Source: Nguyenibacter vanlangensis
GTDB lineage: Bacteria > Pseudomonadota > Alphaproteobacteria > Acetobacterales > Acetobacteraceae
Direction: 5' to 3'
Assembly: GCF_038719015.1 (NCBI RefSeq)
Contig: NZ_CP152276.1
Location: 1,958,501-2,022,500 of the forward strand
Length of the DNA stretch: 64,000 nucleotides
In this document: one piece after another, positions 1 to 64,000 of the stretch
How the letters are laid out: each line of letters opens with the position of its first letter
How positions within the stretch are numbered: position 1 is the stretch's first letter
The notes under the pieces: generated by a model
What the model saw: only the letters and a program-made list of their open reading frames with translations
What the model was told of the DNA's origin: nothing
Database searches by the model: none
Translations under genes and position numbers: made by a program

Positions 1-546
1 GACCGGGCCGTCGAGGAATGCCTGCTTGCGATCGGCAGGAGCGCCGCTGGACTGGGCCGCGGTCGCGCCCGCTGCCGCCGGCGTCGCAACATCCCGACCC
101 ATCTGTGTCTGGGTGAACAGATGGCTGACCCGCGCCGCTTCCTGCTCCTGGGCGATGCGCTGCTTTTCCGGGTCGGCCGGTGCCGCCGGTGTCGCCATAC
201 CGGGCGCGCTCACACCCGCCCGTAGCAACGGCCCTCCAAGGTCGCCGGGCAACGGCGGTCCGAGGCGCGGCGGATGGCTATAGTCTCCCGGCAGATTGGC
301 CAACCCGTCGGGCGTGGTGCGACTGCCGGTATTGTAGAGTTCGGCGTTGCTCTTCGGTGGCACTGGCTTCAGCGCCAGATAAAGCGCGCCGCCGATGCTG
401 CCCACGGCGATGACCGACAGGCCGAGAATCACCTTGCGCGACAGCCGCGTGACCGGCGGCCGGGTTGCCCGCAGCCGCATCTCGCCCGGCGGCCTGACGG
501 CGGCCCCTGGCGTTTCGGTGCCGCCATTTCCGGCGCTTTCGCTCAT
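1..546 (-). CDS. trbI: TrbI (VirB10-like) conjugal transfer protein, partial
   Basis: The reading frame is open from an ATG at 546-544 to the window edge, giving 182 N-terminal codons. It starts inside the end of trbG as an ATGA overlap. A cytoplasmic stretch rich in Pro and Arg is followed by a single membrane helix near residues 40-60 (VILGLSVIAVGSIGGALYLA). A proline-rich periplasmic linker with LPGDYSHPP comes next, typical of TrbI. VirB10/TrbI proteins span the envelope and link the inner-membrane ATPases to the outer-membrane core. The C-terminal beta-barrel part lies outside the window, so completeness cannot be judged. Confidence 0.88.
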   Translation of the reverse strand, partial: MSESAGNGGTETPGAAVRPPGEMRLRATRPPVTRLSRKVILGLSVIAVGSIGGALYLALKPVPPKSNAELYNTGSRTTPDGLANLPGDYSHPPRLGPPLPGDLGGPLLRAGVSAPGMATPAAPADPEKQRIAQEQEAARVSHLFTQTQMGRDVATPAAAGATAAQSSGAPADRKQAFLDGPV

Positions 547-1529
547 GACCGCCGCGTCCCGTCGGTGCGGACAATGCGCACGACCTGCTGATGCTTCGCC
601 CCCAGCCGCAGTTCGGCGGCGGCAAACAGGCGATCGACGATCATCCGATTGCCGCGCACCCGGTAGTTCACCAACTGGCCGTCGCCCTGCGGGCCGATCA
701 CCCACAATGGCGGCATCTCGCCCTGGGCAATGCCAGTGGGAAACTCGATGATGACCTGCCGCCCGTCATCGAATGCCCGCAATGGGCGCCACGGCGCCTC
801 GTCGCCCTCGACCCGGTAGCGGAAATTCAGCGCGTCGAGATCGACACCGGTCACGACCGAAGCCGCGAGATCCGCGTCACGATCCTGGCCGCGCAGGGCG
901 ACAATCTGGTCCTGCGGATAGTCCCAGGACACCGAGGCCATATAGGTCCACTCATCGGAGCGCAGTTCCAGATGATAGGTCCGCCGGTTGGTATTGATGA
1001 CCAGGTTGGTGGCCAGGTCCGGGCGGGTCGGCTTGAGCAGGATATGAATCCGCGTGCCCGCCCCTGCCCCGCTCTCGGTGCCGCCGATAATCCAGCGTAC
1101 GGTATCGCCGGCAGCGACCGGACCGGAGCCGACCAGCTTTTCGCCGGGCTGCAGCGCGATATCGGTGATCTCCCCCGGCGCCGCGTAGAGCTGATAGAGC
1201 GCGCCCTCGGAGAACGGATAGACCTGGATCGCATTGAGATAGCCGGCCCGCGTCGGCTGGATCCGTGCCGCACTGTTGGCGCGCTCGACCCGCTGATGGG
1301 GATCCGTCGGTTCCGGCGCCGCGTGGCGGTATGGGATCGGCTTGAGCTGTCCCGGCAGCGGCAGAGGCTCTGGCAGCGCCACCACCTGCACCGGCTTGGG
1401 CGGCTCGGGCATCAGGACCGCCGGCCTGGGCGTATCGTCGTATCTGATGGCAGGCGGCTTCCATGAGGAGCAGGCCGCAAGCGGCGCCAGCAGGATCAAG
1501 AACGGCGCGATGGTGTTGAGGGTGCGCAT
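543..1529 (-). CDS. trbG: TrbG (VirB9-like) outer-membrane core lipoprotein
   Basis: This 328-residue protein starts at MRTLNTIAPF. A hydrophobic signal ends in the lipobox LAAC, so it is probably a lipoprotein. A Pro-rich linker follows, then a beta-rich VirB9/CagX-like region with WIIGGTESG, TNLVINTNRRTYHLEL and a C-terminal MIVDRLFAAAELRLG. TrbG forms the outer-membrane ring of the mating channel with TrbI and TrbH-type partners. A longer frame exists upstream (to 1691), but it lies inside trbF and has no signal peptide; the chosen ATG overlaps the trbF stop by ATGA. It overlaps trbI in the same way, which implies translational coupling. Confidence 0.92.
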   Translation of the reverse strand: MRTLNTIAPFLILLAPLAACSSWKPPAIRYDDTPRPAVLMPEPPKPVQVVALPEPLPLPGQLKPIPYRHAAPEPTDPHQRVERANSAARIQPTRAGYLNAIQVYPFSEGALYQLYAAPGEITDIALQPGEKLVGSGPVAAGDTVRWIIGGTESGAGAGTRIHILLKPTRPDLATNLVINTNRRTYHLELRSDEWTYMASVSWDYPQDQIVALRGQDRDADLAASVVTGVDLDALNFRYRVEGDEAPWRPLRAFDDGRQVIIEFPTGIAQGEMPPLWVIGPQGDGQLVNYRVRGNRMIVDRLFAAAELRLGAKHQQVVRIVRTDGTRRS

Positions 1530-2209
1530 CAGCCGAGTTCCCTGGACCAGTTGAGGGCGTGGATGTAGATGCCGAGCGGGTTCTTGCGCAGCCGCTCGGC
1601 ATCGGTGGGGGTAGTGACGACGATGGTCAGGATCGCGCTCCAGCGCTCGGTGGCGGCCAGCGCACCGTCGACATAACGGCGCTCGATCCATTCCACCCGG
1701 AAGCTGTCGTCGGAGGCGCGGATGACGCTGGCGATCTCGACCGCCACCTGCATCTTGCCGATTCGGCTGAACGGGTCGCTGGTGCGGGCATAATCGTTCA
1801 GGGCCAGAGCGCCGCGATCGGTGACGTAGTTATAGGCGTCGAGCCAGTTCTGGCGCAGCACCACCGGATCGGCCGGAATGCCGCGCACCTCGGAGATGAA
1901 GCGCGCCAGATACCAAGCGATCTGCGGATCGGTCGGCCGATAGGCAGCGGTCGCCGGACCGACGGCCTGCGCCTGGCCGAGATGGTCGATCTGCACCACC
2001 CAGGGAGTGATGGTGCCGCGCAGCGACTGCCAGACCAGCCCGGCGCCCAGGCCGCCGCTCAAAGCGAGACAGCCGAAGAAGGCCAGCCGCCAGTTGCGCG
2101 CCTGGACACGGGCTGAGCCGATGCGGTCGTCCCAGACCTGACCGGCCTTGTGATAGGGCGTCTCGGGCTCCGGTGTGTTGCCGAAACGCATGGTGGGGCG
2201 GCGGAACAT
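1529..2209 (-). CDS. trbF: TrbF (VirB8-like) inner-membrane assembly protein
   Basis: The protein has 226 residues. The N-terminus carries TPEPETPYHKAGQVWDDRIG, a hallmark of TrbF, followed by one membrane helix at about residues 42-62 and a periplasmic VirB8-like domain containing the TPWVVQID and DRGALALNDYA stretches. VirB8 proteins nucleate assembly of the secretion channel at the inner membrane. The gene lies two bases below trbL and overlaps trbG by ATGA, fitting one polycistronic operon. Length and order match trb operons of alphaproteobacterial ICEs. Confidence 0.93.
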   Translation of the reverse strand: MFRRPTMRFGNTPEPETPYHKAGQVWDDRIGSARVQARNWRLAFFGCLALSGGLGAGLVWQSLRGTITPWVVQIDHLGQAQAVGPATAAYRPTDPQIAWYLARFISEVRGIPADPVVLRQNWLDAYNYVTDRGALALNDYARTSDPFSRIGKMQVAVEIASVIRASDDSFRVEWIERRYVDGALAATERWSAILTIVVTTPTDAERLRKNPLGIYIHALNWSRELG

Positions 2210-2211
2210 GG

Positions 2212-3474
2212 TTATTCTCCTTCCGAGAGATCGACGTCATGGCCACCGCTGGGCCGGTCTCCGCCCTTGATCGCCTGCGCGGCGGCATCAGCCCCGCCCT
2301 TGATCCGGTTGTTGCGCTGCATCCGGCTGGCCCAGGCCGGTGGTTTGCCGGCCGCACCCGCTCCACCGCCACCAGCACCCGAAGCGGTCGCACCACCAGC
2401 GCCGCCGGTCGCGGCCGCCCCGCCGGCCTGATAGCTGGTGCGGACACTGGCCGCCGCCCTGCGCAACGGACTGGCGGCGGCAGACAATCCAGTCCTGGCG
2501 ACACCGGCCGCGCCGCCAGCGCGATAGGCGGCGGTGGTGCCGCCGGCGACAAAGGCGCCGCCACGCACGGCGGCTGCCGCAGCCCCCACGGCAAGACCAG
2601 CACCCGACGCGGCCGCCACACCAGCGCCGACCACCCCGGCCGCAGTGGCGACGGCGGAGCCCGCGCCCAGTTGCGGACCTCCGGCGATCAGGCCGTTGGC
2701 CAATGCCGGGCCGAACACGGTCAGGCCGAGCAAGGTCAGGGAGGCGAGAATCAGGGTCAGCGCATCATTGATGGTGGGCGGATTATTGAAACCGCTGGTG
2801 AACTGGCCGAACACCGTCGAGCCGATGCCGACGATGACGGCCAGCATCAGCACCTTGATCCCGGACGACACCACGTTGCCCAGCACCTTCTCGGCGAGGA
2901 AGGCGGTGCGGCCGAACAGGCCGAACGGCACCAGTACGAACCCGGCGAGCGTGGTCAGCTTGAACTCGATCAGCGCCACGAAGAGCTGAATCGCCATGAC
3001 GAAGAAGCTGATGACCACGATCAGCCAGGCAATCAGTAGCACCGCGATCTGGATCGCATTGTTGAAGATGGCGACAAACCCGACCAGCGAGGAGATCGAG
3101 GTCAGGATCGGCTTGCCGGCATCGATGCCGACCTGCGCCAGCCGACCGGGCTGGAGAAGCTGCGCCTGGGTGAGATGACCACCGCCGGCCTCGATGCCGA
3201 GCCCGGCAAAGGATTCATAGATGATCCGTGCCAGCCCGTTGAAGTTGCCGATAATGAAAGCAAACAGTCCGATGAACAGGGTCTTGCGGACCAGCCGCGC
3301 CAGCACGTCCTCATCCGGCGCCAGCGCCCAGAACAGCCCGGCCAGGGTGATGTCGATGGTGATCAACACACCGGCGAGCCAGTGAACATCGCCCTGCACC
3401 AGACCGAAGCCGGAATCGATATACTGGGTGAAGATGGCAAGGAAATTGTCGATGACGCCGGTGCCCTGCTGCAT
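2212..3474 (-). CDS. trbL: TrbL (VirB6-like) polytopic membrane protein
   Basis: This 420-residue protein has six or so hydrophobic segments in the first 270 residues, for example VLITIDITLAGLFWALA, TLFIGLFAFIIGNFNG and TLTLLGLTVFGPALANGLIAGG-like stretches. A long Gly/Ala-rich low-complexity tail follows (about residues 275-405). This is the standard TrbL architecture, including the early FLAIFTQYIDSGFGLVQGDVHWL stretch read in parts. VirB6/TrbL proteins form part of the inner-membrane channel. The gene sits four bases downstream of trbK-alt and two bases before trbF. The tail is repetitive and probably not strongly folded. Confidence 0.93.
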   Translation of the reverse strand: MQQGTGVIDNFLAIFTQYIDSGFGLVQGDVHWLAGVLITIDITLAGLFWALAPDEDVLARLVRKTLFIGLFAFIIGNFNGLARIIYESFAGLGIEAGGGHLTQAQLLQPGRLAQVGIDAGKPILTSISSLVGFVAIFNNAIQIAVLLIAWLIVVISFFVMAIQLFVALIEFKLTTLAGFVLVPFGLFGRTAFLAEKVLGNVVSSGIKVLMLAVIVGIGSTVFGQFTSGFNNPPTINDALTLILASLTLLGLTVFGPALANGLIAGGPQLGAGSAVATAAGVVGAGVAAASGAGLAVGAAAAAVRGGAFVAGGTTAAYRAGGAAGVARTGLSAAASPLRRAAASVRTSYQAGGAAATGGAGGATASGAGGGGAGAAGKPPAWASRMQRNNRIKGGADAAAQAIKGGDRPSGGHDVDLSEGE

Positions 3475-3478
3475 GGCG

Positions 3479-3757
3479 TCACCGTGTCACGTCGGGCGAG
3501 AAGAAGCGCTTGCGACTCTCGGCCCAGATCGCGACACAAGCCGGATCGCCGTCGGCCTTCATGCCCAGCGCCTGACAGCGCGCCAGATCCGAGGCGAGTG
3601 CGTCATGGTCCGATTGCATAACCACTGCCGCATGCGACGCCTGGTCCCGCTCCGCTTCCCGGCGGGCGTGCAGGGCCGATGCCATGAGCAGGGCGATCAG
3701 CAGAATAATGCCGATCGCCCGCCCCATCGTCGGCGCATCGGGTCGACGCCAGCGCAT
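3479..3757 (-). CDS. TrbK-alt family entry-exclusion-like protein
   Basis: This 92-residue protein starts at MRWRRPDAPTMGR. It has one N-terminal hydrophobic segment (AIGIILLIALLMASAL) and a soluble C-terminal part with two Cys (RCQALG and PACVAIW) that could form a disulfide outside the membrane. The position between trbJ and trbL, the size and the motif ARCQALGMKADGDPACVAIWAESR-like composition fit the protein annotated as putative entry exclusion protein TrbK-alt in related ICEs. Entry exclusion would block redundant mating, but that role is inferred from the family. The ATG overlaps the trbJ stop by ATGA, which argues against the longer upstream frame. Confidence 0.8.
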   Translation of the reverse strand: MRWRRPDAPTMGRAIGIILLIALLMASALHARREAERDQASHAAVVMQSDHDALASDLARCQALGMKADGDPACVAIWAESRKRFFSPDVTR

Positions 3758-4503
3758 CAGTGGAACATCTGCGCGGTGCCAGGCGTGTAGCCGGTACCGT
3801 AATTGAGGAAATTCGTCAGTTGTGCCCTGCCCTGCTCCTCGCTCTCGACCTGACGCGCGCCTTCCAGCGCCTGGGCGCGGCCCATCGCCGTGACGACCGC
3901 GGTGAGATCGGCAAGCTGGCGCGTCTGCAGCGCGGCAAGCTGGTTCCCCGATTGCGCGGCCTGCAAGGCGCCGGTGGCCGCCTGGCTCGAGGTGACCAGA
4001 CTGTCGATCTGGCTGCGCGTGGCCTCGAGATTCTCCACCGCCCCGGTCTGCACGCGCAGCCCGTCCTGATAGGCGCCCCGCGCGTTCTGCCATCGCGTCT
4101 GGGCGTCGGCGGTCATCTGCGCCGCCGAACTCGGGCTCGCCAGCGCCTGCGGATAGGTCTGGGTGAAGGCCTGATCGATGCTGGTCAGGTTATAGGAGAG
4201 CCCCTGCGCCTGGCCGACGATCTGCTCGGTCTGCTGGATTGATTGCTCCAAGGGAGCCAGCACCGAGAGCGGCAGATTGGCGAGGTTGCGGGCCTGGTTC
4301 TCCAGCATGGTCGCCTCATTGAGCAGGCTCTGCGCCTGCTGGTTGACCTGCTGCAATTCCCGCGCCGCGATCAGCACCGTCTGGACATGGGCCGCACCGT
4401 CATAGACCGCCCATTGCGCCTGGGCCGGGCTGCTCACAGAAAACGGCAGCACCAGGACAGCGCCAAATAGGAAAGCCGTTTTCATTGTCTGCGTGTTTTT
4501 CAT
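3757..4503 (-). CDS. trbJ: TrbJ (VirB5-like) pilus-associated protein
   Basis: This 248-residue protein starts at MKNTQTMKTAF and has a clear signal peptide ending near PAQAQWAVYDG. The mature part is rich in Gln and Ala with long helices, typical of VirB5/TrbJ, including AARELQQVNQQAQSLLNEA. It probably sits at the tip or surface of the conjugative pilus. The start overlaps the trbE stop by ATGA. The longer upstream frame in the same phase lies within trbE and lacks a signal peptide, so it was rejected. Confidence 0.92.
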   Translation of the reverse strand: MKNTQTMKTAFLFGAVLVLPFSVSSPAQAQWAVYDGAAHVQTVLIAARELQQVNQQAQSLLNEATMLENQARNLANLPLSVLAPLEQSIQQTEQIVGQAQGLSYNLTSIDQAFTQTYPQALASPSSAAQMTADAQTRWQNARGAYQDGLRVQTGAVENLEATRSQIDSLVTSSQAATGALQAAQSGNQLAALQTRQLADLTAVVTAMGRAQALEGARQVESEEQGRAQLTNFLNYGTGYTPGTAQMFH

Positions 4504-6926
4504 GATCCCTCTCCCGGCCTGAGCATTTCGATCGCCCAGTCCACGCCCCTGTGCGTCAGCCACGCGGCCGCAAAACCATCACGGCCGTGCCGGGCGAAGA
4601 TCCGGTCGATCGCGACCTGGTCGTCGGGCGACGACGCGGCGGTGAAGGCCAGCGCCACCTCAGACAGGCCGAGATCGAACAGCCGGTTGCCCCGCCGGGA
4701 CTGGCAGTAATAGTCGCGCTTGGGCGTGGCCCGGCTGAGGATCTCGATCTGGCGGTCGTTCAACCCGAACCGGCGATAGATGGCGGTGATCTGCGGCTCC
4801 AGCGCCCGGTCATTGGGCAGGAACACCCGCGTCGGGCAGCTTTCGATCAGGGCCGGTGCGATCGGACTGGCGTCGATATCGGCCAGCGACTGGGTGGCGA
4901 AGATGACGGAGGCGTTCTTCTTGCGCAGCGTCTTCAGCCATTCCCGGAGTTGCCCGGCGAAGGCGCGATCATCCAGCGCCAGCCAGCCCTCGTCGATGAT
5001 CAGCAACGTCGGGCTGCCGTCGAAGCGATCTTCGATGCGGTGGAACAGATAGGACAGCACGGCGGACGCGGCACCCGAACCGATCAGACCCTCGATCTCG
5101 AAGGCCTGGATATCGGCGACACCAAGACGCTCATGTTCAGCGTCGAGCAACTGTCCCCACGGACCGCCGACACAATAAGGTTGGAGCGCCTGCTTCAGCG
5201 CCAGTGACTGGAGCAGCGCCGACAGGCCGGTAATGGTGCGTTCCGCGACCGGGGCCGAACCCAGCGAGGTCAACGCCGACCACAGATGCTCCTTGAGGTC
5301 GGGGGCGACGGTGACGCCCTCGCGCTCCAGCAGGCTCGCGACCCATTCCGCCGCCCAGGCCCGATCACCCGGCTCGTCGACCCGCGCCAGCGGCTGCAAC
5401 GCGACAGGGTCGTTGCCATCCTGTGCCAGCGCGCCACCGAGATCATGCCAGTCGCCACCCATCGCCAGCGTTGCCGCACGGATCGAGCCACCGAAATCGA
5501 AGGCGAAGATCCGGGCGCCGGCATAGCGACGGAACTGCATCGCCATGAAGGCCAGCAGCACGGACTTGCCGGCACCCGTCGGCCCGGCGATCAGCGTGTG
5601 GCCGACATCGCCGACATGCAGCGCGAAGCGGAACGGGGTCGAACCCTCGGTACGGGCATAGAACAGCGGCGGAGCGTCAAAATGCCCGTCCCGCTCCGGC
5701 CCGGCCCATACGGCGGAGAGCGGAATCATATGCGCGAGATTCAGGGTCGAGACACAGGGCTGGCGGACATTGGCGTAGACATGACCCGGCAGGCTGCCGA
5801 ACCAGGCCTCGAGCGCGTTCACCGTCTCACGCATGCAGGTGAAGTCGCGACCCTGGATGGTCTTCTCCACCAGCCGCAGCCGGTCGGCGGCGGCGGTCGG
5901 ATCCTCGTCCCATACCGTGACGGTGGCGGTGACATAGGCTTGCCCGACCTGGTCGGTGCCGAGTTCCTGCAGGGCGGCATCGGCGTCGGCCGCCTTGTTG
6001 GCGGCATCGGAATCGAGCAGCACCGACGCCTCATTGGTCATCACCTCCTTGAGGATAGCCATGATGGATTTGCGCTTGGCGAACCACTGTCGCCGGATCC
6101 GGCCCAGTACTTTCGTGGCATCGGTGCGGTCGAGGCAGATCGCCCGCGTCGACCAGCGATAGGGAAAGGCCAGCCGGTTCAGTTCATCCAGCAGGCCGGG
6201 CCAGGTCTGGGTCGGGAAGCCGGTGACGGTGAGCGTGCGCAGGTGGGCATCGCCCAGGCGGGGTTCCAGGCCGCCAGTCAGTTCCTCATCGACCAGGATC
6301 GCATCGAGGTGCATCGGGATTTCCGGCACCCGCACCCGCTGCATGCGCGTGGAGATGCAGGAATGGAGATAGGTCAGGGTTTCGCCGTCATCGAGCCAGT
6401 CGGCCTCCGGCATGAAGCCGTCGAGCAACGCCATTACCCGGTCAGTCTGGTCGATGAAACCTGCGACCACGGCCTGCCACTCGGAGCCGCCACTGGCGCG
6501 GTTCTCATAGAGCCAGGCTTCCGCGCGGGCCGCATCGTCCGCCGGTGGCAGCCAGACCAGGGTCAGGAAATAGCGGCTCTCGTAATGCGCGCCCTCTTCC
6601 TCGAACTGCGCGCGGCGCTCGGCGTCGACCAGTTCGGAGGCCGGATCCGGGAATGGGCTGGCGGGATAGCCGCGTGCTTGCCGACGCTGCGCCTCGACAA
6701 AAATGGCCCAGCCGGAACCGAGCCGGCGCAAGGCATTATTCAGCCGGGACGTGATGGCGACCAGTTCGGACGCGGTCGAGGACTCCAGGTCTGGACCACG
6801 AAAGCGCGCGGTGCGCTGGAAGGCACCGTCCTTGTTCAGCACCACGCCCCCGGCGACCAGCACCGCCCAGGGCAGGAAATCGGCCAGCCGGTCGCGGCGA
6901 TGGCGGTATTCGGCGAGGTTCAGCAT
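4500..6926 (-). CDS. trbE: TrbE (VirB4-like) conjugation ATPase
   Basis: The protein has 808 residues, the usual size for TrbE/VirB4. The N-terminal region has the short MLNLAEYRHRRDRLADFLPW motif. A CagE/VirB4 domain follows, then an ATPase domain with Walker A GPTGAGKS near residue 445 and Walker B LLIIDEGW near residue 650, followed by FATQSLADID. VirB4 ATPases power substrate transfer and pilus assembly at the inner membrane. It lies seven bases after trbD and is coupled to trbJ by ATGA. A 605-codon open frame on the opposite strand is a GC-rich shadow. Confidence 0.95.
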   Translation of the reverse strand: MLNLAEYRHRRDRLADFLPWAVLVAGGVVLNKDGAFQRTARFRGPDLESSTASELVAITSRLNNALRRLGSGWAIFVEAQRRQARGYPASPFPDPASELVDAERRAQFEEEGAHYESRYFLTLVWLPPADDAARAEAWLYENRASGGSEWQAVVAGFIDQTDRVMALLDGFMPEADWLDDGETLTYLHSCISTRMQRVRVPEIPMHLDAILVDEELTGGLEPRLGDAHLRTLTVTGFPTQTWPGLLDELNRLAFPYRWSTRAICLDRTDATKVLGRIRRQWFAKRKSIMAILKEVMTNEASVLLDSDAANKAADADAALQELGTDQVGQAYVTATVTVWDEDPTAAADRLRLVEKTIQGRDFTCMRETVNALEAWFGSLPGHVYANVRQPCVSTLNLAHMIPLSAVWAGPERDGHFDAPPLFYARTEGSTPFRFALHVGDVGHTLIAGPTGAGKSVLLAFMAMQFRRYAGARIFAFDFGGSIRAATLAMGGDWHDLGGALAQDGNDPVALQPLARVDEPGDRAWAAEWVASLLEREGVTVAPDLKEHLWSALTSLGSAPVAERTITGLSALLQSLALKQALQPYCVGGPWGQLLDAEHERLGVADIQAFEIEGLIGSGAASAVLSYLFHRIEDRFDGSPTLLIIDEGWLALDDRAFAGQLREWLKTLRKKNASVIFATQSLADIDASPIAPALIESCPTRVFLPNDRALEPQITAIYRRFGLNDRQIEILSRATPKRDYYCQSRRGNRLFDLGLSEVALAFTAASSPDDQVAIDRIFARHGRDGFAAAWLTHRGVDWAIEMLRPGEGS

Positions 6927-6933
6927 AGCGCCC

Positions 6934-7200
6934 TCACCCGACCAGATGGGTGGGATAGCGCAGATGCCGCCGCACCACGTCGACGAACGCGGGATCCCGC
7001 TTGGCCGCCCAGACCGCGGCGAGATGGCCGACCAGCCAGAAGATCCCGCCGGCGATCCACAGCCGCAGCCCGAGGCCGACTGCCGCCGACAGCGTGCCGT
7101 TGACGATCGCCACCGCGCGCGGCGCCCCGCCGAGCAGGATCGGCTCGATCAGGGCGCGATGCACCGGGGCAGTGAAGCCGGGGATGGTGTCCGGTTCCAT
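6934..7200 (-). CDS. trbD: TrbD (VirB3-like) membrane protein
   Basis: This 88-residue protein starts at MEPDTIPGFTAPVHRAL. It has the typical TrbD features: a short cytoplasmic head with PVHRALIEPILLGGAPR, then two adjacent hydrophobic segments (residues about 35-70) and a basic tail. VirB3/TrbD anchors the VirB4 ATPase to the membrane. Its ATG overlaps the trbC stop by ATGA. The longer frame upstream is only trbC read in another frame. Confidence 0.92.
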   Translation of the reverse strand: MEPDTIPGFTAPVHRALIEPILLGGAPRAVAIVNGTLSAAVGLGLRLWIAGGIFWLVGHLAAVWAAKRDPAFVDVVRRHLRYPTHLVG

Positions 7201-7526
7201 CAGATGAGTGCCCCGCCCGAGAAGGAGAAGAAGGACAGGAAGAAGCTGGACGCGGCGAAGGCGATCGACAGGCCGAAGACGATCTGGATCAGGCGGCGGA
7301 AGCCGCCCGACGTCTCGCCGAAGGCCAGGGTCAGACCGGTCACGGTAATGATGATCACCGAGATGATCTTGGCCACCGGCCCCTGCACGGATTCCAGGAT
7401 CTCGTTGAGCGGGGTTTCCCACGGCATGCTGGAGCCCGAGGCGTAGGCCGGCGCCGACAGCAGGGCGAGCGAGAGGGTGGCGCCAGCCACGGCAAAGCGG
7501 TGGCGCAGGGCAATCATGCTTGTCAT
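7200..7526 (-). CDS. trbC: TrbC (VirB2-like) pilin precursor
   Basis: This 108-residue protein has an N-terminal signal sequence cleaving near SAPAYA-SG. A short mature protein follows, with the two hydrophobic stretches of VirB2/TrbC pilins (ISVIIITVTGLTLAF and FGLSIAFAASSFFLSFF). TrbC is the major subunit of the conjugative pilus. In RP4 it is processed by leader peptidase and cyclised by TraF; a TraF homologue is present here at 31094-31636. The ATG at 7526 overlaps trbB by four bases. Confidence 0.93.
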   Translation of the reverse strand: MTSMIALRHRFAVAGATLSLALLSAPAYASGSSMPWETPLNEILESVQGPVAKIISVIIITVTGLTLAFGETSGGFRRLIQIVFGLSIAFAASSFFLSFFSFSGGALI

Positions 7527-8491
7527 GACGGATCTCCGGCGGATGCGAGGATGTAGTCCCCGTCCGGGGCCAGGCCCCCGACGGTGGCGAGTTCGGCCAG
7601 CCGACGTGCGTTGCCGCGCCCGGACAGCACCGCGATCACGTCGATGGTCTCGGCGATCAGGGCGCGCGGCACGGTGACGACGGCTTCCTGGATCAGCTGC
7701 TCCAGCCGACGCAGGGCGCCGATCGCCGAACCCGCATGCAGGGTGCCGACGCCGCCGGGATGGCCGGTGCCCCAGGCCTTGAGCAGGTCCAGCGCCTCGG
7801 CGCCGCGCACCTCGCCGATCGGAATCCGGTCGGGACGCAGGCGCAGCGAAGAGCGCACCAGGTCGGAGAGCGAGGCTGCACCGTCCCTGGTGCGCAGGGC
7901 GACCAGATTGGGGGCCGCGCATTGCAATTCGCGGGTGTCCTCGATCAGCACCACCCGGTCGCCAGTCTGCGCGATCTCGGCCAGCAGGGCATTGACCAGT
8001 GTGGTCTTGCCGGTGGAGGTGCCGCCGGCAACCAGGATGTTCTTCCGCTCGGCGACGGCGCGGCGCAGAAACGCGGCCTGTGCGGCGGTCATGATCCCGG
8101 ACGCCACGTAATCGTCGAGCGAGAACACCGCGATGGCCGGGCGCCGGATCGCGAAGCAGGGCGCGGCCACTACTGGCGGCACCAGCCCCTCGAACCGCTC
8201 CCCGCTTCCCGGCAGCTCGGCGGAGACACGCGGACTGCCCGGATGGACCTCGGCCCCGACATGGTGGGCGACCAGGCGGACGATCCGCTCGGCGTCGGCG
8301 GGCGTGATCCGGGTGCCGGTGTCCTCCATCCCGCCGGCCAGCCGGTCGATCCACAGTCGACCATCGGGATTGAGCATCACCTCGGCGATCGACGGATCAT
8401 CGAGATGCCCGGCAATTGCCGGGCCGAGGGCGGTGCGCAGCATGCGCGTGCCACGGGCGACGGCTTCGGAACGGAAGGGAGCAACGGACAC
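7523..8491 (-). CDS. trbB: TrbB (VirB11-like) traffic ATPase
   Basis: This 322-residue protein starts with GTG at 8491. It contains the VirB11 signature set: an N-terminal [13 protein letters not shown] domain, Walker [10 protein letters not shown] near residue 160, an Asp box LIEDTRELQ, and Walker B-like [10 protein letters not shown] followed by [13 protein letters not shown]. VirB11 hexamers switch the secretion system between pilus building and DNA export. In related ICEs trbB directly follows copG and traG in one operon. Here those genes lie 15 kb away across the DISARM locus, so trbB is now promoter-proximal and needs its own transcription start. Confidence 0.94.
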
Positions 8492-8807
8492 AGGAAACCC
8501 CGCATTTGACCTCCCAAGGGAGGCGATGGATCAGCGGGGTCGATTAGAAAGAGGCAGGAACACGGAAGCGCAACAAGTCTCTGGGGCCGTAGGGCGCTGG
8601 GATAGAAGAACTTGCATAGGAGTAAAGTGCGTTTGGGCGATGACGGGGCGACAGGGCGCTGCTACCGTTTTCTGGAATCGACCACGACACGGACCTGCAT
8701 GACCAGGCCTTACCCACCGGCATTCTAGCGGCGGCTCCACCCCGCGCACGAAGCGTGATATGCATATTTCAGAGTATCACCCACGAAGATGGCGTCGAAA
8801 AGAGTCT
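8492..8807. other. Divergent intergenic region between trbB and drmD
   Basis: These 316 bases separate minus-strand trbB from plus-strand drmD, so they must hold promoters for both the truncated trb operon and the DISARM locus. I see no gene. The notable structure is a nested inverted repeat: outer arms ACCCCGC (8497-8503) and GCGGGGT (8534-8540), inner arms CCTCCC (8510-8515) and GGGAGG (8518-8523). It could be an operator or an attenuator ahead of trbB. No convincing -10/-35 pair could be fixed by eye. Confidence 0.5.
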
Positions 8808-11800
8808 ATGACTGCCGGCCGTAAAGACATTCAGGAAGGCGATTTTGTCGAAGTGCGAGGCAAGCCTTGGCTTGTCGAAGCATTGGTTGGCGACGATAGC
8901 GACCTACCCGCCTTAAGTCTGTCCTGCATTTCGGATGACGCCCAGGGCGAGCGGCTTGACGTCCTCTGGGACGCCGAGATTGCCAGAAGGGTCCTCGACG
9001 AGGATCGATGGTCGAATGTGGGTGTGGGCTCTCCCGACAGCGCGGATGTTCTGGCGGCGCATATCCGGGCGATCCGATGGCGCTCCGCGACAGCCGCCGA
9101 TCGGGACCTGTTGCAAGCGCCGTTTCGCGCCGGGATCAGGCTTGATGCCTATCAGCTTCTCCCTCTTCGCAAGGCGTTGCGTCTGCCGCGCGTCAATTTG
9201 CTGATCGCCGACGATGTCGGTCTCGGCAAGACGATCGAAGCGGGCCTTGTCGCGCGGGAACTCCTGCTCAGACGGCGGGTGGACTTCATCGTGATCGCGG
9301 CGCCGCCGGCGATGACGGTCCAGTGGAAGGACGAGTTGGAGGCGAAGTTCGGCCTCTCCTTCGAGATCATAGACCGGGACCGCATCAGCGATCTGCGGCG
9401 CCTACGGGGGTTCTCCGTCAATCCGTGGACCACGGGTTCACGCTTTATCGTGTCGCATCGCCTGCTGACCGATGAAACCTATGCTGCGGGCCTGCGCGAT
9501 GTCCTCGATGAATTTCGGGCGAAGGCTTTGTTCGTTCTGGACGAGGCCCACCACGCGGCCCCATCCGCAGGCACGCGTTACGCCGTTTCCAGCCAGCTCA
9601 CGAAAGCGGTTAGGGAACTCGCGGAACGCTTCGAGCACCGGCTGTTCCTGACCGCCACACCTCATAACGGGCATTCCAACAGCTTTTCCGCCCTTCTCGA
9701 AATGCTCGACCCGCAACGCTTCACGCGCGGTGTCGAGGTCCGGCCGCGCGATCTGGATCCGGTCATGGTGCGCCGGCTGAAGGCCGATCTCCGCCGTCTC
9801 GGCGAGGCCTTCCCGGAACGAGTGGTCGAGCCGATCCCGATCAACGGCCTGCCGGAAGATGCTCCCGAACTGGCGCTCGCACGACTGCTCGCCGCCTATG
9901 GCGAACTGCGCATGAAGCGCATCGCGAAGCTGAGCAGTCAGAAGGCGGCGCTCGCCAAGCTGGCCTTTGTCGGCCTTCAGCAGAGGCTTCTGTCGTCGAC
10001 CGCCGCCTTCGCCCGAACGCTGAAGACCCATCGCGTCACCCTGCAAAAAGTGCTGGACGGCGAAGAGATCGCGCGCGCGACGGCGGCAGCAACCGCGTTC
10101 GTGACAGCCCCGACACCGGAGGACAACATCGAACTGGGCTTGGAAGAGGAAGACGCCGAAAAGGCGATGGCCGCCGATGAAGATGCGGAAGCGGCCACGG
10201 CCTCTGCGGCTGGCGTCGTCGACGCCACGCTTGAGGACTTGCGCGCCGAATTGGCGATCGTCGATGAGATGCTCGCGCTGGCCGAAAAGCATGCCGCTCG
10301 GCCCGACGCGCGCGTCAACTGGCTGATTGGGTGGATCCGCAAGTCCATGTTGGACGGCCGGCAGTGGAATCGCCGCCGGCTGATCATCTTCACCGAGTGG
10401 GAGGATACGAGGCGCTGGCTGGAAAGGCGGTTGCGGGAAGCGCTGGCTGATACCGATGACATTGACGAACGGATCGGTGTCTTCAGCGGCACCACGGGGT
10501 CGGATCGCCGCGAGCAGATCAAGCACGCCTTCAACGCCGATCCCGATGGGGAGCCCTTGCGGGTTCTGATCTGCACCGATGCAGCACGGGAGGGCATCAA
10601 CCTTCAATCTTACTGCTCGGACCTCCTGCATTTCGATCTGCCGTGGAATCCGTCGCGCCTGGAGCAGCGGAACGGCCGTATCGATCGCAAGCTCCAGCCT
10701 GCAAAGCAGGTCTTCTGTCGCTACTTCCGGTACGAGCAACGCGAGGCGGACATTGTTCTCGACGCGCTGGTCTGGAAGACGGAGACCATTCGCGAGGAAC
10801 TCGGCTCAGTCGGGCAGGTCATCGAGGATCGCATCGCCAAGCGGCTGGCCGAAGACGGCATCGGGCACGGACAGGGAAAGGCGCTCGCTCATGCCATCTC
10901 CAATGAGAACGACACGGAGCGGCTCGGCACGGCCCAGTCGGAAATGGACGACGAGGCGAAGGCCCGCCACGAGCGCCTTCTGAAGGAACAAGACGATCTG
11001 AGACGAGTCCTTGAACGCTCCCGCGAGAGGGTCGGCGTCGATCCCGACGATCTTAAGCGGGTCGCTGCCGCCGCGCTGTCGCGCGCGGGCTTCGCCCTCG
11101 ATAACGCGCGCGGCCAGAGCGTCGGCAGGACCGATACCTATCGGCTGGATCCGTCCGATCCTACGTTCTCCAAGGACGCAGGGTGGGATGACGCCTTCGA
11201 CGATCTACGTGTCCGGCCGCGCAAGCGCGGTGAGCGGCTGGGCGATTGGCGGCGCAACGCTCCGATCCGGGCGATCGCTTTCGAGCCTCCGGTTCTCGAT
11301 GATGGTCGCGATGCGACTGACGTCGTGCAGGTGCATCTGGAGCATCGCCTAGTCAGGCGTCTCATATCCCGCTTTTTGAGTCAGGGGTTCCAGTCGAACT
11401 TATCCCGGCTTTCGGTGATCATCGGCCCCGGCGCCCAGCCGCGCGTGGTGCTAATGGGCCGCCTCGCCGTTTATGGCGCCGGCGCGGCCCGGCTGCATGA
11501 GGAGATCATTCCGATCACGGCCATCTGGACGGAGTCCGAACGTGGCCAAAAGCCGCTCCGAGCGCTGGGAGAGAGTGGCGAGGAAAGAACGCTCAACCAA
11601 CTCGAGGAGGCGCTGCGCATCGCGCGCGAAGCCCCCGCCTCCGCAGTGACACGGATACAGGCCCTCGTCGCTCAAGACATAGCTGACCTAACCCCCGCCC
11701 TCGAAACCATCGCGAACGAACGCCTTGCCACGGTCAAAGCCCAGCTCGCCAAGCGGGGAGACGAGGAGGCGCACTCACTCCATGCTCTTCTGGAGAATCA

Positions 11801-12041
11801 AAAGAAAAACATTCTTAAGGCAGTAGAGAAGCACAATCCCAATCAGCCAGATCTTTTTGAAGAGGAAAGGCGGGAGCATCAAGCCAATCGCCGGTATTGG
11901 GACGTTCGTCTCACCAGCATAGAAAATGAAATTCGCGACGAGCCACAGCGTCTGCGCGGCTCCTATGAAGTGAAGGCCCATCGGCTGGAGCCGGTCGGCA
12001 TCGTCTATCTCTGGCCGGTGTCGGGTGAGCGCGATGGCTGA
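8808..12041 (+). CDS. drmD: DrmD-like SNF2-family helicase of class 1 DISARM
   Basis: The chosen ATG at 8808 is preceded by AAAAGAG and gives 1077 residues; an ATG at 8760 would add 16. Motifs include Walker A DVGLGKTIEAG near residue 136, the DEAH box VLDEAHH near 243 and FLTATPHNGHSNSF. The C-terminal helicase half has ICTDAAREGINLQ and HFDLPWNPSRLEQRNGRIDR near 600-630. A long acidic helical region lies between the two halves. Such SNF2-like proteins next to drmMI define class 1 DISARM. DISARM restricts incoming phage DNA while the methylase marks self. The gene overlaps drmMI by 8 bases. Confidence 0.88.
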   Translation: MTAGRKDIQEGDFVEVRGKPWLVEALVGDDSDLPALSLSCISDDAQGERLDVLWDAEIARRVLDEDRWSNVGVGSPDSADVLAAHIRAIRWRSATAADRDLLQAPFRAGIRLDAYQLLPLRKALRLPRVNLLIADDVGLGKTIEAGLVARELLLRRRVDFIVIAAPPAMTVQWKDELEAKFGLSFEIIDRDRISDLRRLRGFSVNPWTTGSRFIVSHRLLTDETYAAGLRDVLDEFRAKALFVLDEAHHAAPSAGTRYAVSSQLTKAVRELAERFEHRLFLTATPHNGHSNSFSALLEMLDPQRFTRGVEVRPRDLDPVMVRRLKADLRRLGEAFPERVVEPIPINGLPEDAPELALARLLAAYGELRMKRIAKLSSQKAALAKLAFVGLQQRLLSSTAAFARTLKTHRVTLQKVLDGEEIARATAAATAFVTAPTPEDNIELGLEEEDAEKAMAADEDAEAATASAAGVVDATLEDLRAELAIVDEMLALAEKHAARPDARVNWLIGWIRKSMLDGRQWNRRRLIIFTEWEDTRRWLERRLREALADTDDIDERIGVFSGTTGSDRREQIKHAFNADPDGEPLRVLICTDAAREGINLQSYCSDLLHFDLPWNPSRLEQRNGRIDRKLQPAKQVFCRYFRYEQREADIVLDALVWKTETIREELGSVGQVIEDRIAKRLAEDGIGHGQGKALAHAISNENDTERLGTAQSEMDDEAKARHERLLKEQDDLRRVLERSRERVGVDPDDLKRVAAAALSRAGFALDNARGQSVGRTDTYRLDPSDPTFSKDAGWDDAFDDLRVRPRKRGERLGDWRRNAPIRAIAFEPPVLDDGRDATDVVQVHLEHRLVRRLISRFLSQGFQSNLSRLSVIIGPGAQPRVVLMGRLAVYGAGAARLHEEIIPITAIWTESERGQKPLRALGESGEERTLNQLEEALRIAREAPASAVTRIQALVAQDIADLTPALETIANERLATVKAQLAKRGDEEAHSLHALLENQKKNILKAVEKHNPNQPDLFEEERREHQANRRYWDVRLTSIENEIRDEPQRLRGSYEVKAHRLEPVGIVYLWPVSGERDG

Positions 12042-15000
12042 TGCTCTCTACCGCGATCGGGACCTCGAATGGCTCGATCACGTCAAGCCGGTCGGGCTGG
12101 TCGTAGCACCCAGCGTTCTCAAGGAATTGGGCCTGACGCCGCTGCATCAGAGCCCCGTCGATACCGCCGAGGCCGCCGAGCGCCTCAATCCGGATGAGCC
12201 CGGACCGGCGCTGCCCGATCCTTGGGCCTTCATGGAACAGGTGCTCGGCTGGAACGCCGCCCATGTCGCGGGAGCGCCAGGCGGACCGGAGCTGCCGGAC
12301 ACTTTGGTTGTGAGCCTGCCCGAGCAAGCGACGACACTGGCGCCGACCTGGGCCGTCGCTGAACTCGGCCAGAACGGCCAGCCTTGGCAGCTACTCGTCC
12401 GCATCGAGGTACCCGGCATCGAGCCTGATGGCCGCGCTCAGCTCGACGGTTGGGAAGCCTCGCCGCATCAGCGCTTCGAGCGGCTGCTGAGGGACACCGG
12501 CGTATTCGCCGGGCTGCTGATCACCGATCAGGAGCTGCGTCTCGTCTATGCCCCGCGCGGCGAGACGTCCGGCTATCTCGCCTTCCCGCTGCGCCCGCTT
12601 GGGCTCGTGGCCGGACGGCCAATGCTCGGCGGGCTGAAGCTGCTTCTCGACAGCTTCCGCCTGTTCTCGGACGCGGACGAGCGCCGCCTTCCTGCTCTCC
12701 TGAAGAAGAGCCGTGACGCCCAGGCGTCGGTCTCGACTGAACTCGCTGGCCAGGTCCTCGGCGCGCTGCATGAGCTGCTCCGTGGCCTCGATGCGGCCGA
12801 TGCCGATTTGGTGCGGGAACTGGCGCGGTCGAACCCCGGCCACCTTTACGAGGGGCTGCTCACCGTTCTCATGCGGCTGGTCTTCATCCTCTATGCCGAG
12901 GATCGCGATCTGCTGCCGTCACGCGCCGACGCCCGCGCGCGGGGGATCTATGAGACCAGCTATTCGGTCCGCGGCCTCTACGCGAGGCTCGCCGAGGACG
13001 CCGCGCTCAACCCGGACACCATGGACGAGCGGTGCGGCGGTTGGGGGCAGTTGCTCGTGCTCTTCCGGTTGATCCACAAGGGGCATCCGTCGCACTTCGT
13101 TCAAGCGCGCGGCGGCAAGCTCTTCGATTCCGACGAGTTCCCCTTCCTGGAAGGCCGCGCCGCCAAGGACGATGCGCCGCGTATCCTGAGCGTGTCGGAC
13201 GGGTGCATTCTGCGCATCCTTGAAGGGCTGATGACCCTGAAGCTGCGCGGGCATGAGCGCGAGCGCCTGTCCTACCGCACGCTGGATGTCGAACAGATCG
13301 GCTCGGTCTACGAGACGGTGATGGGCTTCACCGTCGAGGCGGCCAGGAGCAGCGTAATCGCAATCAAAGCCGGCAAGAACAACCGGACGCCAGTGTTTGT
13401 GGCCCTCGACGAACTGCTGGCCCGCAAGGGCAAGGACCGGATCAAGGACCTGAAGGAGAATGTTGGCCGGTTGCTTACGCCCGCGCAGGCGAAGCCCGTC
13501 GAGGCTGCGAAGAGCGTCGAGGAACTGGCCGCGGCCTTCGAGGGCATGGTGGATGAGCGCGGATCGCCGCGCCACGTCATGGCGCCAGCGGGAACGCCGA
13601 TCCTCCAGCCGACCGGCGAGCGCCGCCGCACTGGCAGTCACTATACACCGCGCAGCCTGACCCAGCCGATCGCCGCCCACGCGCTGGAACCGGCTTTCTC
13701 GCGGCTGGGGCCGGATGCGACGCCGGAACAGATTCTCGATCTGAAGGTCTGCGATCCGGCGATGGGTTCGGGCGCGTTTCTGGTGGAGGCCTGCCGCACC
13801 ATCGCTACGCGGCTGGTCAACGCTTGGCTCCGTTGGCCCGAGAAACGGCCGACGATCCCGCTTGATGAAGACGAGGATCTGCACGCCCGCCGCCTTGTCG
13901 CACAGAACTGCCTTTACGGTGTGGACAAGAATCCCCGCGCGGTCGATCTGGCGCGGCTGTCTCTATGGTTGGCGACACTGGCTAAAGATCACGAGTTCAC
14001 CTTCCTCGATCATGCGTTGAAATGCGGGGACAGCCTGGTAGGCCTCAATACCCAGCAGCTGAGCGGCGGAAACTGGGACAATGCCCGGGTGCGCAGCACT
14101 CTTATCGGGCAGGCCGTCAGCGAGCGCGTGGCGAAGCTGGCCGCGCATCGCGACGCAATCCGCAATGCGCCCGACGACGTTTCGCTGGCAATCCAGCAAT
14201 CCCGCCACGCCATCGCGGAGAACGAAGCGGCGCTGGTCCGCCTGATCGGCGATGCGATCGTCGCTGCCTTCTTTAAGAACGATAAGGCCAAGCAGCGGAT
14301 TGACGAGGTGCGTTACGTTACCACCATGGCGGGCACCACCAATTGGTGGGATGGCCTGCGCAATATCGCTGTCTCGTTGGAGGGCGGAGAGCATCCTATC
14401 CGGCCCTTTCACTGGGAAGTGGAATTTCCCGAAGTGTTTGGGCGGGAGAATCCCGGCTTCGACGCTATCGTCGGCAATCCGCCTTTCGCCGGAAAGAACA
14501 CGACTATTGCCGGAAATCGCGCGAACTACTTGCCTTGGCTGCAAACGCTGCATCCGGGCGCGCATGGGAATGCCGATCTTGTCGCGCATTTCTTCCGCCG
14601 CGCCTTCGGGCTCTTGCGGGACGGCGGAACCTTTGGGCTGATCGCGACCAATACCATCGGACAGGGCGACACCCGCGACACCGGGCTGACGACGATACTC
14701 CGCGAGGGTGGTACGATCATGCGGGCGACCCGGCGGCTGAAATGGCCCGGCGAAGCTGCGGTGGTCGTCAGCGTGGTGCATGTGCTCAAGGGTGCAGTAG
14801 CCTCGCCGGTGCTTGACGGCAGGCGGGTGCGGCGGGTTTCGGCCTATCTGGTCGAGGGCGATCTCGACACCGCGCCCGAGCGTCTGACGGCAAATGCGCG
14901 CAAGGCATTTGTCGGTTCCTATGTGCTCGGCATGGGCTTTACTTTCGACGACGTGGCAGCGGCCAAGGGCGAGGCCGAAAGCCTTGAGACGATGCGCGCG

Positions 15001-16047
15001 CTGATCGACAAAGACGCGCGCAATGCGGAGCGGATTTTCCCCTATATTGGCGGTGAGGAGGTCAATACCTCGCCGACCCACGCCTATCGTCGCTATGTGA
15101 TCGACTTCTTCGACAGACCACTCAGGCGGGATTCCTCGTTGATGTCCTGGTTCCTCAACGAAGGTTCAGACGCTTGCGGCAAACGCCGCCGAGAGTGGTT
15201 ACGAGATGGGATCGTGCCAAGTGATTATCCGGACGAGGTCGCGGAGGACTGGCCTGATCTGATCGAGATCGTGCGGCGCCGAGTGAAGCCTGAACGCGAT
15301 CCGCAAAAGCGTGATGCTCTGCGTGTCCGCTGGTGGCAATATGCGGAAAAACGTCCTGGGCTCTATCGCGCTATTGCACCATTGGACCGGGTGTTGGTTC
15401 GATCGCTGACAAGCGCTCACTTTCCGACTTTCTCTTGGCTACCCCACGCTTATGTCTACGATCAGACCAACATAGTCTGGGCTTCAGAGTGCTTTGGAAT
15501 GCAAGCGGCGCTTTCATCACGGGCGCACGAGATTTGGGTGCGTTTTCTTGGCGCGACCATGAAGGACGATAGTCGATACAACATTGCCGACTGTTTCGAG
15601 ACTTTCCCATTCCCGGAAGGTTTCGAAACCTTGCCCGTACTCGAAGCTGCCGGGAGGACTTATCACGATCACCGCGCCGAGCTGATGGTCGCCCGCAACG
15701 AGGGCATGACCAGGACCTACAACCGCTTCCAGGATCGGCATGACAACGCCGCCGACATCGTGCGGCTGCGCGACCTGCACACCGAAATGGATCGCGCGGT
15801 GCTCGAAACTTATGGCTGGCACGATCTCGCCGCCCGCGTCGTGCCGATCTTCCTCGACGAGTCCAACGAAGACGACCACACCTATCAGGGCCGCCTTTTC
15901 TGGCCCTCCGAGTTCCGCGACGAAGTTCTCGCTCGCCTTCTCGCGCTCAATGCCGAACGCCATGCCGAGGAAATGCGCCGGGACTTGGCGGGACAACCGG
16001 GCACCGAAGACGACGAGCAGGCTCAGGAAGACGAGCTTATCGAGTAA
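12034..16047 (+). CDS. drmMI: DrmMI-like adenine-specific DNA methyltransferase of DISARM
   Basis: The protein has 1337 residues from ATG 12034; GTG 12025 would add three. An N-terminal region of about 500 residues resembles type IIL/Eco57I-like enzymes. A gamma-class methylase core follows, with GSHYTPRSL, AdoMet motif I DPAMGSGAF near residue 573 and catalytic NPPF near 814. A target-recognition region then leads to a C-terminus with AEMRRDLAG-like helices. In DISARM this enzyme methylates host DNA so that the system spares it. No nuclease motif is evident at the N-terminus. The gene is coupled to drmD by overlap. Confidence 0.88.
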   Translation: MADALYRDRDLEWLDHVKPVGLVVAPSVLKELGLTPLHQSPVDTAEAAERLNPDEPGPALPDPWAFMEQVLGWNAAHVAGAPGGPELPDTLVVSLPEQATTLAPTWAVAELGQNGQPWQLLVRIEVPGIEPDGRAQLDGWEASPHQRFERLLRDTGVFAGLLITDQELRLVYAPRGETSGYLAFPLRPLGLVAGRPMLGGLKLLLDSFRLFSDADERRLPALLKKSRDAQASVSTELAGQVLGALHELLRGLDAADADLVRELARSNPGHLYEGLLTVLMRLVFILYAEDRDLLPSRADARARGIYETSYSVRGLYARLAEDAALNPDTMDERCGGWGQLLVLFRLIHKGHPSHFVQARGGKLFDSDEFPFLEGRAAKDDAPRILSVSDGCILRILEGLMTLKLRGHERERLSYRTLDVEQIGSVYETVMGFTVEAARSSVIAIKAGKNNRTPVFVALDELLARKGKDRIKDLKENVGRLLTPAQAKPVEAAKSVEELAAAFEGMVDERGSPRHVMAPAGTPILQPTGERRRTGSHYTPRSLTQPIAAHALEPAFSRLGPDATPEQILDLKVCDPAMGSGAFLVEACRTIATRLVNAWLRWPEKRPTIPLDEDEDLHARRLVAQNCLYGVDKNPRAVDLARLSLWLATLAKDHEFTFLDHALKCGDSLVGLNTQQLSGGNWDNARVRSTLIGQAVSERVAKLAAHRDAIRNAPDDVSLAIQQSRHAIAENEAALVRLIGDAIVAAFFKNDKAKQRIDEVRYVTTMAGTTNWWDGLRNIAVSLEGGEHPIRPFHWEVEFPEVFGRENPGFDAIVGNPPFAGKNTTIAGNRANYLPWLQTLHPGAHGNADLVAHFFRRAFGLLRDGGTFGLIATNTIGQGDTRDTGLTTILREGGTIMRATRRLKWPGEAAVVVSVVHVLKGAVASPVLDGRRVRRVSAYLVEGDLDTAPERLTANARKAFVGSYVLGMGFTFDDVAAAKGEAESLETMRALIDKDARNAERIFPYIGGEEVNTSPTHAYRRYVIDFFDRPLRRDSSLMSWFLNEGSDACGKRRREWLRDGIVPSDYPDEVAEDWPDLIEIVRRRVKPERDPQKRDALRVRWWQYAEKRPGLYRAIAPLDRVLVRSLTSAHFPTFSWLPHAYVYDQTNIVWASECFGMQAALSSRAHEIWVRFLGATMKDDSRYNIADCFETFPFPEGFETLPVLEAAGRTYHDHRAELMVARNEGMTRTYNRFQDRHDNAADIVRLRDLHTEMDRAVLETYGWHDLAARVVPIFLDESNEDDHTYQGRLFWPSEFRDEVLARLLALNAERHAEEMRRDLAGQPGTEDDEQAQEDELIE

Positions 16048-16068
16048 CCCAGCGCCACCGGCCCGAAA

Positions 16069-16272
16069 TCAGGGCCGGCGCCACTTATCGGGATGAGCCC
16101 GATTCGTGTTGCGGACGCGCTCGACAAGCACGTCGCCGCCGCGCTCTTGAGCCCAGTCGATCGCCGCGCCCTGTGTCGGCCGCACGACGCTCGCCCGCTC
16201 GGAGCCGGGCTTGCGAACCGCGTAGTCGCCCGTCTCGGGGCGACGCTCGATGAACATTCTCTTGTCAGCCAT
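16069..16272 (-). CDS. Small DUF2188-like protein
   Basis: This 67-residue protein starts at MADKRMFIERRPETGDYAVR. It looks like the DUF2188 family: short proteins with alternating strands that carry an R-P-x-G-x-Y/W-x-V core and a C-terminal RNTNRAHPDKWRRP. The function of the family is unknown to me. The gene is antisense inside the DISARM locus, converging on drmMI with 21 bases between stops. A stem CCGGCCC/GGGCCGG (16058-16078) spans the convergent junction and could stop transcription from both sides. It diverges from the XRE-ImmA gene across a 106-base region holding an operator-like repeat. The longer upstream start is less likely. Confidence 0.65.
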   Translation of the reverse strand: MADKRMFIERRPETGDYAVRKPGSERASVVRPTQGAAIDWAQERGGDVLVERVRNTNRAHPDKWRRP

Positions 16273-16324
16273 GGGGAAAACTCCCAATTGGGTTCACCGC
16301 CCGAATCGGCGGCCTGATCGCAAT

Positions 16325-16356
16325 ATAATCTTGCAATCTAGAGTCCGCAAGATTAT
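16325..16356. promoter_or_regulatory. 10-bp inverted repeat, probable operator of the XRE-ImmA gene
   Basis: Perfect arms ATAATCTTGC (16325-16334) and GCAAGATTAT (16347-16356) flank a 12-base spacer. The site lies between the divergent DUF2188 gene (start 16272) and the XRE-ImmA/IrrE gene (start 16379). The sequence here is locally AT-rich, as expected of a promoter. XRE regulators commonly bind such symmetric sites to control themselves. Binding by the adjacent protein is inference. Confidence 0.6.
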
Positions 16357-16378
16357 CCAGCATCCAGGAGACAGCAGC

Positions 16379-17491
16379 ATGACCAATCTCATTGGAGCGC
16401 GGATCAAGGCCCTGCGGGAGGAACGAAGCCTCTCTCAGGACGACCTCGCGCGCCTCTTCGGCTTCAAGGATCGGCAGACGGTCTCCGCTATCGAGACCGG
16501 CGAGCGCCGCGTCACGGCGGACGAACTGCTCCTTGCCGTCGAGAAGCTCGGGACGTCGCTCGACTATTTCACCGATCCCTTCCTGTTGGTCGGCGAAGGA
16601 CGCTTTTCTTGGCGGCAGACCAATGTCGGCTCGGGTGTTCTGAACGGCTATGAGCGCAGCGCAGGCCGTTGGATCGCGGCCTTTCGGGTGATCGCGCCCC
16701 AGGTCGGGAGGGCGAGCCCATTGCTGCGCCGGGCCCTCGGCCTGACGCGCCACTCGCGGTTCGAGGATGCGATGGAGGCCGGCGAGCGCTTCGCGGCCGA
16801 GTTCGATCTCGGTGAGGTGCCCGCCCAGCGTCTGGCCGAGGTGACGGAGCGCGAGCTAGGGATACTCGTGCTCATGGTCGATGCCTTTGAGGGCATCTCG
16901 GGCGCCGCCTGCCGTCTGCCGGAGCTGGATGTCGTGCTGATCAATCGTCACGAGGTGGAGGGCCGGCGTCACTTCGACTTGGCGCACGAGCTGTTCCACA
17001 TCCTCACCTGGGATGCGATGCCGCCCGAGCACTCGGAGGAAGCCAAGGAGGTCGGTGGCAACCGCGTCGAGCAGCTCGCCAACAATTTCGCTTCGGCGGT
17101 GCTCATGCCGAAGACCGCGCTCGCGCGCTATGGTGAATGGGCGGAGCTTGGCGACGACGACCTCATTGCAAAGCTCAATGCCACCGCCGATGAATTGCTG
17201 GTCACGGCTTCCGCGCTCAAATGGCGGCTGGTCGCACTTGACCGGCTGAAGCCGGTGCGTGCGCGCGCGATCTCCGACGCGGCGCTGCGAAACAACGGGC
17301 ACAATGGACGCGGGGCGCCCAAGGTCGTGCCGCCACTTCTGTTCTCGAAGCCATTCATGGAAGTGATCGCCCTCGCAATCGACGAGGGCCGGGTTTCGAC
17401 CCGCCGCGCTGCGGGCCTGCTCGATCTCACTGTCGAGGACCTGACGGACCTCTTCGTTGCGCACGGGGTCGAGCCCCCGGCCGAGCTATGA
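16379..17491 (+). CDS. XRE-family regulator fused to an ImmA/IrrE (COG2856) metallopeptidase
   Basis: This 370-residue protein starts at MTNLIGARIKALREER, with AGGAGA eight bases upstream. The first 65 residues form an XRE helix-turn-helix (LSQDDLARLFGF, then QTVSAIETGERRV). A zincin domain with HELFH in FDLAHELFHILTW near residue 205 and EQLANNFASAVLMP follows, as in ImmA/IrrE proteins that cleave repressors. The C-terminus has a small helical region. Such fusions pair with toxin genes in known toxin-antitoxin families, and the next gene, a PIN-domain protein, starts seven bases downstream. Its place inside a DISARM operon is unusual. It may sense infection by proteolysis, but that is inference. 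Confidence 0.85.
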   Translation: MTNLIGARIKALREERSLSQDDLARLFGFKDRQTVSAIETGERRVTADELLLAVEKLGTSLDYFTDPFLLVGEGRFSWRQTNVGSGVLNGYERSAGRWIAAFRVIAPQVGRASPLLRRALGLTRHSRFEDAMEAGERFAAEFDLGEVPAQRLAEVTERELGILVLMVDAFEGISGAACRLPELDVVLINRHEVEGRRHFDLAHELFHILTWDAMPPEHSEEAKEVGGNRVEQLANNFASAVLMPKTALARYGEWAELGDDDLIAKLNATADELLVTASALKWRLVALDRLKPVRARAISDAALRNNGHNGRGAPKVVPPLLFSKPFMEVIALAIDEGRVSTRRAAGLLDLTVEDLTDLFVAHGVEPPAEL

Positions 17492-17498
17492 GGCGACC

Positions 17499-18014
17499 AT
17501 GGCGCGGCACCGCGGGCCAGTTCTGGTCGACACGAACGTCATTCTCGAATCCCACCGGATCGGCGCATGGGCGGCGCTAGCCGGTGGCTATCCGGTCGAG
17601 ACGGTCGAGGACTGCGTGACCGAGACCCAGACGGGTTTCCAACGGCGGCGGGCGGAGCAGCAGATTGATGCAGCGGCCCTGCGTGCGTCGCTGGCGGGGG
17701 TTCACGCGCCGGGAGATCGCGAGATTGCGGCAGCGGTCGTGAGAGCGCCCGACATTGCGCTGGACATCGGTGAGCGCTCGCTCTGGGCGCACGCGCTGAC
17801 CCGGACCGATGGCTGGATCCTGTGCGGGCCGGACAAGGCCAGTCTGCGCTTCGGCGTCCGGCTCGGCCATCGTGATCGGCTTGTCGCCTTGGAGCGGCTT
17901 CTCGAAGACGCAGGCTATCGGCCGAAGGAACCCCTGAAACTGGCGTACACGAGCAAGTGGCTGGAGAAGACTCTCGGCGAGCTTGTCCTTTCGGAAGGAG
18001 TGGGCCGGACATGA
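17499..18014 (+). CDS. PIN-domain-like protein paired with the XRE-ImmA gene
   Basis: This 171-residue protein starts at MARHRGPVLVDTNVILES. The opening hydrophobic strand and VDTN match the first acidic motif of PIN nucleases. Further acidic residues lie in ETVEDCVTETQTGF, GERSLWAHAL and GWILCGPDKASLRFG, the last resembling the third PIN motif region with CGPD in place of TxD. PIN domains cut RNA and act as toxins in VapBC-like systems. It follows the XRE-ImmA gene by seven bases and overlaps drmA by ATGA, so it is built into the DISARM operon. Toxicity is unproven; a degenerate PIN acting in signalling is also possible. Confidence 0.7.
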   Translation: MARHRGPVLVDTNVILESHRIGAWAALAGGYPVETVEDCVTETQTGFQRRRAEQQIDAAALRASLAGVHAPGDREIAAAVVRAPDIALDIGERSLWAHALTRTDGWILCGPDKASLRFGVRLGHRDRLVALERLLEDAGYRPKEPLKLAYTSKWLEKTLGELVLSEGVGRT

Positions 18015-21000
18015 CAAGCTCAGTCGACATTCGCGCTCATCTCGTCGATCTGTTTCGCCGCGATCTCATCGGCCCCGGCCCGCAGGACGCCGATCTTGCG
18101 ACCGAGCGGCTGAATGAGAGCCCTTCGCGCTGGTATTTGACCGGCTTCCTCGCGCCGGCTGAAGATCCGCTCGGTCTTGAAGGCGAGGATGACGACGACG
18201 ATCCATCGGCCCAGGAGGAAATGGAGATCGACGTCGAGGAGTCCGACACCGACGGCGCTGGAGGCGCGGCTGGCGACAATGAGGAGCCGGAGACGCCAAA
18301 CACCAAGCGTCGATTTCTTCCTTCATCCATCGGATTGACGGTTCTACTCGCGCCGGATGTCACCGAGATCGAAGCGCTTGTCTCTTGGGGCGACTACCGC
18401 ACTGAGCCACCCCTGCCGGAAAGCGTGCTGTTGCCCGAGCCGCTTCCAGAAGAAGAAGTCGGCGAGGACGGCAAGCCCAAGCGCGGCGCGCGACCGATGG
18501 TGGACTGGGTTCGCATACCCAAGGCACAGACGGTGCGCGTTCCGGTCGTGGATGGGCGCGGCGTGCCGGTTGTCGTCCCCGAGAGTGCCGCTGAGCAGCG
18601 GCGCGGCGGCGGGCTGGTGTTGGAGACCCACTCTCGGCTGTTCAGCTACCAGACCCCGGAGGGGACGACGGAGACAGTCCGCGCGCTCACGGTCTTTCTC
18701 GTGAACCGCCGCCTGACGGTCCATCGGTTTTACTCCGACGTCAGCTTCATATTCCAGGCGCGGCTCGAACTCGTTTGCGAGCGTGGCTTCCGTCCTCGTC
18801 GCGACCTCTCCGGCTACAATTCGCAGGACTGGGATTTGCGGGTCGGCGATCTCCACTATCGCGATGTTCTTGAATGGGCAGTGGGTCGCAACATTGCCGC
18901 TGATTGGGAGACCAGCGAGGAATGGAATGCGCCAGTTAAGCGCGTCTGGACCAATCCCCTGCCGACTGCCGAGGTGGAGCGGGTCGCGCCCAACGAGGAT
19001 GCCAGCCTGAAGACCGCCGTCACCTTCGGCATGGAGCCTCTGGCGCAAGTCGCGGACGCCGGAGGCGCGGCTCTGGCGCAGGCGCTCGGCCAGCTCCCAA
19101 AGCTCTACGAGCTATGGATCGACGCGGAACGGCTCAAGCTGCCGTCGCTCGCGCCGCGACGCGGCCAGACCGGTGCCCATCTGATTGCCGAGATGGAGGC
19201 GGCGAAAGACCGGATCGCCGCCGGTATTCAACTCCTGGCGCAGAACGACAAGGCGCGCTCGGCATTCCGGTTCATGAACCTTGCAGTCGCCATGGCGGCG
19301 CGCCGCAGGAATGCTGGCGCTTCGGGGGACCCGCAAGCGATGCCGACGCCAACGTGGCGACCGTTCCAGCTTGCCTTCATCCTGCTCAATCTCTCCGGGC
19401 TGGCGGAGCGGACGCATCCGGATCGCGAGATCGCCGATCTCTTGTTCTTCCCAACCGGCGGCGGCAAGACGGAGGCCTATCTCGGTCTCGCTGCCTTTGT
19501 CATCGCCCATCGACGCCTCTCGGGGGCGGGCTTGCTTGGGGCAGGTGTGGCCGTGATCATGCGCTACACCCTGCGGTTGCTGACGCTCGATCAGTTGGCC
19601 CGTGCCGCCGGCGTAGTTTGCGCGCTCGAATTGATGCGGACCGATCCGGCCAATGCCAGCGAGCAAGGCCGCTGCTTACTCGGTGATTGGCCGATCGAGA
19701 TCGGCCTGTGGGTCGGTTCGGATGCGTCGCCCAACAGGCTCGGGGGGCGTGGCAAGTCGGACGAAACCACGGCTGTCGGTCGGGTGCGGCGTTTTCGGAA
19801 CGGTCGAGACAAACGCGCGCCAGCGCCGCTAAAGGCGTGCCCTTGGTGCGGCACGGAATTCACGCCTTCGTCCTTCGCCTGCATGCCTAACGAGCACGCA
19901 CCGACAAACCTTGAGATACGCTGTGCCAATTCGAATTGCGACTTCAGCCGCAATCGGCCACTGCCTGTCCTCACGGTTGATGAGCCGATCTACCGGCGCT
20001 TGCCCGCATTCCTGATCGCGACGGTGGACAAGTTCGCGGCGCTCCCCTGGGTGGGTGAGACCGGCGCCTTCTTCGGTCATGTCGATCGCTTCGCGGCTGG
20101 CGCGGGCTTCTACGGTGCGGCCGAGCCAGGCGAAGGGCAGCCTTTAGGCAACGGTTGGTCGCTCGACCCGCCCGACCTCATCATCCAGGACGAGCTGCAC
20201 CTCATTTCCGGTCCGCTCGGAACGGTCGCGGGCCTCTACGAAGCGGCGATCGACCAGTTGGCGTCCCGTCGATACGGCGAGCGTGTCGTGCGCCCGAAGA
20301 TCGTCGCTTCGACCGCGACGGTGCGCCGAGCCACGGACCAGATCGCCGCTTTGTTCGATCGCAAGACGACCAGTATCTTCCCGCCCTCCGGGATCGATCG
20401 GACTGACAGCTTTTTCGCCCGGACCGTGCCGGCGACCAAAGACCCGGCACGTATGTATATGGGCATCGCCGCCCAGGGCCGGGGGCCGAAGCTGGTGTTC
20501 CTACGGTCGCTTACCAGTTTGCTGGCAGCGGCGCAGGCTGAGTTCGATGCCAATACCGTAGCCGGTGGCGGCAGCAATCCGGCCGATCCTTACATGACCG
20601 CTGTCTGCTACTTCAACGCGCTGCGCGAGTTGGGCGGAGCGCGGAGGATCGTTGAGGATGAGGTCCGGGATCGCGCGGCGCGCTACGGGGCGCAGCGCCA
20701 CCGGATCGACCCTCCCGATCGTCCCTTTGCCGATCGACGCATTAAGGAACCGATGGAGCTGACTTCGCGCGTTTCGACGGATGAGGTCGCGAAGGCCAAG
20801 CAACGGCTGGAACTGCGCTTTGGGGCGGGGGCCGATCCTGTCGACGTGGCGCTTGCCACGAACATGATCTCGGTCGGTCTCGACATCACCCGCCTCGGTC
20901 TCATGCTCGTCCAAGGGCAGCCGAAGACAGCGGCAGAGTATATTCAGGCGACCAGTCGAGTCGGCCGCGATCCCGGACGCCCTGGATTGGTGTTGGCGGT

Positions 21001-21556
21001 GCTGAATATGCACAAGCCACGCGACCGCATGCACTTTGAGCAATTCGGCCAATTCCACCGGACGTTCTATCGCGCTGTCGAGGCCACCAGCGTAACACCC
21101 TGGGCTGCTCGCGCGCTGGATCGCGCGCTTGCGGCTGTCGTCGTCGCAGCGGCACGGCATATCGATTCGACGCTGACGCCCGAGACGGCCGTCGTCGCCT
21201 TCAAGAATAACCCGGCAGTACGGACTACTGTCCGCAATGCGATCCTGGCGCGAGCCCCCGCAAGCATGGTCGCGGGCGGCCACGCGACATTGGGTGCCGC
21301 GATAGATGCTATCGCCGATGCCTGGATCACAACCGCCGATGATCAATCGGCAGGAGGCAACACATTTGCCTACGCCCAGAAGAAGAGCCCCCACCGCTTG
21401 CTGCACATGCCGCTCGATGGGGCGATCCCGAACCTTTCCGATCAACACCGGTTGTTTGTGGCAGGACGATCAATGCGGGACGTGGAGGCCAGCGTCGATT
21501 TGAAGGTCCGTGACCCTCGCGGCCAAAAGATAGCCAATGCGGATGACCTCGCATGA
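18011..21556 (+). CDS. drmA: DrmA helicase-domain protein of DISARM
   Basis: This 1181-residue protein starts at MTSSVDIRAHLVDLFRRDLIGPGP. The N-terminal 100 residues include an acidic Asp/Glu tract (DDDDDPSAQEEMEIDVEE). The helicase core has Walker A FPTGGGKTEAY near residue 480, a zinc-ribbon-like insertion (CPWC near 609 and CANSNC near 637), Walker B IIQDELH near 726 and ATSRVGRDPGRPG near 980. DrmA and DrmB form the shared core of all DISARM classes and are thought to engage incoming DNA. The start overlaps the PIN gene and the end overlaps drmB by four bases, so all three are translationally coupled. Confidence 0.9.
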   Translation: MTSSVDIRAHLVDLFRRDLIGPGPQDADLATERLNESPSRWYLTGFLAPAEDPLGLEGEDDDDDPSAQEEMEIDVEESDTDGAGGAAGDNEEPETPNTKRRFLPSSIGLTVLLAPDVTEIEALVSWGDYRTEPPLPESVLLPEPLPEEEVGEDGKPKRGARPMVDWVRIPKAQTVRVPVVDGRGVPVVVPESAAEQRRGGGLVLETHSRLFSYQTPEGTTETVRALTVFLVNRRLTVHRFYSDVSFIFQARLELVCERGFRPRRDLSGYNSQDWDLRVGDLHYRDVLEWAVGRNIAADWETSEEWNAPVKRVWTNPLPTAEVERVAPNEDASLKTAVTFGMEPLAQVADAGGAALAQALGQLPKLYELWIDAERLKLPSLAPRRGQTGAHLIAEMEAAKDRIAAGIQLLAQNDKARSAFRFMNLAVAMAARRRNAGASGDPQAMPTPTWRPFQLAFILLNLSGLAERTHPDREIADLLFFPTGGGKTEAYLGLAAFVIAHRRLSGAGLLGAGVAVIMRYTLRLLTLDQLARAAGVVCALELMRTDPANASEQGRCLLGDWPIEIGLWVGSDASPNRLGGRGKSDETTAVGRVRRFRNGRDKRAPAPLKACPWCGTEFTPSSFACMPNEHAPTNLEIRCANSNCDFSRNRPLPVLTVDEPIYRRLPAFLIATVDKFAALPWVGETGAFFGHVDRFAAGAGFYGAAEPGEGQPLGNGWSLDPPDLIIQDELHLISGPLGTVAGLYEAAIDQLASRRYGERVVRPKIVASTATVRRATDQIAALFDRKTTSIFPPSGIDRTDSFFARTVPATKDPARMYMGIAAQGRGPKLVFLRSLTSLLAAAQAEFDANTVAGGGSNPADPYMTAVCYFNALRELGGARRIVEDEVRDRAARYGAQRHRIDPPDRPFADRRIKEPMELTSRVSTDEVAKAKQRLELRFGAGADPVDVALATNMISVGLDITRLGLMLVQGQPKTAAEYIQATSRVGRDPGRPGLVLAVLNMHKPRDRMHFEQFGQFHRTFYRAVEATSVTPWAARALDRALAAVVVAAARHIDSTLTPETAVVAFKNNPAVRTTVRNAILARAPASMVAGGHATLGAAIDAIADAWITTADDQSAGGNTFAYAQKKSPHRLLHMPLDGAIPNLSDQHRLFVAGRSMRDVEASVDLKVRDPRGQKIANADDLA

Positions 21557-23418
21557 CCAAGAACGCACAGCGTCTGAGCCAACTGATTTCCACCTTCGGG
21601 CCGGGAGCCATGATCGACTTGCCGACAAGGTCGGTTGTGGTCGCCGGGCTCGAATTTTGGGACATGCCGCCCACCTCTTTCGCGACCATCTCGGAGCCGC
21701 GGCTGACGGCGAGACTGGAACAGATCCTCAAGGATCAGGGACGTCTAGACCCGAACAGCAGCCTGTCTCTGCGCACCCCGCCGATTGCACCGGACAGCCC
21801 GACCGCACTGCCAGCCGGAGTTACCGCGCCGATCTTCCCGACATGGTTCGTCTGTGAGTTGGCCGACGTCTTGACCGTGGGCTCCGGAACGATCCGGCGC
21901 CGTCGTCTCGTGCGATGGCAGGACCTGGACACCAGAGGGCGCCGTCGCTTCATTTTTGACGACGGGCGAAAATCGGATGTGACACCAATCCGGTTCGTAG
22001 CAGCTTGCGAAAAAGGCCATTTGCAGGACATCGACTGGCGGTGGGTCGTCCATGGGCCGGTCCAGTGCCAGGAGCCGCTTTGGGTCGAGGAAAAAGGGAC
22101 GAGCGCGGACCCTGCCGACACGAGCATCGTATGCGGCTGCGGTAAGAACCTTTCGCTTCAGGACGCCTTCCAACCTGGGCGTTTGGGGAAATGCCAGGGC
22201 GAGCGGCCCTGGTTGCTGGATCGGGATCCTGACGGCTGCGGGGAAAATCTGAAGCTTCTCACCCGGACAGCTACGAACACCTACTTCCCGCAAGTCTACA
22301 CGGTTATCTCGTTACCGAGCGCGGTGGATGATTTGACCCGATTGGTTGGTGAACTCGCAGGCGAACTGACGAACGTCGCGTCAGCCCAGGACGTCGCTAT
22401 AGCCAAGAAATTCAACAACAAAGTATCCGCGTCGCTCGGCACTTACAGTGACGATGAGATTTTCGAACGCCTCGAACGCCTTCGTGCGGGAGCACAGGCC
22501 GATGCGTCCCGGTCTCCCAAGATGTCCGAGTTCGACGTGTTCGCGAGTGGCCACCAACAAATCGGGCAAAATCACCCGACAGCCAAGCTCTACGCGGAAA
22601 CTCTTCCGCGGACGGCATGGGTTGACTCAAGTGTCAGTGTTGACACCTCGGCCATAAAGAACCTCGTCGCCGTTCATCGCCTGAGAGAGGTGTCGAGCCT
22701 GTACGGCTTCACGCGATTCGAAGCCGCACCCACGAGTTCGGACGGCGACATCGAGGACATCCAACTGGCCGTTCGCGGTGCGCCGATCTCGCGGGGAGCA
22801 GACTGGTTGCCTGCCATCGAGCAATTCGGCGAAGGGCTCTTCATCCACATTGACGAGCAGGCGGTGAACCGCTGGCTTCAGACCCCTGACGTCGTCAGCC
22901 GCCAGGCAAGTCTGCTTCGCGGTTACGGACATTGGCGTACCAGATTCTCTGGAGGCGCCCCGAACTATCCGGGAACGGCCTATACGCTGCTCCACTCGCT
23001 CTCTCATGCCTTGATGGCCGAGATCGCGCTCGACAGCGGATATCCCGCGAGTTCTCTGAAGGAACGCATCTACGCACTCAGTGACGCCGGCAACGGCGGT
23101 GTTCCTGTGAGATGCGGAATCTTGATCTACACGGCAACGCCCGGCGCTCAAGGTACATTGGGCGGGCTCGTCGCTGCCGGATCGCGATTCTCCAGCATTC
23201 TGCGAAGTGCGCTCGATCGGCTGATGATCTGCTCGAATGACCCGGTTTGTTCGGACCATGAGCCGGATGGCCGCAGCGGGGACAGGGCAACCCACGGTGC
23301 TGCCTGTCACGGGTGCCTGCTCATCGCGGAAACGAGTTGCGAGATGCGGAACTTGTTCCTTGACAGAAGTTTACTGATTCAAACAATGGCACATCATCAA
23401 TCAAATTTTTTCGATTGA
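21553..23418 (+). CDS. drmB: DrmB, DUF1998-domain protein of DISARM
   Basis: This 621-residue protein starts at MTKNAQRLSQLISTFGPGAMIDLPTRSV (read in parts). The N-terminal FGPGAMIDLP and CEKGHLQDIDW stretches are typical of DrmB. Paired Cys (VCGCGKN, then GKCQGERPW) suggest a zinc site. The C-terminal DUF1998 domain holds LLHSLSHALM and the Cys-rich end CHGCLLIAETSCE. DrmB associates with DrmA in the DISARM core. Class 1 loci normally continue into drmC, a phospholipase D-like gene; here drmB is followed only by 84 bases and then the antisense copG stop. Confidence 0.9.
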   Translation: MTKNAQRLSQLISTFGPGAMIDLPTRSVVVAGLEFWDMPPTSFATISEPRLTARLEQILKDQGRLDPNSSLSLRTPPIAPDSPTALPAGVTAPIFPTWFVCELADVLTVGSGTIRRRRLVRWQDLDTRGRRRFIFDDGRKSDVTPIRFVAACEKGHLQDIDWRWVVHGPVQCQEPLWVEEKGTSADPADTSIVCGCGKNLSLQDAFQPGRLGKCQGERPWLLDRDPDGCGENLKLLTRTATNTYFPQVYTVISLPSAVDDLTRLVGELAGELTNVASAQDVAIAKKFNNKVSASLGTYSDDEIFERLERLRAGAQADASRSPKMSEFDVFASGHQQIGQNHPTAKLYAETLPRTAWVDSSVSVDTSAIKNLVAVHRLREVSSLYGFTRFEAAPTSSDGDIEDIQLAVRGAPISRGADWLPAIEQFGEGLFIHIDEQAVNRWLQTPDVVSRQASLLRGYGHWRTRFSGGAPNYPGTAYTLLHSLSHALMAEIALDSGYPASSLKERIYALSDAGNGGVPVRCGILIYTATPGAQGTLGGLVAAGSRFSSILRSALDRLMICSNDPVCSDHEPDGRSGDRATHGAACHGCLLIAETSCEMRNLFLDRSLLIQTMAHHQSNFFD

Positions 23419-23502
23419 TGCGACAGTAGAGGTGCAGGGTCCATCCTTCTATGTTGACGCTGGCTTTATAGAAGCATTGCGGGCAGACGATGGACCGCCG
23501 AT
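23419..23502 (+). other. Drm-to-ICE junction with a short open remnant instead of drmC
   Basis: Only 84 bases separate the drmB stop from the copG stop. A frame different from drmB stays open to a TAG at about 23506 and would encode VEVQGPSFYVDAGFIEALRA and a few more residues. It reads like the end of a coding sequence. It may be the relic of a lost gene or the old junction of the insertion. It is too short to identify, and chance is not excluded. Confidence 0.3.
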
Positions 23503-23937
23503 TTAGGAATTTTGCTCTTGGCCGATAGGCTCCAAATCCAGCCTGACCTCGTCATCCAGCGTCATCCCACGTGCGAGCCGTCGCCCGACAGCTTCAACAA
23601 AGCCGTCATATCGCTCCCGCCCCTTGCTTTGCGCCGCAGCCAAAGCCGCATCCGGCAGCGGCGGCGTGCTGGTCAGCCAGAACCGCACGAACACGGCGAG
23701 CGATTCATTGGCGATGGTGACCCGTTGTTCCATCCGCTCCAGCTGCCGCGTCATCCGGTCCAGCCGCCGGGCCAGTGCGGCTTCAAGTCGCTCCGCCCCG
23801 TCCGGCGACAGAAATGACGCCAGCGCCGTTTCCACGATCAGCGCCTGCGGTACCTTCTTGCGGGCCGCGTAATCGGCGAGCCTGACGCTGAGATCGGCGG
23901 GTAGCCGGATCGTGTGCTTGATCCGCATGGCAGTCAT
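23503..23937 (-). CDS. CopG/ribbon-helix-helix regulator of the transfer operon
   Basis: The protein has 144 residues. The N-terminus carries a ribbon-helix-helix fold (MRIKHTIRLPADLSVRLADYA, read in parts), followed by a helical tail with ARRLDRMTRQLERMEQRV that may oligomerise. In related ICEs this gene lies between traG and trbB. It overlaps traG by ATGA, but its other neighbour is now drmB on the opposite strand rather than trbB. It probably regulates conjugation genes or aids the coupling protein; neither is shown here. Confidence 0.85.
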   Translation of the reverse strand: MTAMRIKHTIRLPADLSVRLADYAARKKVPQALIVETALASFLSPDGAERLEAALARRLDRMTRQLERMEQRVTIANESLAVFVRFWLTSTPPLPDAALAAAQSKGRERYDGFVEAVGRRLARGMTLDDEVRLDLEPIGQEQNS

Positions 23938-25916
23938 AGCCCCATCCGGTCGGCAGGATCGAGCGAGACCTGTCGCGCAAGCGCCCGCTCCCCGCGTCTC
24001 ACGGTCTGTGCCCGTGTGGCGTCATCCTCCAATTCCTCGTCGGGCGGCTCGAACTCATGCACCGGCTTCCTCGGTTTGGGCGCGATTTCCTCCTGTTCCT
24101 GCAGTTCCGGCTCACGGCGAATGCCGCCATTGGCGGGGTCGTCGTCTCCGTTACCCGGTGTCGCCGGCTGCACCACGTCGGCCCAATCCCCCGGCGGCTG
24201 CGGTCCGATGGGCGGCGTTCCCTCCGGAGACGCCGACGGTTCGAACCGGGGCGGCGGAAGGATACGCGCGGCCAGTTCGGCATCCTCGAAATAGCGTGCC
24301 TTGCGCGCCCGGATCGGAGAACAGCCGGAGACCAGCACCAGTTCCTCGTCAGGGGAAAGCTGCATGATCTCGCCGGGTGTCAATAGCGGCCGCGCGGTTT
24401 CATGGCGTGTCACCATCAGATGCCCGAGCCACGGCGACAGCCGATGCCCAGCATAGTTCTTCGCGTCACGGATCTCGGTCGCAGTGCCAAGCGCATCGGA
24501 CACCCGCTTGGCGGTCCGTTCGTCGTTGGTCGCGAAACTGACCCGGACATGACAATTATCGAGGATCGAATTGTTCTGTCCGTAGGCTTTCTCGATCTGG
24601 TTCAGGCTCTGGCCAATCAGGAAACTCTTGATGCCGTACCCCGCCATGAAGGCCAGCGCACTCTCGAAGAAATCCAGCCGCCCGAGCGCCGGGAACTCGT
24701 CGAGCATCAGCAGCAACCGATGGCGACGCTTTGCCTCCAGTTCCTCGGTCAGTCGGCGGCCGATCTGGTTCAGCACCAGGCGGACCAGTGGCTTGGTGCG
24801 GCTGATGTCCGAAGGGGGCACCACCAGATAGAGCGTCGCCGGATGGGTGCCAGCCACGAGGTCGCGGATCCGCCAGTCGCAGCGGCGCGTCACATGGGCC
24901 ACGACCGGATCGCGATAGAGGCCAAGGAACGACATGGCAGTGGACAGCACGCCCGAGCGTTCATTGTCGCTCTTGTTCAGCAGTTCCCGCGCCGAACTGG
25001 CAACCACGGGATGGACGCCCTTTTTGCCAAGATGCGGCGTGGTCATCATGGCACGCAATGTGGTCTCAATCGCCCGTTTGGGGTCGGAGAGGAAATTGGC
25101 GACCCCGGCCAGGGTCTTGTCCTCCTCGGCGTAGAGGACATGCAGGATGGTGCCGACCAACAGCGCGTGGCTGGTCTTCTCCCAATGGTTCCGCTTCTCA
25201 AGGGCGCCCTCGGGATCGACCAGCACGTCGGCGATGTTCTGCACGTCGCGGACCTCGCGCTCGCCGCGCCGGACTTCCAGCAGCGGGTTGTAGGCGGCGC
25301 TGGCGAGATTAGTCGGGTCGAACAGCAGCACCGGCCCGAAGCGGACGCGCCATCCGGCGGTCAAAGTCCAGTTCTCGCCCTTGATGTCATGGACGATGGC
25401 GGCACCCGGCCAGGTCAGCAGCGTCGGCACCACCAGCCCGACGCCCTTGCCAGATCGGGTGGGAGCAAAGCACAGCACATGCTCCGGCCCATCATGACGA
25501 AGATAGGCATCAGCGGAGCGACCGAGCACCACGCCATCGGGGGCGAGCAGCCCGGCACGGCGGATCTCCCGCGGGTCTGCCCAGTGCGCCGAACCATAGG
25601 TGGTGGCGCGTTTCTTTTCGCGGGCACGCCACACCGCCATCGTAATTGCGACGATGACGGCGGCAATGCCGCCCGATGCCGCGATGTAACCGCCGGTGGT
25701 GAAGATATCCGGAGCATAGGCGTCATAGGCGAACCACCACCAGAAGAATTCCGGCGGATAATAGACCGACCAGCCGAGCAGCGTGAACCACGAAGCGCCA
25801 AGCTGCGGCTGGAAGCCGAGCCGCCACGCAGTCCATTGCGTCGCGGCCCAGGTGAAAGCGAGGATCAGGGTGTTGACGGAAAACACCGATCCCCAGAGGA
25901 TCTTGGTCTGATTCAT
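23934..25916 (-). CDS. traG: TraG (VirD4-like) conjugative coupling protein
   Basis: The protein has 660 residues from the ATG at 25916; a GTG three codons upstream is possible. N-terminal membrane helices (SVFSVNTLILAFTW and YIAASGGIAAVIVAITMAV) precede a VirD4/TraG ATPase domain with Walker A PTRSGKGVG near residue 148 and Walker B LLMLDEFPALG near 400. The acidic, Pro-rich C-terminal tail is typical. It brings the relaxase-DNA complex to the secretion channel. It is coupled to copG and separated from the trb genes by DISARM. A 706-codon antisense frame here is a shadow. Confidence 0.95.
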   Translation of the reverse strand: MNQTKILWGSVFSVNTLILAFTWAATQWTAWRLGFQPQLGASWFTLLGWSVYYPPEFFWWWFAYDAYAPDIFTTGGYIAASGGIAAVIVAITMAVWRAREKKRATTYGSAHWADPREIRRAGLLAPDGVVLGRSADAYLRHDGPEHVLCFAPTRSGKGVGLVVPTLLTWPGAAIVHDIKGENWTLTAGWRVRFGPVLLFDPTNLASAAYNPLLEVRRGEREVRDVQNIADVLVDPEGALEKRNHWEKTSHALLVGTILHVLYAEEDKTLAGVANFLSDPKRAIETTLRAMMTTPHLGKKGVHPVVASSARELLNKSDNERSGVLSTAMSFLGLYRDPVVAHVTRRCDWRIRDLVAGTHPATLYLVVPPSDISRTKPLVRLVLNQIGRRLTEELEAKRRHRLLLMLDEFPALGRLDFFESALAFMAGYGIKSFLIGQSLNQIEKAYGQNNSILDNCHVRVSFATNDERTAKRVSDALGTATEIRDAKNYAGHRLSPWLGHLMVTRHETARPLLTPGEIMQLSPDEELVLVSGCSPIRARKARYFEDAELAARILPPPRFEPSASPEGTPPIGPQPPGDWADVVQPATPGNGDDDPANGGIRREPELQEQEEIAPKPRKPVHEFEPPDEELEDDATRAQTVRRGERALARQVSLDPADRMGL

Positions 25917-26072
25917 GACGATCACCGATCAAGGAGATCGGCGCCGCTGACTTCAATCCCTGAGTTGAGACAATGGGTTTCCCGGATAGTTCCGGATAAA
26001 AATCGGATCTACCCCCGGACGCCAGATCACTCGACCGAGGGCCGACCGGCGCAGCGATTCCCACTCCACGCG

Positions 26073-26363
26073 TCAGAGATAGTGTTTCGGTTCCTGGCGC
26101 TGATGCAGGACACGAACAATGAAAATCCCCTCATCCGTCTTCCGATAGAACACGGCGTGACTGTCATGGACGAAGCGGAAATAGCCGGGCCGCAGATCAC
26201 CGATATCGGCTCCCATGTCGGGATAGGTCGCCAGCGTCTCGAAGGCCGCATGCAGGTCGAGGATATAGCGCTCGGCCCGCGTCCAACCCCAGTTCCGGAT
26301 CGAAAGCGCGATAATGGCCTGAACGTCGGAATCCGCTTCGCCGGAAAGCGTGTAGCTAGGCAT
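26073..26363 (-). CDS. parE: ParE/RelE-family toxin
   Basis: This 96-residue protein has the ParE fold pattern: MPSYTLSGEADSDVQAII, then NWGWTRAERYILDLHAAF with the conserved YxxxLxxxFexL helix. The strand pair GYFRFVHDSHAVFYRKTDEG and IFIVRVLHQRQE follows. ParE toxins poison DNA gyrase. The gene overlaps the upstream antitoxin by eight bases. The pair lies between traG and the DUF488 cargo and likely stabilises the element in the host. Confidence 0.88.
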   Translation of the reverse strand: MPSYTLSGEADSDVQAIIALSIRNWGWTRAERYILDLHAAFETLATYPDMGADIGDLRPGYFRFVHDSHAVFYRKTDEGIFIVRVLHQRQEPKHYL

Positions 26364-26604
26364 CCGTCGCGTCGTGGACCGTCTTCATCGCCGCGAGGAT
26401 GTCGGGGATCGTCCGCTTGCTCACACCGCTCCATTCGCCCTGAACCAGAGCCTCGACCAGAGCCTGCCTTTCCTCGGCCTGTGTCTGGTCACGCCGGATC
26501 AGGTCGCGCACGTAATCGCTGACGCTGGCATATTGCCCGCTGTCGATACGGCGCTGCACCCAATCACGCATCGGATCCGGCATGGATACATTCATGGAAG
26601 CCAT
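26356..26604 (-). CDS. parD: ParD-family antitoxin
   Basis: This 82-residue protein starts at MASMNVSMPDPMRDWVQ, with AAGGGAGA seven bases upstream. The next ATG two codons upstream sits too close to that site. The N-terminus is ribbon-helix-helix (MNVSMPDPMRDWVQRRIDSG and YASVSDYVRDLIRRD), the usual DNA-binding part of ParD, and the C-terminus would wrap the toxin. It probably represses its own promoter; an inverted repeat lies just upstream at 26627-26655. Confidence 0.88.
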   Translation of the reverse strand: MASMNVSMPDPMRDWVQRRIDSGQYASVSDYVRDLIRRDQTQAEERQALVEALVQGEWSGVSKRTIPDILAAMKTVHDATDA

Positions 26605-26626
26605 CGTCATTCTCCCTTTGGGTCAC

Positions 26627-26655
26627 GATGGCAGATAATGGCACAATTTGCCATC
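26627..26655. promoter_or_regulatory. Inverted repeat upstream of parDE, probable operator
   Basis: Arms GATGGCA (26627-26633) and TGCCATC (26649-26655) are perfect. A second symmetric pair, TGGCA and TGCCA (26639-26653, five bases apart), overlaps them. The site is 23 bases above the parD start and in an AT-rich patch. ParD proteins repress their operons from such sites. Confidence 0.5.
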
Positions 26656-26777
26656 ACAATGCCAACCAGCTGCGCTCGTCACTGCTTTCCCAAATGGTCT
26701 ACCTTCTGACAAACTGGGGAGCATGACCGCAGCCGAAACACCTTGACATCACCGTCAAACCAGATTCCAACCTACTC

Positions 26778-27281
26778 ATGGGCAAAAAAAGCACCACTCT
26801 AGCGACGATCGGTTACGAGTCGGCAGACTTGGACGATTTTCTCGCAACGCTGGCGCGCTGCGGAGTAACACGGGTCATCGATATCCGAGAGATAGCGATC
26901 TCCCGGCGTCGTGGATTTGCGAAAAGCGCTTTGTCCTCCGCTCTCTTGAATTCTGGTATCGACTATGTCCACCTCCGCGGCTTAGGGGATCCCAAAGAAG
27001 GAAGACTCGCGGCGCGTTCCGGCGACTATTTTCGCTTTGAACGAGTTTTTCATCAACATATGAAAACAGACGCAGCACAAAGAGACCTGCGTACTGCAGC
27101 CATCCTCGCCGCAGAGGGTGGCGCGTGTCTTCTATGTTTCGAACGGGACTATCGGACATGTCATCGTACGATTGTCGCCCAAGCTCTGTCCAAAATCGTG
27201 CCCCTGACAATACGTAACCTGGGTGTGAGTGCTGGCCTTGCAAAACAGTCCCAATCGGAAAGACTACTCGCGTTTGCCTAA
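26778..27281 (+). CDS. DUF488-family protein
   Basis: This 167-residue protein starts at ATG 26778. It has the DUF488 signature: ATIGYES at the N-terminus, VIDIREIAISRRRGFAKSAL, the strand YVHLRGLGDPK, and near the C-terminus LLCFERDYRTCHR with the conserved Cys-His. The biochemical activity of the family is unknown to me. The base composition is visibly more AT-rich than neighbouring genes, and it runs opposite to the surrounding transfer genes, both signs of acquisition. It overlaps the next gene by 53 bases, so the two are almost certainly one functional pair. Confidence 0.82.
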   Translation: MGKKSTTLATIGYESADLDDFLATLARCGVTRVIDIREIAISRRRGFAKSALSSALLNSGIDYVHLRGLGDPKEGRLAARSGDYFRFERVFHQHMKTDAAQRDLRTAAILAAEGGACLLCFERDYRTCHRTIVAQALSKIVPLTIRNLGVSAGLAKQSQSERLLAFA

Positions 27282-28041
27282 AACAGGCCGCGAGGAAGCA
27301 CTAATACTGGTTAAGGCGCTTCCTCACGTGGGTCAACGACATGGGGAAACAGTCTGTTGTGCAGGCGTGACCAGAAACGGCGAGTGGCGAAGGCAGTATC
27401 CCATTCACTTTCGCCGCCTGCGGGACGAAGGCCAATTTAAAAGGTGGCAGTGGATTGAATACGACTGGATCGCCCCCGGAAACGATGATCGGCGACGAGA
27501 AAGTCGAAGAGTACAAGAAGACACGATTCAAGTTGGCAAGAGCATATCAAAAACAGAGCGGGCTGCGTTTTTAGCACCTCTTATTACGAGATCAACCGCT
27601 GAGGCCATGTCCCAAGGACAAAGTCTTACTCTCGTTCGCCCAATAGAAAGCCGTTTTCACTGGAAGGCGAAAACAGAACGTCAAATTGCAGACGAACGCC
27701 AAGCATATGAATCAGCAGCCCGTCAGACATCATTTTTAGATCAGGATTTAGCGGCCCTAGACCCATGTCCTTACGCGTTCCATTTCGATTGGAAGGACGC
27801 TAACGGAGCTTCCCATAAATCGACCTGCGATGACTGGGAAACGGCAGCCATGTTTTACCGGCGTGAAAAGGCAGTAGGAGCCAAGGGAGCACTCGCCGAA
27901 ATGAGCAAGGCCTTCAATGAACAATACCCACAAAATGGAATGGTCTTTGCATTGGGCACCCATTCCCGAAGAGCTGAACAATGGCTGCTTGTTGGTGTCA
28001 TACGACTAGACGAACAAAAGCAGGCAGGTCTTGCTGTTTGA
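27229..28041 (+). CDS. Unknown protein paired with DUF488
   Basis: The frame from GTG 27229 gives 270 residues; the true start could be a little downstream. I recognise no named domain. The N-terminal LVKALPHVGQRHGETVCCAG followed by GEWRRQYPIHFRRL and WQWIEYDW, and the C-terminal DDWETAAMFYR and FALGTHSRR, resemble an uncharacterised family that I recall beside DUF488 genes elsewhere. The pattern of conserved Cys, Trp and Arg suggests a soluble enzyme. It ends 23 bases from the relaxase stop in convergent orientation. Codon use is AT-richer than the ICE core. A defence role is a guess from the cargo position. Confidence 0.7.
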   Translation: MLALQNSPNRKDYSRLPKTGREEALILVKALPHVGQRHGETVCCAGVTRNGEWRRQYPIHFRRLRDEGQFKRWQWIEYDWIAPGNDDRRRESRRVQEDTIQVGKSISKTERAAFLAPLITRSTAEAMSQGQSLTLVRPIESRFHWKAKTERQIADERQAYESAARQTSFLDQDLAALDPCPYAFHFDWKDANGASHKSTCDDWETAAMFYRREKAVGAKGALAEMSKAFNEQYPQNGMVFALGTHSRRAEQWLLVGVIRLDEQKQAGLAV

Positions 28042-28064
28042 GTGATGCAGCAAGTGACTTTAGA

Positions 28065-29819
28065 TTAAATCCCGAGCCCGCGCTTCCGCCCAAAATTCCA
28101 ATCCACCGCCCCGCCCGGCGACATGGCGCCGGAAACCTGTCGCCCGAGCTTCTGCTCCAGCGCCGGGCGCCACGGCACGAGCTGGAAGCCCAGCCCGTCA
28201 TCGACCATGGCAAACCGACCCGAGGACAGGGCCACCCGCTGGCGATAGACCCCCGAGACGATCTCGCCTTCCTTCGCGGGCCGATGCTCCAGCCCGGTCT
28301 GCGCCGCAAGCCGGACCGCCGCCTGATCGAGATCGCGCTGGCGCAGGGTGCCGATCAGGTCGGGCGCAAACACCACGCGCTCGACCTGCCGCCGGGCCAG
28401 CCCCATGGAGGCGAGATGGTCGATCCGCTGCGCCATCGCCTCACGGACCTCGGCCCCGAAGCCCGCATTGGCCAGCGCCGGATCCTTCGCGAGCAACTGG
28501 CGGTCGAGCCAGGTCGCGCCGGGCGCCGTCACCTGCTCGGCCAGCGTGAAATCCGAGCGCGTCGCCAGTGACAGACGCTGCTTGCCCTTCGTGTCCTCCC
28601 AACTCCGGGTCTCAACGATCGCACCGGTCCTGGCATCGCCGGTCAGATCCAGATCGGGGAAGCGGACATGATGCGTCCGCCCGTCGGTGCCGGCGATCAC
28701 CGCGTAACCCGAGCCCTTCAACTCGTCATCCAACCCGCGCTCCACCAGCCGGCCAATGACGGGATCGGCCAGCCGTTCGCCGTGGATCGCGAAACCCGCA
28801 ACATCGGGTTCTACCCCGCCACCGGACATGGCGCGGTGCATGGTCTTGATGATGTCGCCCCGGATGGAAAGATCACGCAGCGTGGTTTCCAAGCCCGGCT
28901 TGAGGGTCCAGCGTGCCACCCCGACCTGTTCGGCGAGACCAAGCCCTTCCAGCTTGGTCGCCCGGCCGACCAGCAGGCGGCGCAGTTGCGGGTCTTCGGC
29001 TCCTGCACCGGGACGGAGATCGACGATGCCGCCCCCTTCATCGCTGATGTCCTGCAACGCGCGATCGAGGCTGGTCCAGCGGTCGGCACCGATCTCCGTC
29101 TCCAGGGCGGTGCGGATTTCCTGCTCGCTGCGCGGGCCAAGTTCCAGCGTCACCCGTTCGGCGGCGCGGTCGCGCAGGCCCTGACTGATATAGGCGCGGC
29201 TGATGACCAGATCCTTGCCGTCATCAGCGATACCGCGCACCAGGATGTGGACGTGCGGATTGTCGGTATTCCAGTGATCCACCCCGACCCAGTCCAGCTT
29301 CGTGCCGAGGTCGCGCTCCATGTCCTGCATCAGTTCCCGCGCGAAGCCCCTCAGATCCTCCATCCGCGCCGCGTCCTCGGGCGAGACGATGAAGCGGAAA
29401 TGGTGCCGGTCGTCAGCGCAGCGCTCAGCGAAGGCCTTGCTGTCCGCTTCGTCGGACCCGGCATCGAACAGATGGGCCCTGGCACCGTCGCGGGTCACGC
29501 CCTCCCGCCTGAGATAGGCAATGTGCCGGGCGAGCGGCGCGGACCGGAACCGCGTGCCCTGCTGACGGACCACCCGCGCCTTGACCACGACGCGACGGGC
29601 ATTGCTGCGCAGCCGCATGGAAAGTGCTGCTCGTCGCCCGCGCCCGAAGCGGGAGCCGCCACCGCCTCCCCTGCCCTTCGCGCCGAACCGGGTGCCGATA
29701 TGACCGGCCCTCTTCGCGGCACGCATGACCTCGCCGACGAAGGATTTCGGACGTGCGCCCTGATTGCCATGCTGGATGCGTCCAGGCCGGACAGTCAGGC
29801 CGTCATCGCGCGTCGCCAT
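28065..29819 (-). CDS. VirD2-type relaxase with DUF3363 domain
   Basis: This 584-residue protein starts at MATRDDGLTVRPGRIQHG, with GGAGAGCGG upstream; a frame running 37 codons further lacks such a site. A basic, Gly-rich N-terminus is followed by HHFRFIVSPEDA and the metal-binding HxH in DNPHVHILVRG near residue 190. The C-terminal half corresponds to DUF3363. Relaxases of this kind nick oriT, bind the 5-prime end and pilot the strand through the secretion system. The origin of transfer is probably close, perhaps in the upstream gap. It heads a group separate from the traG operon. Confidence 0.92.
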   Translation of the reverse strand: MATRDDGLTVRPGRIQHGNQGARPKSFVGEVMRAAKRAGHIGTRFGAKGRGGGGGSRFGRGRRAALSMRLRSNARRVVVKARVVRQQGTRFRSAPLARHIAYLRREGVTRDGARAHLFDAGSDEADSKAFAERCADDRHHFRFIVSPEDAARMEDLRGFARELMQDMERDLGTKLDWVGVDHWNTDNPHVHILVRGIADDGKDLVISRAYISQGLRDRAAERVTLELGPRSEQEIRTALETEIGADRWTSLDRALQDISDEGGGIVDLRPGAGAEDPQLRRLLVGRATKLEGLGLAEQVGVARWTLKPGLETTLRDLSIRGDIIKTMHRAMSGGGVEPDVAGFAIHGERLADPVIGRLVERGLDDELKGSGYAVIAGTDGRTHHVRFPDLDLTGDARTGAIVETRSWEDTKGKQRLSLATRSDFTLAEQVTAPGATWLDRQLLAKDPALANAGFGAEVREAMAQRIDHLASMGLARRQVERVVFAPDLIGTLRQRDLDQAAVRLAAQTGLEHRPAKEGEIVSGVYRQRVALSSGRFAMVDDGLGFQLVPWRPALEQKLGRQVSGAMSPGGAVDWNFGRKRGLGI

Positions 29820-30065
29820 GGTCCGCTCTCCGCTCTGTTTCGCCCCTGACGGCGCTCGGATCGTTGAAAACATTATGAAAAATGCCCGGACAGCCGCAGG
29901 CGGTGCGTGGTGAGAAGACAAATTCCCCAATCAAACTAACCACATGCACCCCCGAAGGAGCGGTGCTTTTACCTTGCCGTCCTTCCCTCCGTTGCCTGTC
30001 TCCCCCCGGCACCCCATCCCCAAGGCACCCATAGCCCGCCAGCGCCCGATGGACCGGAACGAGGG

Positions 30066-30767
30066 TCATCGACGTGCTTCCCCATGCCCTGAGGCGATGA
30101 ACAGCCCGGTCGATTGCGGTGCGAGCGCCGTCCAGTCGGTCAGCCGGGAACCAGATGCATGTGCCGGATCGTGCGCGCTTTCGACGGACCGGGACGCATC
30201 GCCCATGCGCAGGAATGAGGCCGGAAAGAGGGAAGAGTCCTGCCATGATGGTGCAGCCAGAGCACCGACCGCGATGTCATCGGCGAGCGGAAGAGCCAGC
30301 CGCGCACTGACGGATGCGACGTAGTTCCGCGTCTCGGCAGGCAACGGTCGGCCGGTTGCGAGATGTTCGTCGTAACGTGCGGGACCGGCATTGTAGGCGG
30401 CCAGAAACCCGGCCTCGCCGTAGCGGTCCCGCATCCAGCGCAGATAGGTCGCACCCGCCAGAATGTTGTCGTGCGGGTCGAACGGATCGTCGCCGAGACC
30501 GAGCGACGTGCGCAGGCTGGCCCATGTGCCGGGCATCACCTGCATGAGCCCCATAGCACCCGCCGATGACACGGCCCGCGCGTCGCCCATGCTCTCCACA
30601 TGCAGGACGGCAGCAATCCATGAGGCCGGAATCTGCGCGCGCGTGGCCGCCTCCGTGATCATATCGGCGTATGGATCAGCCTGCGCCATGCGAACGGGTG
30701 ACACGGAAACCAGCACGGCAACCAGCGCGTTCGCGACAAGATCGCGAACCTTCCTACCGCCGGTCAT
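30066..30767 (-). CDS. Lytic transglycosylase (conjugation-associated)
   Basis: This 233-residue protein has a signal peptide (VANALVAVLVSVSPVRMAQA) and an SLT-type domain. The catalytic Glu lies in AAVLHVESMGDARAVSSAGAMGLMQVM, read in parts, followed by FDPHDNILAGATYLRWM and AAYNAGPARYDEH. It would open peptidoglycan for the conjugation channel, the role of VirB1-like proteins. The C-terminal tail is low in conserved features. The start overlaps the DUF736 gene by 14 bases. Confidence 0.9.
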   Translation of the reverse strand: MTGGRKVRDLVANALVAVLVSVSPVRMAQADPYADMITEAATRAQIPASWIAAVLHVESMGDARAVSSAGAMGLMQVMPGTWASLRTSLGLGDDPFDPHDNILAGATYLRWMRDRYGEAGFLAAYNAGPARYDEHLATGRPLPAETRNYVASVSARLALPLADDIAVGALAAPSWQDSSLFPASFLRMGDASRSVESAHDPAHASGSRLTDWTALAPQSTGLFIASGHGEARR

Positions 30768-31092
30768 CGCGCTTCACCGGACGGTTCCAGACCAGATGAA
30801 AGGCACGCCCCTGACGGTCGGACTGGAACAGATTGGCGCGGATCGGCTGCGCCAGCATGGGGTCATCGAGAACGAGCGAGAGGTAAGTGCCCGCCTTCTC
30901 GCCGGTGCGTTTCCAGGCCGCACCGATCTCCGGTCCGGCGTCAGCGTCACCGAGATGGACACGATAATCGGGCGCGTGCTCGGCGTCCGACGATGTTGCC
31001 GGCACGATCGTCAGTTCGACGTCGAGGGCGAGCGTGCGCAGGCGACCGGCGAAGCCGTCAGCCGTGCGCGTGAAAGTACCGATCTGGGCCAT
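30754..31092 (-). CDS. DUF736-family protein (first copy)
   Basis: This 112-residue protein begins with MAQIGTFTRTADGFAGRLRT and contains AAWKRTGEKAGTYLSLVLDDP and FHLVWNRP, the standard DUF736 pattern. These small beta-rich proteins are common in alphaproteobacterial ICEs and plasmids; their function is not established. A second copy lies at 45680-46006. It sits one base below traF and overlaps the transglycosylase gene. Confidence 0.88.
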   Translation of the reverse strand: MAQIGTFTRTADGFAGRLRTLALDVELTIVPATSSDAEHAPDYRVHLGDADAGPEIGAAWKRTGEKAGTYLSLVLDDPMLAQPIRANLFQSDRQGRAFHLVWNRPVKRDDRR

Positions 31093-31093
31093 G

Positions 31094-31636
31094 TCAGCCT
31101 CGTTTCTGCTTGGGATTGGGAGAAATCGGTGACGCCATGAGCCACAGCGGCTGCGCGCGGCCGAGCACCGCAGCGACCGGCAGGATGCCGAAATAGCGGC
31201 CGTCGAGACTGGTCGGGACTGCCGGGTTCATGACGAAGATCTGGCCAGGCAGGACGTGCCGGCAGCCTTGCCAGACCGGCAGCGGACGGCCGCGATGGTC
31301 GCGGGCGAGTGCCTCACCGAACGCCTTCCCATCGACCGTTACGGCAGCACCAATGCGACAGACCAGTTGCCCCGGCAGTGCCGCGACCGGCTTGAGCAAG
31401 GGCACGCCGAGCGGCAGATAGCCACCGCGCTCCAGCGTCGCGGCAATGTCGGCCGGGGGCCTGATCGCGATCAGGTCGCCGACATGCAGGATGCGCGCCG
31501 ATTGCAGGCGATACAGGCCGACCGGTGTGCTGGCGGTGACGTTCCAGATCAGCCGGGGTGCCGGACGGATCACCACTGACGTGCCAGCACCTAGGATTGC
31601 GAAATACGTGGCAAAGAACCAGCCGAAGCGCGTCAT
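31094..31636 (-). CDS. traF: TraF-type S26 signal peptidase
   Basis: This 180-residue protein starts at MTRFGWFFATYFAILG and has one N-terminal membrane segment. The S26 peptidase motifs are present: the nucleophile region NVTASTPVGLYRL and the general-base Lys in GVPLLKPVAALPGQLVC. The C-terminal GRYFGILPVAAVLGRAQPLW box is typical of TraF. It is expected to process and cyclise the TrbC pilin. The ATG overlaps the DUF2840 gene by four bases, whereas a much longer upstream frame is an artefact. Confidence 0.92.
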   Translation of the reverse strand: MTRFGWFFATYFAILGAGTSVVIRPAPRLIWNVTASTPVGLYRLQSARILHVGDLIAIRPPADIAATLERGGYLPLGVPLLKPVAALPGQLVCRIGAAVTVDGKAFGEALARDHRGRPLPVWQGCRHVLPGQIFVMNPAVPTSLDGRYFGILPVAAVLGRAQPLWLMASPISPNPKQKRG

Positions 31637-32097
31637 GACACCGCCCTCCGACGCAGCCAGGCGTGGTGGCGGTCGCGTGTGTAGGGACGTGACGCCTGCC
31701 CCGCGAGCATCCGATTGTGCAGATGCCGCCAATGCTCGGGCGCGACATCGACCGGCTCGATGCCGATGGCTTCGATACGATCGACAGCTTCCAGCACCAG
31801 CCGGACCTTCGGCCAGCCGCTCTGGCGCAGCAGACTTTCGCCACCGGGCCGCACGAACGGCACCGTCTGATAGGGCTCGCCGGGAGCGGTGACGCGCACG
31901 ATGTCGATGCAGGATACCACCGTACCGTAATCGTTCGCTGCCCAGCGCAGGAACGCGAACACGCTGTCCGGCGGAAAGCTCAGTATCCGCCGACGACGAT
32001 CGAGAATCTGCTCGTGCGTGGCATGACCAAAACGGATCCAGTGCTCGATGCGCTTCTCGATCCAGGTCAGTTCGACATGAGCGAGGATGTCGGTCAT
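31633..32097 (-). CDS. DUF2840-family protein
   Basis: This 154-residue protein starts at MTDILAHVELTWIEKRIEHW. It shows features I associate with DUF2840: EHWIRFG, RRRRILSFPPDSVFAFLRW, and a central CIDIVRVTAPGEPYQTVPFV. These proteins accompany traF in ICE transfer clusters; their function is unknown. The gene is coupled at both ends by four-base overlaps, upstream with the ribbon-helix-helix gene and downstream with traF. Confidence 0.85.
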   Translation of the reverse strand: MTDILAHVELTWIEKRIEHWIRFGHATHEQILDRRRRILSFPPDSVFAFLRWAANDYGTVVSCIDIVRVTAPGEPYQTVPFVRPGGESLLRQSGWPKVRLVLEAVDRIEAIGIEPVDVAPEHWRHLHNRMLAGQASRPYTRDRHHAWLRRRAVS

Positions 32098-32336
32098 GGC
32101 ACATCTCCAGAAGTATCGGGGAACTCGCGGGCCAGCAGGGCGCGCAGCATGTCGGCGACCGTGATGCCACGCTGGAACGCCGCGACCTTGAGCCGGGCGC
32201 GCAGCGCCGGCGTGACGTCGATGGTCAGCCGAGCGGTGAAACTGTTGGGGGCGGCAGGCTTGTCCGGCGCCCTGACCCAGCGTTCCGGGTCGGCGGGGCG
32301 GGACGCGAAACCGGGCAGCGTACGACGCTCTGTCAT
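32094..32336 (-). CDS. Ribbon-helix-helix-like small DNA-binding protein
   Basis: This 80-residue protein starts at MTERRTLPGFASRPADPE. An unstructured basic N-terminus is followed by FTARLTIDVTPALRARLKVAAFQRGITVADMLRALL (read in parts), a strand-helix-helix pattern like ParG or chromosome-partition accessory proteins. Its place in a group with ParA and RepA supports a partition or regulatory role. It overlaps the methyltransferase and DUF2840 genes by four bases each. Confidence 0.75.
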   Translation of the reverse strand: MTERRTLPGFASRPADPERWVRAPDKPAAPNSFTARLTIDVTPALRARLKVAAFQRGITVADMLRALLAREFPDTSGDVP

Positions 32337-33076
32337 GGCGATATTCCCTCGCCGAGCGGCAGCACGGACGCGATACGGTCGCGCGCCTTCTGCGCCATGA
32401 CAGGATCGATCTCGCAGCCGACATAACGCCGGCCGGTCAGCCGGCAGGCGACGCCTACGGCACCAGAGCCGGCGAACCAGTCGCCCACCAGACCACCCGG
32501 CGGGCAGCTCGTGCGGATCAGGATCTCCAGCAACGCCACCGGCTTCTCGGTCGGGTGGATGGCGCGGCCATGGGTATTGCGGACCGGAATCACGGAGCGC
32601 ATCAGGCGCGGGCCACCGTCCTCGCTGACGTAATGGCCGGCGTCGATCTGGCCCATGTGGGGCGGCCGGTGTTTCCGTCGTACCGTGCGTGCCCGCGCGT
32701 CGGGCGTGGTCGGAACCACGTTGTAGACGGCGCGCCAGGGCGTATCGTCGCGATAGAACTGGACGATCAACTCGTGTACGCGCCGGAACCGATCGGCATG
32801 GAAGCTGGAGCCGTTCTGCTTCTCCCACACCAGTTCCTGGGCATATTTCCAGCCCGCATTCCGAAATACCGCGTTGGAGGCAAGGAAACTCCGCAGGGAG
32901 CCGAAGACCCAGAGCGAACCGCTGGGTTTCAGGGCAGCGAGCGCCTTGCCGGGCCAGTCCACCACGCGCCGGTCCCAGGCGAGCGACGTATCGCCATAGG
33001 GCGGGTCGGCCAGAATCATGTCGTAGGGGCCATGCCAGGGCATCAGGAGCGCGCTGTCGCCGGTCAGCAGGGTCAT
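32333..33076 (-). CDS. DNA methyltransferase, beta-class order, no partner nuclease
   Basis: This 247-residue protein starts at MTLLTGDSALLMPWHGP. The catalytic motif DPPY lies at residues 24-27 and the AdoMet motif FAGSGAVG near 205, so motif IV precedes motif I, the order of beta-class amino-methyltransferases. HPTEKPVALLEILI is typical of site-specific enzymes. No restriction endonuclease gene is adjacent, so it is an orphan enzyme that may protect the element on entry or regulate genes. It is coupled to ParA and the small DNA-binding gene by four-base overlaps. Confidence 0.88.
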   Translation of the reverse strand: MTLLTGDSALLMPWHGPYDMILADPPYGDTSLAWDRRVVDWPGKALAALKPSGSLWVFGSLRSFLASNAVFRNAGWKYAQELVWEKQNGSSFHADRFRRVHELIVQFYRDDTPWRAVYNVVPTTPDARARTVRRKHRPPHMGQIDAGHYVSEDGGPRLMRSVIPVRNTHGRAIHPTEKPVALLEILIRTSCPPGGLVGDWFAGSGAVGVACRLTGRRYVGCEIDPVMAQKARDRIASVLPLGEGISP

Positions 33077-33735
33077 GATACCAACCCCCCGATCTCGGCC
33101 GTCAGGGCGGCGATTTCGCGGGCGGCAATCCCTTGGGGGTGCAGGTCGCACACCAGACGGCCGGTGCGCGCGGCGTCGGCGAACGCGACCCGCTGACCGA
33201 TCCGCGCCACCAGAGCGGCAGGCTCATGCCCGGCGAGTGCGAGCCGGGTTTCACGGGCGATGACCGTGCGTGCGGCGCAACGGTTGAGCACGAACCGGGC
33301 GACCAGACCGGGACGGAAGAGCCGCGCCTCCTCCAACAGCCGCAGCATCTCGGCCGAGGCCCAGCCGTCAAAGGGCGAGGGCTGCGCCGGGATCAGCACC
33401 AGGTCGGCGGCCAGCAGGGCCGAGCGCAGCAATGCCGCCACGCGCGGCGGCCCGTCGATGACGACGTGATCCGCCCCCTGAGCCAGTGCTGGAGCTTCGT
33501 GATGCAGCGTGTCGCGCGCCAGCCCCATGACACCGAACAGCCGGGGCAGTCCTTCCCGCGCGCGCTGCGCCGACCAGTCCAGCGCCGAGCCCTGCGGGTC
33601 GGCATCGATGACCGTCACGCGCTGACCTTCCCGAGCCCATTGGCCCGCGAGATGCAGCGCCAGCGTCGTCTTGCCGACGCCGCCCTTCTGGTTGAGGAAG
33701 GCCACGATCACCGCCCCTCTCCGGGGGTTATCCAC
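33073..33735 (-). CDS. parA: ParA-family partition ATPase
   Basis: This 220-residue protein has the deviant Walker A NQKGGVGKTT at residues 15-24, the A-prime motif VIDADPQGSALDW, and VVIDGPP as Walker B. ParA ATPases position plasmids or ICE intermediates. It overlaps repA by 28 bases, a plasmid-like arrangement. The ParB-like gene lies far away at 57018-59075, so a nearby small DNA-binding protein may be the cognate partner instead. Confidence 0.9.
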   Translation of the reverse strand: MDNPRRGAVIVAFLNQKGGVGKTTLALHLAGQWAREGQRVTVIDADPQGSALDWSAQRAREGLPRLFGVMGLARDTLHHEAPALAQGADHVVIDGPPRVAALLRSALLAADLVLIPAQPSPFDGWASAEMLRLLEEARLFRPGLVARFVLNRCAARTVIARETRLALAGHEPAALVARIGQRVAFADAARTGRLVCDLHPQGIAAREIAALTAEIGGLVS

Positions 33736-34772
33736 AGATCGGGCGGGGTGCCAACATCCTTAAAGTTAGACTCTTTTAAGTTAGATTCTAAGTTAAGGGG
33801 GTCATAACCCACTGATTCAATGTCGCGATTCGGCGATTTCTGTTCACGTAAGCACGGTTTCGCTGTTCCCGAAGTCACGGCTTTCGCCGGTTCGGGCGTT
33901 CCCGATAGCACGGAGGGACTCACAGTTTGTCCACATGGGGATGTGGATAACTTGTCGCGAGAAAAGGTCAGGATTTCGCGGCCATCCATGGTCCGCTCGA
34001 CCGCCAGGCGATAGCCGGGCAATGGCTGCCGCTGGACGATGGCGCGGAGTTCGAACGCGAAGCGACGATAGGGCGACAGACTGGCGGATTTGAGATGCAG
34101 GACGCGGAAATCGAATTTCCAGCCTGAACGCTGGCGGCCGCCATGCTTGCGGACCAGCCGATAGAGCCAACGCTCCATTCCGCCGGTCAGCCGGAAATAG
34201 GCCGGGTCGATGGTCAGCACCAGCGCGTCATCGAGCACGGCCTGGTAAAACCAGTCCGGCAGGATCAACTCGACCACGCGGGCACGGCCCTCTTGCGTGG
34301 TATGCCGCTTCCATTCGTTGATCCAGGAAAAGCGGTGCAACTGTCCCGCACCGGCGTGGCGCAGCGAAGTCTTGATCGTGGTGGATTGCAGCCGGTCGAG
34401 AGCCGCTTCCAGCCGTTGGTAATCCCGTGCGCTGTCGCCCCGGCCGATGAAGGCCAGGATCTCATGCGGGGTCGCCACCATCAGACGCGAGGTGCAACGA
34501 CCCGCGTCGCGGGCTTCCACGATCTGGCTCGCCGCCCAGATCAGCACGTCCGCATCCCAGATCGTCGCCATGCCGTATTCGCAGGTCGCTTCAACGCGAA
34601 TGGTGACGTCCGGCGTCCGGAAATCGATCGGCACGGTCCGCGATGTCTTGGACAGGCTGAAGAACGGGAACGCCATCAGATCCTGCGCGTCGCGTGGAGC
34701 GAGTTTGCCGGGGATAGCGCGGAACACCGCAAGTTTCGCGCGCTCGGACTGGTTCCGATCGGGCGTGCGCAT
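33708..34772 (-). CDS. repA: RepA-like replication initiator
   Basis: This 354-residue protein is similar in layout to replication initiator protein A of alphaproteobacterial plasmids: FPFFSLSKTSRTVPIDFRT at the N-terminus, then MATPHEILAFIGRGDSARDYQRL, and a winged-helix-like GMERWLYRLVRKHGGRQ. The C-terminus is polar and perhaps disordered. It suggests that the excised element can replicate, or that the ICE descends from a plasmid. It overlaps parA and abuts the HTH gene by one base. Confidence 0.85.
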   Translation of the reverse strand: MRTPDRNQSERAKLAVFRAIPGKLAPRDAQDLMAFPFFSLSKTSRTVPIDFRTPDVTIRVEATCEYGMATIWDADVLIWAASQIVEARDAGRCTSRLMVATPHEILAFIGRGDSARDYQRLEAALDRLQSTTIKTSLRHAGAGQLHRFSWINEWKRHTTQEGRARVVELILPDWFYQAVLDDALVLTIDPAYFRLTGGMERWLYRLVRKHGGRQRSGWKFDFRVLHLKSASLSPYRRFAFELRAIVQRQPLPGYRLAVERTMDGREILTFSRDKLSTSPCGQTVSPSVLSGTPEPAKAVTSGTAKPCLREQKSPNRDIESVGYDPLNLESNLKESNFKDVGTPPDLWITPGEGR

Positions 34773-35065
34773 CAGCGTCGGCTCCCGCGTGAGGTCGCCG
34801 GTGTCGGCGGGATCAGCGGGCTTCGCCGCGCGGCCGCCGGCACGGTGCCGGCGGTGGTGTCCGAGGTATGGGCGCGTGCCCCGCTCTCGACCCAGGCCTG
34901 CAGTTCATCGACCCGATAGACCACGCGGCCGCCGAGCTTCGAATAGCGCGGTCCGGTGCCGTAAATCCGGTGTTTTTCCAGGGTGCGAATGGACAGTCCG
35001 ACGAAGCGCGAGGCGTCGGGCGTGCGCAGATAGCGCGGCGGCAGATCGCTGTAATTGGCGGACAT
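34772..35065 (-). CDS. AlpA/excisionase-like helix-turn-helix protein
   Basis: The protein has 97 residues. RYLRTPDASRFVGLSIRTLEKHRIYGTGPRYSKLGG matches, in parts, the MerR-like winged helix of AlpA and excisionase proteins, followed by VVYRVDELQAWV. The last 35 residues are low complexity. It heads the repA-parA-methylase group and may control that operon or aid excision. A 12-bp inverted repeat lies about 85 bases upstream. Confidence 0.85.
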   Translation of the reverse strand: MSANYSDLPPRYLRTPDASRFVGLSIRTLEKHRIYGTGPRYSKLGGRVVYRVDELQAWVESGARAHTSDTTAGTVPAAARRSPLIPPTPATSRGSRR

Positions 35066-35151
35066 GAGAAGGCTCCGTGATCGCTGTCTGGGGCCGCGGG
35101 ACAGATGCGGCCAGCGGGGATCAGCCTGGCGGAACGGGGTCTTGCGGAACT

Positions 35152-35185
35152 AGGACCGATCTCACCGGGGGGCGAGATCGGTCCT
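35152..35185. repeat. 12-bp perfect inverted repeat between dnaE2 and the HTH gene
   Basis: Arms AGGACCGATCTC (35152-35163) and GAGATCGGTCCT (35174-35185) flank a 10-base loop. It sits downstream of the dnaE2 stop and upstream of the HTH-repA-parA operon, both on the minus strand. It can form a strong hairpin that ends dnaE2 transcription, though there is no clear T-run. It could also be an operator for the HTH protein or an origin element. Confidence 0.55.
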
Positions 35186-35234
35186 GGACAAGCGGATAGA
35201 ATGGCCGTGACGGCTCCCGCCGCCGGTCACTGAA

Positions 35235-38200
35235 TCAATGAAAGTTTCTTGATTTCACTGAGAGCGTCTCAACAGAATGATCCGCGACGGCGCCACTCGC
35301 CCGGTCAAAATCGCGGTTGCCTACATCGGCGAGCAACGCGGAGAGATCGGTGATCTCCAGGGCCACCAGATGCACGACTTCGCCTTCCTTCTGGAGCCGC
35401 CCCTTGATGCCGAGCATCTGCCCCGCGAGGACGACACGGCGATATTTTTCGAAAATATCCTTCCAGATGATAACATTAAGGACGCCGCTTTCGTCCTCCA
35501 GAGTCAGGAACACGACGCCTTCGGCGGAGCCGGGGCGCTGGCGCACCAGGACCAGGCCTGCGGCATCCAGCCGCCTGCCGTCGCGCGCCTCATGGGCTTC
35601 GCGGCAGGAAAGAAATTTCCGCTGGCGCAGATCGTCGCGGAGAAAGGCGACGGGATGATCGCGCAGCGTCAGGCCGATCCGGTTATAATCGCGCGTGACC
35701 TCGGCCCCGGCCCGCATCGGCTGGAGCAGCACGTCCGGCTCCTCGGCCTCGCGGGCGACCGCCGCGAACAGCGGCAAAGGCTCGTCCCGCAACGCCTTGA
35801 TCGCCCATAGCGCTTCTCGCCGGGCGAGGCCGAGCGCCGGCCGGAAGGCATCGGCTTCCGCGAGATGGGTGAGTGCCGCGACCGGCACGCCGGCGCGGCG
35901 CCAGAGATCGTCCACCGATGCGAAGGCCCGTGCCCCGCGCGCCGCCACGATGCGGGCGGCGTCGGTGTTGGCCAGACCCTTGACCAGGCTCATGCCGAGC
36001 CGGACGGCGAACCGGCCGCCCGCCGTTTCCGGCCCTTCCAGCGCGCTGTCCCAGCGGGAGGCGTTGACGCAGACCGGCCGGATCTCGACGCCATGCTCGC
36101 GTGCGTCGCGCACCAGTTGCGCGGGCGCGTAGAAGCCCATCGGCTGGCTGTTCAGGAGTGCTGCGAGGAACACGTCGGGATGATGGCATTTCAGCCAGGA
36201 GGAGGAATAAGCGAGAATCGCGAAACTTGCTGCATGGCTCTCCGGGAATCCATAGGATCCGAACCCTTCGAGCTGCTGGAATATTCGCTCGGCGAATTCT
36301 TCCGTATACCCGTTCGCCTTCATGCCCTCGACCAGCTTGGTCTGGAACCGGCCGATCGTGCCGGTGTTCTTGAAGGTGGCCATCGCGCGACGTAATTGAT
36401 CGGCCTCGCTGGCGGTGAAATCAGCACACACCATGGCCACCTGCATCGCCTGTTCCTGAAACAGCGGGATGCCCAAGGTCTTTTTCAGGACCTTTTCCAG
36501 TTCCGGGGTGGGATACTCTTCCGGCTCGATTCCCTCACGCCGGCGCAGATAGGGATGGACCATATCCCCCTGAATCGGACCGGGGCGGACGATGGCGACC
36601 TCGATCACCAGGTCGTAGAACACGCGCGGTTTCAGCCGTGGCAGCATCGACATCTGCGCCCGGCTTTCGATCTGGAAGACGCCGATGGTGTCCGCCCGGC
36701 GGATCATGGCGTAGGTCAGCGGGTCCTCGGCCGGCATGGTGGCGAGCGCGAAGCACTGCCCCTTATGCTCGGCCAGAAGGTCGAGCCCCTTCTTCATGCA
36801 GGTGAGCATGCCCAGCGCCAGGATATCGACCTTCATGAATTTGAGGACGTCGATATCGTCCTTGTCCCATTCGATGATCTGACGATCCTCCATCGCGGCG
36901 GGCTCGATCGGCACCAGTTCATCCAGCCTGTCGTGGGTCAGAACGAAGCCCCCCGGGTGCTGCGACAAATGGCGGGGCACGCCGATCAGGCAGCACGCCA
37001 GATCCAGCGTCAGCCGGATGCGCCGATCGGACAGGTCGATACCGGTATCCCTGAACTGCTCCGGATCGGCATTTTTCGACCAGCCCCAGATCTGACCGGA
37101 CAAGGTGCCGATCAGATCCTCGGGCAGGCCCATCACTTTGCCCACATCCCTCAACGCGCCCTTGGCACGGTATCGGATCACCACCGCGGTCAGGGCGGCG
37201 CGCTCACGGCCATAATGCCCATAGACCCACTGGATCACCTGCTCGCGCCGCGCATGCTCGAAATCGACGTCAATATCCGGCGGCTCGCCCCGCTCCTCCG
37301 ATACGAACCGCTCGAACAGCAGCGAATTGCGCGCCGGATCGATGGCGGTAATGCCCAACACGTAGCAGACCGCGCTATTGGCCGCCGAGCCACGCCCCTG
37401 ACAGAGAATGTCCTGACTGCGGGCATAGCGGACAATGCTGTTCACGGTGAGAAAATACGGCGCGTAATTCATACGCCCGATCAGGGCGAGTTCGTGATTC
37501 AGGCTGGCCGTTACCTCGTCGGGAATCCCTTCGGGGTAGAATCTCCGCGCCCCTTCCCAGGTCAGCACTTCAAGGGCCTGCTGCGGCGTCTGGCCCGGCA
37601 CCGAAACTTCATCGGGATATTGATAGGCGAGATCGTCGAGGCTGAAGCGACAGCGCTCCATGATCGCGAGCGTGCGGTCGACCGCCTCGGGATAGCGGCC
37701 GAACAGGCGCGCCATTTCCTGGGGTGGCTTGAGATAGCGATCGGCGTGGCGCTCACGCGCGAAACCCGCCTCATCGATGGTGGTGTTGTGCCGGATGCAG
37801 GTCACGACATCCTGCAGGATGCGCCGGTCATGGGTGTGGAACAGCACATCGTTGGTCACAACGGTGGGCACGCGTGCCCGATGGGCAAGATTCGCCAATT
37901 CGTAGAGCCGCATCTGGTCGTTGGGACGGCGCAGCAGGGTCAGCGCCATATAGGCGCGGTCATGGAACGCATCCTTCAGCTTGCGCAGATGCAGGGCGCA
38001 GGCCTCGTCCGCGACATCGGGGACGAGGATGGCGAGCAGGCCGTCGCCCCATCCCACCAGATCTTCCCAGAGCAGATGGCATCTGGCCTTGCCGGCACGG
38101 CTCTTGCCCAGGCTGAGCAGCCGACACAGGCGGCCGTAGGCCGCGCGGTCGGTCGGATAGACCAGCACCGGCGGGTAATCGGCGAGGTCGAGGCGACAGC

Positions 38201-38393
38201 CGACGACCAGCCGGACGCCAGTGGCCCTCGCCGCGACATGGGCCTGCACCATGCCGGCCAGGGAATTGCGGTCGGCGATGCCCAACGCCGCGATACCGAG
38301 CGCCTTCGCCTGCTCGAACAGTTCGAGCGGCGATGACGCCCCGCGCAGGAACGAGAAATAGCTCGTCACCTGCAATTCGGCATAGCGACTCAT
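35235..38393 (-). CDS. dnaE2: DnaE2, error-prone DNA polymerase III alpha subunit
   Basis: This 1052-residue protein opens with a PHP domain ([18 protein letters not shown]). The polymerase core includes [17 protein letters not shown], the acidic pair in [14 protein letters not shown], and [16 protein letters not shown]-terminal OB-fold region ends the protein. DnaE2 does translesion synthesis with ImuA and ImuB under SOS control. It overlaps imuB by four bases and ends the imuA-imuB-dnaE2 operon. Carriage on a mobile element would let it raise mutation rate in damaged recipients. Confidence 0.95.
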
Positions 38394-39928
38394 CCGAAGA
38401 TCCCATGCAGAAACCAGCCTTGCGAGCCGGTCTCGCCATGTTCCCCGTCACCCGAGCGATAGAGCCAGAACCGCTCGCCGGATGTGTCCTCCAGACGGAA
38501 ATAATCGCGGACCGTGGTCAGTTCGGCGTCGCCCTTCCACCATTCCCCGAACACCCGCTCCGGCCCATCAGCGCATTTCACCTTCCGCCGCACGCCACGC
38601 CAGATGAAGAACAGCGGCGGCTGATCCGGCAGTTCCGCCATGGCCTGCACCGGTTCGGGCCGCGCCAACAGGCGTGTCGGACGTGGCCAGTGCTCCGGCC
38701 AATCCTTCCGGTCGTCCGGCGCCAGCGCCGGCACGCGACAGAAGGACCGTTCCGGCACATCGCTTTCCACCGGAGCGAAGCGGTACAGGGAATGATGGCC
38801 CACGCGATTGGCCAGGGTATCGATCAGATCCGAAACATCCGGTTCCTCCTCCGCGATCAGCGAGGAGATTTTCTGGCGCGGCGCGATCGGCTCGGCCAGT
38901 GTAGCGGTCAGGACCATGCGCTCGATGCCGAAACCCGGATCGATGGTTTCGATCTTCTCGCACAGCAGCCTGACCAGGCGCTTGACGTCGCGCACCGGCG
39001 TCGCGGTGGCGATGCGGATCGCCTCGATGCGGCTGTCGACGCGGTGCAGCACCAGGTCGAGACGCCGGGCTCCCTGCCCGCGTTCTTCCAGTCCCTGACA
39101 GAGCGGCGGAACCAGCTTGCCGATATAGCGGGCAATCGTCTCGGCGGCCCCGATCGGCTCGGCAAAATTCCGGCTGACCATGACCGGGTCAACCGGCCGG
39201 ACCGGCAGAATGGCCTCACTGATGCGACCATAGGCCTGGTCCAGCCGGCGGGCGACGTCCGGCCCGAAGCGGAGCGCCAGCGGCGCGCGCGGCATCGCGG
39301 CGAGCGGAGCGATGGTCGCGACGCCCAGCGCGCGCAGGCCCTCGATCATACTGTCCGGCAGGCGCAGGCCCTCGATCGGCAGGTCCGCGATCGCGGCGGC
39401 CGTCTCCCCGCCCGGCACCACCAGGGTACGCACGCGGCCATAGCGCGCCAGCGCATGGGCCGCGCCCAGCGTGTCGGCGACCACAGCCCTGGCGGTGATG
39501 CCGGCGTCTCGCAGCCGATGCACCATCTCCGCCAGCATGGCCGGCTCGCCGCCATGCAGATGATCGGCGCCGGTCGTGTCCAGCACCAGACCGTCAGGCA
39601 CGTCCACCGCCACCAGGGGGGCGATCCGCTGCTGGAACCACAGCGCCAGTTTCTCCAGCCCGGTCCGGTCGCCCTCCAGGTCGGCATCCATGATGATCAG
39701 ATCAGGGTAAAGCGCCTGCGCCTTGGCGACCGGCGTGCCAGGGCGCACGCCCGCCTTGCGGGCGGCGAGGTCGACCGACAGCACGACGCGGCGTCGTCCC
39801 TCGCGCCCGACCAGCGCCAGCGGCGCGTCAGGCGCGGGTGCGTCGGCGCCCAGCCTTTTCCTGATCCGGTCCGTCGGCCACAGCGGCAGGAAGAGAGAGA
39901 CGACCCGACCCGAGCTTCCCATGGCCAT
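38390..39928 (-). CDS. imuB: ImuB, Y-family polymerase-like protein
   Basis: The protein has 512 residues. The N-terminus has [18 protein letters not shown], and the fold follows Y-family polymerases. The catalytic acidic residues are probably missing, as in known ImuB proteins, which serve as adaptors to the beta clamp. The C-terminus has FIWRG and LYRSG-type stretches. It overlaps imuA by about 100 bases, so either the long overlap is real or its true start is further downstream. Confidence 0.9.
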
Positions 39929-40622
39929 CGCAAGCCTCCACTTCGAAATCGGCGGATTCTCCCGCTCGAGCCCGGATCAGTTCCAGCAGCCAGCGCGCCC
40001 GTCCGACGCCGGGCACCGGCAGGGTTTCGGACGGCAGGACCGAAATCCGCCAGCGCGTGACACTGGCGGTCGGCTGACCGAAATCAGCCGCCTCGGTCTG
40101 CCGGCGCCAGCGGCGGACGGCGATCCCCAGCGCGCCGGACGTCTCGGCCGCCAGTTGCAGCCGACGCGAGGCGGTCATCGAGAGACGCGCAACCTCGGCC
40201 ACGACGGCGCCCAGACCGCCATGCCGCAGCCCCTCCTCGAAGCAGGCCAGGACATCCTGGTCCGCCCTGGCCTCGACATAGATCACCCGGCTTCCACCCA
40301 GTCCGACCTGTTTCAGGGCTGGGGCGAACAGATCCTGGCGGGTGACGATCCACAGCACCTTGCCTCTTGTGCGCGCGGCGATGCCGGCGGCGAACTGCCC
40401 GGCGGCGGCCGCGTTCAGGGCGTCGTTCCCGCCGCCCGCCACCTCGTGCAGCGCGCCTAGAGCCAAGCCGCCGCCGGGGAGCTTCGCATCGACCTCTTTC
40501 ACGCCGAACGGCAGCACCGCGCGGCGGCGCGCCTTGTGCCCTTCCAGCCGAGCGATCGTCGCCTGAAGCGCCTCGACGGCGGGCCTGCTCTGGGCTGGCT
40601 TTCTGTTCTCCGCGGTGGTCAT
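39828..40622 (-). CDS. imuA: ImuA, RecA/SulA-like SOS protein
   Basis: This 264-residue protein starts at MTTAENRKPAQSRPA. A RecA-like core is visible in LGALHEVAGGGNDALNAAAAGQF (read in parts) and GKVLWIVTRQDLFAPAL, followed by ARLSMTASRRLQLAAE. It is the first gene of the imuA-imuB-dnaE2 mutasome operon. A LexA-type box lies 45 bases upstream, which predicts induction by DNA damage. Confidence 0.9.
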   Translation of the reverse strand: MTTAENRKPAQSRPAVEALQATIARLEGHKARRRAVLPFGVKEVDAKLPGGGLALGALHEVAGGGNDALNAAAAGQFAAGIAARTRGKVLWIVTRQDLFAPALKQVGLGGSRVIYVEARADQDVLACFEEGLRHGGLGAVVAEVARLSMTASRRLQLAAETSGALGIAVRRWRRQTEAADFGQPTASVTRWRISVLPSETLPVPGVGRARWLLELIRARAGESADFEVEACDGHGKLGSGRLSLPAAVADGPDQEKAGRRRTRA

Positions 40623-40666
40623 CTCGATCCTCTGCTCGGCCTTCGGTCGCCCTCACCGGATTATAT

Positions 40667-40681
40667 GTTCGTGCTTTGTTC
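40667..40681. promoter_or_regulatory. LexA box (GTTC-N7-GTTC) between imuA and the UvrD-like gene
   Basis: GTTC at 40667-40670, seven bases, then GTTC at 40678-40681 exactly matches the direct-repeat LexA motif of alphaproteobacteria. It sits 45 bases from the imuA start and about 97 from the helicase start, so it can repress both divergent operons. Confidence 0.8.
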
Positions 40682-40777
40682 TGGATCGGCGGCGAAAGTC
40701 AAGGCATAATTCCGACAGGCATGGCAGGATGCCCGGCGAAGAGGCGAGCGGATCGCGAATGAGGATGGCGTAAGGAT

Positions 40778-42868
40778 TTGACTCCAAAGATTTCCGCCGA
40801 AACGGCGACTGACGATCCGCTCGCCCGGCTCAATCCGGCCCAGCGCGAGGCCGTCACGCATGGCGCCGGAGTCGCGGCCGAAGCATCTCCGCTGCTGGTC
40901 ATCGCAGGTGCCGGGTCGGGCAAGACCAACACGCTGGCGCATCGGGTCGCGCACCTGATCGCCACAGGTGCTGATCCGCGCCGTATCCTGCTGTTGACCT
41001 TCTCCCGGCGCGCAAGCACCGAGATGACACGGCGCGTGGAGCGCATCTGCCGCGCCGTTCTCGGCGACAAGGCCGCAACACTGGCCGACGCGCTGGCCTG
41101 GTCCGGCACGTTCCATTCCGTCGGCGCCCGGCTGCTGCGGGAATACGCGGAGCAGATCGGCATGGATCCGTCCTTCTCGATCCATGACCGCGAAGATTCC
41201 GCCGACCTGATGAACCTGGTCCGACACGATCTCGGCTTCTCGAAGACCGAGAAGCGTTTCCCCGCCAAGGGGACGTGCCTCGCCATCTATTCCCGTGTCG
41301 CGAACTCCGGCGCGCTACTCGGCGATGTGCTGCTGAAGCATTATCCGTGGTGCGCCGGATGGGAAGCGCAGCTCAAACAGCTCTTCGGCGGGTATGTCGC
41401 GGTCAAGCAGGCGCAGGGCGTGCTGGATTACGACGACCTGCTGCTGGCTTGGGCACAGATGGTGGTCGAGCCGGTGCTGGCCGCCGATATCGGCGGAAAG
41501 TGGGACCATATCCTCGTTGACGAGTATCAGGACACGAACCGGCTCCAGGCCGACATCCTCCTCGGCATGAAACCCGACGGGAGCGGTCTGACGGTGGTGG
41601 GCGATGACGCGCAGAGCATCTACGCCTTCCGGGCGGCGACGGTGCGGAACATCCTCGACTTCCCGGCCCACTTCGATCCGCCGGCGCGCATCGTGACGCT
41701 GGACCGGAACTACCGCTCCACGAAACCGATCCTCGATGCCGCGAACGCGGTGATCGGGGAAGCCGATGAACGATTCACCAAGGATCTCTGGACCGAACGC
41801 GCGTCCGACGAACGTCCGCGTCTGGTGACGATCGCCGACGACACCGCGCAGGCGGACTATATCGCGGGCCGGGTGCTGGAGGAGCGCGAGGGCGGCACGG
41901 CGCTGAAAGAACAAGCGGTGCTGTTCCGCGCCTCGCATCACAGCGCCACGCTGGAAGTCGAGTTGACCCGGCGGAACATCCCGTTCGTGAAGTTCGGCGG
42001 CCTGAAGTTTCTGGACAGCGCGCATGTGAAGGACGTGCTGGCTCTGCTGCGTTTTGCCCAGAACCCGCGTGACCGGATTGCGGGCTTCCGGGTGCTTCAG
42101 CTTCTACCCGGCGTGGGGCCGACCTCCGCGCGACGGGTGCTCGATACGCTGGGTGAAACCGATCGCCCGTTCGAGGCGCTGGCGGAGACGAAGGCGCCCG
42201 CGCGGAGCGGCGATGCCTGGCCGAGTTTCGTGGAAACGGTCGCGGCCCTCGGCGGCGGCAAGACGGGCTGGCCGGGCGAGATCGCCGCCGCGCGCGTCTG
42301 GTACGAGCCGCATCTGGAACGGCTGCACGAGGATGCGACCATGCGGCAGGCGGATCTGGTGCAGCTGGAACAGATCGCGGGAGGCTATCCTTCACGGGAA
42401 AAATTTCTTACCGAGCTGACGCTTGACCCGCCGGATGCGACCTCCGATCAGGCCGGCGTACCGCTACTGGACGAGGATTATCTGATCCTTTCGACCATTC
42501 ATTCAGCCAAGGGGCAGGAATGGAAGAACGTGTTCGTGCTGAACGTGGTGGATGGCTGCATCCCGTCGGACCTCGCCACCGGCGAGCGCGACGACATCGA
42601 GGAAGAACGCCGCCTGCTCTATGTCGCCATGACGCGGGCGAAGGATTCCCTCGACCTGATGGTCCCGCAGCGTTTCTATGTCCACGGGCAGGGCCTAGGC
42701 GACCGGCATGTCTATGCCGCGCGGACGCGATTCATAATCCGCGAGATGCTGCCGCTGTTCCACGCGACCTCATGGTCGGCTGTGGCGCCCGAGGAGCAGG
42801 CCCGGCAGGAGGCGGTGAAATCCGTTCGGATCGACATGGGTGCTCGGCTGCGCGGCATGTGGTCCTGA
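40778..42868 (+). CDS. UvrD/Rep-family ATP-dependent DNA helicase
   Basis: The protein has 696 residues from a TTG at 40778; the ATG just upstream runs into a stop, so the start is uncertain. Superfamily 1 motifs are present: Q motif LNPAQREAV, Walker A AGAGSGKT at residues 43-50, Walker B VDEYQDTNR near 248, GDDAQSIYAFR, and LLYVAMTRAKDSL near the C-terminus. It unwinds DNA during repair or transfer. It diverges from imuA over a LexA box and is followed 11 bases later by the SRAP gene, forming a DNA-damage group. Confidence 0.9.
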   Translation: MTPKISAETATDDPLARLNPAQREAVTHGAGVAAEASPLLVIAGAGSGKTNTLAHRVAHLIATGADPRRILLLTFSRRASTEMTRRVERICRAVLGDKAATLADALAWSGTFHSVGARLLREYAEQIGMDPSFSIHDREDSADLMNLVRHDLGFSKTEKRFPAKGTCLAIYSRVANSGALLGDVLLKHYPWCAGWEAQLKQLFGGYVAVKQAQGVLDYDDLLLAWAQMVVEPVLAADIGGKWDHILVDEYQDTNRLQADILLGMKPDGSGLTVVGDDAQSIYAFRAATVRNILDFPAHFDPPARIVTLDRNYRSTKPILDAANAVIGEADERFTKDLWTERASDERPRLVTIADDTAQADYIAGRVLEEREGGTALKEQAVLFRASHHSATLEVELTRRNIPFVKFGGLKFLDSAHVKDVLALLRFAQNPRDRIAGFRVLQLLPGVGPTSARRVLDTLGETDRPFEALAETKAPARSGDAWPSFVETVAALGGGKTGWPGEIAAARVWYEPHLERLHEDATMRQADLVQLEQIAGGYPSREKFLTELTLDPPDATSDQAGVPLLDEDYLILSTIHSAKGQEWKNVFVLNVVDGCIPSDLATGERDDIEEERRLLYVAMTRAKDSLDLMVPQRFYVHGQGLGDRHVYAARTRFIIREMLPLFHATSWSAVAPEEQARQEAVKSVRIDMGARLRGMWS

Positions 42869-42879
42869 GGAGCCTTCGC

Positions 42880-43542
42880 GTGTGCAATTTGTTTTCGATG
42901 ACGACCAATCAGCAGGCGATCCGCGACCTCGCGAAAGTGATGGTCGACCGTGCCGGTAATCTGCCGCCGTTGCCCGGTGTCTATCCAAATATGATGGCGC
43001 CGATCGTGCGGAACGGCGAGAACGGGCGCGAGCTGATGATGGCGCGCTGGGGGATGCCGACGCCGCCCCGCTATCTCGCCGGCAAGACGGTCGATCGGGG
43101 CGTGACCAACATCCGCAATCCGCAGTCGCCGCATTGGCGGCCGTGGCTCGATGTCGTGCATCGCTGCGTCGTACCCTTTACCAGCTTCGCCGAGCCCGAA
43201 CCGCAGCCGGACGGTTCCCGGCCGCCGGTCTGGTTCGCGTTCGGCGAGACGCGTCCACTCGCTTTCTTTGCCGGTATCTGGTGCCGGTGGACGTCCGTGC
43301 GCAAGGCGAAGGATGGAGAGACGACGGACGACCTGTTCGGCTTTCTTACGACAAAGCCGAACCACGAAGTCGGAGCCATTCATCCCGAGGCCATGCCGGT
43401 GATCCTGACCACCGGGGAGGAGATCGACCGCTGGATGGCAGCACCGATCGACGATGCCCTGCGCTTGCAGCGACCGTTGCCCGACGGCACGCTGACCATT
43501 GTTGCCAGGGCGACCCCGGAAGACCCACCACCACGGCCATAG
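42880..43542 (+). CDS. SRAP (HMCES/YedK-like) abasic-site crosslink protein
   Basis: This 220-residue protein starts at GTG 42880, because the SRAP nucleophile Cys must be residue 2: translation begins M-C-N-L-F. GAGGAG lies nine bases upstream. Later motifs include MMARWGMP, RGVTNIRN, CVVPFTSFAEPE, and HPEAMPVIL, matching the SRAP fold. The N-terminal Cys crosslinks to abasic sites in single-stranded DNA, which would shield the transferred strand. A longer frame starting inside the helicase would bury the Cys and is rejected. Confidence 0.92.
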   Translation: MCNLFSMTTNQQAIRDLAKVMVDRAGNLPPLPGVYPNMMAPIVRNGENGRELMMARWGMPTPPRYLAGKTVDRGVTNIRNPQSPHWRPWLDVVHRCVVPFTSFAEPEPQPDGSRPPVWFAFGETRPLAFFAGIWCRWTSVRKAKDGETTDDLFGFLTTKPNHEVGAIHPEAMPVILTTGEEIDRWMAAPIDDALRLQRPLPDGTLTIVARATPEDPPPRP

Positions 43543-43551
43543 CCCGTCTCG

Positions 43552-44157
43552 CTATCGTCCCCGAAACGGATGACGCAGCAGCCGATGGTATCCCCCATCG
43601 GTCAACCCCCGCGCGAAACGCACCAGCCGTTTCATGCGGAAATACAGATCGTGCGAAAGCCAGTCCCGTGCGGAAACCTTCTGGCCGAACAGAACACTGG
43701 CGACCCCGCGCTGCGAAACCCCGCTATCCAGACCGTCGAGCGTACGGAGCGCCAGGATCAGCCTGCTGATGCGATCGGATGACAGACTGGCCGGATCGCG
43801 ACCAGGTGGGCGTCCGTTGAGGACGCGCCAGAGCCGCAAGGCGGCCTGGACACGCACCTCGAACAGCGCGTCGAGCGGCAGGAGCACGCCGAGCTGAGCC
43901 CCGTCAGGCGGCAGGACGTACAGCCGCAGGATCATCTCCCCCTGCTCGACCAGCACTTCTCCCGCCATATCAGGCGGCAGTTCTGCCCGAGCGAGGGAGA
44001 CCGGATGATACGATGCGTCAGCCAGTGCTGTCGGCAGGGGGACAATCGCAATCACGGCCGGCGATACCGCAACAGTCCAGCGGGCGGTACGCGGATCGAG
44101 GGCCGTGCGGACACTCTCGAAATCGCAACCCCCAGCGCCGGGCGAAAGCCTCGGCAT
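43552..44157 (-). CDS. FseA-like activator, C-terminal part (DUF2285), zero frame
   Basis: The frame encodes 201 residues if started at 44157, but that start lies inside the upstream DUF6499 frame. The region from SVRTALDPRTARWTVAVSPAVI through RISRLILALRTLDG to RARGLTDGGYHRLL-like sequence matches DUF2285. In ICEMlSymR7A the excision activator FseA is made from DUF6499 and DUF2285 frames joined by a programmed +1 frameshift. Joining here at 44128 gives a 254-residue protein. DUF2285 is a helix-turn-helix variant that activates excision and transfer genes. Translation on its own is doubtful because no ribosome site was seen. Confidence 0.8.
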   Translation of the reverse strand: MPRLSPGAGGCDFESVRTALDPRTARWTVAVSPAVIAIVPLPTALADASYHPVSLARAELPPDMAGEVLVEQGEMILRLYVLPPDGAQLGVLLPLDALFEVRVQAALRLWRVLNGRPPGRDPASLSSDRISRLILALRTLDGLDSGVSQRGVASVLFGQKVSARDWLSHDLYFRMKRLVRFARGLTDGGYHRLLRHPFRGR

Positions 44158-44317
44158 CCGGCTGCATCAGGGCGCCCCGCCGCGCGACACGCTGAAGGGC
44201 TGCCCGCTCGCGGATAAAATCGCGATTACGGCTGACAAACTGCAAGGCAAAGGCAGGGGCGTCGAGCGACCGCAGGCCCTCGTACGCGCCTGCCGACCGC
44301 CAGTTGGCACGGCTCAT
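44018..44317 (-). CDS. FseA-like activator, N-terminal part (DUF6499)
   Basis: The frame runs 99 residues from MSRANWRSAGAYEGLRSLDAP. WRSAGAY, DAPAFALQFVSRNRDF and the following Ala/Arg-rich helix match DUF6499. After AEAFARRWG the frame degenerates to sequence unlike any family, while frame +1 continues with C-D-F-E and the DUF2285 domain. The likely active product is therefore the 254-residue fusion. Transfer activation would depend on how often ribosomes slip. The downstream frame to 44018 is probably a terminated by-product. Confidence 0.8.
   Translation of the reverse strand: MSRANWRSAGAYEGLRSLDAPAFALQFVSRNRDFIRERAALQRVARRGALMQPDAEAFARRWGLRFRECPHGPRSAYRPLDCCGIAGRDCDCPPADSTG
44125..44137 (-). 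promoter_or_regulatory. Putative +1 frameshift site in the FseA-like gene
   Basis: On the minus strand codons CGC TGG GGG precede TTG. Skipping one base, a G of the run or the T at 44128, gives CGC TGG GGT/GGG then TGC GAT TTC, which continues the DUF2285 frame without a gap. Five G residues lie at 44129-44133. A +1 slip is the same direction as reported for FseA. A sequencing error or a true frameshift mutation in the run would look identical. Confidence 0.55.
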
Positions 44318-44449
44318 GGCGTCGTCTCCGATGCGTAACGGGTGGGAACAGGGCAAGCACTTGCTCGCGAGAGTATGCCAGACCATCCGGCTGCCCGCTA
44401 CGCCCCGGTCCTGCAACAGGTCTTGCGGATCACGCAACGATTCAGGGTA

Positions 44450-44728
44450 TCAGTGGGGGGCGCCCCCTCGCAGGAGATGCTGGTAGCCATGCTCGGTCAT
44501 CCAGTGCGCCCGCGCCAGATGGCTGTGCCAGCAGCGGTGGACGCCCTCGGGATCGGCCGCCGGGTCGCGGTGGAGCACGATCCGGGCAACCTCGCGCCAG
44601 TCCGCACCGTCGGCCTCGGCGTCCAGCAGGCGGAGATACGTGATCAGGTGCTGTTCGTCATAGCCGGTGAGACAGGACGCCTCCGGGGCGTTGTCGGCAA
44701 CGGTCGGGTCGAGTGGGGGCTTCTGCAT
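44450..44728 (-). CDS. QseM-like antiactivator (single DUF2285 domain)
   Basis: This 92-residue protein has the features I associate with small DUF2285 proteins: LTGYDEQHLITYLRLLDAEADGADWREVARIVL (read in parts), then CWHSHLARAHWMTEHGYQHLL. In ICEMlSymR7A a small DUF2285 protein, QseM, binds FseA and TraR and blocks activation. Here it lies directly upstream of the FseA-like gene and 11 bases after an HTH gene. The pair therefore resembles a repressor-antiactivator operon. The name is by analogy; no TraR or TraI homologue is in the window. Confidence 0.75.
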   Translation of the reverse strand: MQKPPLDPTVADNAPEASCLTGYDEQHLITYLRLLDAEADGADWREVARIVLHRDPAADPEGVHRCWHSHLARAHWMTEHGYQHLLRGGAPH

Positions 44729-44739
44729 GACGGGTCCGA

Positions 44740-45024
44740 TCAGGTCGGAGAACGAACGCGACGCACCCTAGCCTGCCGCGTTTCATTACCGGAAGTCTCG
44801 TGAAGAAACATGACGCCGCGTCCTTGTCCGGACTCGATGAACAGGATGCCCGCCGCCTCCAGCGCACGGCGGACCTGGTCGGCCGTGCCCTCATGGACGC
44901 CGAGACCACGCTCGGATTCGAGACGCTTCAGCGCAGTCAATGCTACAAGGGCTTGTTCGGCGAGCCGTTCCTGCGTCCAGTTCAGGAGTGCCCGCGCTGC
45001 CCGTACCTGTCGGCCAGTGATCAT
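44740..45024 (-). CDS. XRE-like helix-turn-helix repressor (QseC analogue)
   Basis: The protein has 94 residues. ITGRQVRAARALLNWTQERLAEQALVALTALKRLESERG (read in parts) is an XRE-type helix-turn-helix. The C-terminus is basic. The promoter just upstream overlaps a palindrome (45063-45085), consistent with autorepression. It and the QseM-like gene form one operon. It is the best candidate to bind the second palindrome near parB. Confidence 0.8.
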   Translation of the reverse strand: MITGRQVRAARALLNWTQERLAEQALVALTALKRLESERGLGVHEGTADQVRRALEAAGILFIESGQGRGVMFLHETSGNETRQARVRRVRSPT

Positions 45025-45062
45025 CCATGATCACATCCGACACGCGGGGCATGCACACCAGA

Positions 45063-45097
45063 AATACGACTATAATAGTCGTATTGGAGAGATTCAA
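45063..45097 (-). promoter_or_regulatory. Promoter and palindromic operator of the HTH-qseM operon
   Basis: Arms AATACGACTAT (45063-45073) and ATAGTCGTATT (45075-45085) are perfect, with one central base. On the minus strand a -35 box TTGAAT (45097-45092), 17 bases and a -10 box TATAGT (45074-45069) lie across it, 45-75 bases above the HTH start. Repressor binding would block RNA polymerase. The core CGACTAT-N-ATAGTCG recurs at 59269-59289. Confidence 0.65.
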
Positions 45098-45167
45098 CAG
45101 CGTTCTTTCAGGATGATGGAAAAGAGGAACCGGCGTCTGGATGTCCGAAAGTCTGGGCGACCATACG

Positions 45168-45193
45168 AAAAGCCCCCCGCGCTATGCGGGGGG
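45168..45193 (-). terminator. Rho-independent terminator after the 50-residue gene
   Basis: Stem CCCCCCGC (45173-45180) with GCGGGGGG (45186-45193), five-base loop. On the minus strand it is followed by CTTTTCG. It overlaps the stop of the small gene at 45182 and separates it from the HTH operon. Confidence 0.75.
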
Positions 45194-45334
45194 TGTCTCA
45201 TCGGGGCGGTCCGCCGCGAATTGCGCACATGCCTGCTTCAGTTCGCGCTCGATCTGCTGGCGCTCCCGGTGGCTCAGGTGAAAGCTGGTCAGTTCGGCGC
45301 GCAGCATCTGGATGTGGTCGTGTAGCGTGGTCAT
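45182..45334 (-). CDS. Small 50-residue protein, unknown
   Basis: Translation from ATG 45334 gives MTTLHDHIQMLRAELTSF, then HLSHRERQQIERELKQAC, ending at TAG. It is charged and helical; I do not recognise the family, though similar tiny genes occur in these ICEs. A purine-rich AGGAG-like site (GAAAGGAGCAGG on the minus strand) precedes the start at a normal distance. A terminator overlaps its end. This supports a real short gene. Confidence 0.55.
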   Translation of the reverse strand: MTTLHDHIQMLRAELTSFHLSHRERQQIERELKQACAQFAADRPDETPPA

Positions 45335-45641
45335 CGTCCTGCTCCTTTCGTTTGTCGAAGACAGGCCGTTGCCTCATGCACGCGTGAACCGGGTCAGGGA
45401 TCGCCGCAGGCGACCGCGCCAGCGGCGCGCGGGGGAGCCGATTTTGTTCGAGACGGCCGGCAGGCAGGCAGGCTCGGGCAAAATTGGGGGGACCGCGCGT
45501 CCTTGAGGCGGTTCACGCCGGGCATGGTACAATGGGAAGACTGAGGGAAGCCCTGTTCCCCTTTCTTGCCCGCACACCAGCGGATCGGGCACGGCGCGAT
45601 GGGGGCGCCCACGTGCCGGTTCCCGATCGATCATACGAAGG
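45335..45641. other. Intergenic region, no gene seen
   Basis: About 300 bases lie between the small gene and the terminator of DUF736. Open frames here have atypical composition and no ribosome sites. It presumably carries the promoter of the 50-residue gene. I found no clear repeat apart from GC-rich stretches. Confidence 0.4.
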
Positions 45642-45666
45642 CCCCGCCCGGACCGGCCGGGCGGGG
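45642..45666 (-). terminator. Hairpin terminator after DUF736 (second copy)
   Basis: Stem CCCCGCCCGG (45642-45651) and CCGGGCGGGG (45657-45666) with a five-base loop, 14 bases beyond the DUF736 stop on the minus strand. The stem is strong, but the following bases (CCTTCG) lack a good T-run. Confidence 0.6.
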
Positions 45667-45679
45667 GATCGCAGGCACC

Positions 45680-46006
45680 TCAGTCGCCGTTGCGGCGACC
45701 GTTGGGGCGGGACCAGATCAGACTGTAGCCCTCACCGTCCTCGTCATCGAAGAGATTGGCAAAGATCGGGGCGTTGAAGCTCGGATCGTCGAGCTTGAGG
45801 CTCAGATAGTCGCGCCCCTCGTTGGAGCGCCGGGACCAGGCCGCTCCGATCTCCACCCGACCGACGAAGACGCGGTGGCTGGGGGCATTGTCGTTCGCGC
45901 GCGTGGTCTCGGGGGCGATACGGACGTTGGGGGTCTGGAGCGACAGGGTGACGATCTCGCCGTTATACCCGTTGCCGACTTTCTTGAAAGTGCCGATGGT
46001 GGCCAT
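45680..46006 (-). CDS. DUF736-family protein (second copy)
   Basis: This 108-residue protein starts MATIGTFKKVGNGYNGEI and contains IGAAWSRRSNEGRDYLSLKLDDPSF and YSLIWSRP, standard DUF736 features. It is a distant paralogue of the copy at 30754-31092. It stands alone with its own hairpin terminator and a long non-coding upstream region, suggesting independent, perhaps strong, expression after transfer. Function unknown. Confidence 0.88.
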   Translation of the reverse strand: MATIGTFKKVGNGYNGEIVTLSLQTPNVRIAPETTRANDNAPSHRVFVGRVEIGAAWSRRSNEGRDYLSLKLDDPSFNAPIFANLFDDEDGEGYSLIWSRPNGRRNGD

Positions 46007-46597
46007 GATACTGCTCCGTGATCTCTGTTACCGAGCCCGCACCATTGCGGCCTCGATGGCGATCGGACAGACGGAGGCGAGCGGCGGCGCATCCCGCAGG
46101 GACCGAAGCGCAGCGGAGGACGGCGGGACGGAATTTTCTTGATGCGCGAGGAATGACGGCGCAGCCGTCAGGGGAAGAAAATTATGGCCCGCTGTTGCGC
46201 CATAGCCGATCGAGGCGAAGCCGCCCTCCGGCTAGATCAGCCATTTTCAGAGGCCATATGCGTGCGCGGCCCGACAGAGCACACGTCACGGAGAACTATG
46301 GCGACCCGCACGCCACGCAAGTGTCGGCTACGAAGGGGACGGCTTCGTCATGCCTGCTTTCCACCCCTGCACACGGCCCGTTCTGGGAAAGCGCCTCGCC
46401 GGACAAGCCCGACTTTCCCCGTTGCGATCGGCCTCCGGGCAATCAGAGCGTCCGTCCGGATTCTCCAACAGGCGAGCCGTATCAGGAACAGCGCGTCGCA
46501 TCCGCGCTTCGCTGCCCATCGCTCCCCGCCTCTCGATGACGTGGAAAGACAGGCAGATGCCTGATCCATGCCTGCCCGCCGACTACCGCATAGGCGG
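46007..46597. other. Long non-coding region upstream of DUF736
   Basis: Some 590 bases contain no credible gene; the open frames on both strands look like GC shadows without ribosome sites. The one clear structure is the nested inverted repeat at 46132-46183. The rest contains a promoter for DUF736 at best. Confidence 0.4.
46132..46183. repeat. Nested inverted repeat in the DUF736 upstream region
   Basis: Outer arms AATTTTCTT (46132-46140) and AAGAAAATT (46175-46183), inner arms TGACGGC (46154-46160) and GCCGTCA (46164-46170), all perfect. It could fold as a two-part hairpin in RNA or single-stranded DNA, or bind a protein. An origin function such as a lead-strand promoter is conceivable but unsupported. 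Confidence 0.5.
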
Positions 46598-47038
46598 TCA
46601 GACCCACGCGATGCTCCCGCCAGCCGGTTCGGGCGGGGCCATGCCGGTAAAGCGGACGAACGCGGTGATGCCGACCGCGATGGCGCCGATCACCGAAAAG
46701 AAGAGCTGCCAAATTGCGGACGGCATCATCATCTGGGCGAGGCCGTGCGTGGCGCTAAAGCCGGCAATGATGGCGGGCACCGTATAGAGCAGGACGATCA
46801 GCCCTCGCAGCCAGAGCCACGGTGCGCAGGCAAGTGCAATCTGGCCGACCGTGAAAGTCGCAATGCCCGCCATGACGCCGACGATCAGGGCGCCGATTAC
46901 TCCGGCGCCGGTATGGAACGCCCAGAGCCCGGCATACAGCCCGCCGGCAAACGGAAAGGCGAAGACCGCGAGCGTGAACATGAGCCAGCAGAAAAATCCG
47001 ATGCCGGCGACGATCAGGAAAGGTGCGAAGATCACCAT
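46598..47038 (-). CDS. Small membrane protein, about four helices
   Basis: This 146-residue protein starts at MVIFAPFLIVAGIGFFCWLMF. Four hydrophobic stretches follow one another (LIVAGIGFFCWLMFTLAVF, GVIGALIVGVMAGIATF, LRGLIVLLYTVPAIIAGF, FFSVIGAIAVGITAFV). The last residues are GMAPPEPAGGSIAWV. No family was recognised. It is divergent from the 69-residue gene at 47203. An upstream ATG at 47113 would add a Trp-rich stretch and looks unlikely. Confidence 0.65.
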   Translation of the reverse strand: MVIFAPFLIVAGIGFFCWLMFTLAVFAFPFAGGLYAGLWAFHTGAGVIGALIVGVMAGIATFTVGQIALACAPWLWLRGLIVLLYTVPAIIAGFSATHGLAQMMMPSAIWQLFFSVIGAIAVGITAFVRFTGMAPPEPAGGSIAWV

Positions 47039-47202
47039 GGTGGCGGCTCCCGTAGAGATGACATGATCTGACGGTCGCGCCTGCCACCACCACCACGGCG
47101 CAACCCGCATCATAACGAAAACGATGTGTCGACGGAACGAGAATCGTACTGGCGTCCGGCACGCGGACGTGCATCGTTATCGTCTCTCAGGGAGAGGACA
47201 TC

Positions 47203-47412
47203 ATGGCGGAAATTACGGGACGCGAGCTGCATCTGGTCAAAAAGGCGCTCGCCATTGCAGTGCTGGCGATCGAGCGGCAGCCGGGGCCATTTCAGTCCCA
47301 TTCGGACATGCAGGACATGAAGGGCCTGCTCGATCTTCTGGTGCCCGGCGATACCGAACTGGTCTTCTATGCCCGTGCCGCGCGGATCGCGGTCACGGGC
47401 AACCCGGACTGA
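47203..47412 (+). CDS. Small 69-residue ICE protein, unknown
   Basis: The ORF starts at MAEITGRELHLVKKALAIAVL after GGGAGAGGA. The composition (helical, acidic middle DMQDMKGLLDLLVPGDTEL) looks like a real small protein, and similar short genes occur in related ICEs. Its stop lies 13 bases from the IS element; in the ancestral sequence it converged on DUF2493 with only about 13 bases between stops. Confidence 0.65.
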   Translation: MAEITGRELHLVKKALAIAVLAIERQPGPFQSHSDMQDMKGLLDLLVPGDTELVFYARAARIAVTGNPD

Positions 47413-47425
47413 CGACGGCGCTCAC

Positions 47426-47461
47426 CAGGCTGTGTGGAAACTGTGCGGAGAAATCGGCACG
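47426..47461 (+). repeat. Left terminal inverted repeat of the IS element
   Basis: It begins CAGGCTGTGTGGAAAC and ends ATCGGCACG, pairing with 49709-49744. Two mismatches occur at positions 17 and 22 of the repeat. Confidence 0.85.
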
Positions 47462-47519
47462 GTAGCAGCGCGCTGCCGTGTTGCTTGACCTGATTGGCCA
47501 GAGCAAAGGTTCGTTCGCC

Positions 47520-48911
47520 TCAACTCGAGGCGGTTTGCAGGTTGACGCTGCGGATCATGTTGAACGCCAGCACCGATAACGCCATCTCGGTGCGGGTTCC
47601 TGCCATGCCCCTAGTCAGGAAACGGCCGCTCATCATCCTCTTTATGGTGCCGAACGGATGTTCCACCGAACACCGCCGCTGGCGCATCAAGTCGGGTGAT
47701 GCCGCGACACGGGCAACCATGCGTTCCAATGCATCCTCGTGGACGTGGCGGGTCACGGATCGATTCCGTGCCGTCGTACACCGGGATTTTAGATCGCACC
47801 CGAGGCAGTTTCGGGCCGCGTAGAAGATACTATGACGCGTCACCCGACTTTTTCGCGAAAGAACACGCCCGGCAGGGCACGTAAACTGATCCATCTCCTC
47901 GTCGTACACGAAGTCCGAACGAGAGAACCAGCCTCCATCTCCCCGGTTGTTCACGGAGCGCTTAACCGGCACGCAAGCCACGATGTTGTCATTCTCGCAA
48001 GCTGCCGCAGCATTGCCGTTGGAGTAGCCGGTGTCGGCCACAACCGTCAGTTCCTGTCGCTCAAGCACCTCCTTCACCGCCATCGACATAGGGTGAAGCA
48101 TGCGCAGATCATTCACCTCGTCGGTAACGGCGTGATGGATGACGATCCCGGTGTCGGCGTCCACGGCGATCTGCACATTGTAGGATGGCGGCTTTCCGCC
48201 TGCTCCGAAGCCCATCGGTCGCGCCTCCGGTTCGCCATCGACCACCAGCTTGCGATCGTCCCGATCAAGACATGAAGCCAAACGCTCGAGTTCCGCTTTA
48301 CGGTTCTTCAATGCTTCCAAAGCATCGACGGCCGAACCGTCATCGGTCGCGACTTCGGTGTCGTCCTCCTGGTCGAGCGTGGTGAGATATGAAGCGATCC
48401 CCGCCTCGACCTTCGCGGTCTCCTCCTCAATCCTCTGCCGGTCGAGGACCCGGTTCTGACTGGCGGCTGCACGGAACTTCGCTCCGTCGATCGAGACCAG
48501 CTTGGCTGCGAACAAGCCTTGGTCGCGGCAGAACAGAACGAAGGCCCGGCACGCTCCGACAATCGCAGCGCCGTTGTCCCTTCGAAAGTCGGCAATCGTT
48601 TTGTGGTCCGGAACCAGGCGCCGTACCAGCCACATGAGTTCCACGTTGCGCCGGCATTCGCGTTCCAGGCGCCGGGATGAACGGACTTCGTTCAAATATC
48701 CGTAGACATACAGCTTCAGGAGATCGCGCGGATCGTATCCGGGACGGCCCGTGGCAGCCGGTGCAAAGCGCTCGAAGCCCAGCGCCCGGAAGTCCAGCGT
48801 ATCGACGAAAGCGTCGACAATACGAACGGGGGCATCCCGCGCGACATACTCGTCGATGATCGGGGGAAGAAAGCTCGGCTGCTGTCTTTCAGTGCCCACA
48901 AGATAAGACAT
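47520..48911 (-). CDS. IS1182-family transposase
   Basis: This 463-residue protein has the classic layout: VARDAPVRIVDAFVDTLD, GRPGYDPRDLLKLYVYGYLNEVRSSRRLE (read in parts), VPDHKTIADFRRDN, then the DDE domain with SIDGAKFRAAAS, VVADTGYSNGNA and VEHPFGTIKRMM. It has no internal frameshift, so it may be active. It is flanked by the element's inverted repeats. Confidence 0.93.
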   Translation of the reverse strand: MSYLVGTERQQPSFLPPIIDEYVARDAPVRIVDAFVDTLDFRALGFERFAPAATGRPGYDPRDLLKLYVYGYLNEVRSSRRLERECRRNVELMWLVRRLVPDHKTIADFRRDNGAAIVGACRAFVLFCRDQGLFAAKLVSIDGAKFRAAASQNRVLDRQRIEEETAKVEAGIASYLTTLDQEDDTEVATDDGSAVDALEALKNRKAELERLASCLDRDDRKLVVDGEPEARPMGFGAGGKPPSYNVQIAVDADTGIVIHHAVTDEVNDLRMLHPMSMAVKEVLERQELTVVADTGYSNGNAAAACENDNIVACVPVKRSVNNRGDGGWFSRSDFVYDEEMDQFTCPAGRVLSRKSRVTRHSIFYAARNCLGCDLKSRCTTARNRSVTRHVHEDALERMVARVAASPDLMRQRRCSVEHPFGTIKRMMSGRFLTRGMAGTRTEMALSVLAFNMIRSVNLQTASS

Positions 48912-49020
48912 GACGCGTCCAATACTGCTATCCGATCATGGATCGTAGCACATCCGGCAGCCGATCCCGATCGATAACATTGACCTCTACGTCAAAACAC
49001 GCCCGGCTTATTGGTGATAT

Positions 49021-49644
49021 CTACGACTTGGGCTTTTTCGGCTTCGGCTGATGAAGCCTTCTCTTCACATTCGGCTTCAATGCGCTTCGGACATCTTTGT
49101 CGACGATCGCGAGGTCGAACCACTCGGGATCGAAATGACTGCCGCACCAGAGCTTGGTTTCCCGATGCTCGGGATCCTTGGGGTCGCCGAGTACCTCCAG
49201 AAACCGCTCATAGCCTGAAATGCCGCCGACGTCCTCGGGCGGACGAGCACGCGCGCCGTCAACGCAGGTCGCGTGCCGGGGAGCGCTTTCGAGGAAGAGC
49301 AGCTCTTCGATCTCCACGGTATGATGCCAGTCATCGCCAAAATCATAGAGGTATGTGAACGCCGCACCCGCGCTGCGGAAATCGCGCAGCCGGACCTCGC
49401 GTTCGTCAAAGACCTGTGGATCGCCGATGACCGATCCTTCCGCGGCTTCAATGGCATCTCCGTAACGCAGTCCCCCGATCTCGAACTCGTGGAGATGATA
49501 ATTCCACCAGTTAAAGGCCGCCTGGATCGCGAGGTGAAGCTGCTCAAGGTTCCATTCACTCGGCACGACGAGACGTCGCCAGACGGCTGGTTCAATTTCG
49601 TCGATCGAGATTCTGATTTGCACAGCATTGGGAGGTCCAAACAT
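49021..49644 (-). CDS. Passenger protein, plasmid pRiA4b ORF-3-like
   Basis: This 207-residue protein from MFGPPNAVQIRISIDEIEPAVWRR, read in parts, has the family core: AIQAAFNWWNYHLHEFEIG, FTYLYDFGDDWHHTVEIEE and ISGYERFLEVLGDP, with Cys in ATCVDGARARPPEDVGG. The C-terminus is highly basic (KRRLHQPKPKKPKS). These proteins are frequent passengers of insertion elements; their function is unknown. A TTG three codons upstream is an alternative start. The gene lies inside the IS. Confidence 0.88.
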   Translation of the reverse strand: MFGPPNAVQIRISIDEIEPAVWRRLVVPSEWNLEQLHLAIQAAFNWWNYHLHEFEIGGLRYGDAIEAAEGSVIGDPQVFDEREVRLRDFRSAGAAFTYLYDFGDDWHHTVEIEELLFLESAPRHATCVDGARARPPEDVGGISGYERFLEVLGDPKDPEHRETKLWCGSHFDPEWFDLAIVDKDVRSALKPNVKRRLHQPKPKKPKS

Positions 49645-49708
49645 GGTCCCAAGCAAACCGGCAACCCCTCACCAAGTCAAGGACGTTGCGTATGCGGGTC
49701 GCGAGACC

Positions 49709-49744
49709 CGTGCCGATTTCTCGGCACGGTTTCCACACAGCCTG
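49709..49744 (-). repeat. Right terminal inverted repeat of the IS element
   Basis: Mirror of 47426-47461, ending CACACAGCCTG at 49744 and followed by the TCAC target copy. Confidence 0.85.
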
Positions 49745-50671
49745 TCACGCGCCGCCTCCGAACCGCAGCACCGGGATACCGAGGCGCTTTGCCTTGTCGG
49801 CCAGATTCTCCTGAATGCCGGTTCCAGGAAAGACAATGACGCCGATCGGCATGGTGTCGAGCAGCGCATCGTTACGGCGGAAGGGCGCTGCCTTGGCATG
49901 CCTGGTCCAGTCCGGCTTGAAGGCGATCTGCACGACCTCGCGATGATCGGCCCAGCGTGAGGCAATGAATTCGGCCCCTCTGGGCGAGCCACCGTGGAGC
50001 AGCACCATGTCGGGATGCCTGGCCCGCACCTTGTCGAGCCGGTCCCAGATCAGGATATGGTCCTCGAAGTCGAGGCCACCGGTCACGACCACCTTGGGAC
50101 CGGGCGGGACCAGCAATTCGCCCTCGGCGCGGCGTCGGGCGTTGAGAAAGTCGCGGCTGTCGATCATGGAGGCCGTCATGGTGCGGCGTGACACCAGCGA
50201 ACCGGTCTTCGGGCGCCATACTGACATGGTGAGGCGTTCGAACTGCTCCTGCGCCTCGTCGCGGAAAATCTCGTAGGCGTTGCGGCGCTCGATCAGGGTC
50301 AGCCCCTCGGCGATGAGGCGCTCCAGTTCCACCGAGCGGATCTCGCTGCCATCCTGCTCCTGCTGACTGCGTTTTTGCGCCACTTCGTTGCGGTCCAGCT
50401 CCCGTTCGACCTGGCCGACCATGCGATGGAAGATGTTGACAGTGGACCAGAGCAGGGTTTCGAGGTCGGGTTCCAGCCGCGTGTCGGTCAGGGTCGCCGC
50501 GATGGCGTCGAAGATGTCGGCGACCGCACCCCCGATACGCGGCGCTTCGGGCAGCGGCCTCGGATCCGGCTCGTCCTCGAAGGGACGGTAGCCATACATC
50601 TGGAGTTCAGCCAGCACATGGGCGGTGGATGAAGCGGCGTGCGGCGGTTCGATATCGTCGGTGCGGGTCAT
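49745..50671 (-). CDS. DUF2493-domain protein
   Basis: This 308-residue protein has an N-terminal helical region (DAIAATLTDTRLEPDLETLLWSTVNIFHRM, read in parts) and a C-terminal Rossmann-like DUF2493 domain (KVVVTGGLDFEDHILIWDRLDKV, then VLLHGGSPRGAEFIASRWAD and PGTGIQENLADKAKRLG). It may bind nucleotide-like ligands, related to the SLOG superfamily, whose members often work in stress or defence signalling. That link is inference. The stop codon TGA lies within the IS target duplication, so the gene is intact. Confidence 0.88.
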   Translation of the reverse strand: MTRTDDIEPPHAASSTAHVLAELQMYGYRPFEDEPDPRPLPEAPRIGGAVADIFDAIAATLTDTRLEPDLETLLWSTVNIFHRMVGQVERELDRNEVAQKRSQQEQDGSEIRSVELERLIAEGLTLIERRNAYEIFRDEAQEQFERLTMSVWRPKTGSLVSRRTMTASMIDSRDFLNARRRAEGELLVPPGPKVVVTGGLDFEDHILIWDRLDKVRARHPDMVLLHGGSPRGAEFIASRWADHREVVQIAFKPDWTRHAKAAPFRRNDALLDTMPIGVIVFPGTGIQENLADKAKRLGIPVLRFGGGA

Positions 50672-50993
50672 GATGCGGTCCTCCCAGGTCTCCGGCCGCG
50701 CCCTTCGCGGCCTTTCCGGGGGCGGATAGCGGCAGACCAGGGACGGGCCGGAACCGCGCGCTCGCGCGCGGCCGCAGCACAGCGAAGGATGGCAGGGGGA
50801 CGGCTATTTTGCCTCGCGATGTAAAGCGCCCCCCGGGGGCGCGACGGAAAATGGCCGGCTCCCGCCATTGCAGGCCCGGCCCGGCTGACGCCCGCTCCCC
50901 ACCAGAAAGGCCGGGGCGCGGACCTGCCGGACGGGAGGCACGACAGAACCGCTGACAGAAGACGGAAACCGCCCGCCCTTCTTTCCGGCCCGC
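50672..50993. other. Intergenic region between DUF2493 and the Toprim gene
   Basis: These 322 bases have no gene I can support. Strong symmetric elements occur: CCGCGCG/CGCGCGG around 50755-50773 and GCGCCCCC/GGGGGCGC (50826-50842, one-base centre), the latter followed on the minus strand by TTTA. They may end transcription of the Toprim gene. Confidence 0.4.
50826..50842 (-). terminator. Palindromic hairpin beyond the Toprim gene
   Basis: GCGCCCCC and GGGGGCGC form an 8-bp stem, followed by TTTACATC on the minus strand. It lies 150 bases past the stop. The T-run is weak. Confidence 0.45.
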
Positions 50994-52040
50994 TCAAGTG
51001 CCGGCGGCCTCCAGAAACCGTGCCACGTCCGATGGCGCGAGTTGCGGATGCAGGATCGCTCGCAGCGCGCCACGTCCAAGGGCACGGAGATCATCGTTGA
51101 AATCGCCCAGCCGCGGCGACAGACCGATCAGCTCGATCCCGGCGTCATCCGCGCGGGCGTGCAGCGTCGCCAGCGCCTGGTCCCCGGCCGGGTCGTCATC
51201 GCGCAACACGTAGAGACGGCGCAGCAGCGGCGGAAAGATCAGGGCGGCGAGATGCGCGGAGGACAGGCAGGCGGCCAATGGCAGATCGGGCAGAACCTGC
51301 CGCAGCGAAAGCACCGTCTCGATCCCCTCGCCAGCGGTCAGCACATCGGATGCCACCCCGAAACGCACGGCATGGCCGAGCAGCCCGCCCAAGGCGCGGC
51401 GCGGATGATCGACCGGCGCCTTGCCACGACCGTCCGCCGCCAGCCAGGTGCGATGCACGCCGGTCAGAGTGCCGTCGAGGTCAGTGACGGCGGCGATCAT
51501 GGCAGGCCAGGTCTCGGTCGGACTGTCCTCGTCCGGGCGGTAAAAGCAGCGCGGATGGAAGCGCAGGGCTCCGGCTCCGTGCAAAAGCGTAATGTCGCGT
51601 CTGCGGAGATACGCTTCTACGGACGTGCCCGCGATCGGCCCGGACATGGCCCAGAGCCGGCGTGCGGCTTCGGACGAACTGGCGGAGCCACGCTCACGGA
51701 CAGGCCGATCCTGTGACGCCGGTACCGGATCAGGATGCGGCAGGCTGAGGAAGGCGCGCGCCTCTTCCGCCACGTCACGAAAATCCACCAGGCCGAGACT
51801 TTCGCGGATCACGTCGAGCAGATCGCCATGCTCGCCGGACTGTGCGTCAGTCCATTTGCCCGCCCTGCCGTTGGCGGTGTCGTGGAGCCGGACGAACAGC
51901 GACCGGCCGGGCGCATTCCGCACGTCACCGACCAGCCAGTAATTGCCGTGACGGCGACCGGCGGAAAGATACCGCCGGCATACCGCCTCCGCATTCTCCG
52001 CCAGACGACGCGCGAGATCGCCTGCATCATGCGAGGTCAT
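50994..52040 (-). CDS. Toprim-domain primase-like protein
   Basis: The protein has 348 residues. The N-terminus has GRRHGNYWLVGDVRNAPGRSLFVRL and DLLDVIRE, as in DUF7146 zinc-finger/Toprim proteins. The Toprim part contains VLTAGEGIETVLSLRQ, with the Glu motif, and RLYVLRDDDPAGDQAL, with the acidic pair. Such proteins may prime complementary-strand synthesis after conjugative transfer. It overlaps the upstream hypothetical gene by 14 bases. Confidence 0.85.
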   Translation of the reverse strand: MTSHDAGDLARRLAENAEAVCRRYLSAGRRHGNYWLVGDVRNAPGRSLFVRLHDTANGRAGKWTDAQSGEHGDLLDVIRESLGLVDFRDVAEEARAFLSLPHPDPVPASQDRPVRERGSASSSEAARRLWAMSGPIAGTSVEAYLRRRDITLLHGAGALRFHPRCFYRPDEDSPTETWPAMIAAVTDLDGTLTGVHRTWLAADGRGKAPVDHPRRALGGLLGHAVRFGVASDVLTAGEGIETVLSLRQVLPDLPLAACLSSAHLAALIFPPLLRRLYVLRDDDPAGDQALATLHARADDAGIELIGLSPRLGDFNDDLRALGRGALRAILHPQLAPSDVARFLEAAGT

Positions 52041-52467
52041 CGCCCTGCCCTCCTGTGTCGGGATCGCCTCCGTCGAGGGCGTTCGACAACCAGTGATCGG
52101 TGGTCATCCATGAAATCGTTTTGCGCCGGCCAAGGTCAAGCAGATGCGCGCCACCGCTGAAGGCGCCGATCCTGGGACGGGAGGCCGTATTGGCCCACTG
52201 GAACCCCCACCGGCCCCGCAACCGAAATGTTCGCGCACAGCGCAGCACGAATTCCACCACCTGCTGCGGATCGCCGGTTGTCTCGTCGTGCATCCAGAGT
52301 TTCGTGCCGCCATATTCGGGCACGATCGACAGAATGAAGCCGTCAGAGGGCGGGTCTTCCGCCGCAAGTTCGTCGATGAATTCATTGTAGAGGTCGAGCG
52401 CCTTGGCAGCGTTTTCCACCGTGCCCACATCGAGCACGCAGGAAAAATGCGTGAAGAAATCAGCCAT
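52027..52467 (-). CDS. Hypothetical protein, 146 residues
   Basis: It starts MADFFTHFSCVLDVGTVENAAKALDLY and contains FILSIVPEYGGTKLWMHDETTGDP and FRLRGRWGFQWANTASRPRIGAF. The alternating strands and the acidic pattern suggest a small globular protein seen next to Toprim genes in ICEs, but I do not know its family. It lies upstream of and overlaps the Toprim gene. Confidence 0.7.
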   Translation of the reverse strand: MADFFTHFSCVLDVGTVENAAKALDLYNEFIDELAAEDPPSDGFILSIVPEYGGTKLWMHDETTGDPQQVVEFVLRCARTFRLRGRWGFQWANTASRPRIGAFSGGAHLLDLGRRKTISWMTTDHWLSNALDGGDPDTGGQGDDLA

Positions 52468-52485
52468 CAGAAGAACTCCCGAAAC

Positions 52486-52512
52486 GAAAAAGCCCGGCGC
52501 AGGGGCCGGGCT
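52486..52512 (-). terminator. Rho-independent terminator of the DUF932 gene
   Basis: Stem AGCCCGGC (52491-52498) and GCCGGGCT (52505-52512), six-base loop, followed on the minus strand by TTTTT. It is 40 bases beyond the DUF932 stop and just above the next gene. Confidence 0.85.
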
Positions 52513-52550
52513 CGTAAAAACGTCTTTACGGAAAGACAGAAAAGCGGCTT

Positions 52551-53735
52551 TCAGGAAGCACGCTCCATCAGCCTGCGGGCCTTCTCTTCCAGATCGAGCC
52601 GCGTATCCTGATTGGCTTTCGTCCGCGCCAGTGCGGTAATGCCCTGCACGAAATCGAACACGCTCTCGGGCTTGCGTCCCTCCTCGTTCAGCACTGTTTC
52701 GATGATCCTGGTTGTTTCCGGTTTGGAGAACCCACGACGACGCAGGAAACTTTCGCGGTCTTCGTCAGTTTTCGCGACCAGCGCCCGACGTGATGCCTGA
52801 ATGCCGGAGACGAACGAGGCCGGGCTGGCCGTGGCGAAATTCCGTAGTGCTGGTGTCGCCTGATGCACGAAACGGGATGCTGCAAACTTGCTATGCCGGA
52901 TCGTGATCTGTTCGAAATTTTCGACGCCCCACAAAAGGCGGTTTTGACACACCCCGCGCAGGTAGAAGGAGGCAATGCCGAGGCTCTTGCTACCGACCTC
53001 GCTGTTCCAGGCGTAGAAGCCCCGGAAATAGAGATCGGGATCGCCGTTGGGCAGGCGGCCCGCCTCGATCGGATGCGTATCATCGACCAGAAACAGGAAG
53101 ACATCGCGATCCGATGCGTAAAGCGTCGTGGTTTCCTTGGTGATGTCGACATAGGGATTGTGAGTCATGGTCGCCCAGTCGATCACACCCGGTACCTTCC
53201 AGTTGGTATCGCCTGTGCCGTCACCGGCGATCTTGCGCACCGCGCCGACCAGCTCATGGTCCCAGATGCGGCCGTAATCGGGGCCGGTCACGGCGCGCAG
53301 TTCGACGCGGCCGTCTTCGGTCTCCAGTGTTTTCACCAGCTCGGCCCGGTGCGACAGCAGCCCGTGCTGCAGGTTGATCGCTGCCAGTGGGGCCGGAAGA
53401 TTGCGCAGGTACGATGATGGCGCACCGACAAGACTGCACATCTGGCCAAAGGACCAGTGTGTGGGAGAAATCGGGTCATTCTGTCCTGGCACCGTCAGGG
53501 TCAGGCGCTCGGCATTGTCGCGGGATGCTGCCACACGGATGGCGCGGCTTTCCACCGTGCGGGCCGTGGCCCGATCCGCACGCGCCAGCGTGGCGGCATG
53601 CAGGTCGGACAGCGACAGGTAACGCTCGTCATCGGGGCGCGAGAACCACTCGGACGATACGCGGGCGCTGCGTTCGCCACGGGAGGGATCAATCCGGAAG
53701 CCCGTGCGGGCGGAAGACAGAATGGAAGCGGACAT
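52551..53735 (-). CDS. DUF932-family protein (phage/plasmid-like)
   Basis: This 394-residue protein starts at MSASILSSARTGFRIDPSRG after GAGGAGAG. DUF932 features include WSFGQMCSLVGAPSSYLRNLPAPL, VTGPDYGRIWDHELV, FLFLVDDTHPIEAG and SFYLRGVCQNRLLWG. These proteins are widespread on conjugative elements and phages; an anti-restriction or replication role is often guessed but not shown. Transcription ends at a strong hairpin. Confidence 0.88.
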   Translation of the reverse strand: MSASILSSARTGFRIDPSRGERSARVSSEWFSRPDDERYLSLSDLHAATLARADRATARTVESRAIRVAASRDNAERLTLTVPGQNDPISPTHWSFGQMCSLVGAPSSYLRNLPAPLAAINLQHGLLSHRAELVKTLETEDGRVELRAVTGPDYGRIWDHELVGAVRKIAGDGTGDTNWKVPGVIDWATMTHNPYVDITKETTTLYASDRDVFLFLVDDTHPIEAGRLPNGDPDLYFRGFYAWNSEVGSKSLGIASFYLRGVCQNRLLWGVENFEQITIRHSKFAASRFVHQATPALRNFATASPASFVSGIQASRRALVAKTDEDRESFLRRRGFSKPETTRIIETVLNEEGRKPESVFDFVQGITALARTKANQDTRLDLEEKARRLMERAS

Positions 53736-54068
53736 GGGAACTCTCCTCTCTTGCCGGTTATTCGGCACCAGAGGCGAAGCGACCCTCTCCCTCTAATCAC
53801 CACTTCCCACGCGGGATCCCATCCAACCGCAGAAACACCCAGCCCCTCATCCCGGAACACGGCGTCCCCGTCACCTACCGGAAATCACGACTGCAATGGG
53901 GGGTAACAAGAAGGTCCGGTTTGGAGTGCTCAGGCGATATTTCTGCCGTTCGTTTTGTTGCGTGTGGAGACCGCTGGGCGCCCATGGCGGGTGTTCCAAG
54001 GACTGGGGCTGGCTTCCAATAGCCGGCATTAATCCTGAAGAGTTGTGACTGCTGTTGGCCAACGGACT
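53736..54068. other. Junction between DUF932 and the TIR gene, no gene seen
   Basis: Some 330 bases change from GC-rich ICE sequence to AT-richer sequence near 53.9 kb. There is no plausible ORF, repeat or terminator. This is one edge of the TIR cargo. Confidence 0.4.
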
Positions 54069-56624
54069 TCATCGGGCGGGCAACGACAACCGCTTCACGC
54101 GGGCTATGATGTGTCCGATTTCGTCGCTCGAAAGTTGGGGGGAAAATGTGTTTAACGCACCATATGACTGTTTCGTTATTTTCAACGCAATAGCATAGAT
54201 TTCCGCAAGAGCTGGCAAAAACGGCAGCCAGTTGTCTCTATATTTAGAGTCATTTCGTGCTGCCTCAAGCTCGTCAATTGCCCGATTCGCGAGCTCCAAG
54301 ACACCAGATTTTGCCATCAACCGCCAGCGCTCGCTGCGCAATTCGAAACGGGGATCTGTTTCAATGGCTTTTTCCATGTAATCCACGGCACCATCAAAAT
54401 CACCCGAAAACTCGGCTTCTTCGGCCTTCAATTCGAAATGAGCGCTCCCAACGCCGGGGTCGCGTTCGAGGTCGGCCAGCGCATTGCTATAGAGCCGATT
54501 GATGTCCGCCGGAGCGCTGGACGGGTCACGATACTTCCAGTGCAAATAGACGCGCGGAAGCGCCTTCAGACTAAAAATAGTCTGACGTAATTTAAGCCAT
54601 TTGATGGCGTAGTTTTTCGTCTCAACGAAATCTGGGTGTGACAAGGCCAAGAGACACCGTATGAGCGGTCGGTAAGTCCGCTCAAGCCGGTGGTCCTTGC
54701 CTTCATTAATCTGAATAGAGCGCTTGTACTCTTTAACCGCTTGCGGAAAATTTCCCTTATATTCGAACATATCGGCCCGCAAAAAAGAAGCCATGCCCCT
54801 AGTCTGGTGCACATTGTCTAGTAAAATTATGCATTTCTCCGCATCCTCGTACTTTCTGTTCCGGGTTGCGCTAAGGCAAAAATAGCGGATCAATTCTACT
54901 CGAGACGCAGTAACGAACTCGGCGCGTTTCAAATACGCCTTTTTCAGCAACCTATATGCAGATTCCCGATGCCGTGCATGATACAAGCGTATTCCCGCTT
55001 GAAACCAATGGGCTGCGGAAACAAAGTTAGCAACGCCATTCGGCAGTTCATCGGTTTGCGCTAGGAGTGACGCCTGAATCCGCGACTCGATTCGCAGGTA
55101 ACTGTTCTCATTATCATAGATTTCGATCGGCTCCTTAAGAAACCCGACGAGTGCCTCGCGTTGCCAGACGAGCAAACTGGGTCGGATCAGGTCTCTATTT
55201 AGCCGATTAGCTAGCAATGGCGTTAAGCGGTAAAGACTTTCGCTTTCCCGCTCTATCAGCCCAAGTTCCAGTAGTTTTCCCAGAACCCGAAACATTGATC
55301 TTTTTGGAGAAATCGCTTTTTCAAGGTCGATGATGTCACAAGGGGACACATCGTTCAAAAACAGAAGTGTCCGCTGCTCATCCTCAAAGTCACGTAATTG
55401 CGAGAAGGCCCAGCGTACGTAAGTCGTGATCGAAGCAGCCATATTGTGGCTGTCGGCTGCTACTAATTTGTCTATTTGATCGAAGTCCTCCATCCCAGAG
55501 GCCGCACGAACGAGAGAAACGAGAAATCCAACAGATCCTCCCGATGCGTGGACGATACTCTGTATTTCCTCGTCGTCCCATCGCCCTGGGTTCTTGTCGA
55601 AATATCCGATCAGTTGATAGCAAAACTCAGTCAATTGATGTTCTTCAATAGCTGGAACCCGTTGAGCTGAGATCGATACTCGACAACGGGCCCGGCGCTC
55701 TGCGAGCAGCGGTATTTGCGAAATAATGAAGAGTTTAGGACGGGTTGCTGGCGACAACGCATTCACGACATCGTCCAGCCACCCAGGCAAATCAACTCGA
55801 TCCTCAACGATACGACTGTGCCGCAAGATGACATAGTCTCCGGCAGCGAAAACTCGCTCGATCGTGTCCGCCACCGCCTTTATTTCATCAATGACAACCG
55901 AATCGTTCAACTGTTTCAGACGCTCATGGTCAGCTCCAAAGGCTTGGCTTTCGATGCGTAGCCATGTCTGTTTTGGCAAGGATGCTTCGTTGACTTCAAT
56001 GACAAATCCACGCCCGTTTGGCGTGAAGCTGCGACTGAAGTCTCTGATCAGGGTTTCTCGTCCGACGCCATTGAATCCTGAAACCCATGTGGCAGGGTAA
56101 TAGGTAAATCGATCTTTCTTAACAACTCTGCTCAAGGTCTGCTGTAAATCATGTCGCGGCATTCGCGGATGATCTGACCGAAGAATAGGCTCAGCCACAC
56201 GCTCAACGAGGTCGATCGCCTGTTGGACCGTGACCTTCGGCGAAGACGTCCTGTATTGGAGCATGGTTCCGAGAGCTTCGAAAACGGGCTTTCCATCTTC
56301 TTCGTGGTCATCTTGCCACGTGATCGGGGTATCATCCAATCGTAGGACAAGTGGTTTAAGCGAGGCCTTTTGAACTAAATCTTTCGCCTGTAAAATTTCG
56401 CGCACACAGCCTGTTGCTGCTATGTAACTCTTAGACCAGAAAATTATAAAAATTTGCGATTGCGGCAATTCTTTGTGGGAAATCTCATCCCACATGTGCG
56501 CGCCCTCTTCCCCTGTTTTTGAATACAGATAAATCCAGTCATCTGGTAATTTCTTAGAAACTTCTTCTGCAAAGGCAATATCTGTCGACGAGACGGAAAA
56601 GAAAATAGGAAACATATTACTCAC
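54069..56624 (-). CDS. TIR-STAND-TPR candidate immune receptor
   Basis: This 851-residue protein starts at GTG 56624, or ATG three codons later. Residues 1-125 are a TIR domain: PIFFSVSSTDIAFAEEV, then FWSKSYIAATGCVREIL, with Glu76 in CVREI at the usual catalytic place of NADase TIRs. A STAND-type NTPase follows with GFNGVGRET at 183-191. Its Lys is replaced by Arg, so nucleotide binding may be altered. From about 540 on, paired helices (KYEDAEKCIILLDN, NFPQAVKEYKRSIQIN, DFDGAVDYMEKAIETDP) form TPR repeats. Codon use is AT-richer than all neighbours. It likely senses phage and depletes NAD, but this is not shown. Confidence 0.85.
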   Translation of the reverse strand: MSNMFPIFFSVSSTDIAFAEEVSKKLPDDWIYLYSKTGEEGAHMWDEISHKELPQSQIFIIFWSKSYIAATGCVREILQAKDLVQKASLKPLVLRLDDTPITWQDDHEEDGKPVFEALGTMLQYRTSSPKVTVQQAIDLVERVAEPILRSDHPRMPRHDLQQTLSRVVKKDRFTYYPATWVSGFNGVGRETLIRDFSRSFTPNGRGFVIEVNEASLPKQTWLRIESQAFGADHERLKQLNDSVVIDEIKAVADTIERVFAAGDYVILRHSRIVEDRVDLPGWLDDVVNALSPATRPKLFIISQIPLLAERRARCRVSISAQRVPAIEEHQLTEFCYQLIGYFDKNPGRWDDEEIQSIVHASGGSVGFLVSLVRAASGMEDFDQIDKLVAADSHNMAASITTYVRWAFSQLRDFEDEQRTLLFLNDVSPCDIIDLEKAISPKRSMFRVLGKLLELGLIERESESLYRLTPLLANRLNRDLIRPSLLVWQREALVGFLKEPIEIYDNENSYLRIESRIQASLLAQTDELPNGVANFVSAAHWFQAGIRLYHARHRESAYRLLKKAYLKRAEFVTASRVELIRYFCLSATRNRKYEDAEKCIILLDNVHQTRGMASFLRADMFEYKGNFPQAVKEYKRSIQINEGKDHRLERTYRPLIRCLLALSHPDFVETKNYAIKWLKLRQTIFSLKALPRVYLHWKYRDPSSAPADINRLYSNALADLERDPGVGSAHFELKAEEAEFSGDFDGAVDYMEKAIETDPRFELRSERWRLMAKSGVLELANRAIDELEAARNDSKYRDNWLPFLPALAEIYAIALKITKQSYGALNTFSPQLSSDEIGHIIARVKRLSLPAR

Positions 56625-57017
56625 TGCTCATTTTCTGCGTTCGTTTCTGTCAAGAACTTTATCACAGGCATTTTCTCCTATTCCAGAGCGGATTATAACA
56701 TAAAATGGGATGGGAAGAGTGTGGATATCGCGTTTCGGCCTAAAACAACTCTCGAGAGATTGTGTAATCCGCTGAGGGCGCTGCCCCTGCAAGGCCCAAA
56801 TGACGCTTGTGGGTCACCCATCGCCGAACATGAGACATTCCTATGTCGGCTTGAGTGACAAAAGCAGTTTGCTCTGGTCATGTCCGCTTTTCGGCTCAAT
56901 TCGTTGGATTTTTTATGACCAAGTTGAGGCGAAAGCGGAAGGGCTGCCGAGTAGCATGACAGCATTAAAAAAGCGGCTCCCGGAGACCGGAAGCCGCCAT
57001 TTTCATTCAGGGAAATG
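56625..57017. other. Intergenic region downstream of parB
   Basis: About 390 bases hold no gene. They carry the parB terminator (56967-56997) and presumably the promoter of the TIR gene in the AT-rich part near 56640-56720. No known element end was seen. Confidence 0.4.
56967..56997 (-). terminator. Rho-independent terminator of the parB gene
   Basis: Stem GCGGCTCCCGG (56973-56983) and CCGGAAGCCGC (56987-56997), one wobble pair, loop of three, followed on the minus strand by six T. It lies 21 bases past the parB stop. Confidence 0.9.
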
Positions 57018-59075
57018 CTATTCCGCAGCAACCGCGGCAGGCCCGTCTGCTGAGTAATCGGGGGCTTCGTCAGTTTTCATCTGCGCGGACAGTCCTTTCG
57101 TGCGTAATGCTTCGGGCAGCCAGCCGGAGCCCTCAAGCAGCCTTTCGGCCGCCTGTGCCATGTCGGCCTTCTTCAGATGTGCGATGCGGTCGGCGGCCTC
57201 GTCGCCCCACGCCTCACGCACGGCTTCGAGGATACGGGCCTTGGTGACGCGACCGAAATAGTTCTCCACCGTCGCCTGCCAGCCTGCGTCGACCAGGTCG
57301 AGCCGGAGCGCAGTGGCGAGACGGTCGGCGCGGGCCAGCCGCTCCCTGATGCTACGCGCCAGAGACGGACCATGGGACGATTCATGCAGCGCATTGACCC
57401 CGAAGGACAGGCAATGCGCCAGCAGGGCTAGGCGACTGGTATCGTCCAACCCATCGAGCCACTGCCAGAGTGCATCCTCGTCCTCCGGCAGATCGTGCTT
57501 CCAGCCCTCGTTGCGCTGGCGCAGCGCATGGGCCGGCAGGCTGCCCGGCATGTCTGGGGAATGGACCTGCAGCGGGATTTCCCGGACATAGGCTTCCAGG
57601 CAATCCGCGCCCGAAACCTGCCAGTAGAGATCGCGCACCAGCGTGTGGAGCAGTTCGGTCAGCGCGACATGCGGATTGGCCGCGAAAGCGTCACGCAAGG
57701 CCAGCGTGCGCCAGGCCGTCAGTTCCGTCAGCAGGCGATCGGAAAGCGGCTTCAGTCCATCTTCTTCCTCGGGCTCGGCGTCGGGTACTCCTTTCCTCCC
57801 GTCCCCTTCGGCATCGTCGCCATCGCCGCGATGATCAATGGCGTCGTCATATCCGTCGGATTCGTCGTGATCGACTTCAGGTTCGACCAGCATATCTTCC
57901 GGCCGGACGAAACTCCGCTCGACCAGCAGCGTGCCGTCAGTATCCAGGCTGACGAAGACACCAGCCCGCGCCATATCCACCGGATCGAAAGACGCAGGGC
58001 GCTCTTCCAGCGCCTCGATGGCCTGCTCGATTTCGCCCAGCCGGATATCGATTTCTTCCGGGAACTCATCAGCCTGGGCATATTCCGCCTCGATGGTTTC
58101 CTGCTCGCTGTGCAGCGCGGTCAGACGCGCGGCTTCCTCTTCCGAGAGCACAACCGGCGCGCCCTCGATCTCCACGAAGTCCCGTGTGTGCCCCCAGGGA
58201 AAGGACAGAGCCGTCTCAACCCACTTCCAGCCTTCGGCGCGGATCTCCTCGGCCGCTGCCGCCAGCTTTTCCATGACCAGTCGATCAAGCAGGGTCGGAT
58301 CCTGCAGCCAGCCGCCATCGTCGGCTTCGAACAGGTCACGCATGATGGGGCCGCCAGCCGCAACATAGACATCCAGCCCGACGAAGCGCACGCGGCGATC
58401 CGATGCACGCACGGTTTTTTCCGTCAGCATGCGGCGGATGACATAGGGTTCACGGTTATGGCTCTGGGCAATAATCTCCCAGACCTGTTCCTGACGGGCA
58501 TGGTCATCGCTGATCGAGAAGGCCATCAACTGGTCCAACTTCATGCCAGCCTGCTCGTAAATATCGAGCAGCTTGTCCGAAACGGTCATGAGGCGCAGCC
58601 GCTGTTTCACCGCAGCCGGCATGACGAAGAACGCGGCGGCGATCTCGTCCTCGGACATGCCCTTCTCCAGCATGTCGCGAAAGGCACGAAACTGGTCCAG
58701 CGGATGCAGCGCCACGCGCTGCACGTTCTCGGCCAGGGAATCATCCTCGGCGAGAATGGCCGATCCGGCCTCGCGCACGACGCAGGGCACCGGGGCCGTC
58801 TTCACCAGTTTCTTCTGCTTCACCAGCAGTTCGAGGGCGCGGAAGCGTCGGCCGCCGGCCGGCACTTCGTAAGACCCGGTTTCCGTCCCCTCCCCGTTCA
58901 GGACGGGCCGGACGTTCAGGCTCTGGAGCAACCCGCGACGTTCGATATCGCGGGCCAGTTCCTCGATCGACAGGCCGGCCTTCACACGCCGCACGTTGGC
59001 CTGCGACAGCACCAGCTTGTTGAAAGGGATATCACGAGATGCATTGAGAGCGATTTTCTGGATGGCGCTCGCCAT
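57018..59075 (-). CDS. ParB/RepB/Spo0J-like protein, large
   Basis: The protein has 685 residues. The N-terminus carries the ParB nuclease fold with FNKLVLSQANVRRVKAGLSIEELARDI, read in parts, and the box VPAGGRRFRALELL. A helix-turn-helix follows (EDEIAAAFFVMPAAVKQRL). The C-terminal half is long and acidic with no recognised motif. Such oversized ParB proteins are typical of these ICEs and may regulate transcription rather than partition. It is far from parA. Its upstream region holds the palindrome at 59269-59289. Confidence 0.88.
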   Translation of the reverse strand: MASAIQKIALNASRDIPFNKLVLSQANVRRVKAGLSIEELARDIERRGLLQSLNVRPVLNGEGTETGSYEVPAGGRRFRALELLVKQKKLVKTAPVPCVVREAGSAILAEDDSLAENVQRVALHPLDQFRAFRDMLEKGMSEDEIAAAFFVMPAAVKQRLRLMTVSDKLLDIYEQAGMKLDQLMAFSISDDHARQEQVWEIIAQSHNREPYVIRRMLTEKTVRASDRRVRFVGLDVYVAAGGPIMRDLFEADDGGWLQDPTLLDRLVMEKLAAAAEEIRAEGWKWVETALSFPWGHTRDFVEIEGAPVVLSEEEAARLTALHSEQETIEAEYAQADEFPEEIDIRLGEIEQAIEALEERPASFDPVDMARAGVFVSLDTDGTLLVERSFVRPEDMLVEPEVDHDESDGYDDAIDHRGDGDDAEGDGRKGVPDAEPEEEDGLKPLSDRLLTELTAWRTLALRDAFAANPHVALTELLHTLVRDLYWQVSGADCLEAYVREIPLQVHSPDMPGSLPAHALRQRNEGWKHDLPEDEDALWQWLDGLDDTSRLALLAHCLSFGVNALHESSHGPSLARSIRERLARADRLATALRLDLVDAGWQATVENYFGRVTKARILEAVREAWGDEAADRIAHLKKADMAQAAERLLEGSGWLPEALRTKGLSAQMKTDEAPDYSADGPAAVAAE

Positions 59076-59467
59076 GGCGGGACACTCCGTGACGGACGGG
59101 CGGAAGCCTCTCTCCCACCCCTGAGTCCGTCACGAAAACCCCACTTCCCTCTTCCTCTCTCCCAACCCCACCGGAGACCAGATCGCATCCGCGGAATGGC
59201 ACGAACACGACTTTACGGAAGCTCTTTCTGCGCCAATCGATCTGCGAGTCGACACGCACCACGACAAATTGCGACTATTATAGTCGCAACATCACCAATT
59301 TGTGATAGTGCCGACAGCGATAGCCGCGCGTGTTCGCGACTATCCCAAAGCCCTCTTCTTACGATCCATCCATTTGTTTCCACGCATTTTTCTGTTCACG
59401 CATATCCCGTCCGACATCCACAGTGCCGTAAGAACTAACCAGAGGTCCATGCAGAAAGGACGGGAAG
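59076..59467. other. Divergent regulatory region between parB and the recombinase unit
   Basis: These 390 bases include the palindrome at 59269-59289, an outer inverted pair ACAAATT (59264-59270) and AATTTGT (59297-59303), and a half-site GCGACTAT at 59336-59343. It must contain the promoters of parB and the recombinase unit. No gene is visible. Confidence 0.5.
59269..59289. promoter_or_regulatory. Palindromic operator sharing the core of the HTH-qseM operator
   Basis: Arms TTGCGACTAT (59269-59278) and ATAGTCGCAA (59280-59289) with one central base. On the minus strand the centre reads TATAAT, a perfect -10 box. The core CGACTAT-N-ATAGTCG equals that at 45063-45085. It lies 194 bases above parB and 179 above the small gene ahead of the recombinase. 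The same regulator would control both sites. Confidence 0.65.
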
Positions 59468-59662
59468 ATGGCACGCCAACGCGATACGATAGCGGGCAGG
59501 CTGCGGCTTGTTCTCGACGCCCCGGACGCCAACGTGACACCGTTACGTACTGGCGCCGATCCGCGGCTGGTCAGTCTGGTCCGGCTTCTGGCCCGTCAGG
59601 CCGCACGGGATTTCGTCAACGCTGAAGTGGAGGCCGCGAGGCAGCGCGATCTCCAGGATTAG
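59468..59662 (+). CDS. Small protein preceding the recombinase
   Basis: This 64-residue protein starts at MARQRDTIAGRLRLVLDAPD after AAAGGACGGGAAG. LRTGADPRLVSLVRLLARQAARDF and NAEVEAARQRDLQD look helical and basic. Such short ORFs commonly stand right before large serine recombinase genes, possibly as a cofactor; function unknown. Thirteen bases separate the two. Confidence 0.7.
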   Translation: MARQRDTIAGRLRLVLDAPDANVTPLRTGADPRLVSLVRLLARQAARDFVNAEVEAARQRDLQD

Positions 59663-59674
59663 GGAGATGGGATT

Positions 59675-61441
<1,767 letters not shown>

Positions 61442-61463
61442 GTGGTGTAGGTGGATTGGAAGA

Positions 61464-61578
61464 CCTGGCGGCGACCGACTTTCCCGCGTCTTGAGACGCA
61501 GTATCATAGGCGCTGGGGCATTTCACGGCCGAGTTCGGGATGGGATCGGGTGGAGCTATCCCCGCCATGGCCACCAGG
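61464..61578 (-). rRNA. rrf: 5S ribosomal RNA
   Basis: Minus strand begins CCTGGTGGCCATGGCGGGG and ends TCGGTCGCCGCCAGG, with the conserved CCCGATCCCATCCCGAAC and CCGAACTCGG core. Length 115 nt, complementary ends. It lies between 23S and tRNA-fMet, the usual order. Confidence 0.92.
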
Positions 61579-61696
61579 TCGTCCAGTCCACCCTGATGGG
61601 GTGTAGTGGGCGTGAGAGGTTGGTGCTGAGGAGTGTGTATTGAGTGTTGAGTGGATGATTGCTGTGCATGTGTGTTGCCTGCGTTTAAGCGGGCTG

Positions 61697-64000
<2,304 letters not shown>

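What the first reader, a model, noticed from the sequence alone, without database searches (positions are those of the whole stretch)
8808..23502. Class 1-like DISARM locus without drmC and with extra built-in genes
Seen in sequence: drmD, drmMI, drmA and drmB are all complete and tightly coupled, but the phospholipase D-like drmC expected after drmB is missing and only 84 bases remain before copG. The unit instead contains an XRE-ImmA gene, a PIN-domain gene and an antisense DUF2188 gene. Known: DISARM class 1 is drmD-drmMI-drmA-drmB-drmC. Inference: the PIN nuclease may replace drmC as effector, making this a distinct subtype.
Basis: partly seen in the sequence, partly recalled or inferred. 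Interest (0 to 1): 0.8.

Follow-up and report, generated by a model that had tools for sequence, protein, structure and literature searches.

The report
DISARM with built-in repressor–PIN switch
A known type of bacterial anti-virus system (DISARM) here lacks one optional gene and carries an inserted pair, a probable self-regulating repressor-protease and a probable RNA-cutting protein, placed in front of its DNA-attacking genes, which may give the system its own on-switch.

Summary
In detail: drmD, drmMI, drmA and drmB are intact, drmC is absent, and an XRE-ImmA gene, a PIN-like gene and an antisense DUF2188 gene lie between drmMI and drmA. Absence of drmC is not new: a DISARM paper calls it dispensable and often missing, and I found class 1-like relatives with neither drmC nor PIN. 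So 'PIN replaces drmC' is weakly supported.

The interest lies in the cassette. XRE-ImmA–PIN directly precedes drmA in 42 loci; in the 37 whose junction is readable, PIN stop and drmA start adjoin. A palindrome, TCTTGC-N12-GCAAGA, precedes XRE in 70 of 83 loci (shuffles: 0.05 of 83), occurs once in this 4.75 Mb genome, and was found before none of the drm genes tested. The pair also occurs without DISARM, with the same operator, so it is a mobile RosmerTA/CapH-CapP-like module.

Best reading: a DISARM subtype split into a methylation unit (drmD-drmMI) and a repressible unit (XRE-ImmA–PIN–drmA–drmB) that the repressor-protease releases on an infection or DNA-damage signal, with PIN as toxin or back-up effector. 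Regulation is inferred from sequence; nothing was tested at the bench, and the PIN fold is unconfirmed because the structure machine stayed full.

The parts
8808..12041 (+). drmD, SNF2-like helicase (ORF opens at 8760)
   Evidence: NF038317 1010.6 bits, PADLOC DrmD 986 bits
12025..16047 (+). drmMI, adenine-specific methyltransferase (Eco57I/MmeI type); true start not settled
   Evidence: PADLOC DrmMI 1225 bits; Eco57I, MmeI_Mtase
16069..16272 (-). DUF2188 gene, antisense; not part of the conserved core (found in 8 of the 42 PIN-drmA loci)
   Evidence: PF09954 E 5.4e-6; HMM survey
16324..16329 (+). TATAAT, possible -10 box, overlapping the operator; no clear -35 and not reported by the promoter scan
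   Evidence: sequence; scan
16325..16356 (.). operator: ATAATCTTGC-N12-GCAAGATTAT, perfect 10-base arms (core TCTTGC-N12-GCAAGA 16329-16352)
   Evidence: sole perfect copy of the core in the genome
16379..17491 (+). XRE-ImmA: helix-turn-helix repressor fused to an ImmA/IrrE zinc peptidase (HELFH)
   Evidence: HTH_3 6e-13, Peptidase_M78 1.8e-10; PADLOC RmrA 5e-18, capP 3.8e-15; HExxH in 36 of 36 DISARM rows aligned
17499..18014 (+). PIN-like nuclease/toxin gene, stop overlaps drmA start (ATGA)
   Evidence: first three acids D, E, D in 36 of 36 DISARM rows aligned, fourth D in 35 of 36; PF01850 in 4 of 51 relatives; coupling
18011..21556 (+). drmA, helicase (DrmAS)
   Evidence: NF038325 1114.8 bits
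21553..23418 (+). drmB, DUF1998/MZB protein
   Evidence: NF038324 529.7 bits, MZB 1.5e-9

Best explanation
This is a drmC-less class 1 DISARM that has been rewired by a captured toxin/regulator cassette. The locus works as two units. drmD-drmMI is read on its own, so the host DNA can be methylated first. The second unit, XRE-ImmA–PIN–drmA–drmB, is read from a promoter covered by the XRE protein bound to its palindromic operator. XRE-ImmA is a single-chain repressor and zinc protease, so it combines what CapH and CapP do as two proteins, and it also acts as RmrA-like antitoxin of the PIN protein. On a signal of infection or DNA damage, probably single-stranded DNA, the protease domain cuts the repressor. 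This raises drmA-drmB and PIN expression and frees PIN, which cuts RNA as a second line of defence or as a check on a failing DISARM. Shown here: gene content, conserved order, start/stop coupling, intact catalytic residues, operator and its place. Inferred: the two transcripts, repression, signal, proteolysis, PIN toxicity and RNA as its target.
For: XRE-ImmA–PIN–drmA in this order in 37 loci with a readable junction (W, 3 plasmids, the search for related loci and genome-search loci); of these 33 show drmMI and 30 drmD upstream and 36 show drmB downstream. PIN stop to nearest drmA start is -4 or -1 bases in all 37, although DrmA identity falls to about 50%. Operator before XRE in 70 of 83 loci (39 of 41 with drmA, 31 of 42 without; 45 of 83 perfect), shuffled upstreams 0.05 of 83, maximum 1 in 20 rounds. 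Operator (at most 1 mismatch, -250 to +40) absent before drmD 0 of 33, drmMI 0 of 48, drmA 0 of 64, drmB 0 of 62; perfect core once in the own genome, where XRE is also single-copy. HExxH and three PIN acids kept in 36 of 36 DISARM rows. XRE and PIN distances follow DrmA (Mantel r 0.85, 0.81; DrmB 0.99, DrmD 0.98, DrmMI 0.94; 0 of 2000 permutations as high). In five near-identical Mesorhizobium loci (L109-L113) drmA is broken and PIN stops early, at 112 aa. Literature, passages read: CapW/BrxR and CapH+CapP are said to regulate adjacent immune operons, DISARM among those named, CapP being activated by ssDNA (PMC13373217); ImmA-type PprI is activated by ssDNA (PMC10904395); XRE-COG2856 fusions are often in operons with PIN or RelE toxins (PMC2701414); RosmerTA is antiphage (PMC10440598).
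Against: No experiment. The promoter scan reported no sigma-70-type site at the operator, and only a weak hairpin follows drmMI (z -1.58), so read-through from drmMI into the second unit is not excluded. 13 of 83 upstreams lack the operator at this cut-off. XRE/PIN follow DrmA less tightly than DrmB or DrmD does, and L155's pair groups with pairs outside DISARM, so the cassette moves. 39 of 75 pairs in the tree have no drmA in the stretch fetched, so PIN cannot act only through DrmAB. PIN assignment by sequence is weak and no structure could be computed.
Confidence: 0.6

Rival explanations
1. PIN has taken over the effector nuclease role of drmC: DrmAB finds and unwinds foreign DNA and PIN cuts it.
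For: drmC and embedded PIN are mutually exclusive (0 of 42, 0 of 12); PIN is coupled to drmA; in 5 loci without DISARM the pair precedes a helicase that I read as YprA-type.
Against: Seven class 1-like loci have neither nuclease; absence of drmC looks older than PIN in the DrmA tree; DrmC is dispensable and other host PLD nucleases were proposed to serve (PMC9142583, passages); PIN comes with XRE-ImmA; most pairs outside DISARM have no such helicase next to them.
Confidence: 0.15
2. Selfish addiction module: a RosmerTA-like pair inserted into DISARM and hitch-hikes, adding stability to the mobile element but nothing to DISARM.
For: The pair exists without drmA, with the same operator in 31 of 42 such loci; in L050 it follows a TrwB/TrwC pair, and L053, L057 and L102 hold genes of the same clusters; the window locus itself lies among conjugation genes.
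Against: One fixed place before drmA in 37 loci with 1-4 base coupling; co-inheritance with DrmA; in Mesorhizobium PIN is cut short where drmA is broken.
Confidence: 0.2
3. Ordinary drmC-less DISARM with passenger genes: the cassette has no function in common with DISARM and is only carried along.
For: Other loci hold other genes in the same slot (Thiodictyon, Trichormus, Microvirga), so the slot tolerates insertions.
Against: Catalytic residues, operator and coupling are conserved down to about 50% DrmA identity.
Confidence: 0.05

Closest known systems
DISARM class 1 (drmD-drmMI-drmA-drmB-drmC)
   Same: Four of the five genes, order, and family models over their cut-offs for drmD, drmA and drmB
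   Different: No drmC; XRE-ImmA–PIN cassette with its own operator between drmMI and drmA
RosmerTA (RmrA ImmA-type antitoxin with varied toxins) and the XRE-COG2856 + PIN pairs of Makarova 2009
   Same: XRE plus ImmA/M78 protein next to a small toxin-like gene; PADLOC RmrA E 5e-18; PIN pairing described in print (passages)
   Different: Embedded in and coupled to a multi-gene defence operon instead of standing alone
CapH+CapP immune-operon regulators
   Same: HTH repressor and metalloprotease before an immune operon; PADLOC capP E 3.8e-15, capH 7e-6
   Different: One fused chain here, and it comes with a PIN gene; cleavage and ssDNA response not tested
R-M controller (C) proteins
   Same: HTH and palindromic operator that would delay the effector behind the methylase; C.AhdI and C.BclI are among the nearest solved HTH chains
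   Different: HTH is part of a protease; the target is a helicase pair, not an endonuclease
DarTG2 toxin-antitoxin embedded in a type I R-M operon under RptR (PMC12255303)
   Same: A toxin-antitoxin pair embedded in a restriction operon with a repressor of the island's promoter (passages)
   Different: Other families; there the repressor is a separate small protein

Membership tests
DISARM class 1 | drmA and drmB core | tested here: met
   NF038325 and NF038324 over cut-off
DISARM class 1 | drmD and drmMI | tested here: met
   NF038317 over cut-off; PADLOC DrmMI 1225 bits
DISARM class 1 | drmC after drmB | tested here: not met
   84 bases between drmB and the next gene; one DrmC model on the genome gave a single ORF under the cut-off. 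One paper calls drmC dispensable and often missing, so I file this as a drmC-less variant, not as a full class 1 system
DISARM class 1 | protection against phage | not testable with these tools
   bench test needed
RosmerTA / XRE-ImmA–PIN toxin-antitoxin | XRE plus ImmA/M78 antitoxin with HExxH | tested here: met
RosmerTA / XRE-ImmA–PIN toxin-antitoxin | adjacent small toxin gene; PIN fold | tested here: inconclusive
   adjacent and conserved in 51 aligned sequences; PIN by recalled motif and weak PF01850 only; profile comparison with two annotated VapC/PIN proteins found no match; no structure
RosmerTA / XRE-ImmA–PIN toxin-antitoxin | toxicity neutralised by the antitoxin | not testable with these tools
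   bench test needed
CapH+CapP regulators | HTH repressor with operator at the immune-operon promoter | tested here: inconclusive
   conserved palindrome before XRE in 70 of 83 loci and not before the drm genes, but no promoter was found by the scan and binding was not tested
CapH+CapP regulators | two separate proteins | tested here: not met
   HTH and peptidase lie in one chain; hence 'works like', not 'is'
CapH+CapP regulators | ssDNA-activated cleavage of the repressor | not testable with these tools
   inferred from homology

The most novel reading that the evidence does not exclude
An inducible two-stage DISARM. The fused repressor-protease reads out ssDNA or other signs of infection and switches on DrmAB together with a PIN ribonuclease. 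PIN is a built-in abortive back-up that fires when DrmAB fails or is blocked, so clearing foreign DNA and cell suicide are run by one switch.
Probability: 0.3. Interest if true: 0.8.

Novelty: new variant of a known kind. Interest (0 to 1): 0.6.

Why it matters
How DISARM is kept from harming its host, and which nuclease does the killing when drmC is absent, are not settled in the papers I saw. This locus offers a switch that can be tested directly: one operator, one repressor-protease, one toxin-like gene, each removable. It would also link two defence layers, DNA restriction and toxin-antitoxin, in one operon, found here mainly in alphaproteobacteria.

Tried and rejected
PIN as simple substitute for drmC: weakened by loci that have neither. 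DUF2188 as part of the unit: only 8 of 42 loci carry it by my HMM; other loci hold other genes in that slot, among ten slot proteins scanned one ankyrin, one HD-domain and one M78 protein, the other seven without a Pfam match. Terminator between drmMI and DUF2188: hairpin no better than z -1.58. Sigma-70 promoter scan: nothing at the operator. Operator with up to 2 mismatches: 12 places in the window against 2.8 by chance; I took only the site before XRE as real, since the one other place with 1 mismatch is drmA coding sequence. Viral contigs with a PIN relative: 30 pattern matches, none confirmed. Profile comparison of the PIN family with two VapC/PIN proteins of L031: no match. PDB sequence search with the PIN profile: nothing at E 1; at E 10 five phosphoglucomutase chains, E 1.3 or worse. 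traG, copG, trbB and trbE of the window near the other drmA loci: none in the stretches held; the same search found them in L163 as a control. Those stretches reach only a few kb past the DISARM. AlphaFold of the PIN and XRE families could not be run.
Full report
Observation. The four DISARM genes are present, complete and tightly packed: drmD 8808-12041, drmMI 12025-16047 (start not settled), drmA 18011-21556, drmB 21553-23418. drmC is absent: the next gene ends 84 bases after drmB on the other strand. In the whole genome one DrmC model (NF038319) matched a single ORF, best 42.3 bits against a cut-off of 133; it is 472 aa long and looks to me like a cardiolipin synthase (by eye, no family search). 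Between drmMI and drmA lie an antisense DUF2188 gene (16069-16272), an XRE-ImmA gene (16379-17491) and a PIN-like gene (17499-18014).

Where it sits. To the left are TrbB-like (7523-8491) and TrbE-like (4500-6926) genes, to the right a CopG-like gene (23503-23937) and a TraG coupling protein (23934-25925), all on the minus strand. On an Indioceanicola plasmid the homologues (TraG 72%, CopG 56%, TrbB 82%, TrbE 75% identical) follow one another with copG next to trbB. The DISARM therefore appears to be cargo placed between copG and trbB of a conjugation operon. I did not show the empty site in a close relative.

Relatives. A protein search of plasmids with the PIN gave 5 records. Acidibrevibacterium (drmMI split by an IS element), Methylocystis and S. 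meliloti (drmD broken into pieces) carry the same DISARM layout; R. ruizarguesonis and B. cenocepacia carry the XRE-PIN pair without DISARM. Of 100 related genomes searched with the PIN, 2 matched, the own one included. A scan of genome contigs with the 6-row PIN alignment found 115 relatives, of which 80 were kept. With loci from the genome search this gives 42 loci that hold both PIN and drmA. Five of these (L109-L113) are near-identical Mesorhizobium loci with a broken drmA; L055 and L154 are identical in the trees; in L080 and L097 drmA is interrupted or shortened. Of the 37 loci other than L109-L113, XRE precedes drmA in 37, drmMI in 33 and drmD in 30, and drmB follows in 36.

Unbiased view. 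The set above was fetched by PIN similarity, so its numbers are not frequencies. In searches that started from drmA, 63 plasmid records matched, and three of them (H6, H7, H12) are among the five PIN records. In the genome samples 5 of 385 and 6 of 398 genomes had a DrmA over the cut-off. These are ten different genomes: three with the PIN (the window's own, L154, L155), four with drmC (L116, L151, L152, L153), three with neither (L117, L118, L119).

drmC and PIN. An HMM built from 8 DrmC proteins of plasmid records (7 annotated as DrmC, one as phospholipase D) found drmC in 12 loci with drmA, none with PIN or XRE. None of the 42 PIN loci has drmC; 32 of these have at least 1000 bases after drmB to look in, the others are cut short or broken. 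A divergent PLD could escape this: Methylocystis (L032) has a protein annotated as phospholipase D family between drmMI and XRE, without a PADLOC or Pfam match at 0.001. One further DrmC hit is in L105, where a drmB-drmC pair lies about 8 kb from an XRE-PIN pair, on the other strand. Of 61 DrmA rows in the tree 34 are PIN, 12 drmC and 15 neither (10 shorter rows dropped). PIN needs 4 changes, drmC 2, neither 6, and the 39-row part with all PIN rows has no drmC (quick tree, midpoint root, long-branch warnings printed). PIN-less, drmC-less rows in that part include Sphingomonas, Ensifer, Paracoccus and Sulfitobacter plasmids. drmC absence there does not depend on PIN.

The cassette. In all 37 loci whose junction could be read, the PIN stop and the nearest in-frame drmA start overlap by 4 or 1 bases. 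The script takes the nearest start; in four of them (L042, L043, L045, L048) that start is a GTG and a likelier ATG lies 5 bases after the PIN stop. Three PIN acids and HExxH are present in all 36 DISARM rows aligned, the fourth acid in 35 (13 loci with a partial XRE or PIN dropped). XRE and PIN distances follow DrmA with r 0.85 and 0.81, less than DrmB (0.99), DrmD (0.98) or DrmMI (0.94). In the XRE-PIN tree rows with and without drmA need 4 changes, at least 2 forced by starred branches; L155's pair falls among those without. So the cassette was probably captured, is mostly inherited with DISARM, and still moves. 'Without drmA' means none in the stretch fetched; three such loci (L060, L068, L100) end within about 300 bases after PIN.

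The operator. Before XRE lies TCTTGC-N12-GCAAGA. With at most one mismatch it occurs from 150 bases before to 20 after the XRE start in 70 of 83 loci (39 of 41 with drmA, 31 of 42 without). 21 other matches fell in 1.51 Mb of these loci; 17 of the 21 are the stretch of drmA that encodes its Walker-A-like FFPTGGGKT motif (my count and reading). 45 of 83 are perfect, against 0.05 of 83 on average with any match in 20 rounds of shuffled upstreams. Near-identical loci inflate these counts. It is absent before drmD, drmMI, drmA and drmB in the loci tested (0 of 33, 48, 64, 62). In this genome the perfect core occurs once, at 16329-16352. A TATAAT at 16324-16329 overlaps it, but a sigma-70 scan reported no promoter there.

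Mechanism. XRE-ImmA matches PADLOC RmrA (5e-18), capP (3.8e-15) and capH (7e-6). Among solved structures its best match is 9vzy_A, an HTH protein without a functional name, then IrrE proteins; its HTH also matches R-M controller proteins. From passages read: XRE-COG2856 fusions are often in operons with PIN or RelE toxins (PMC2701414); ImmA-type antitoxins define RosmerTA (PMC10440598); CapW/BrxR and CapH+CapP regulate adjacent immune operons, among them DISARM, the passage not saying which of the two goes with DISARM (PMC13373217); CapP and PprI are activated by ssDNA. I infer autorepression, ssDNA-driven self-cleavage, and a PIN ribonuclease toxin; none of these is shown here.

A second helicase link. 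In five loci without DISARM (L067, L079, L082, L083, L096) the pair is followed within 40 to 118 bases by a helicase. All five match TIGR03817 with 394 to 408 bits, under its cut-off of 874; L067, the only one scanned with Pfam, has DEAD, Helicase_C and MZB domains. I read them as YprA-type, the family whose helicase and DUF1998/MZB parts are split into DrmA and DrmB in DISARM (PMC12458937, passages). In L050 the pair follows a TrwB/TrwC pair and precedes a Dsr2-like gene; in L057 it precedes a NERD-domain gene with weak NACHT matches.

Novelty. My full-text searches listed no paper whose title or shown abstract start describes an XRE-ImmA–PIN cassette in DISARM. In PMC12458937 the whole word 'PIN' does not occur and 'ImmA' does not occur. 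Supplements, preprints outside PMC and most subscription papers were not searched. That DISARM can be next to such damage-responsive regulators is stated in print, so I call this a new variant of a known kind.

Noticed in passing
window 4500-8491 and 23503-25925: The DISARM sits between copG/traG and trbB/trbE homologues of a conjugation operon, as cargo splitting that operon; a related plasmid has copG next to trbB.
   Followed up: partly
L067:10556, L079:10541, L082:3215, L083:2522, L096:10583: XRE-ImmA–PIN pairs without DISARM directly followed by a TIGR03817-like helicase (DEAD plus MZB in the one scanned), a possible further defence unit.
   Followed up: partly
L036:8150-8797 and the same slot in L038, L042, L043, L045, L048, L055, L077: A roughly 215-aa protein family between drmMI and XRE in eight DISARM loci; two members tested match no NCBIfam model and one no Pfam model.
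   Followed up: partly
L129:7741-8890: In Thiodictyon the drmMI-drmA slot holds an MqsA-type antitoxin and a SecB-like chaperone, suggesting another toxin-antitoxin-chaperone module captured at the same place.
   Followed up: no
L126: In a Sphingomonas plasmid drmD-drmMI-drmA-drmB lies inside a type I-E cas locus, between cas3 and casA.
   Followed up: no
L050:3704-14189: XRE-ImmA–PIN between a TrwB/TrwC-type pair and a Dsr2-like SIR2 defence gene.
   Followed up: partly
L109-L113: Near-identical decayed DISARM remnants in five Mesorhizobium: drmA broken, PIN shortened, XRE open.
   Followed up: partly
L105: A drmB-drmC pair about 8 kb from an XRE-PIN pair, on the opposite strand.
   Followed up: no
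PIN alignment A2: Two of 51 PIN-family members weakly match the PADLOC candidate PDC-S70 (best E 0.0008), whose meaning I did not look up.
   Followed up: no
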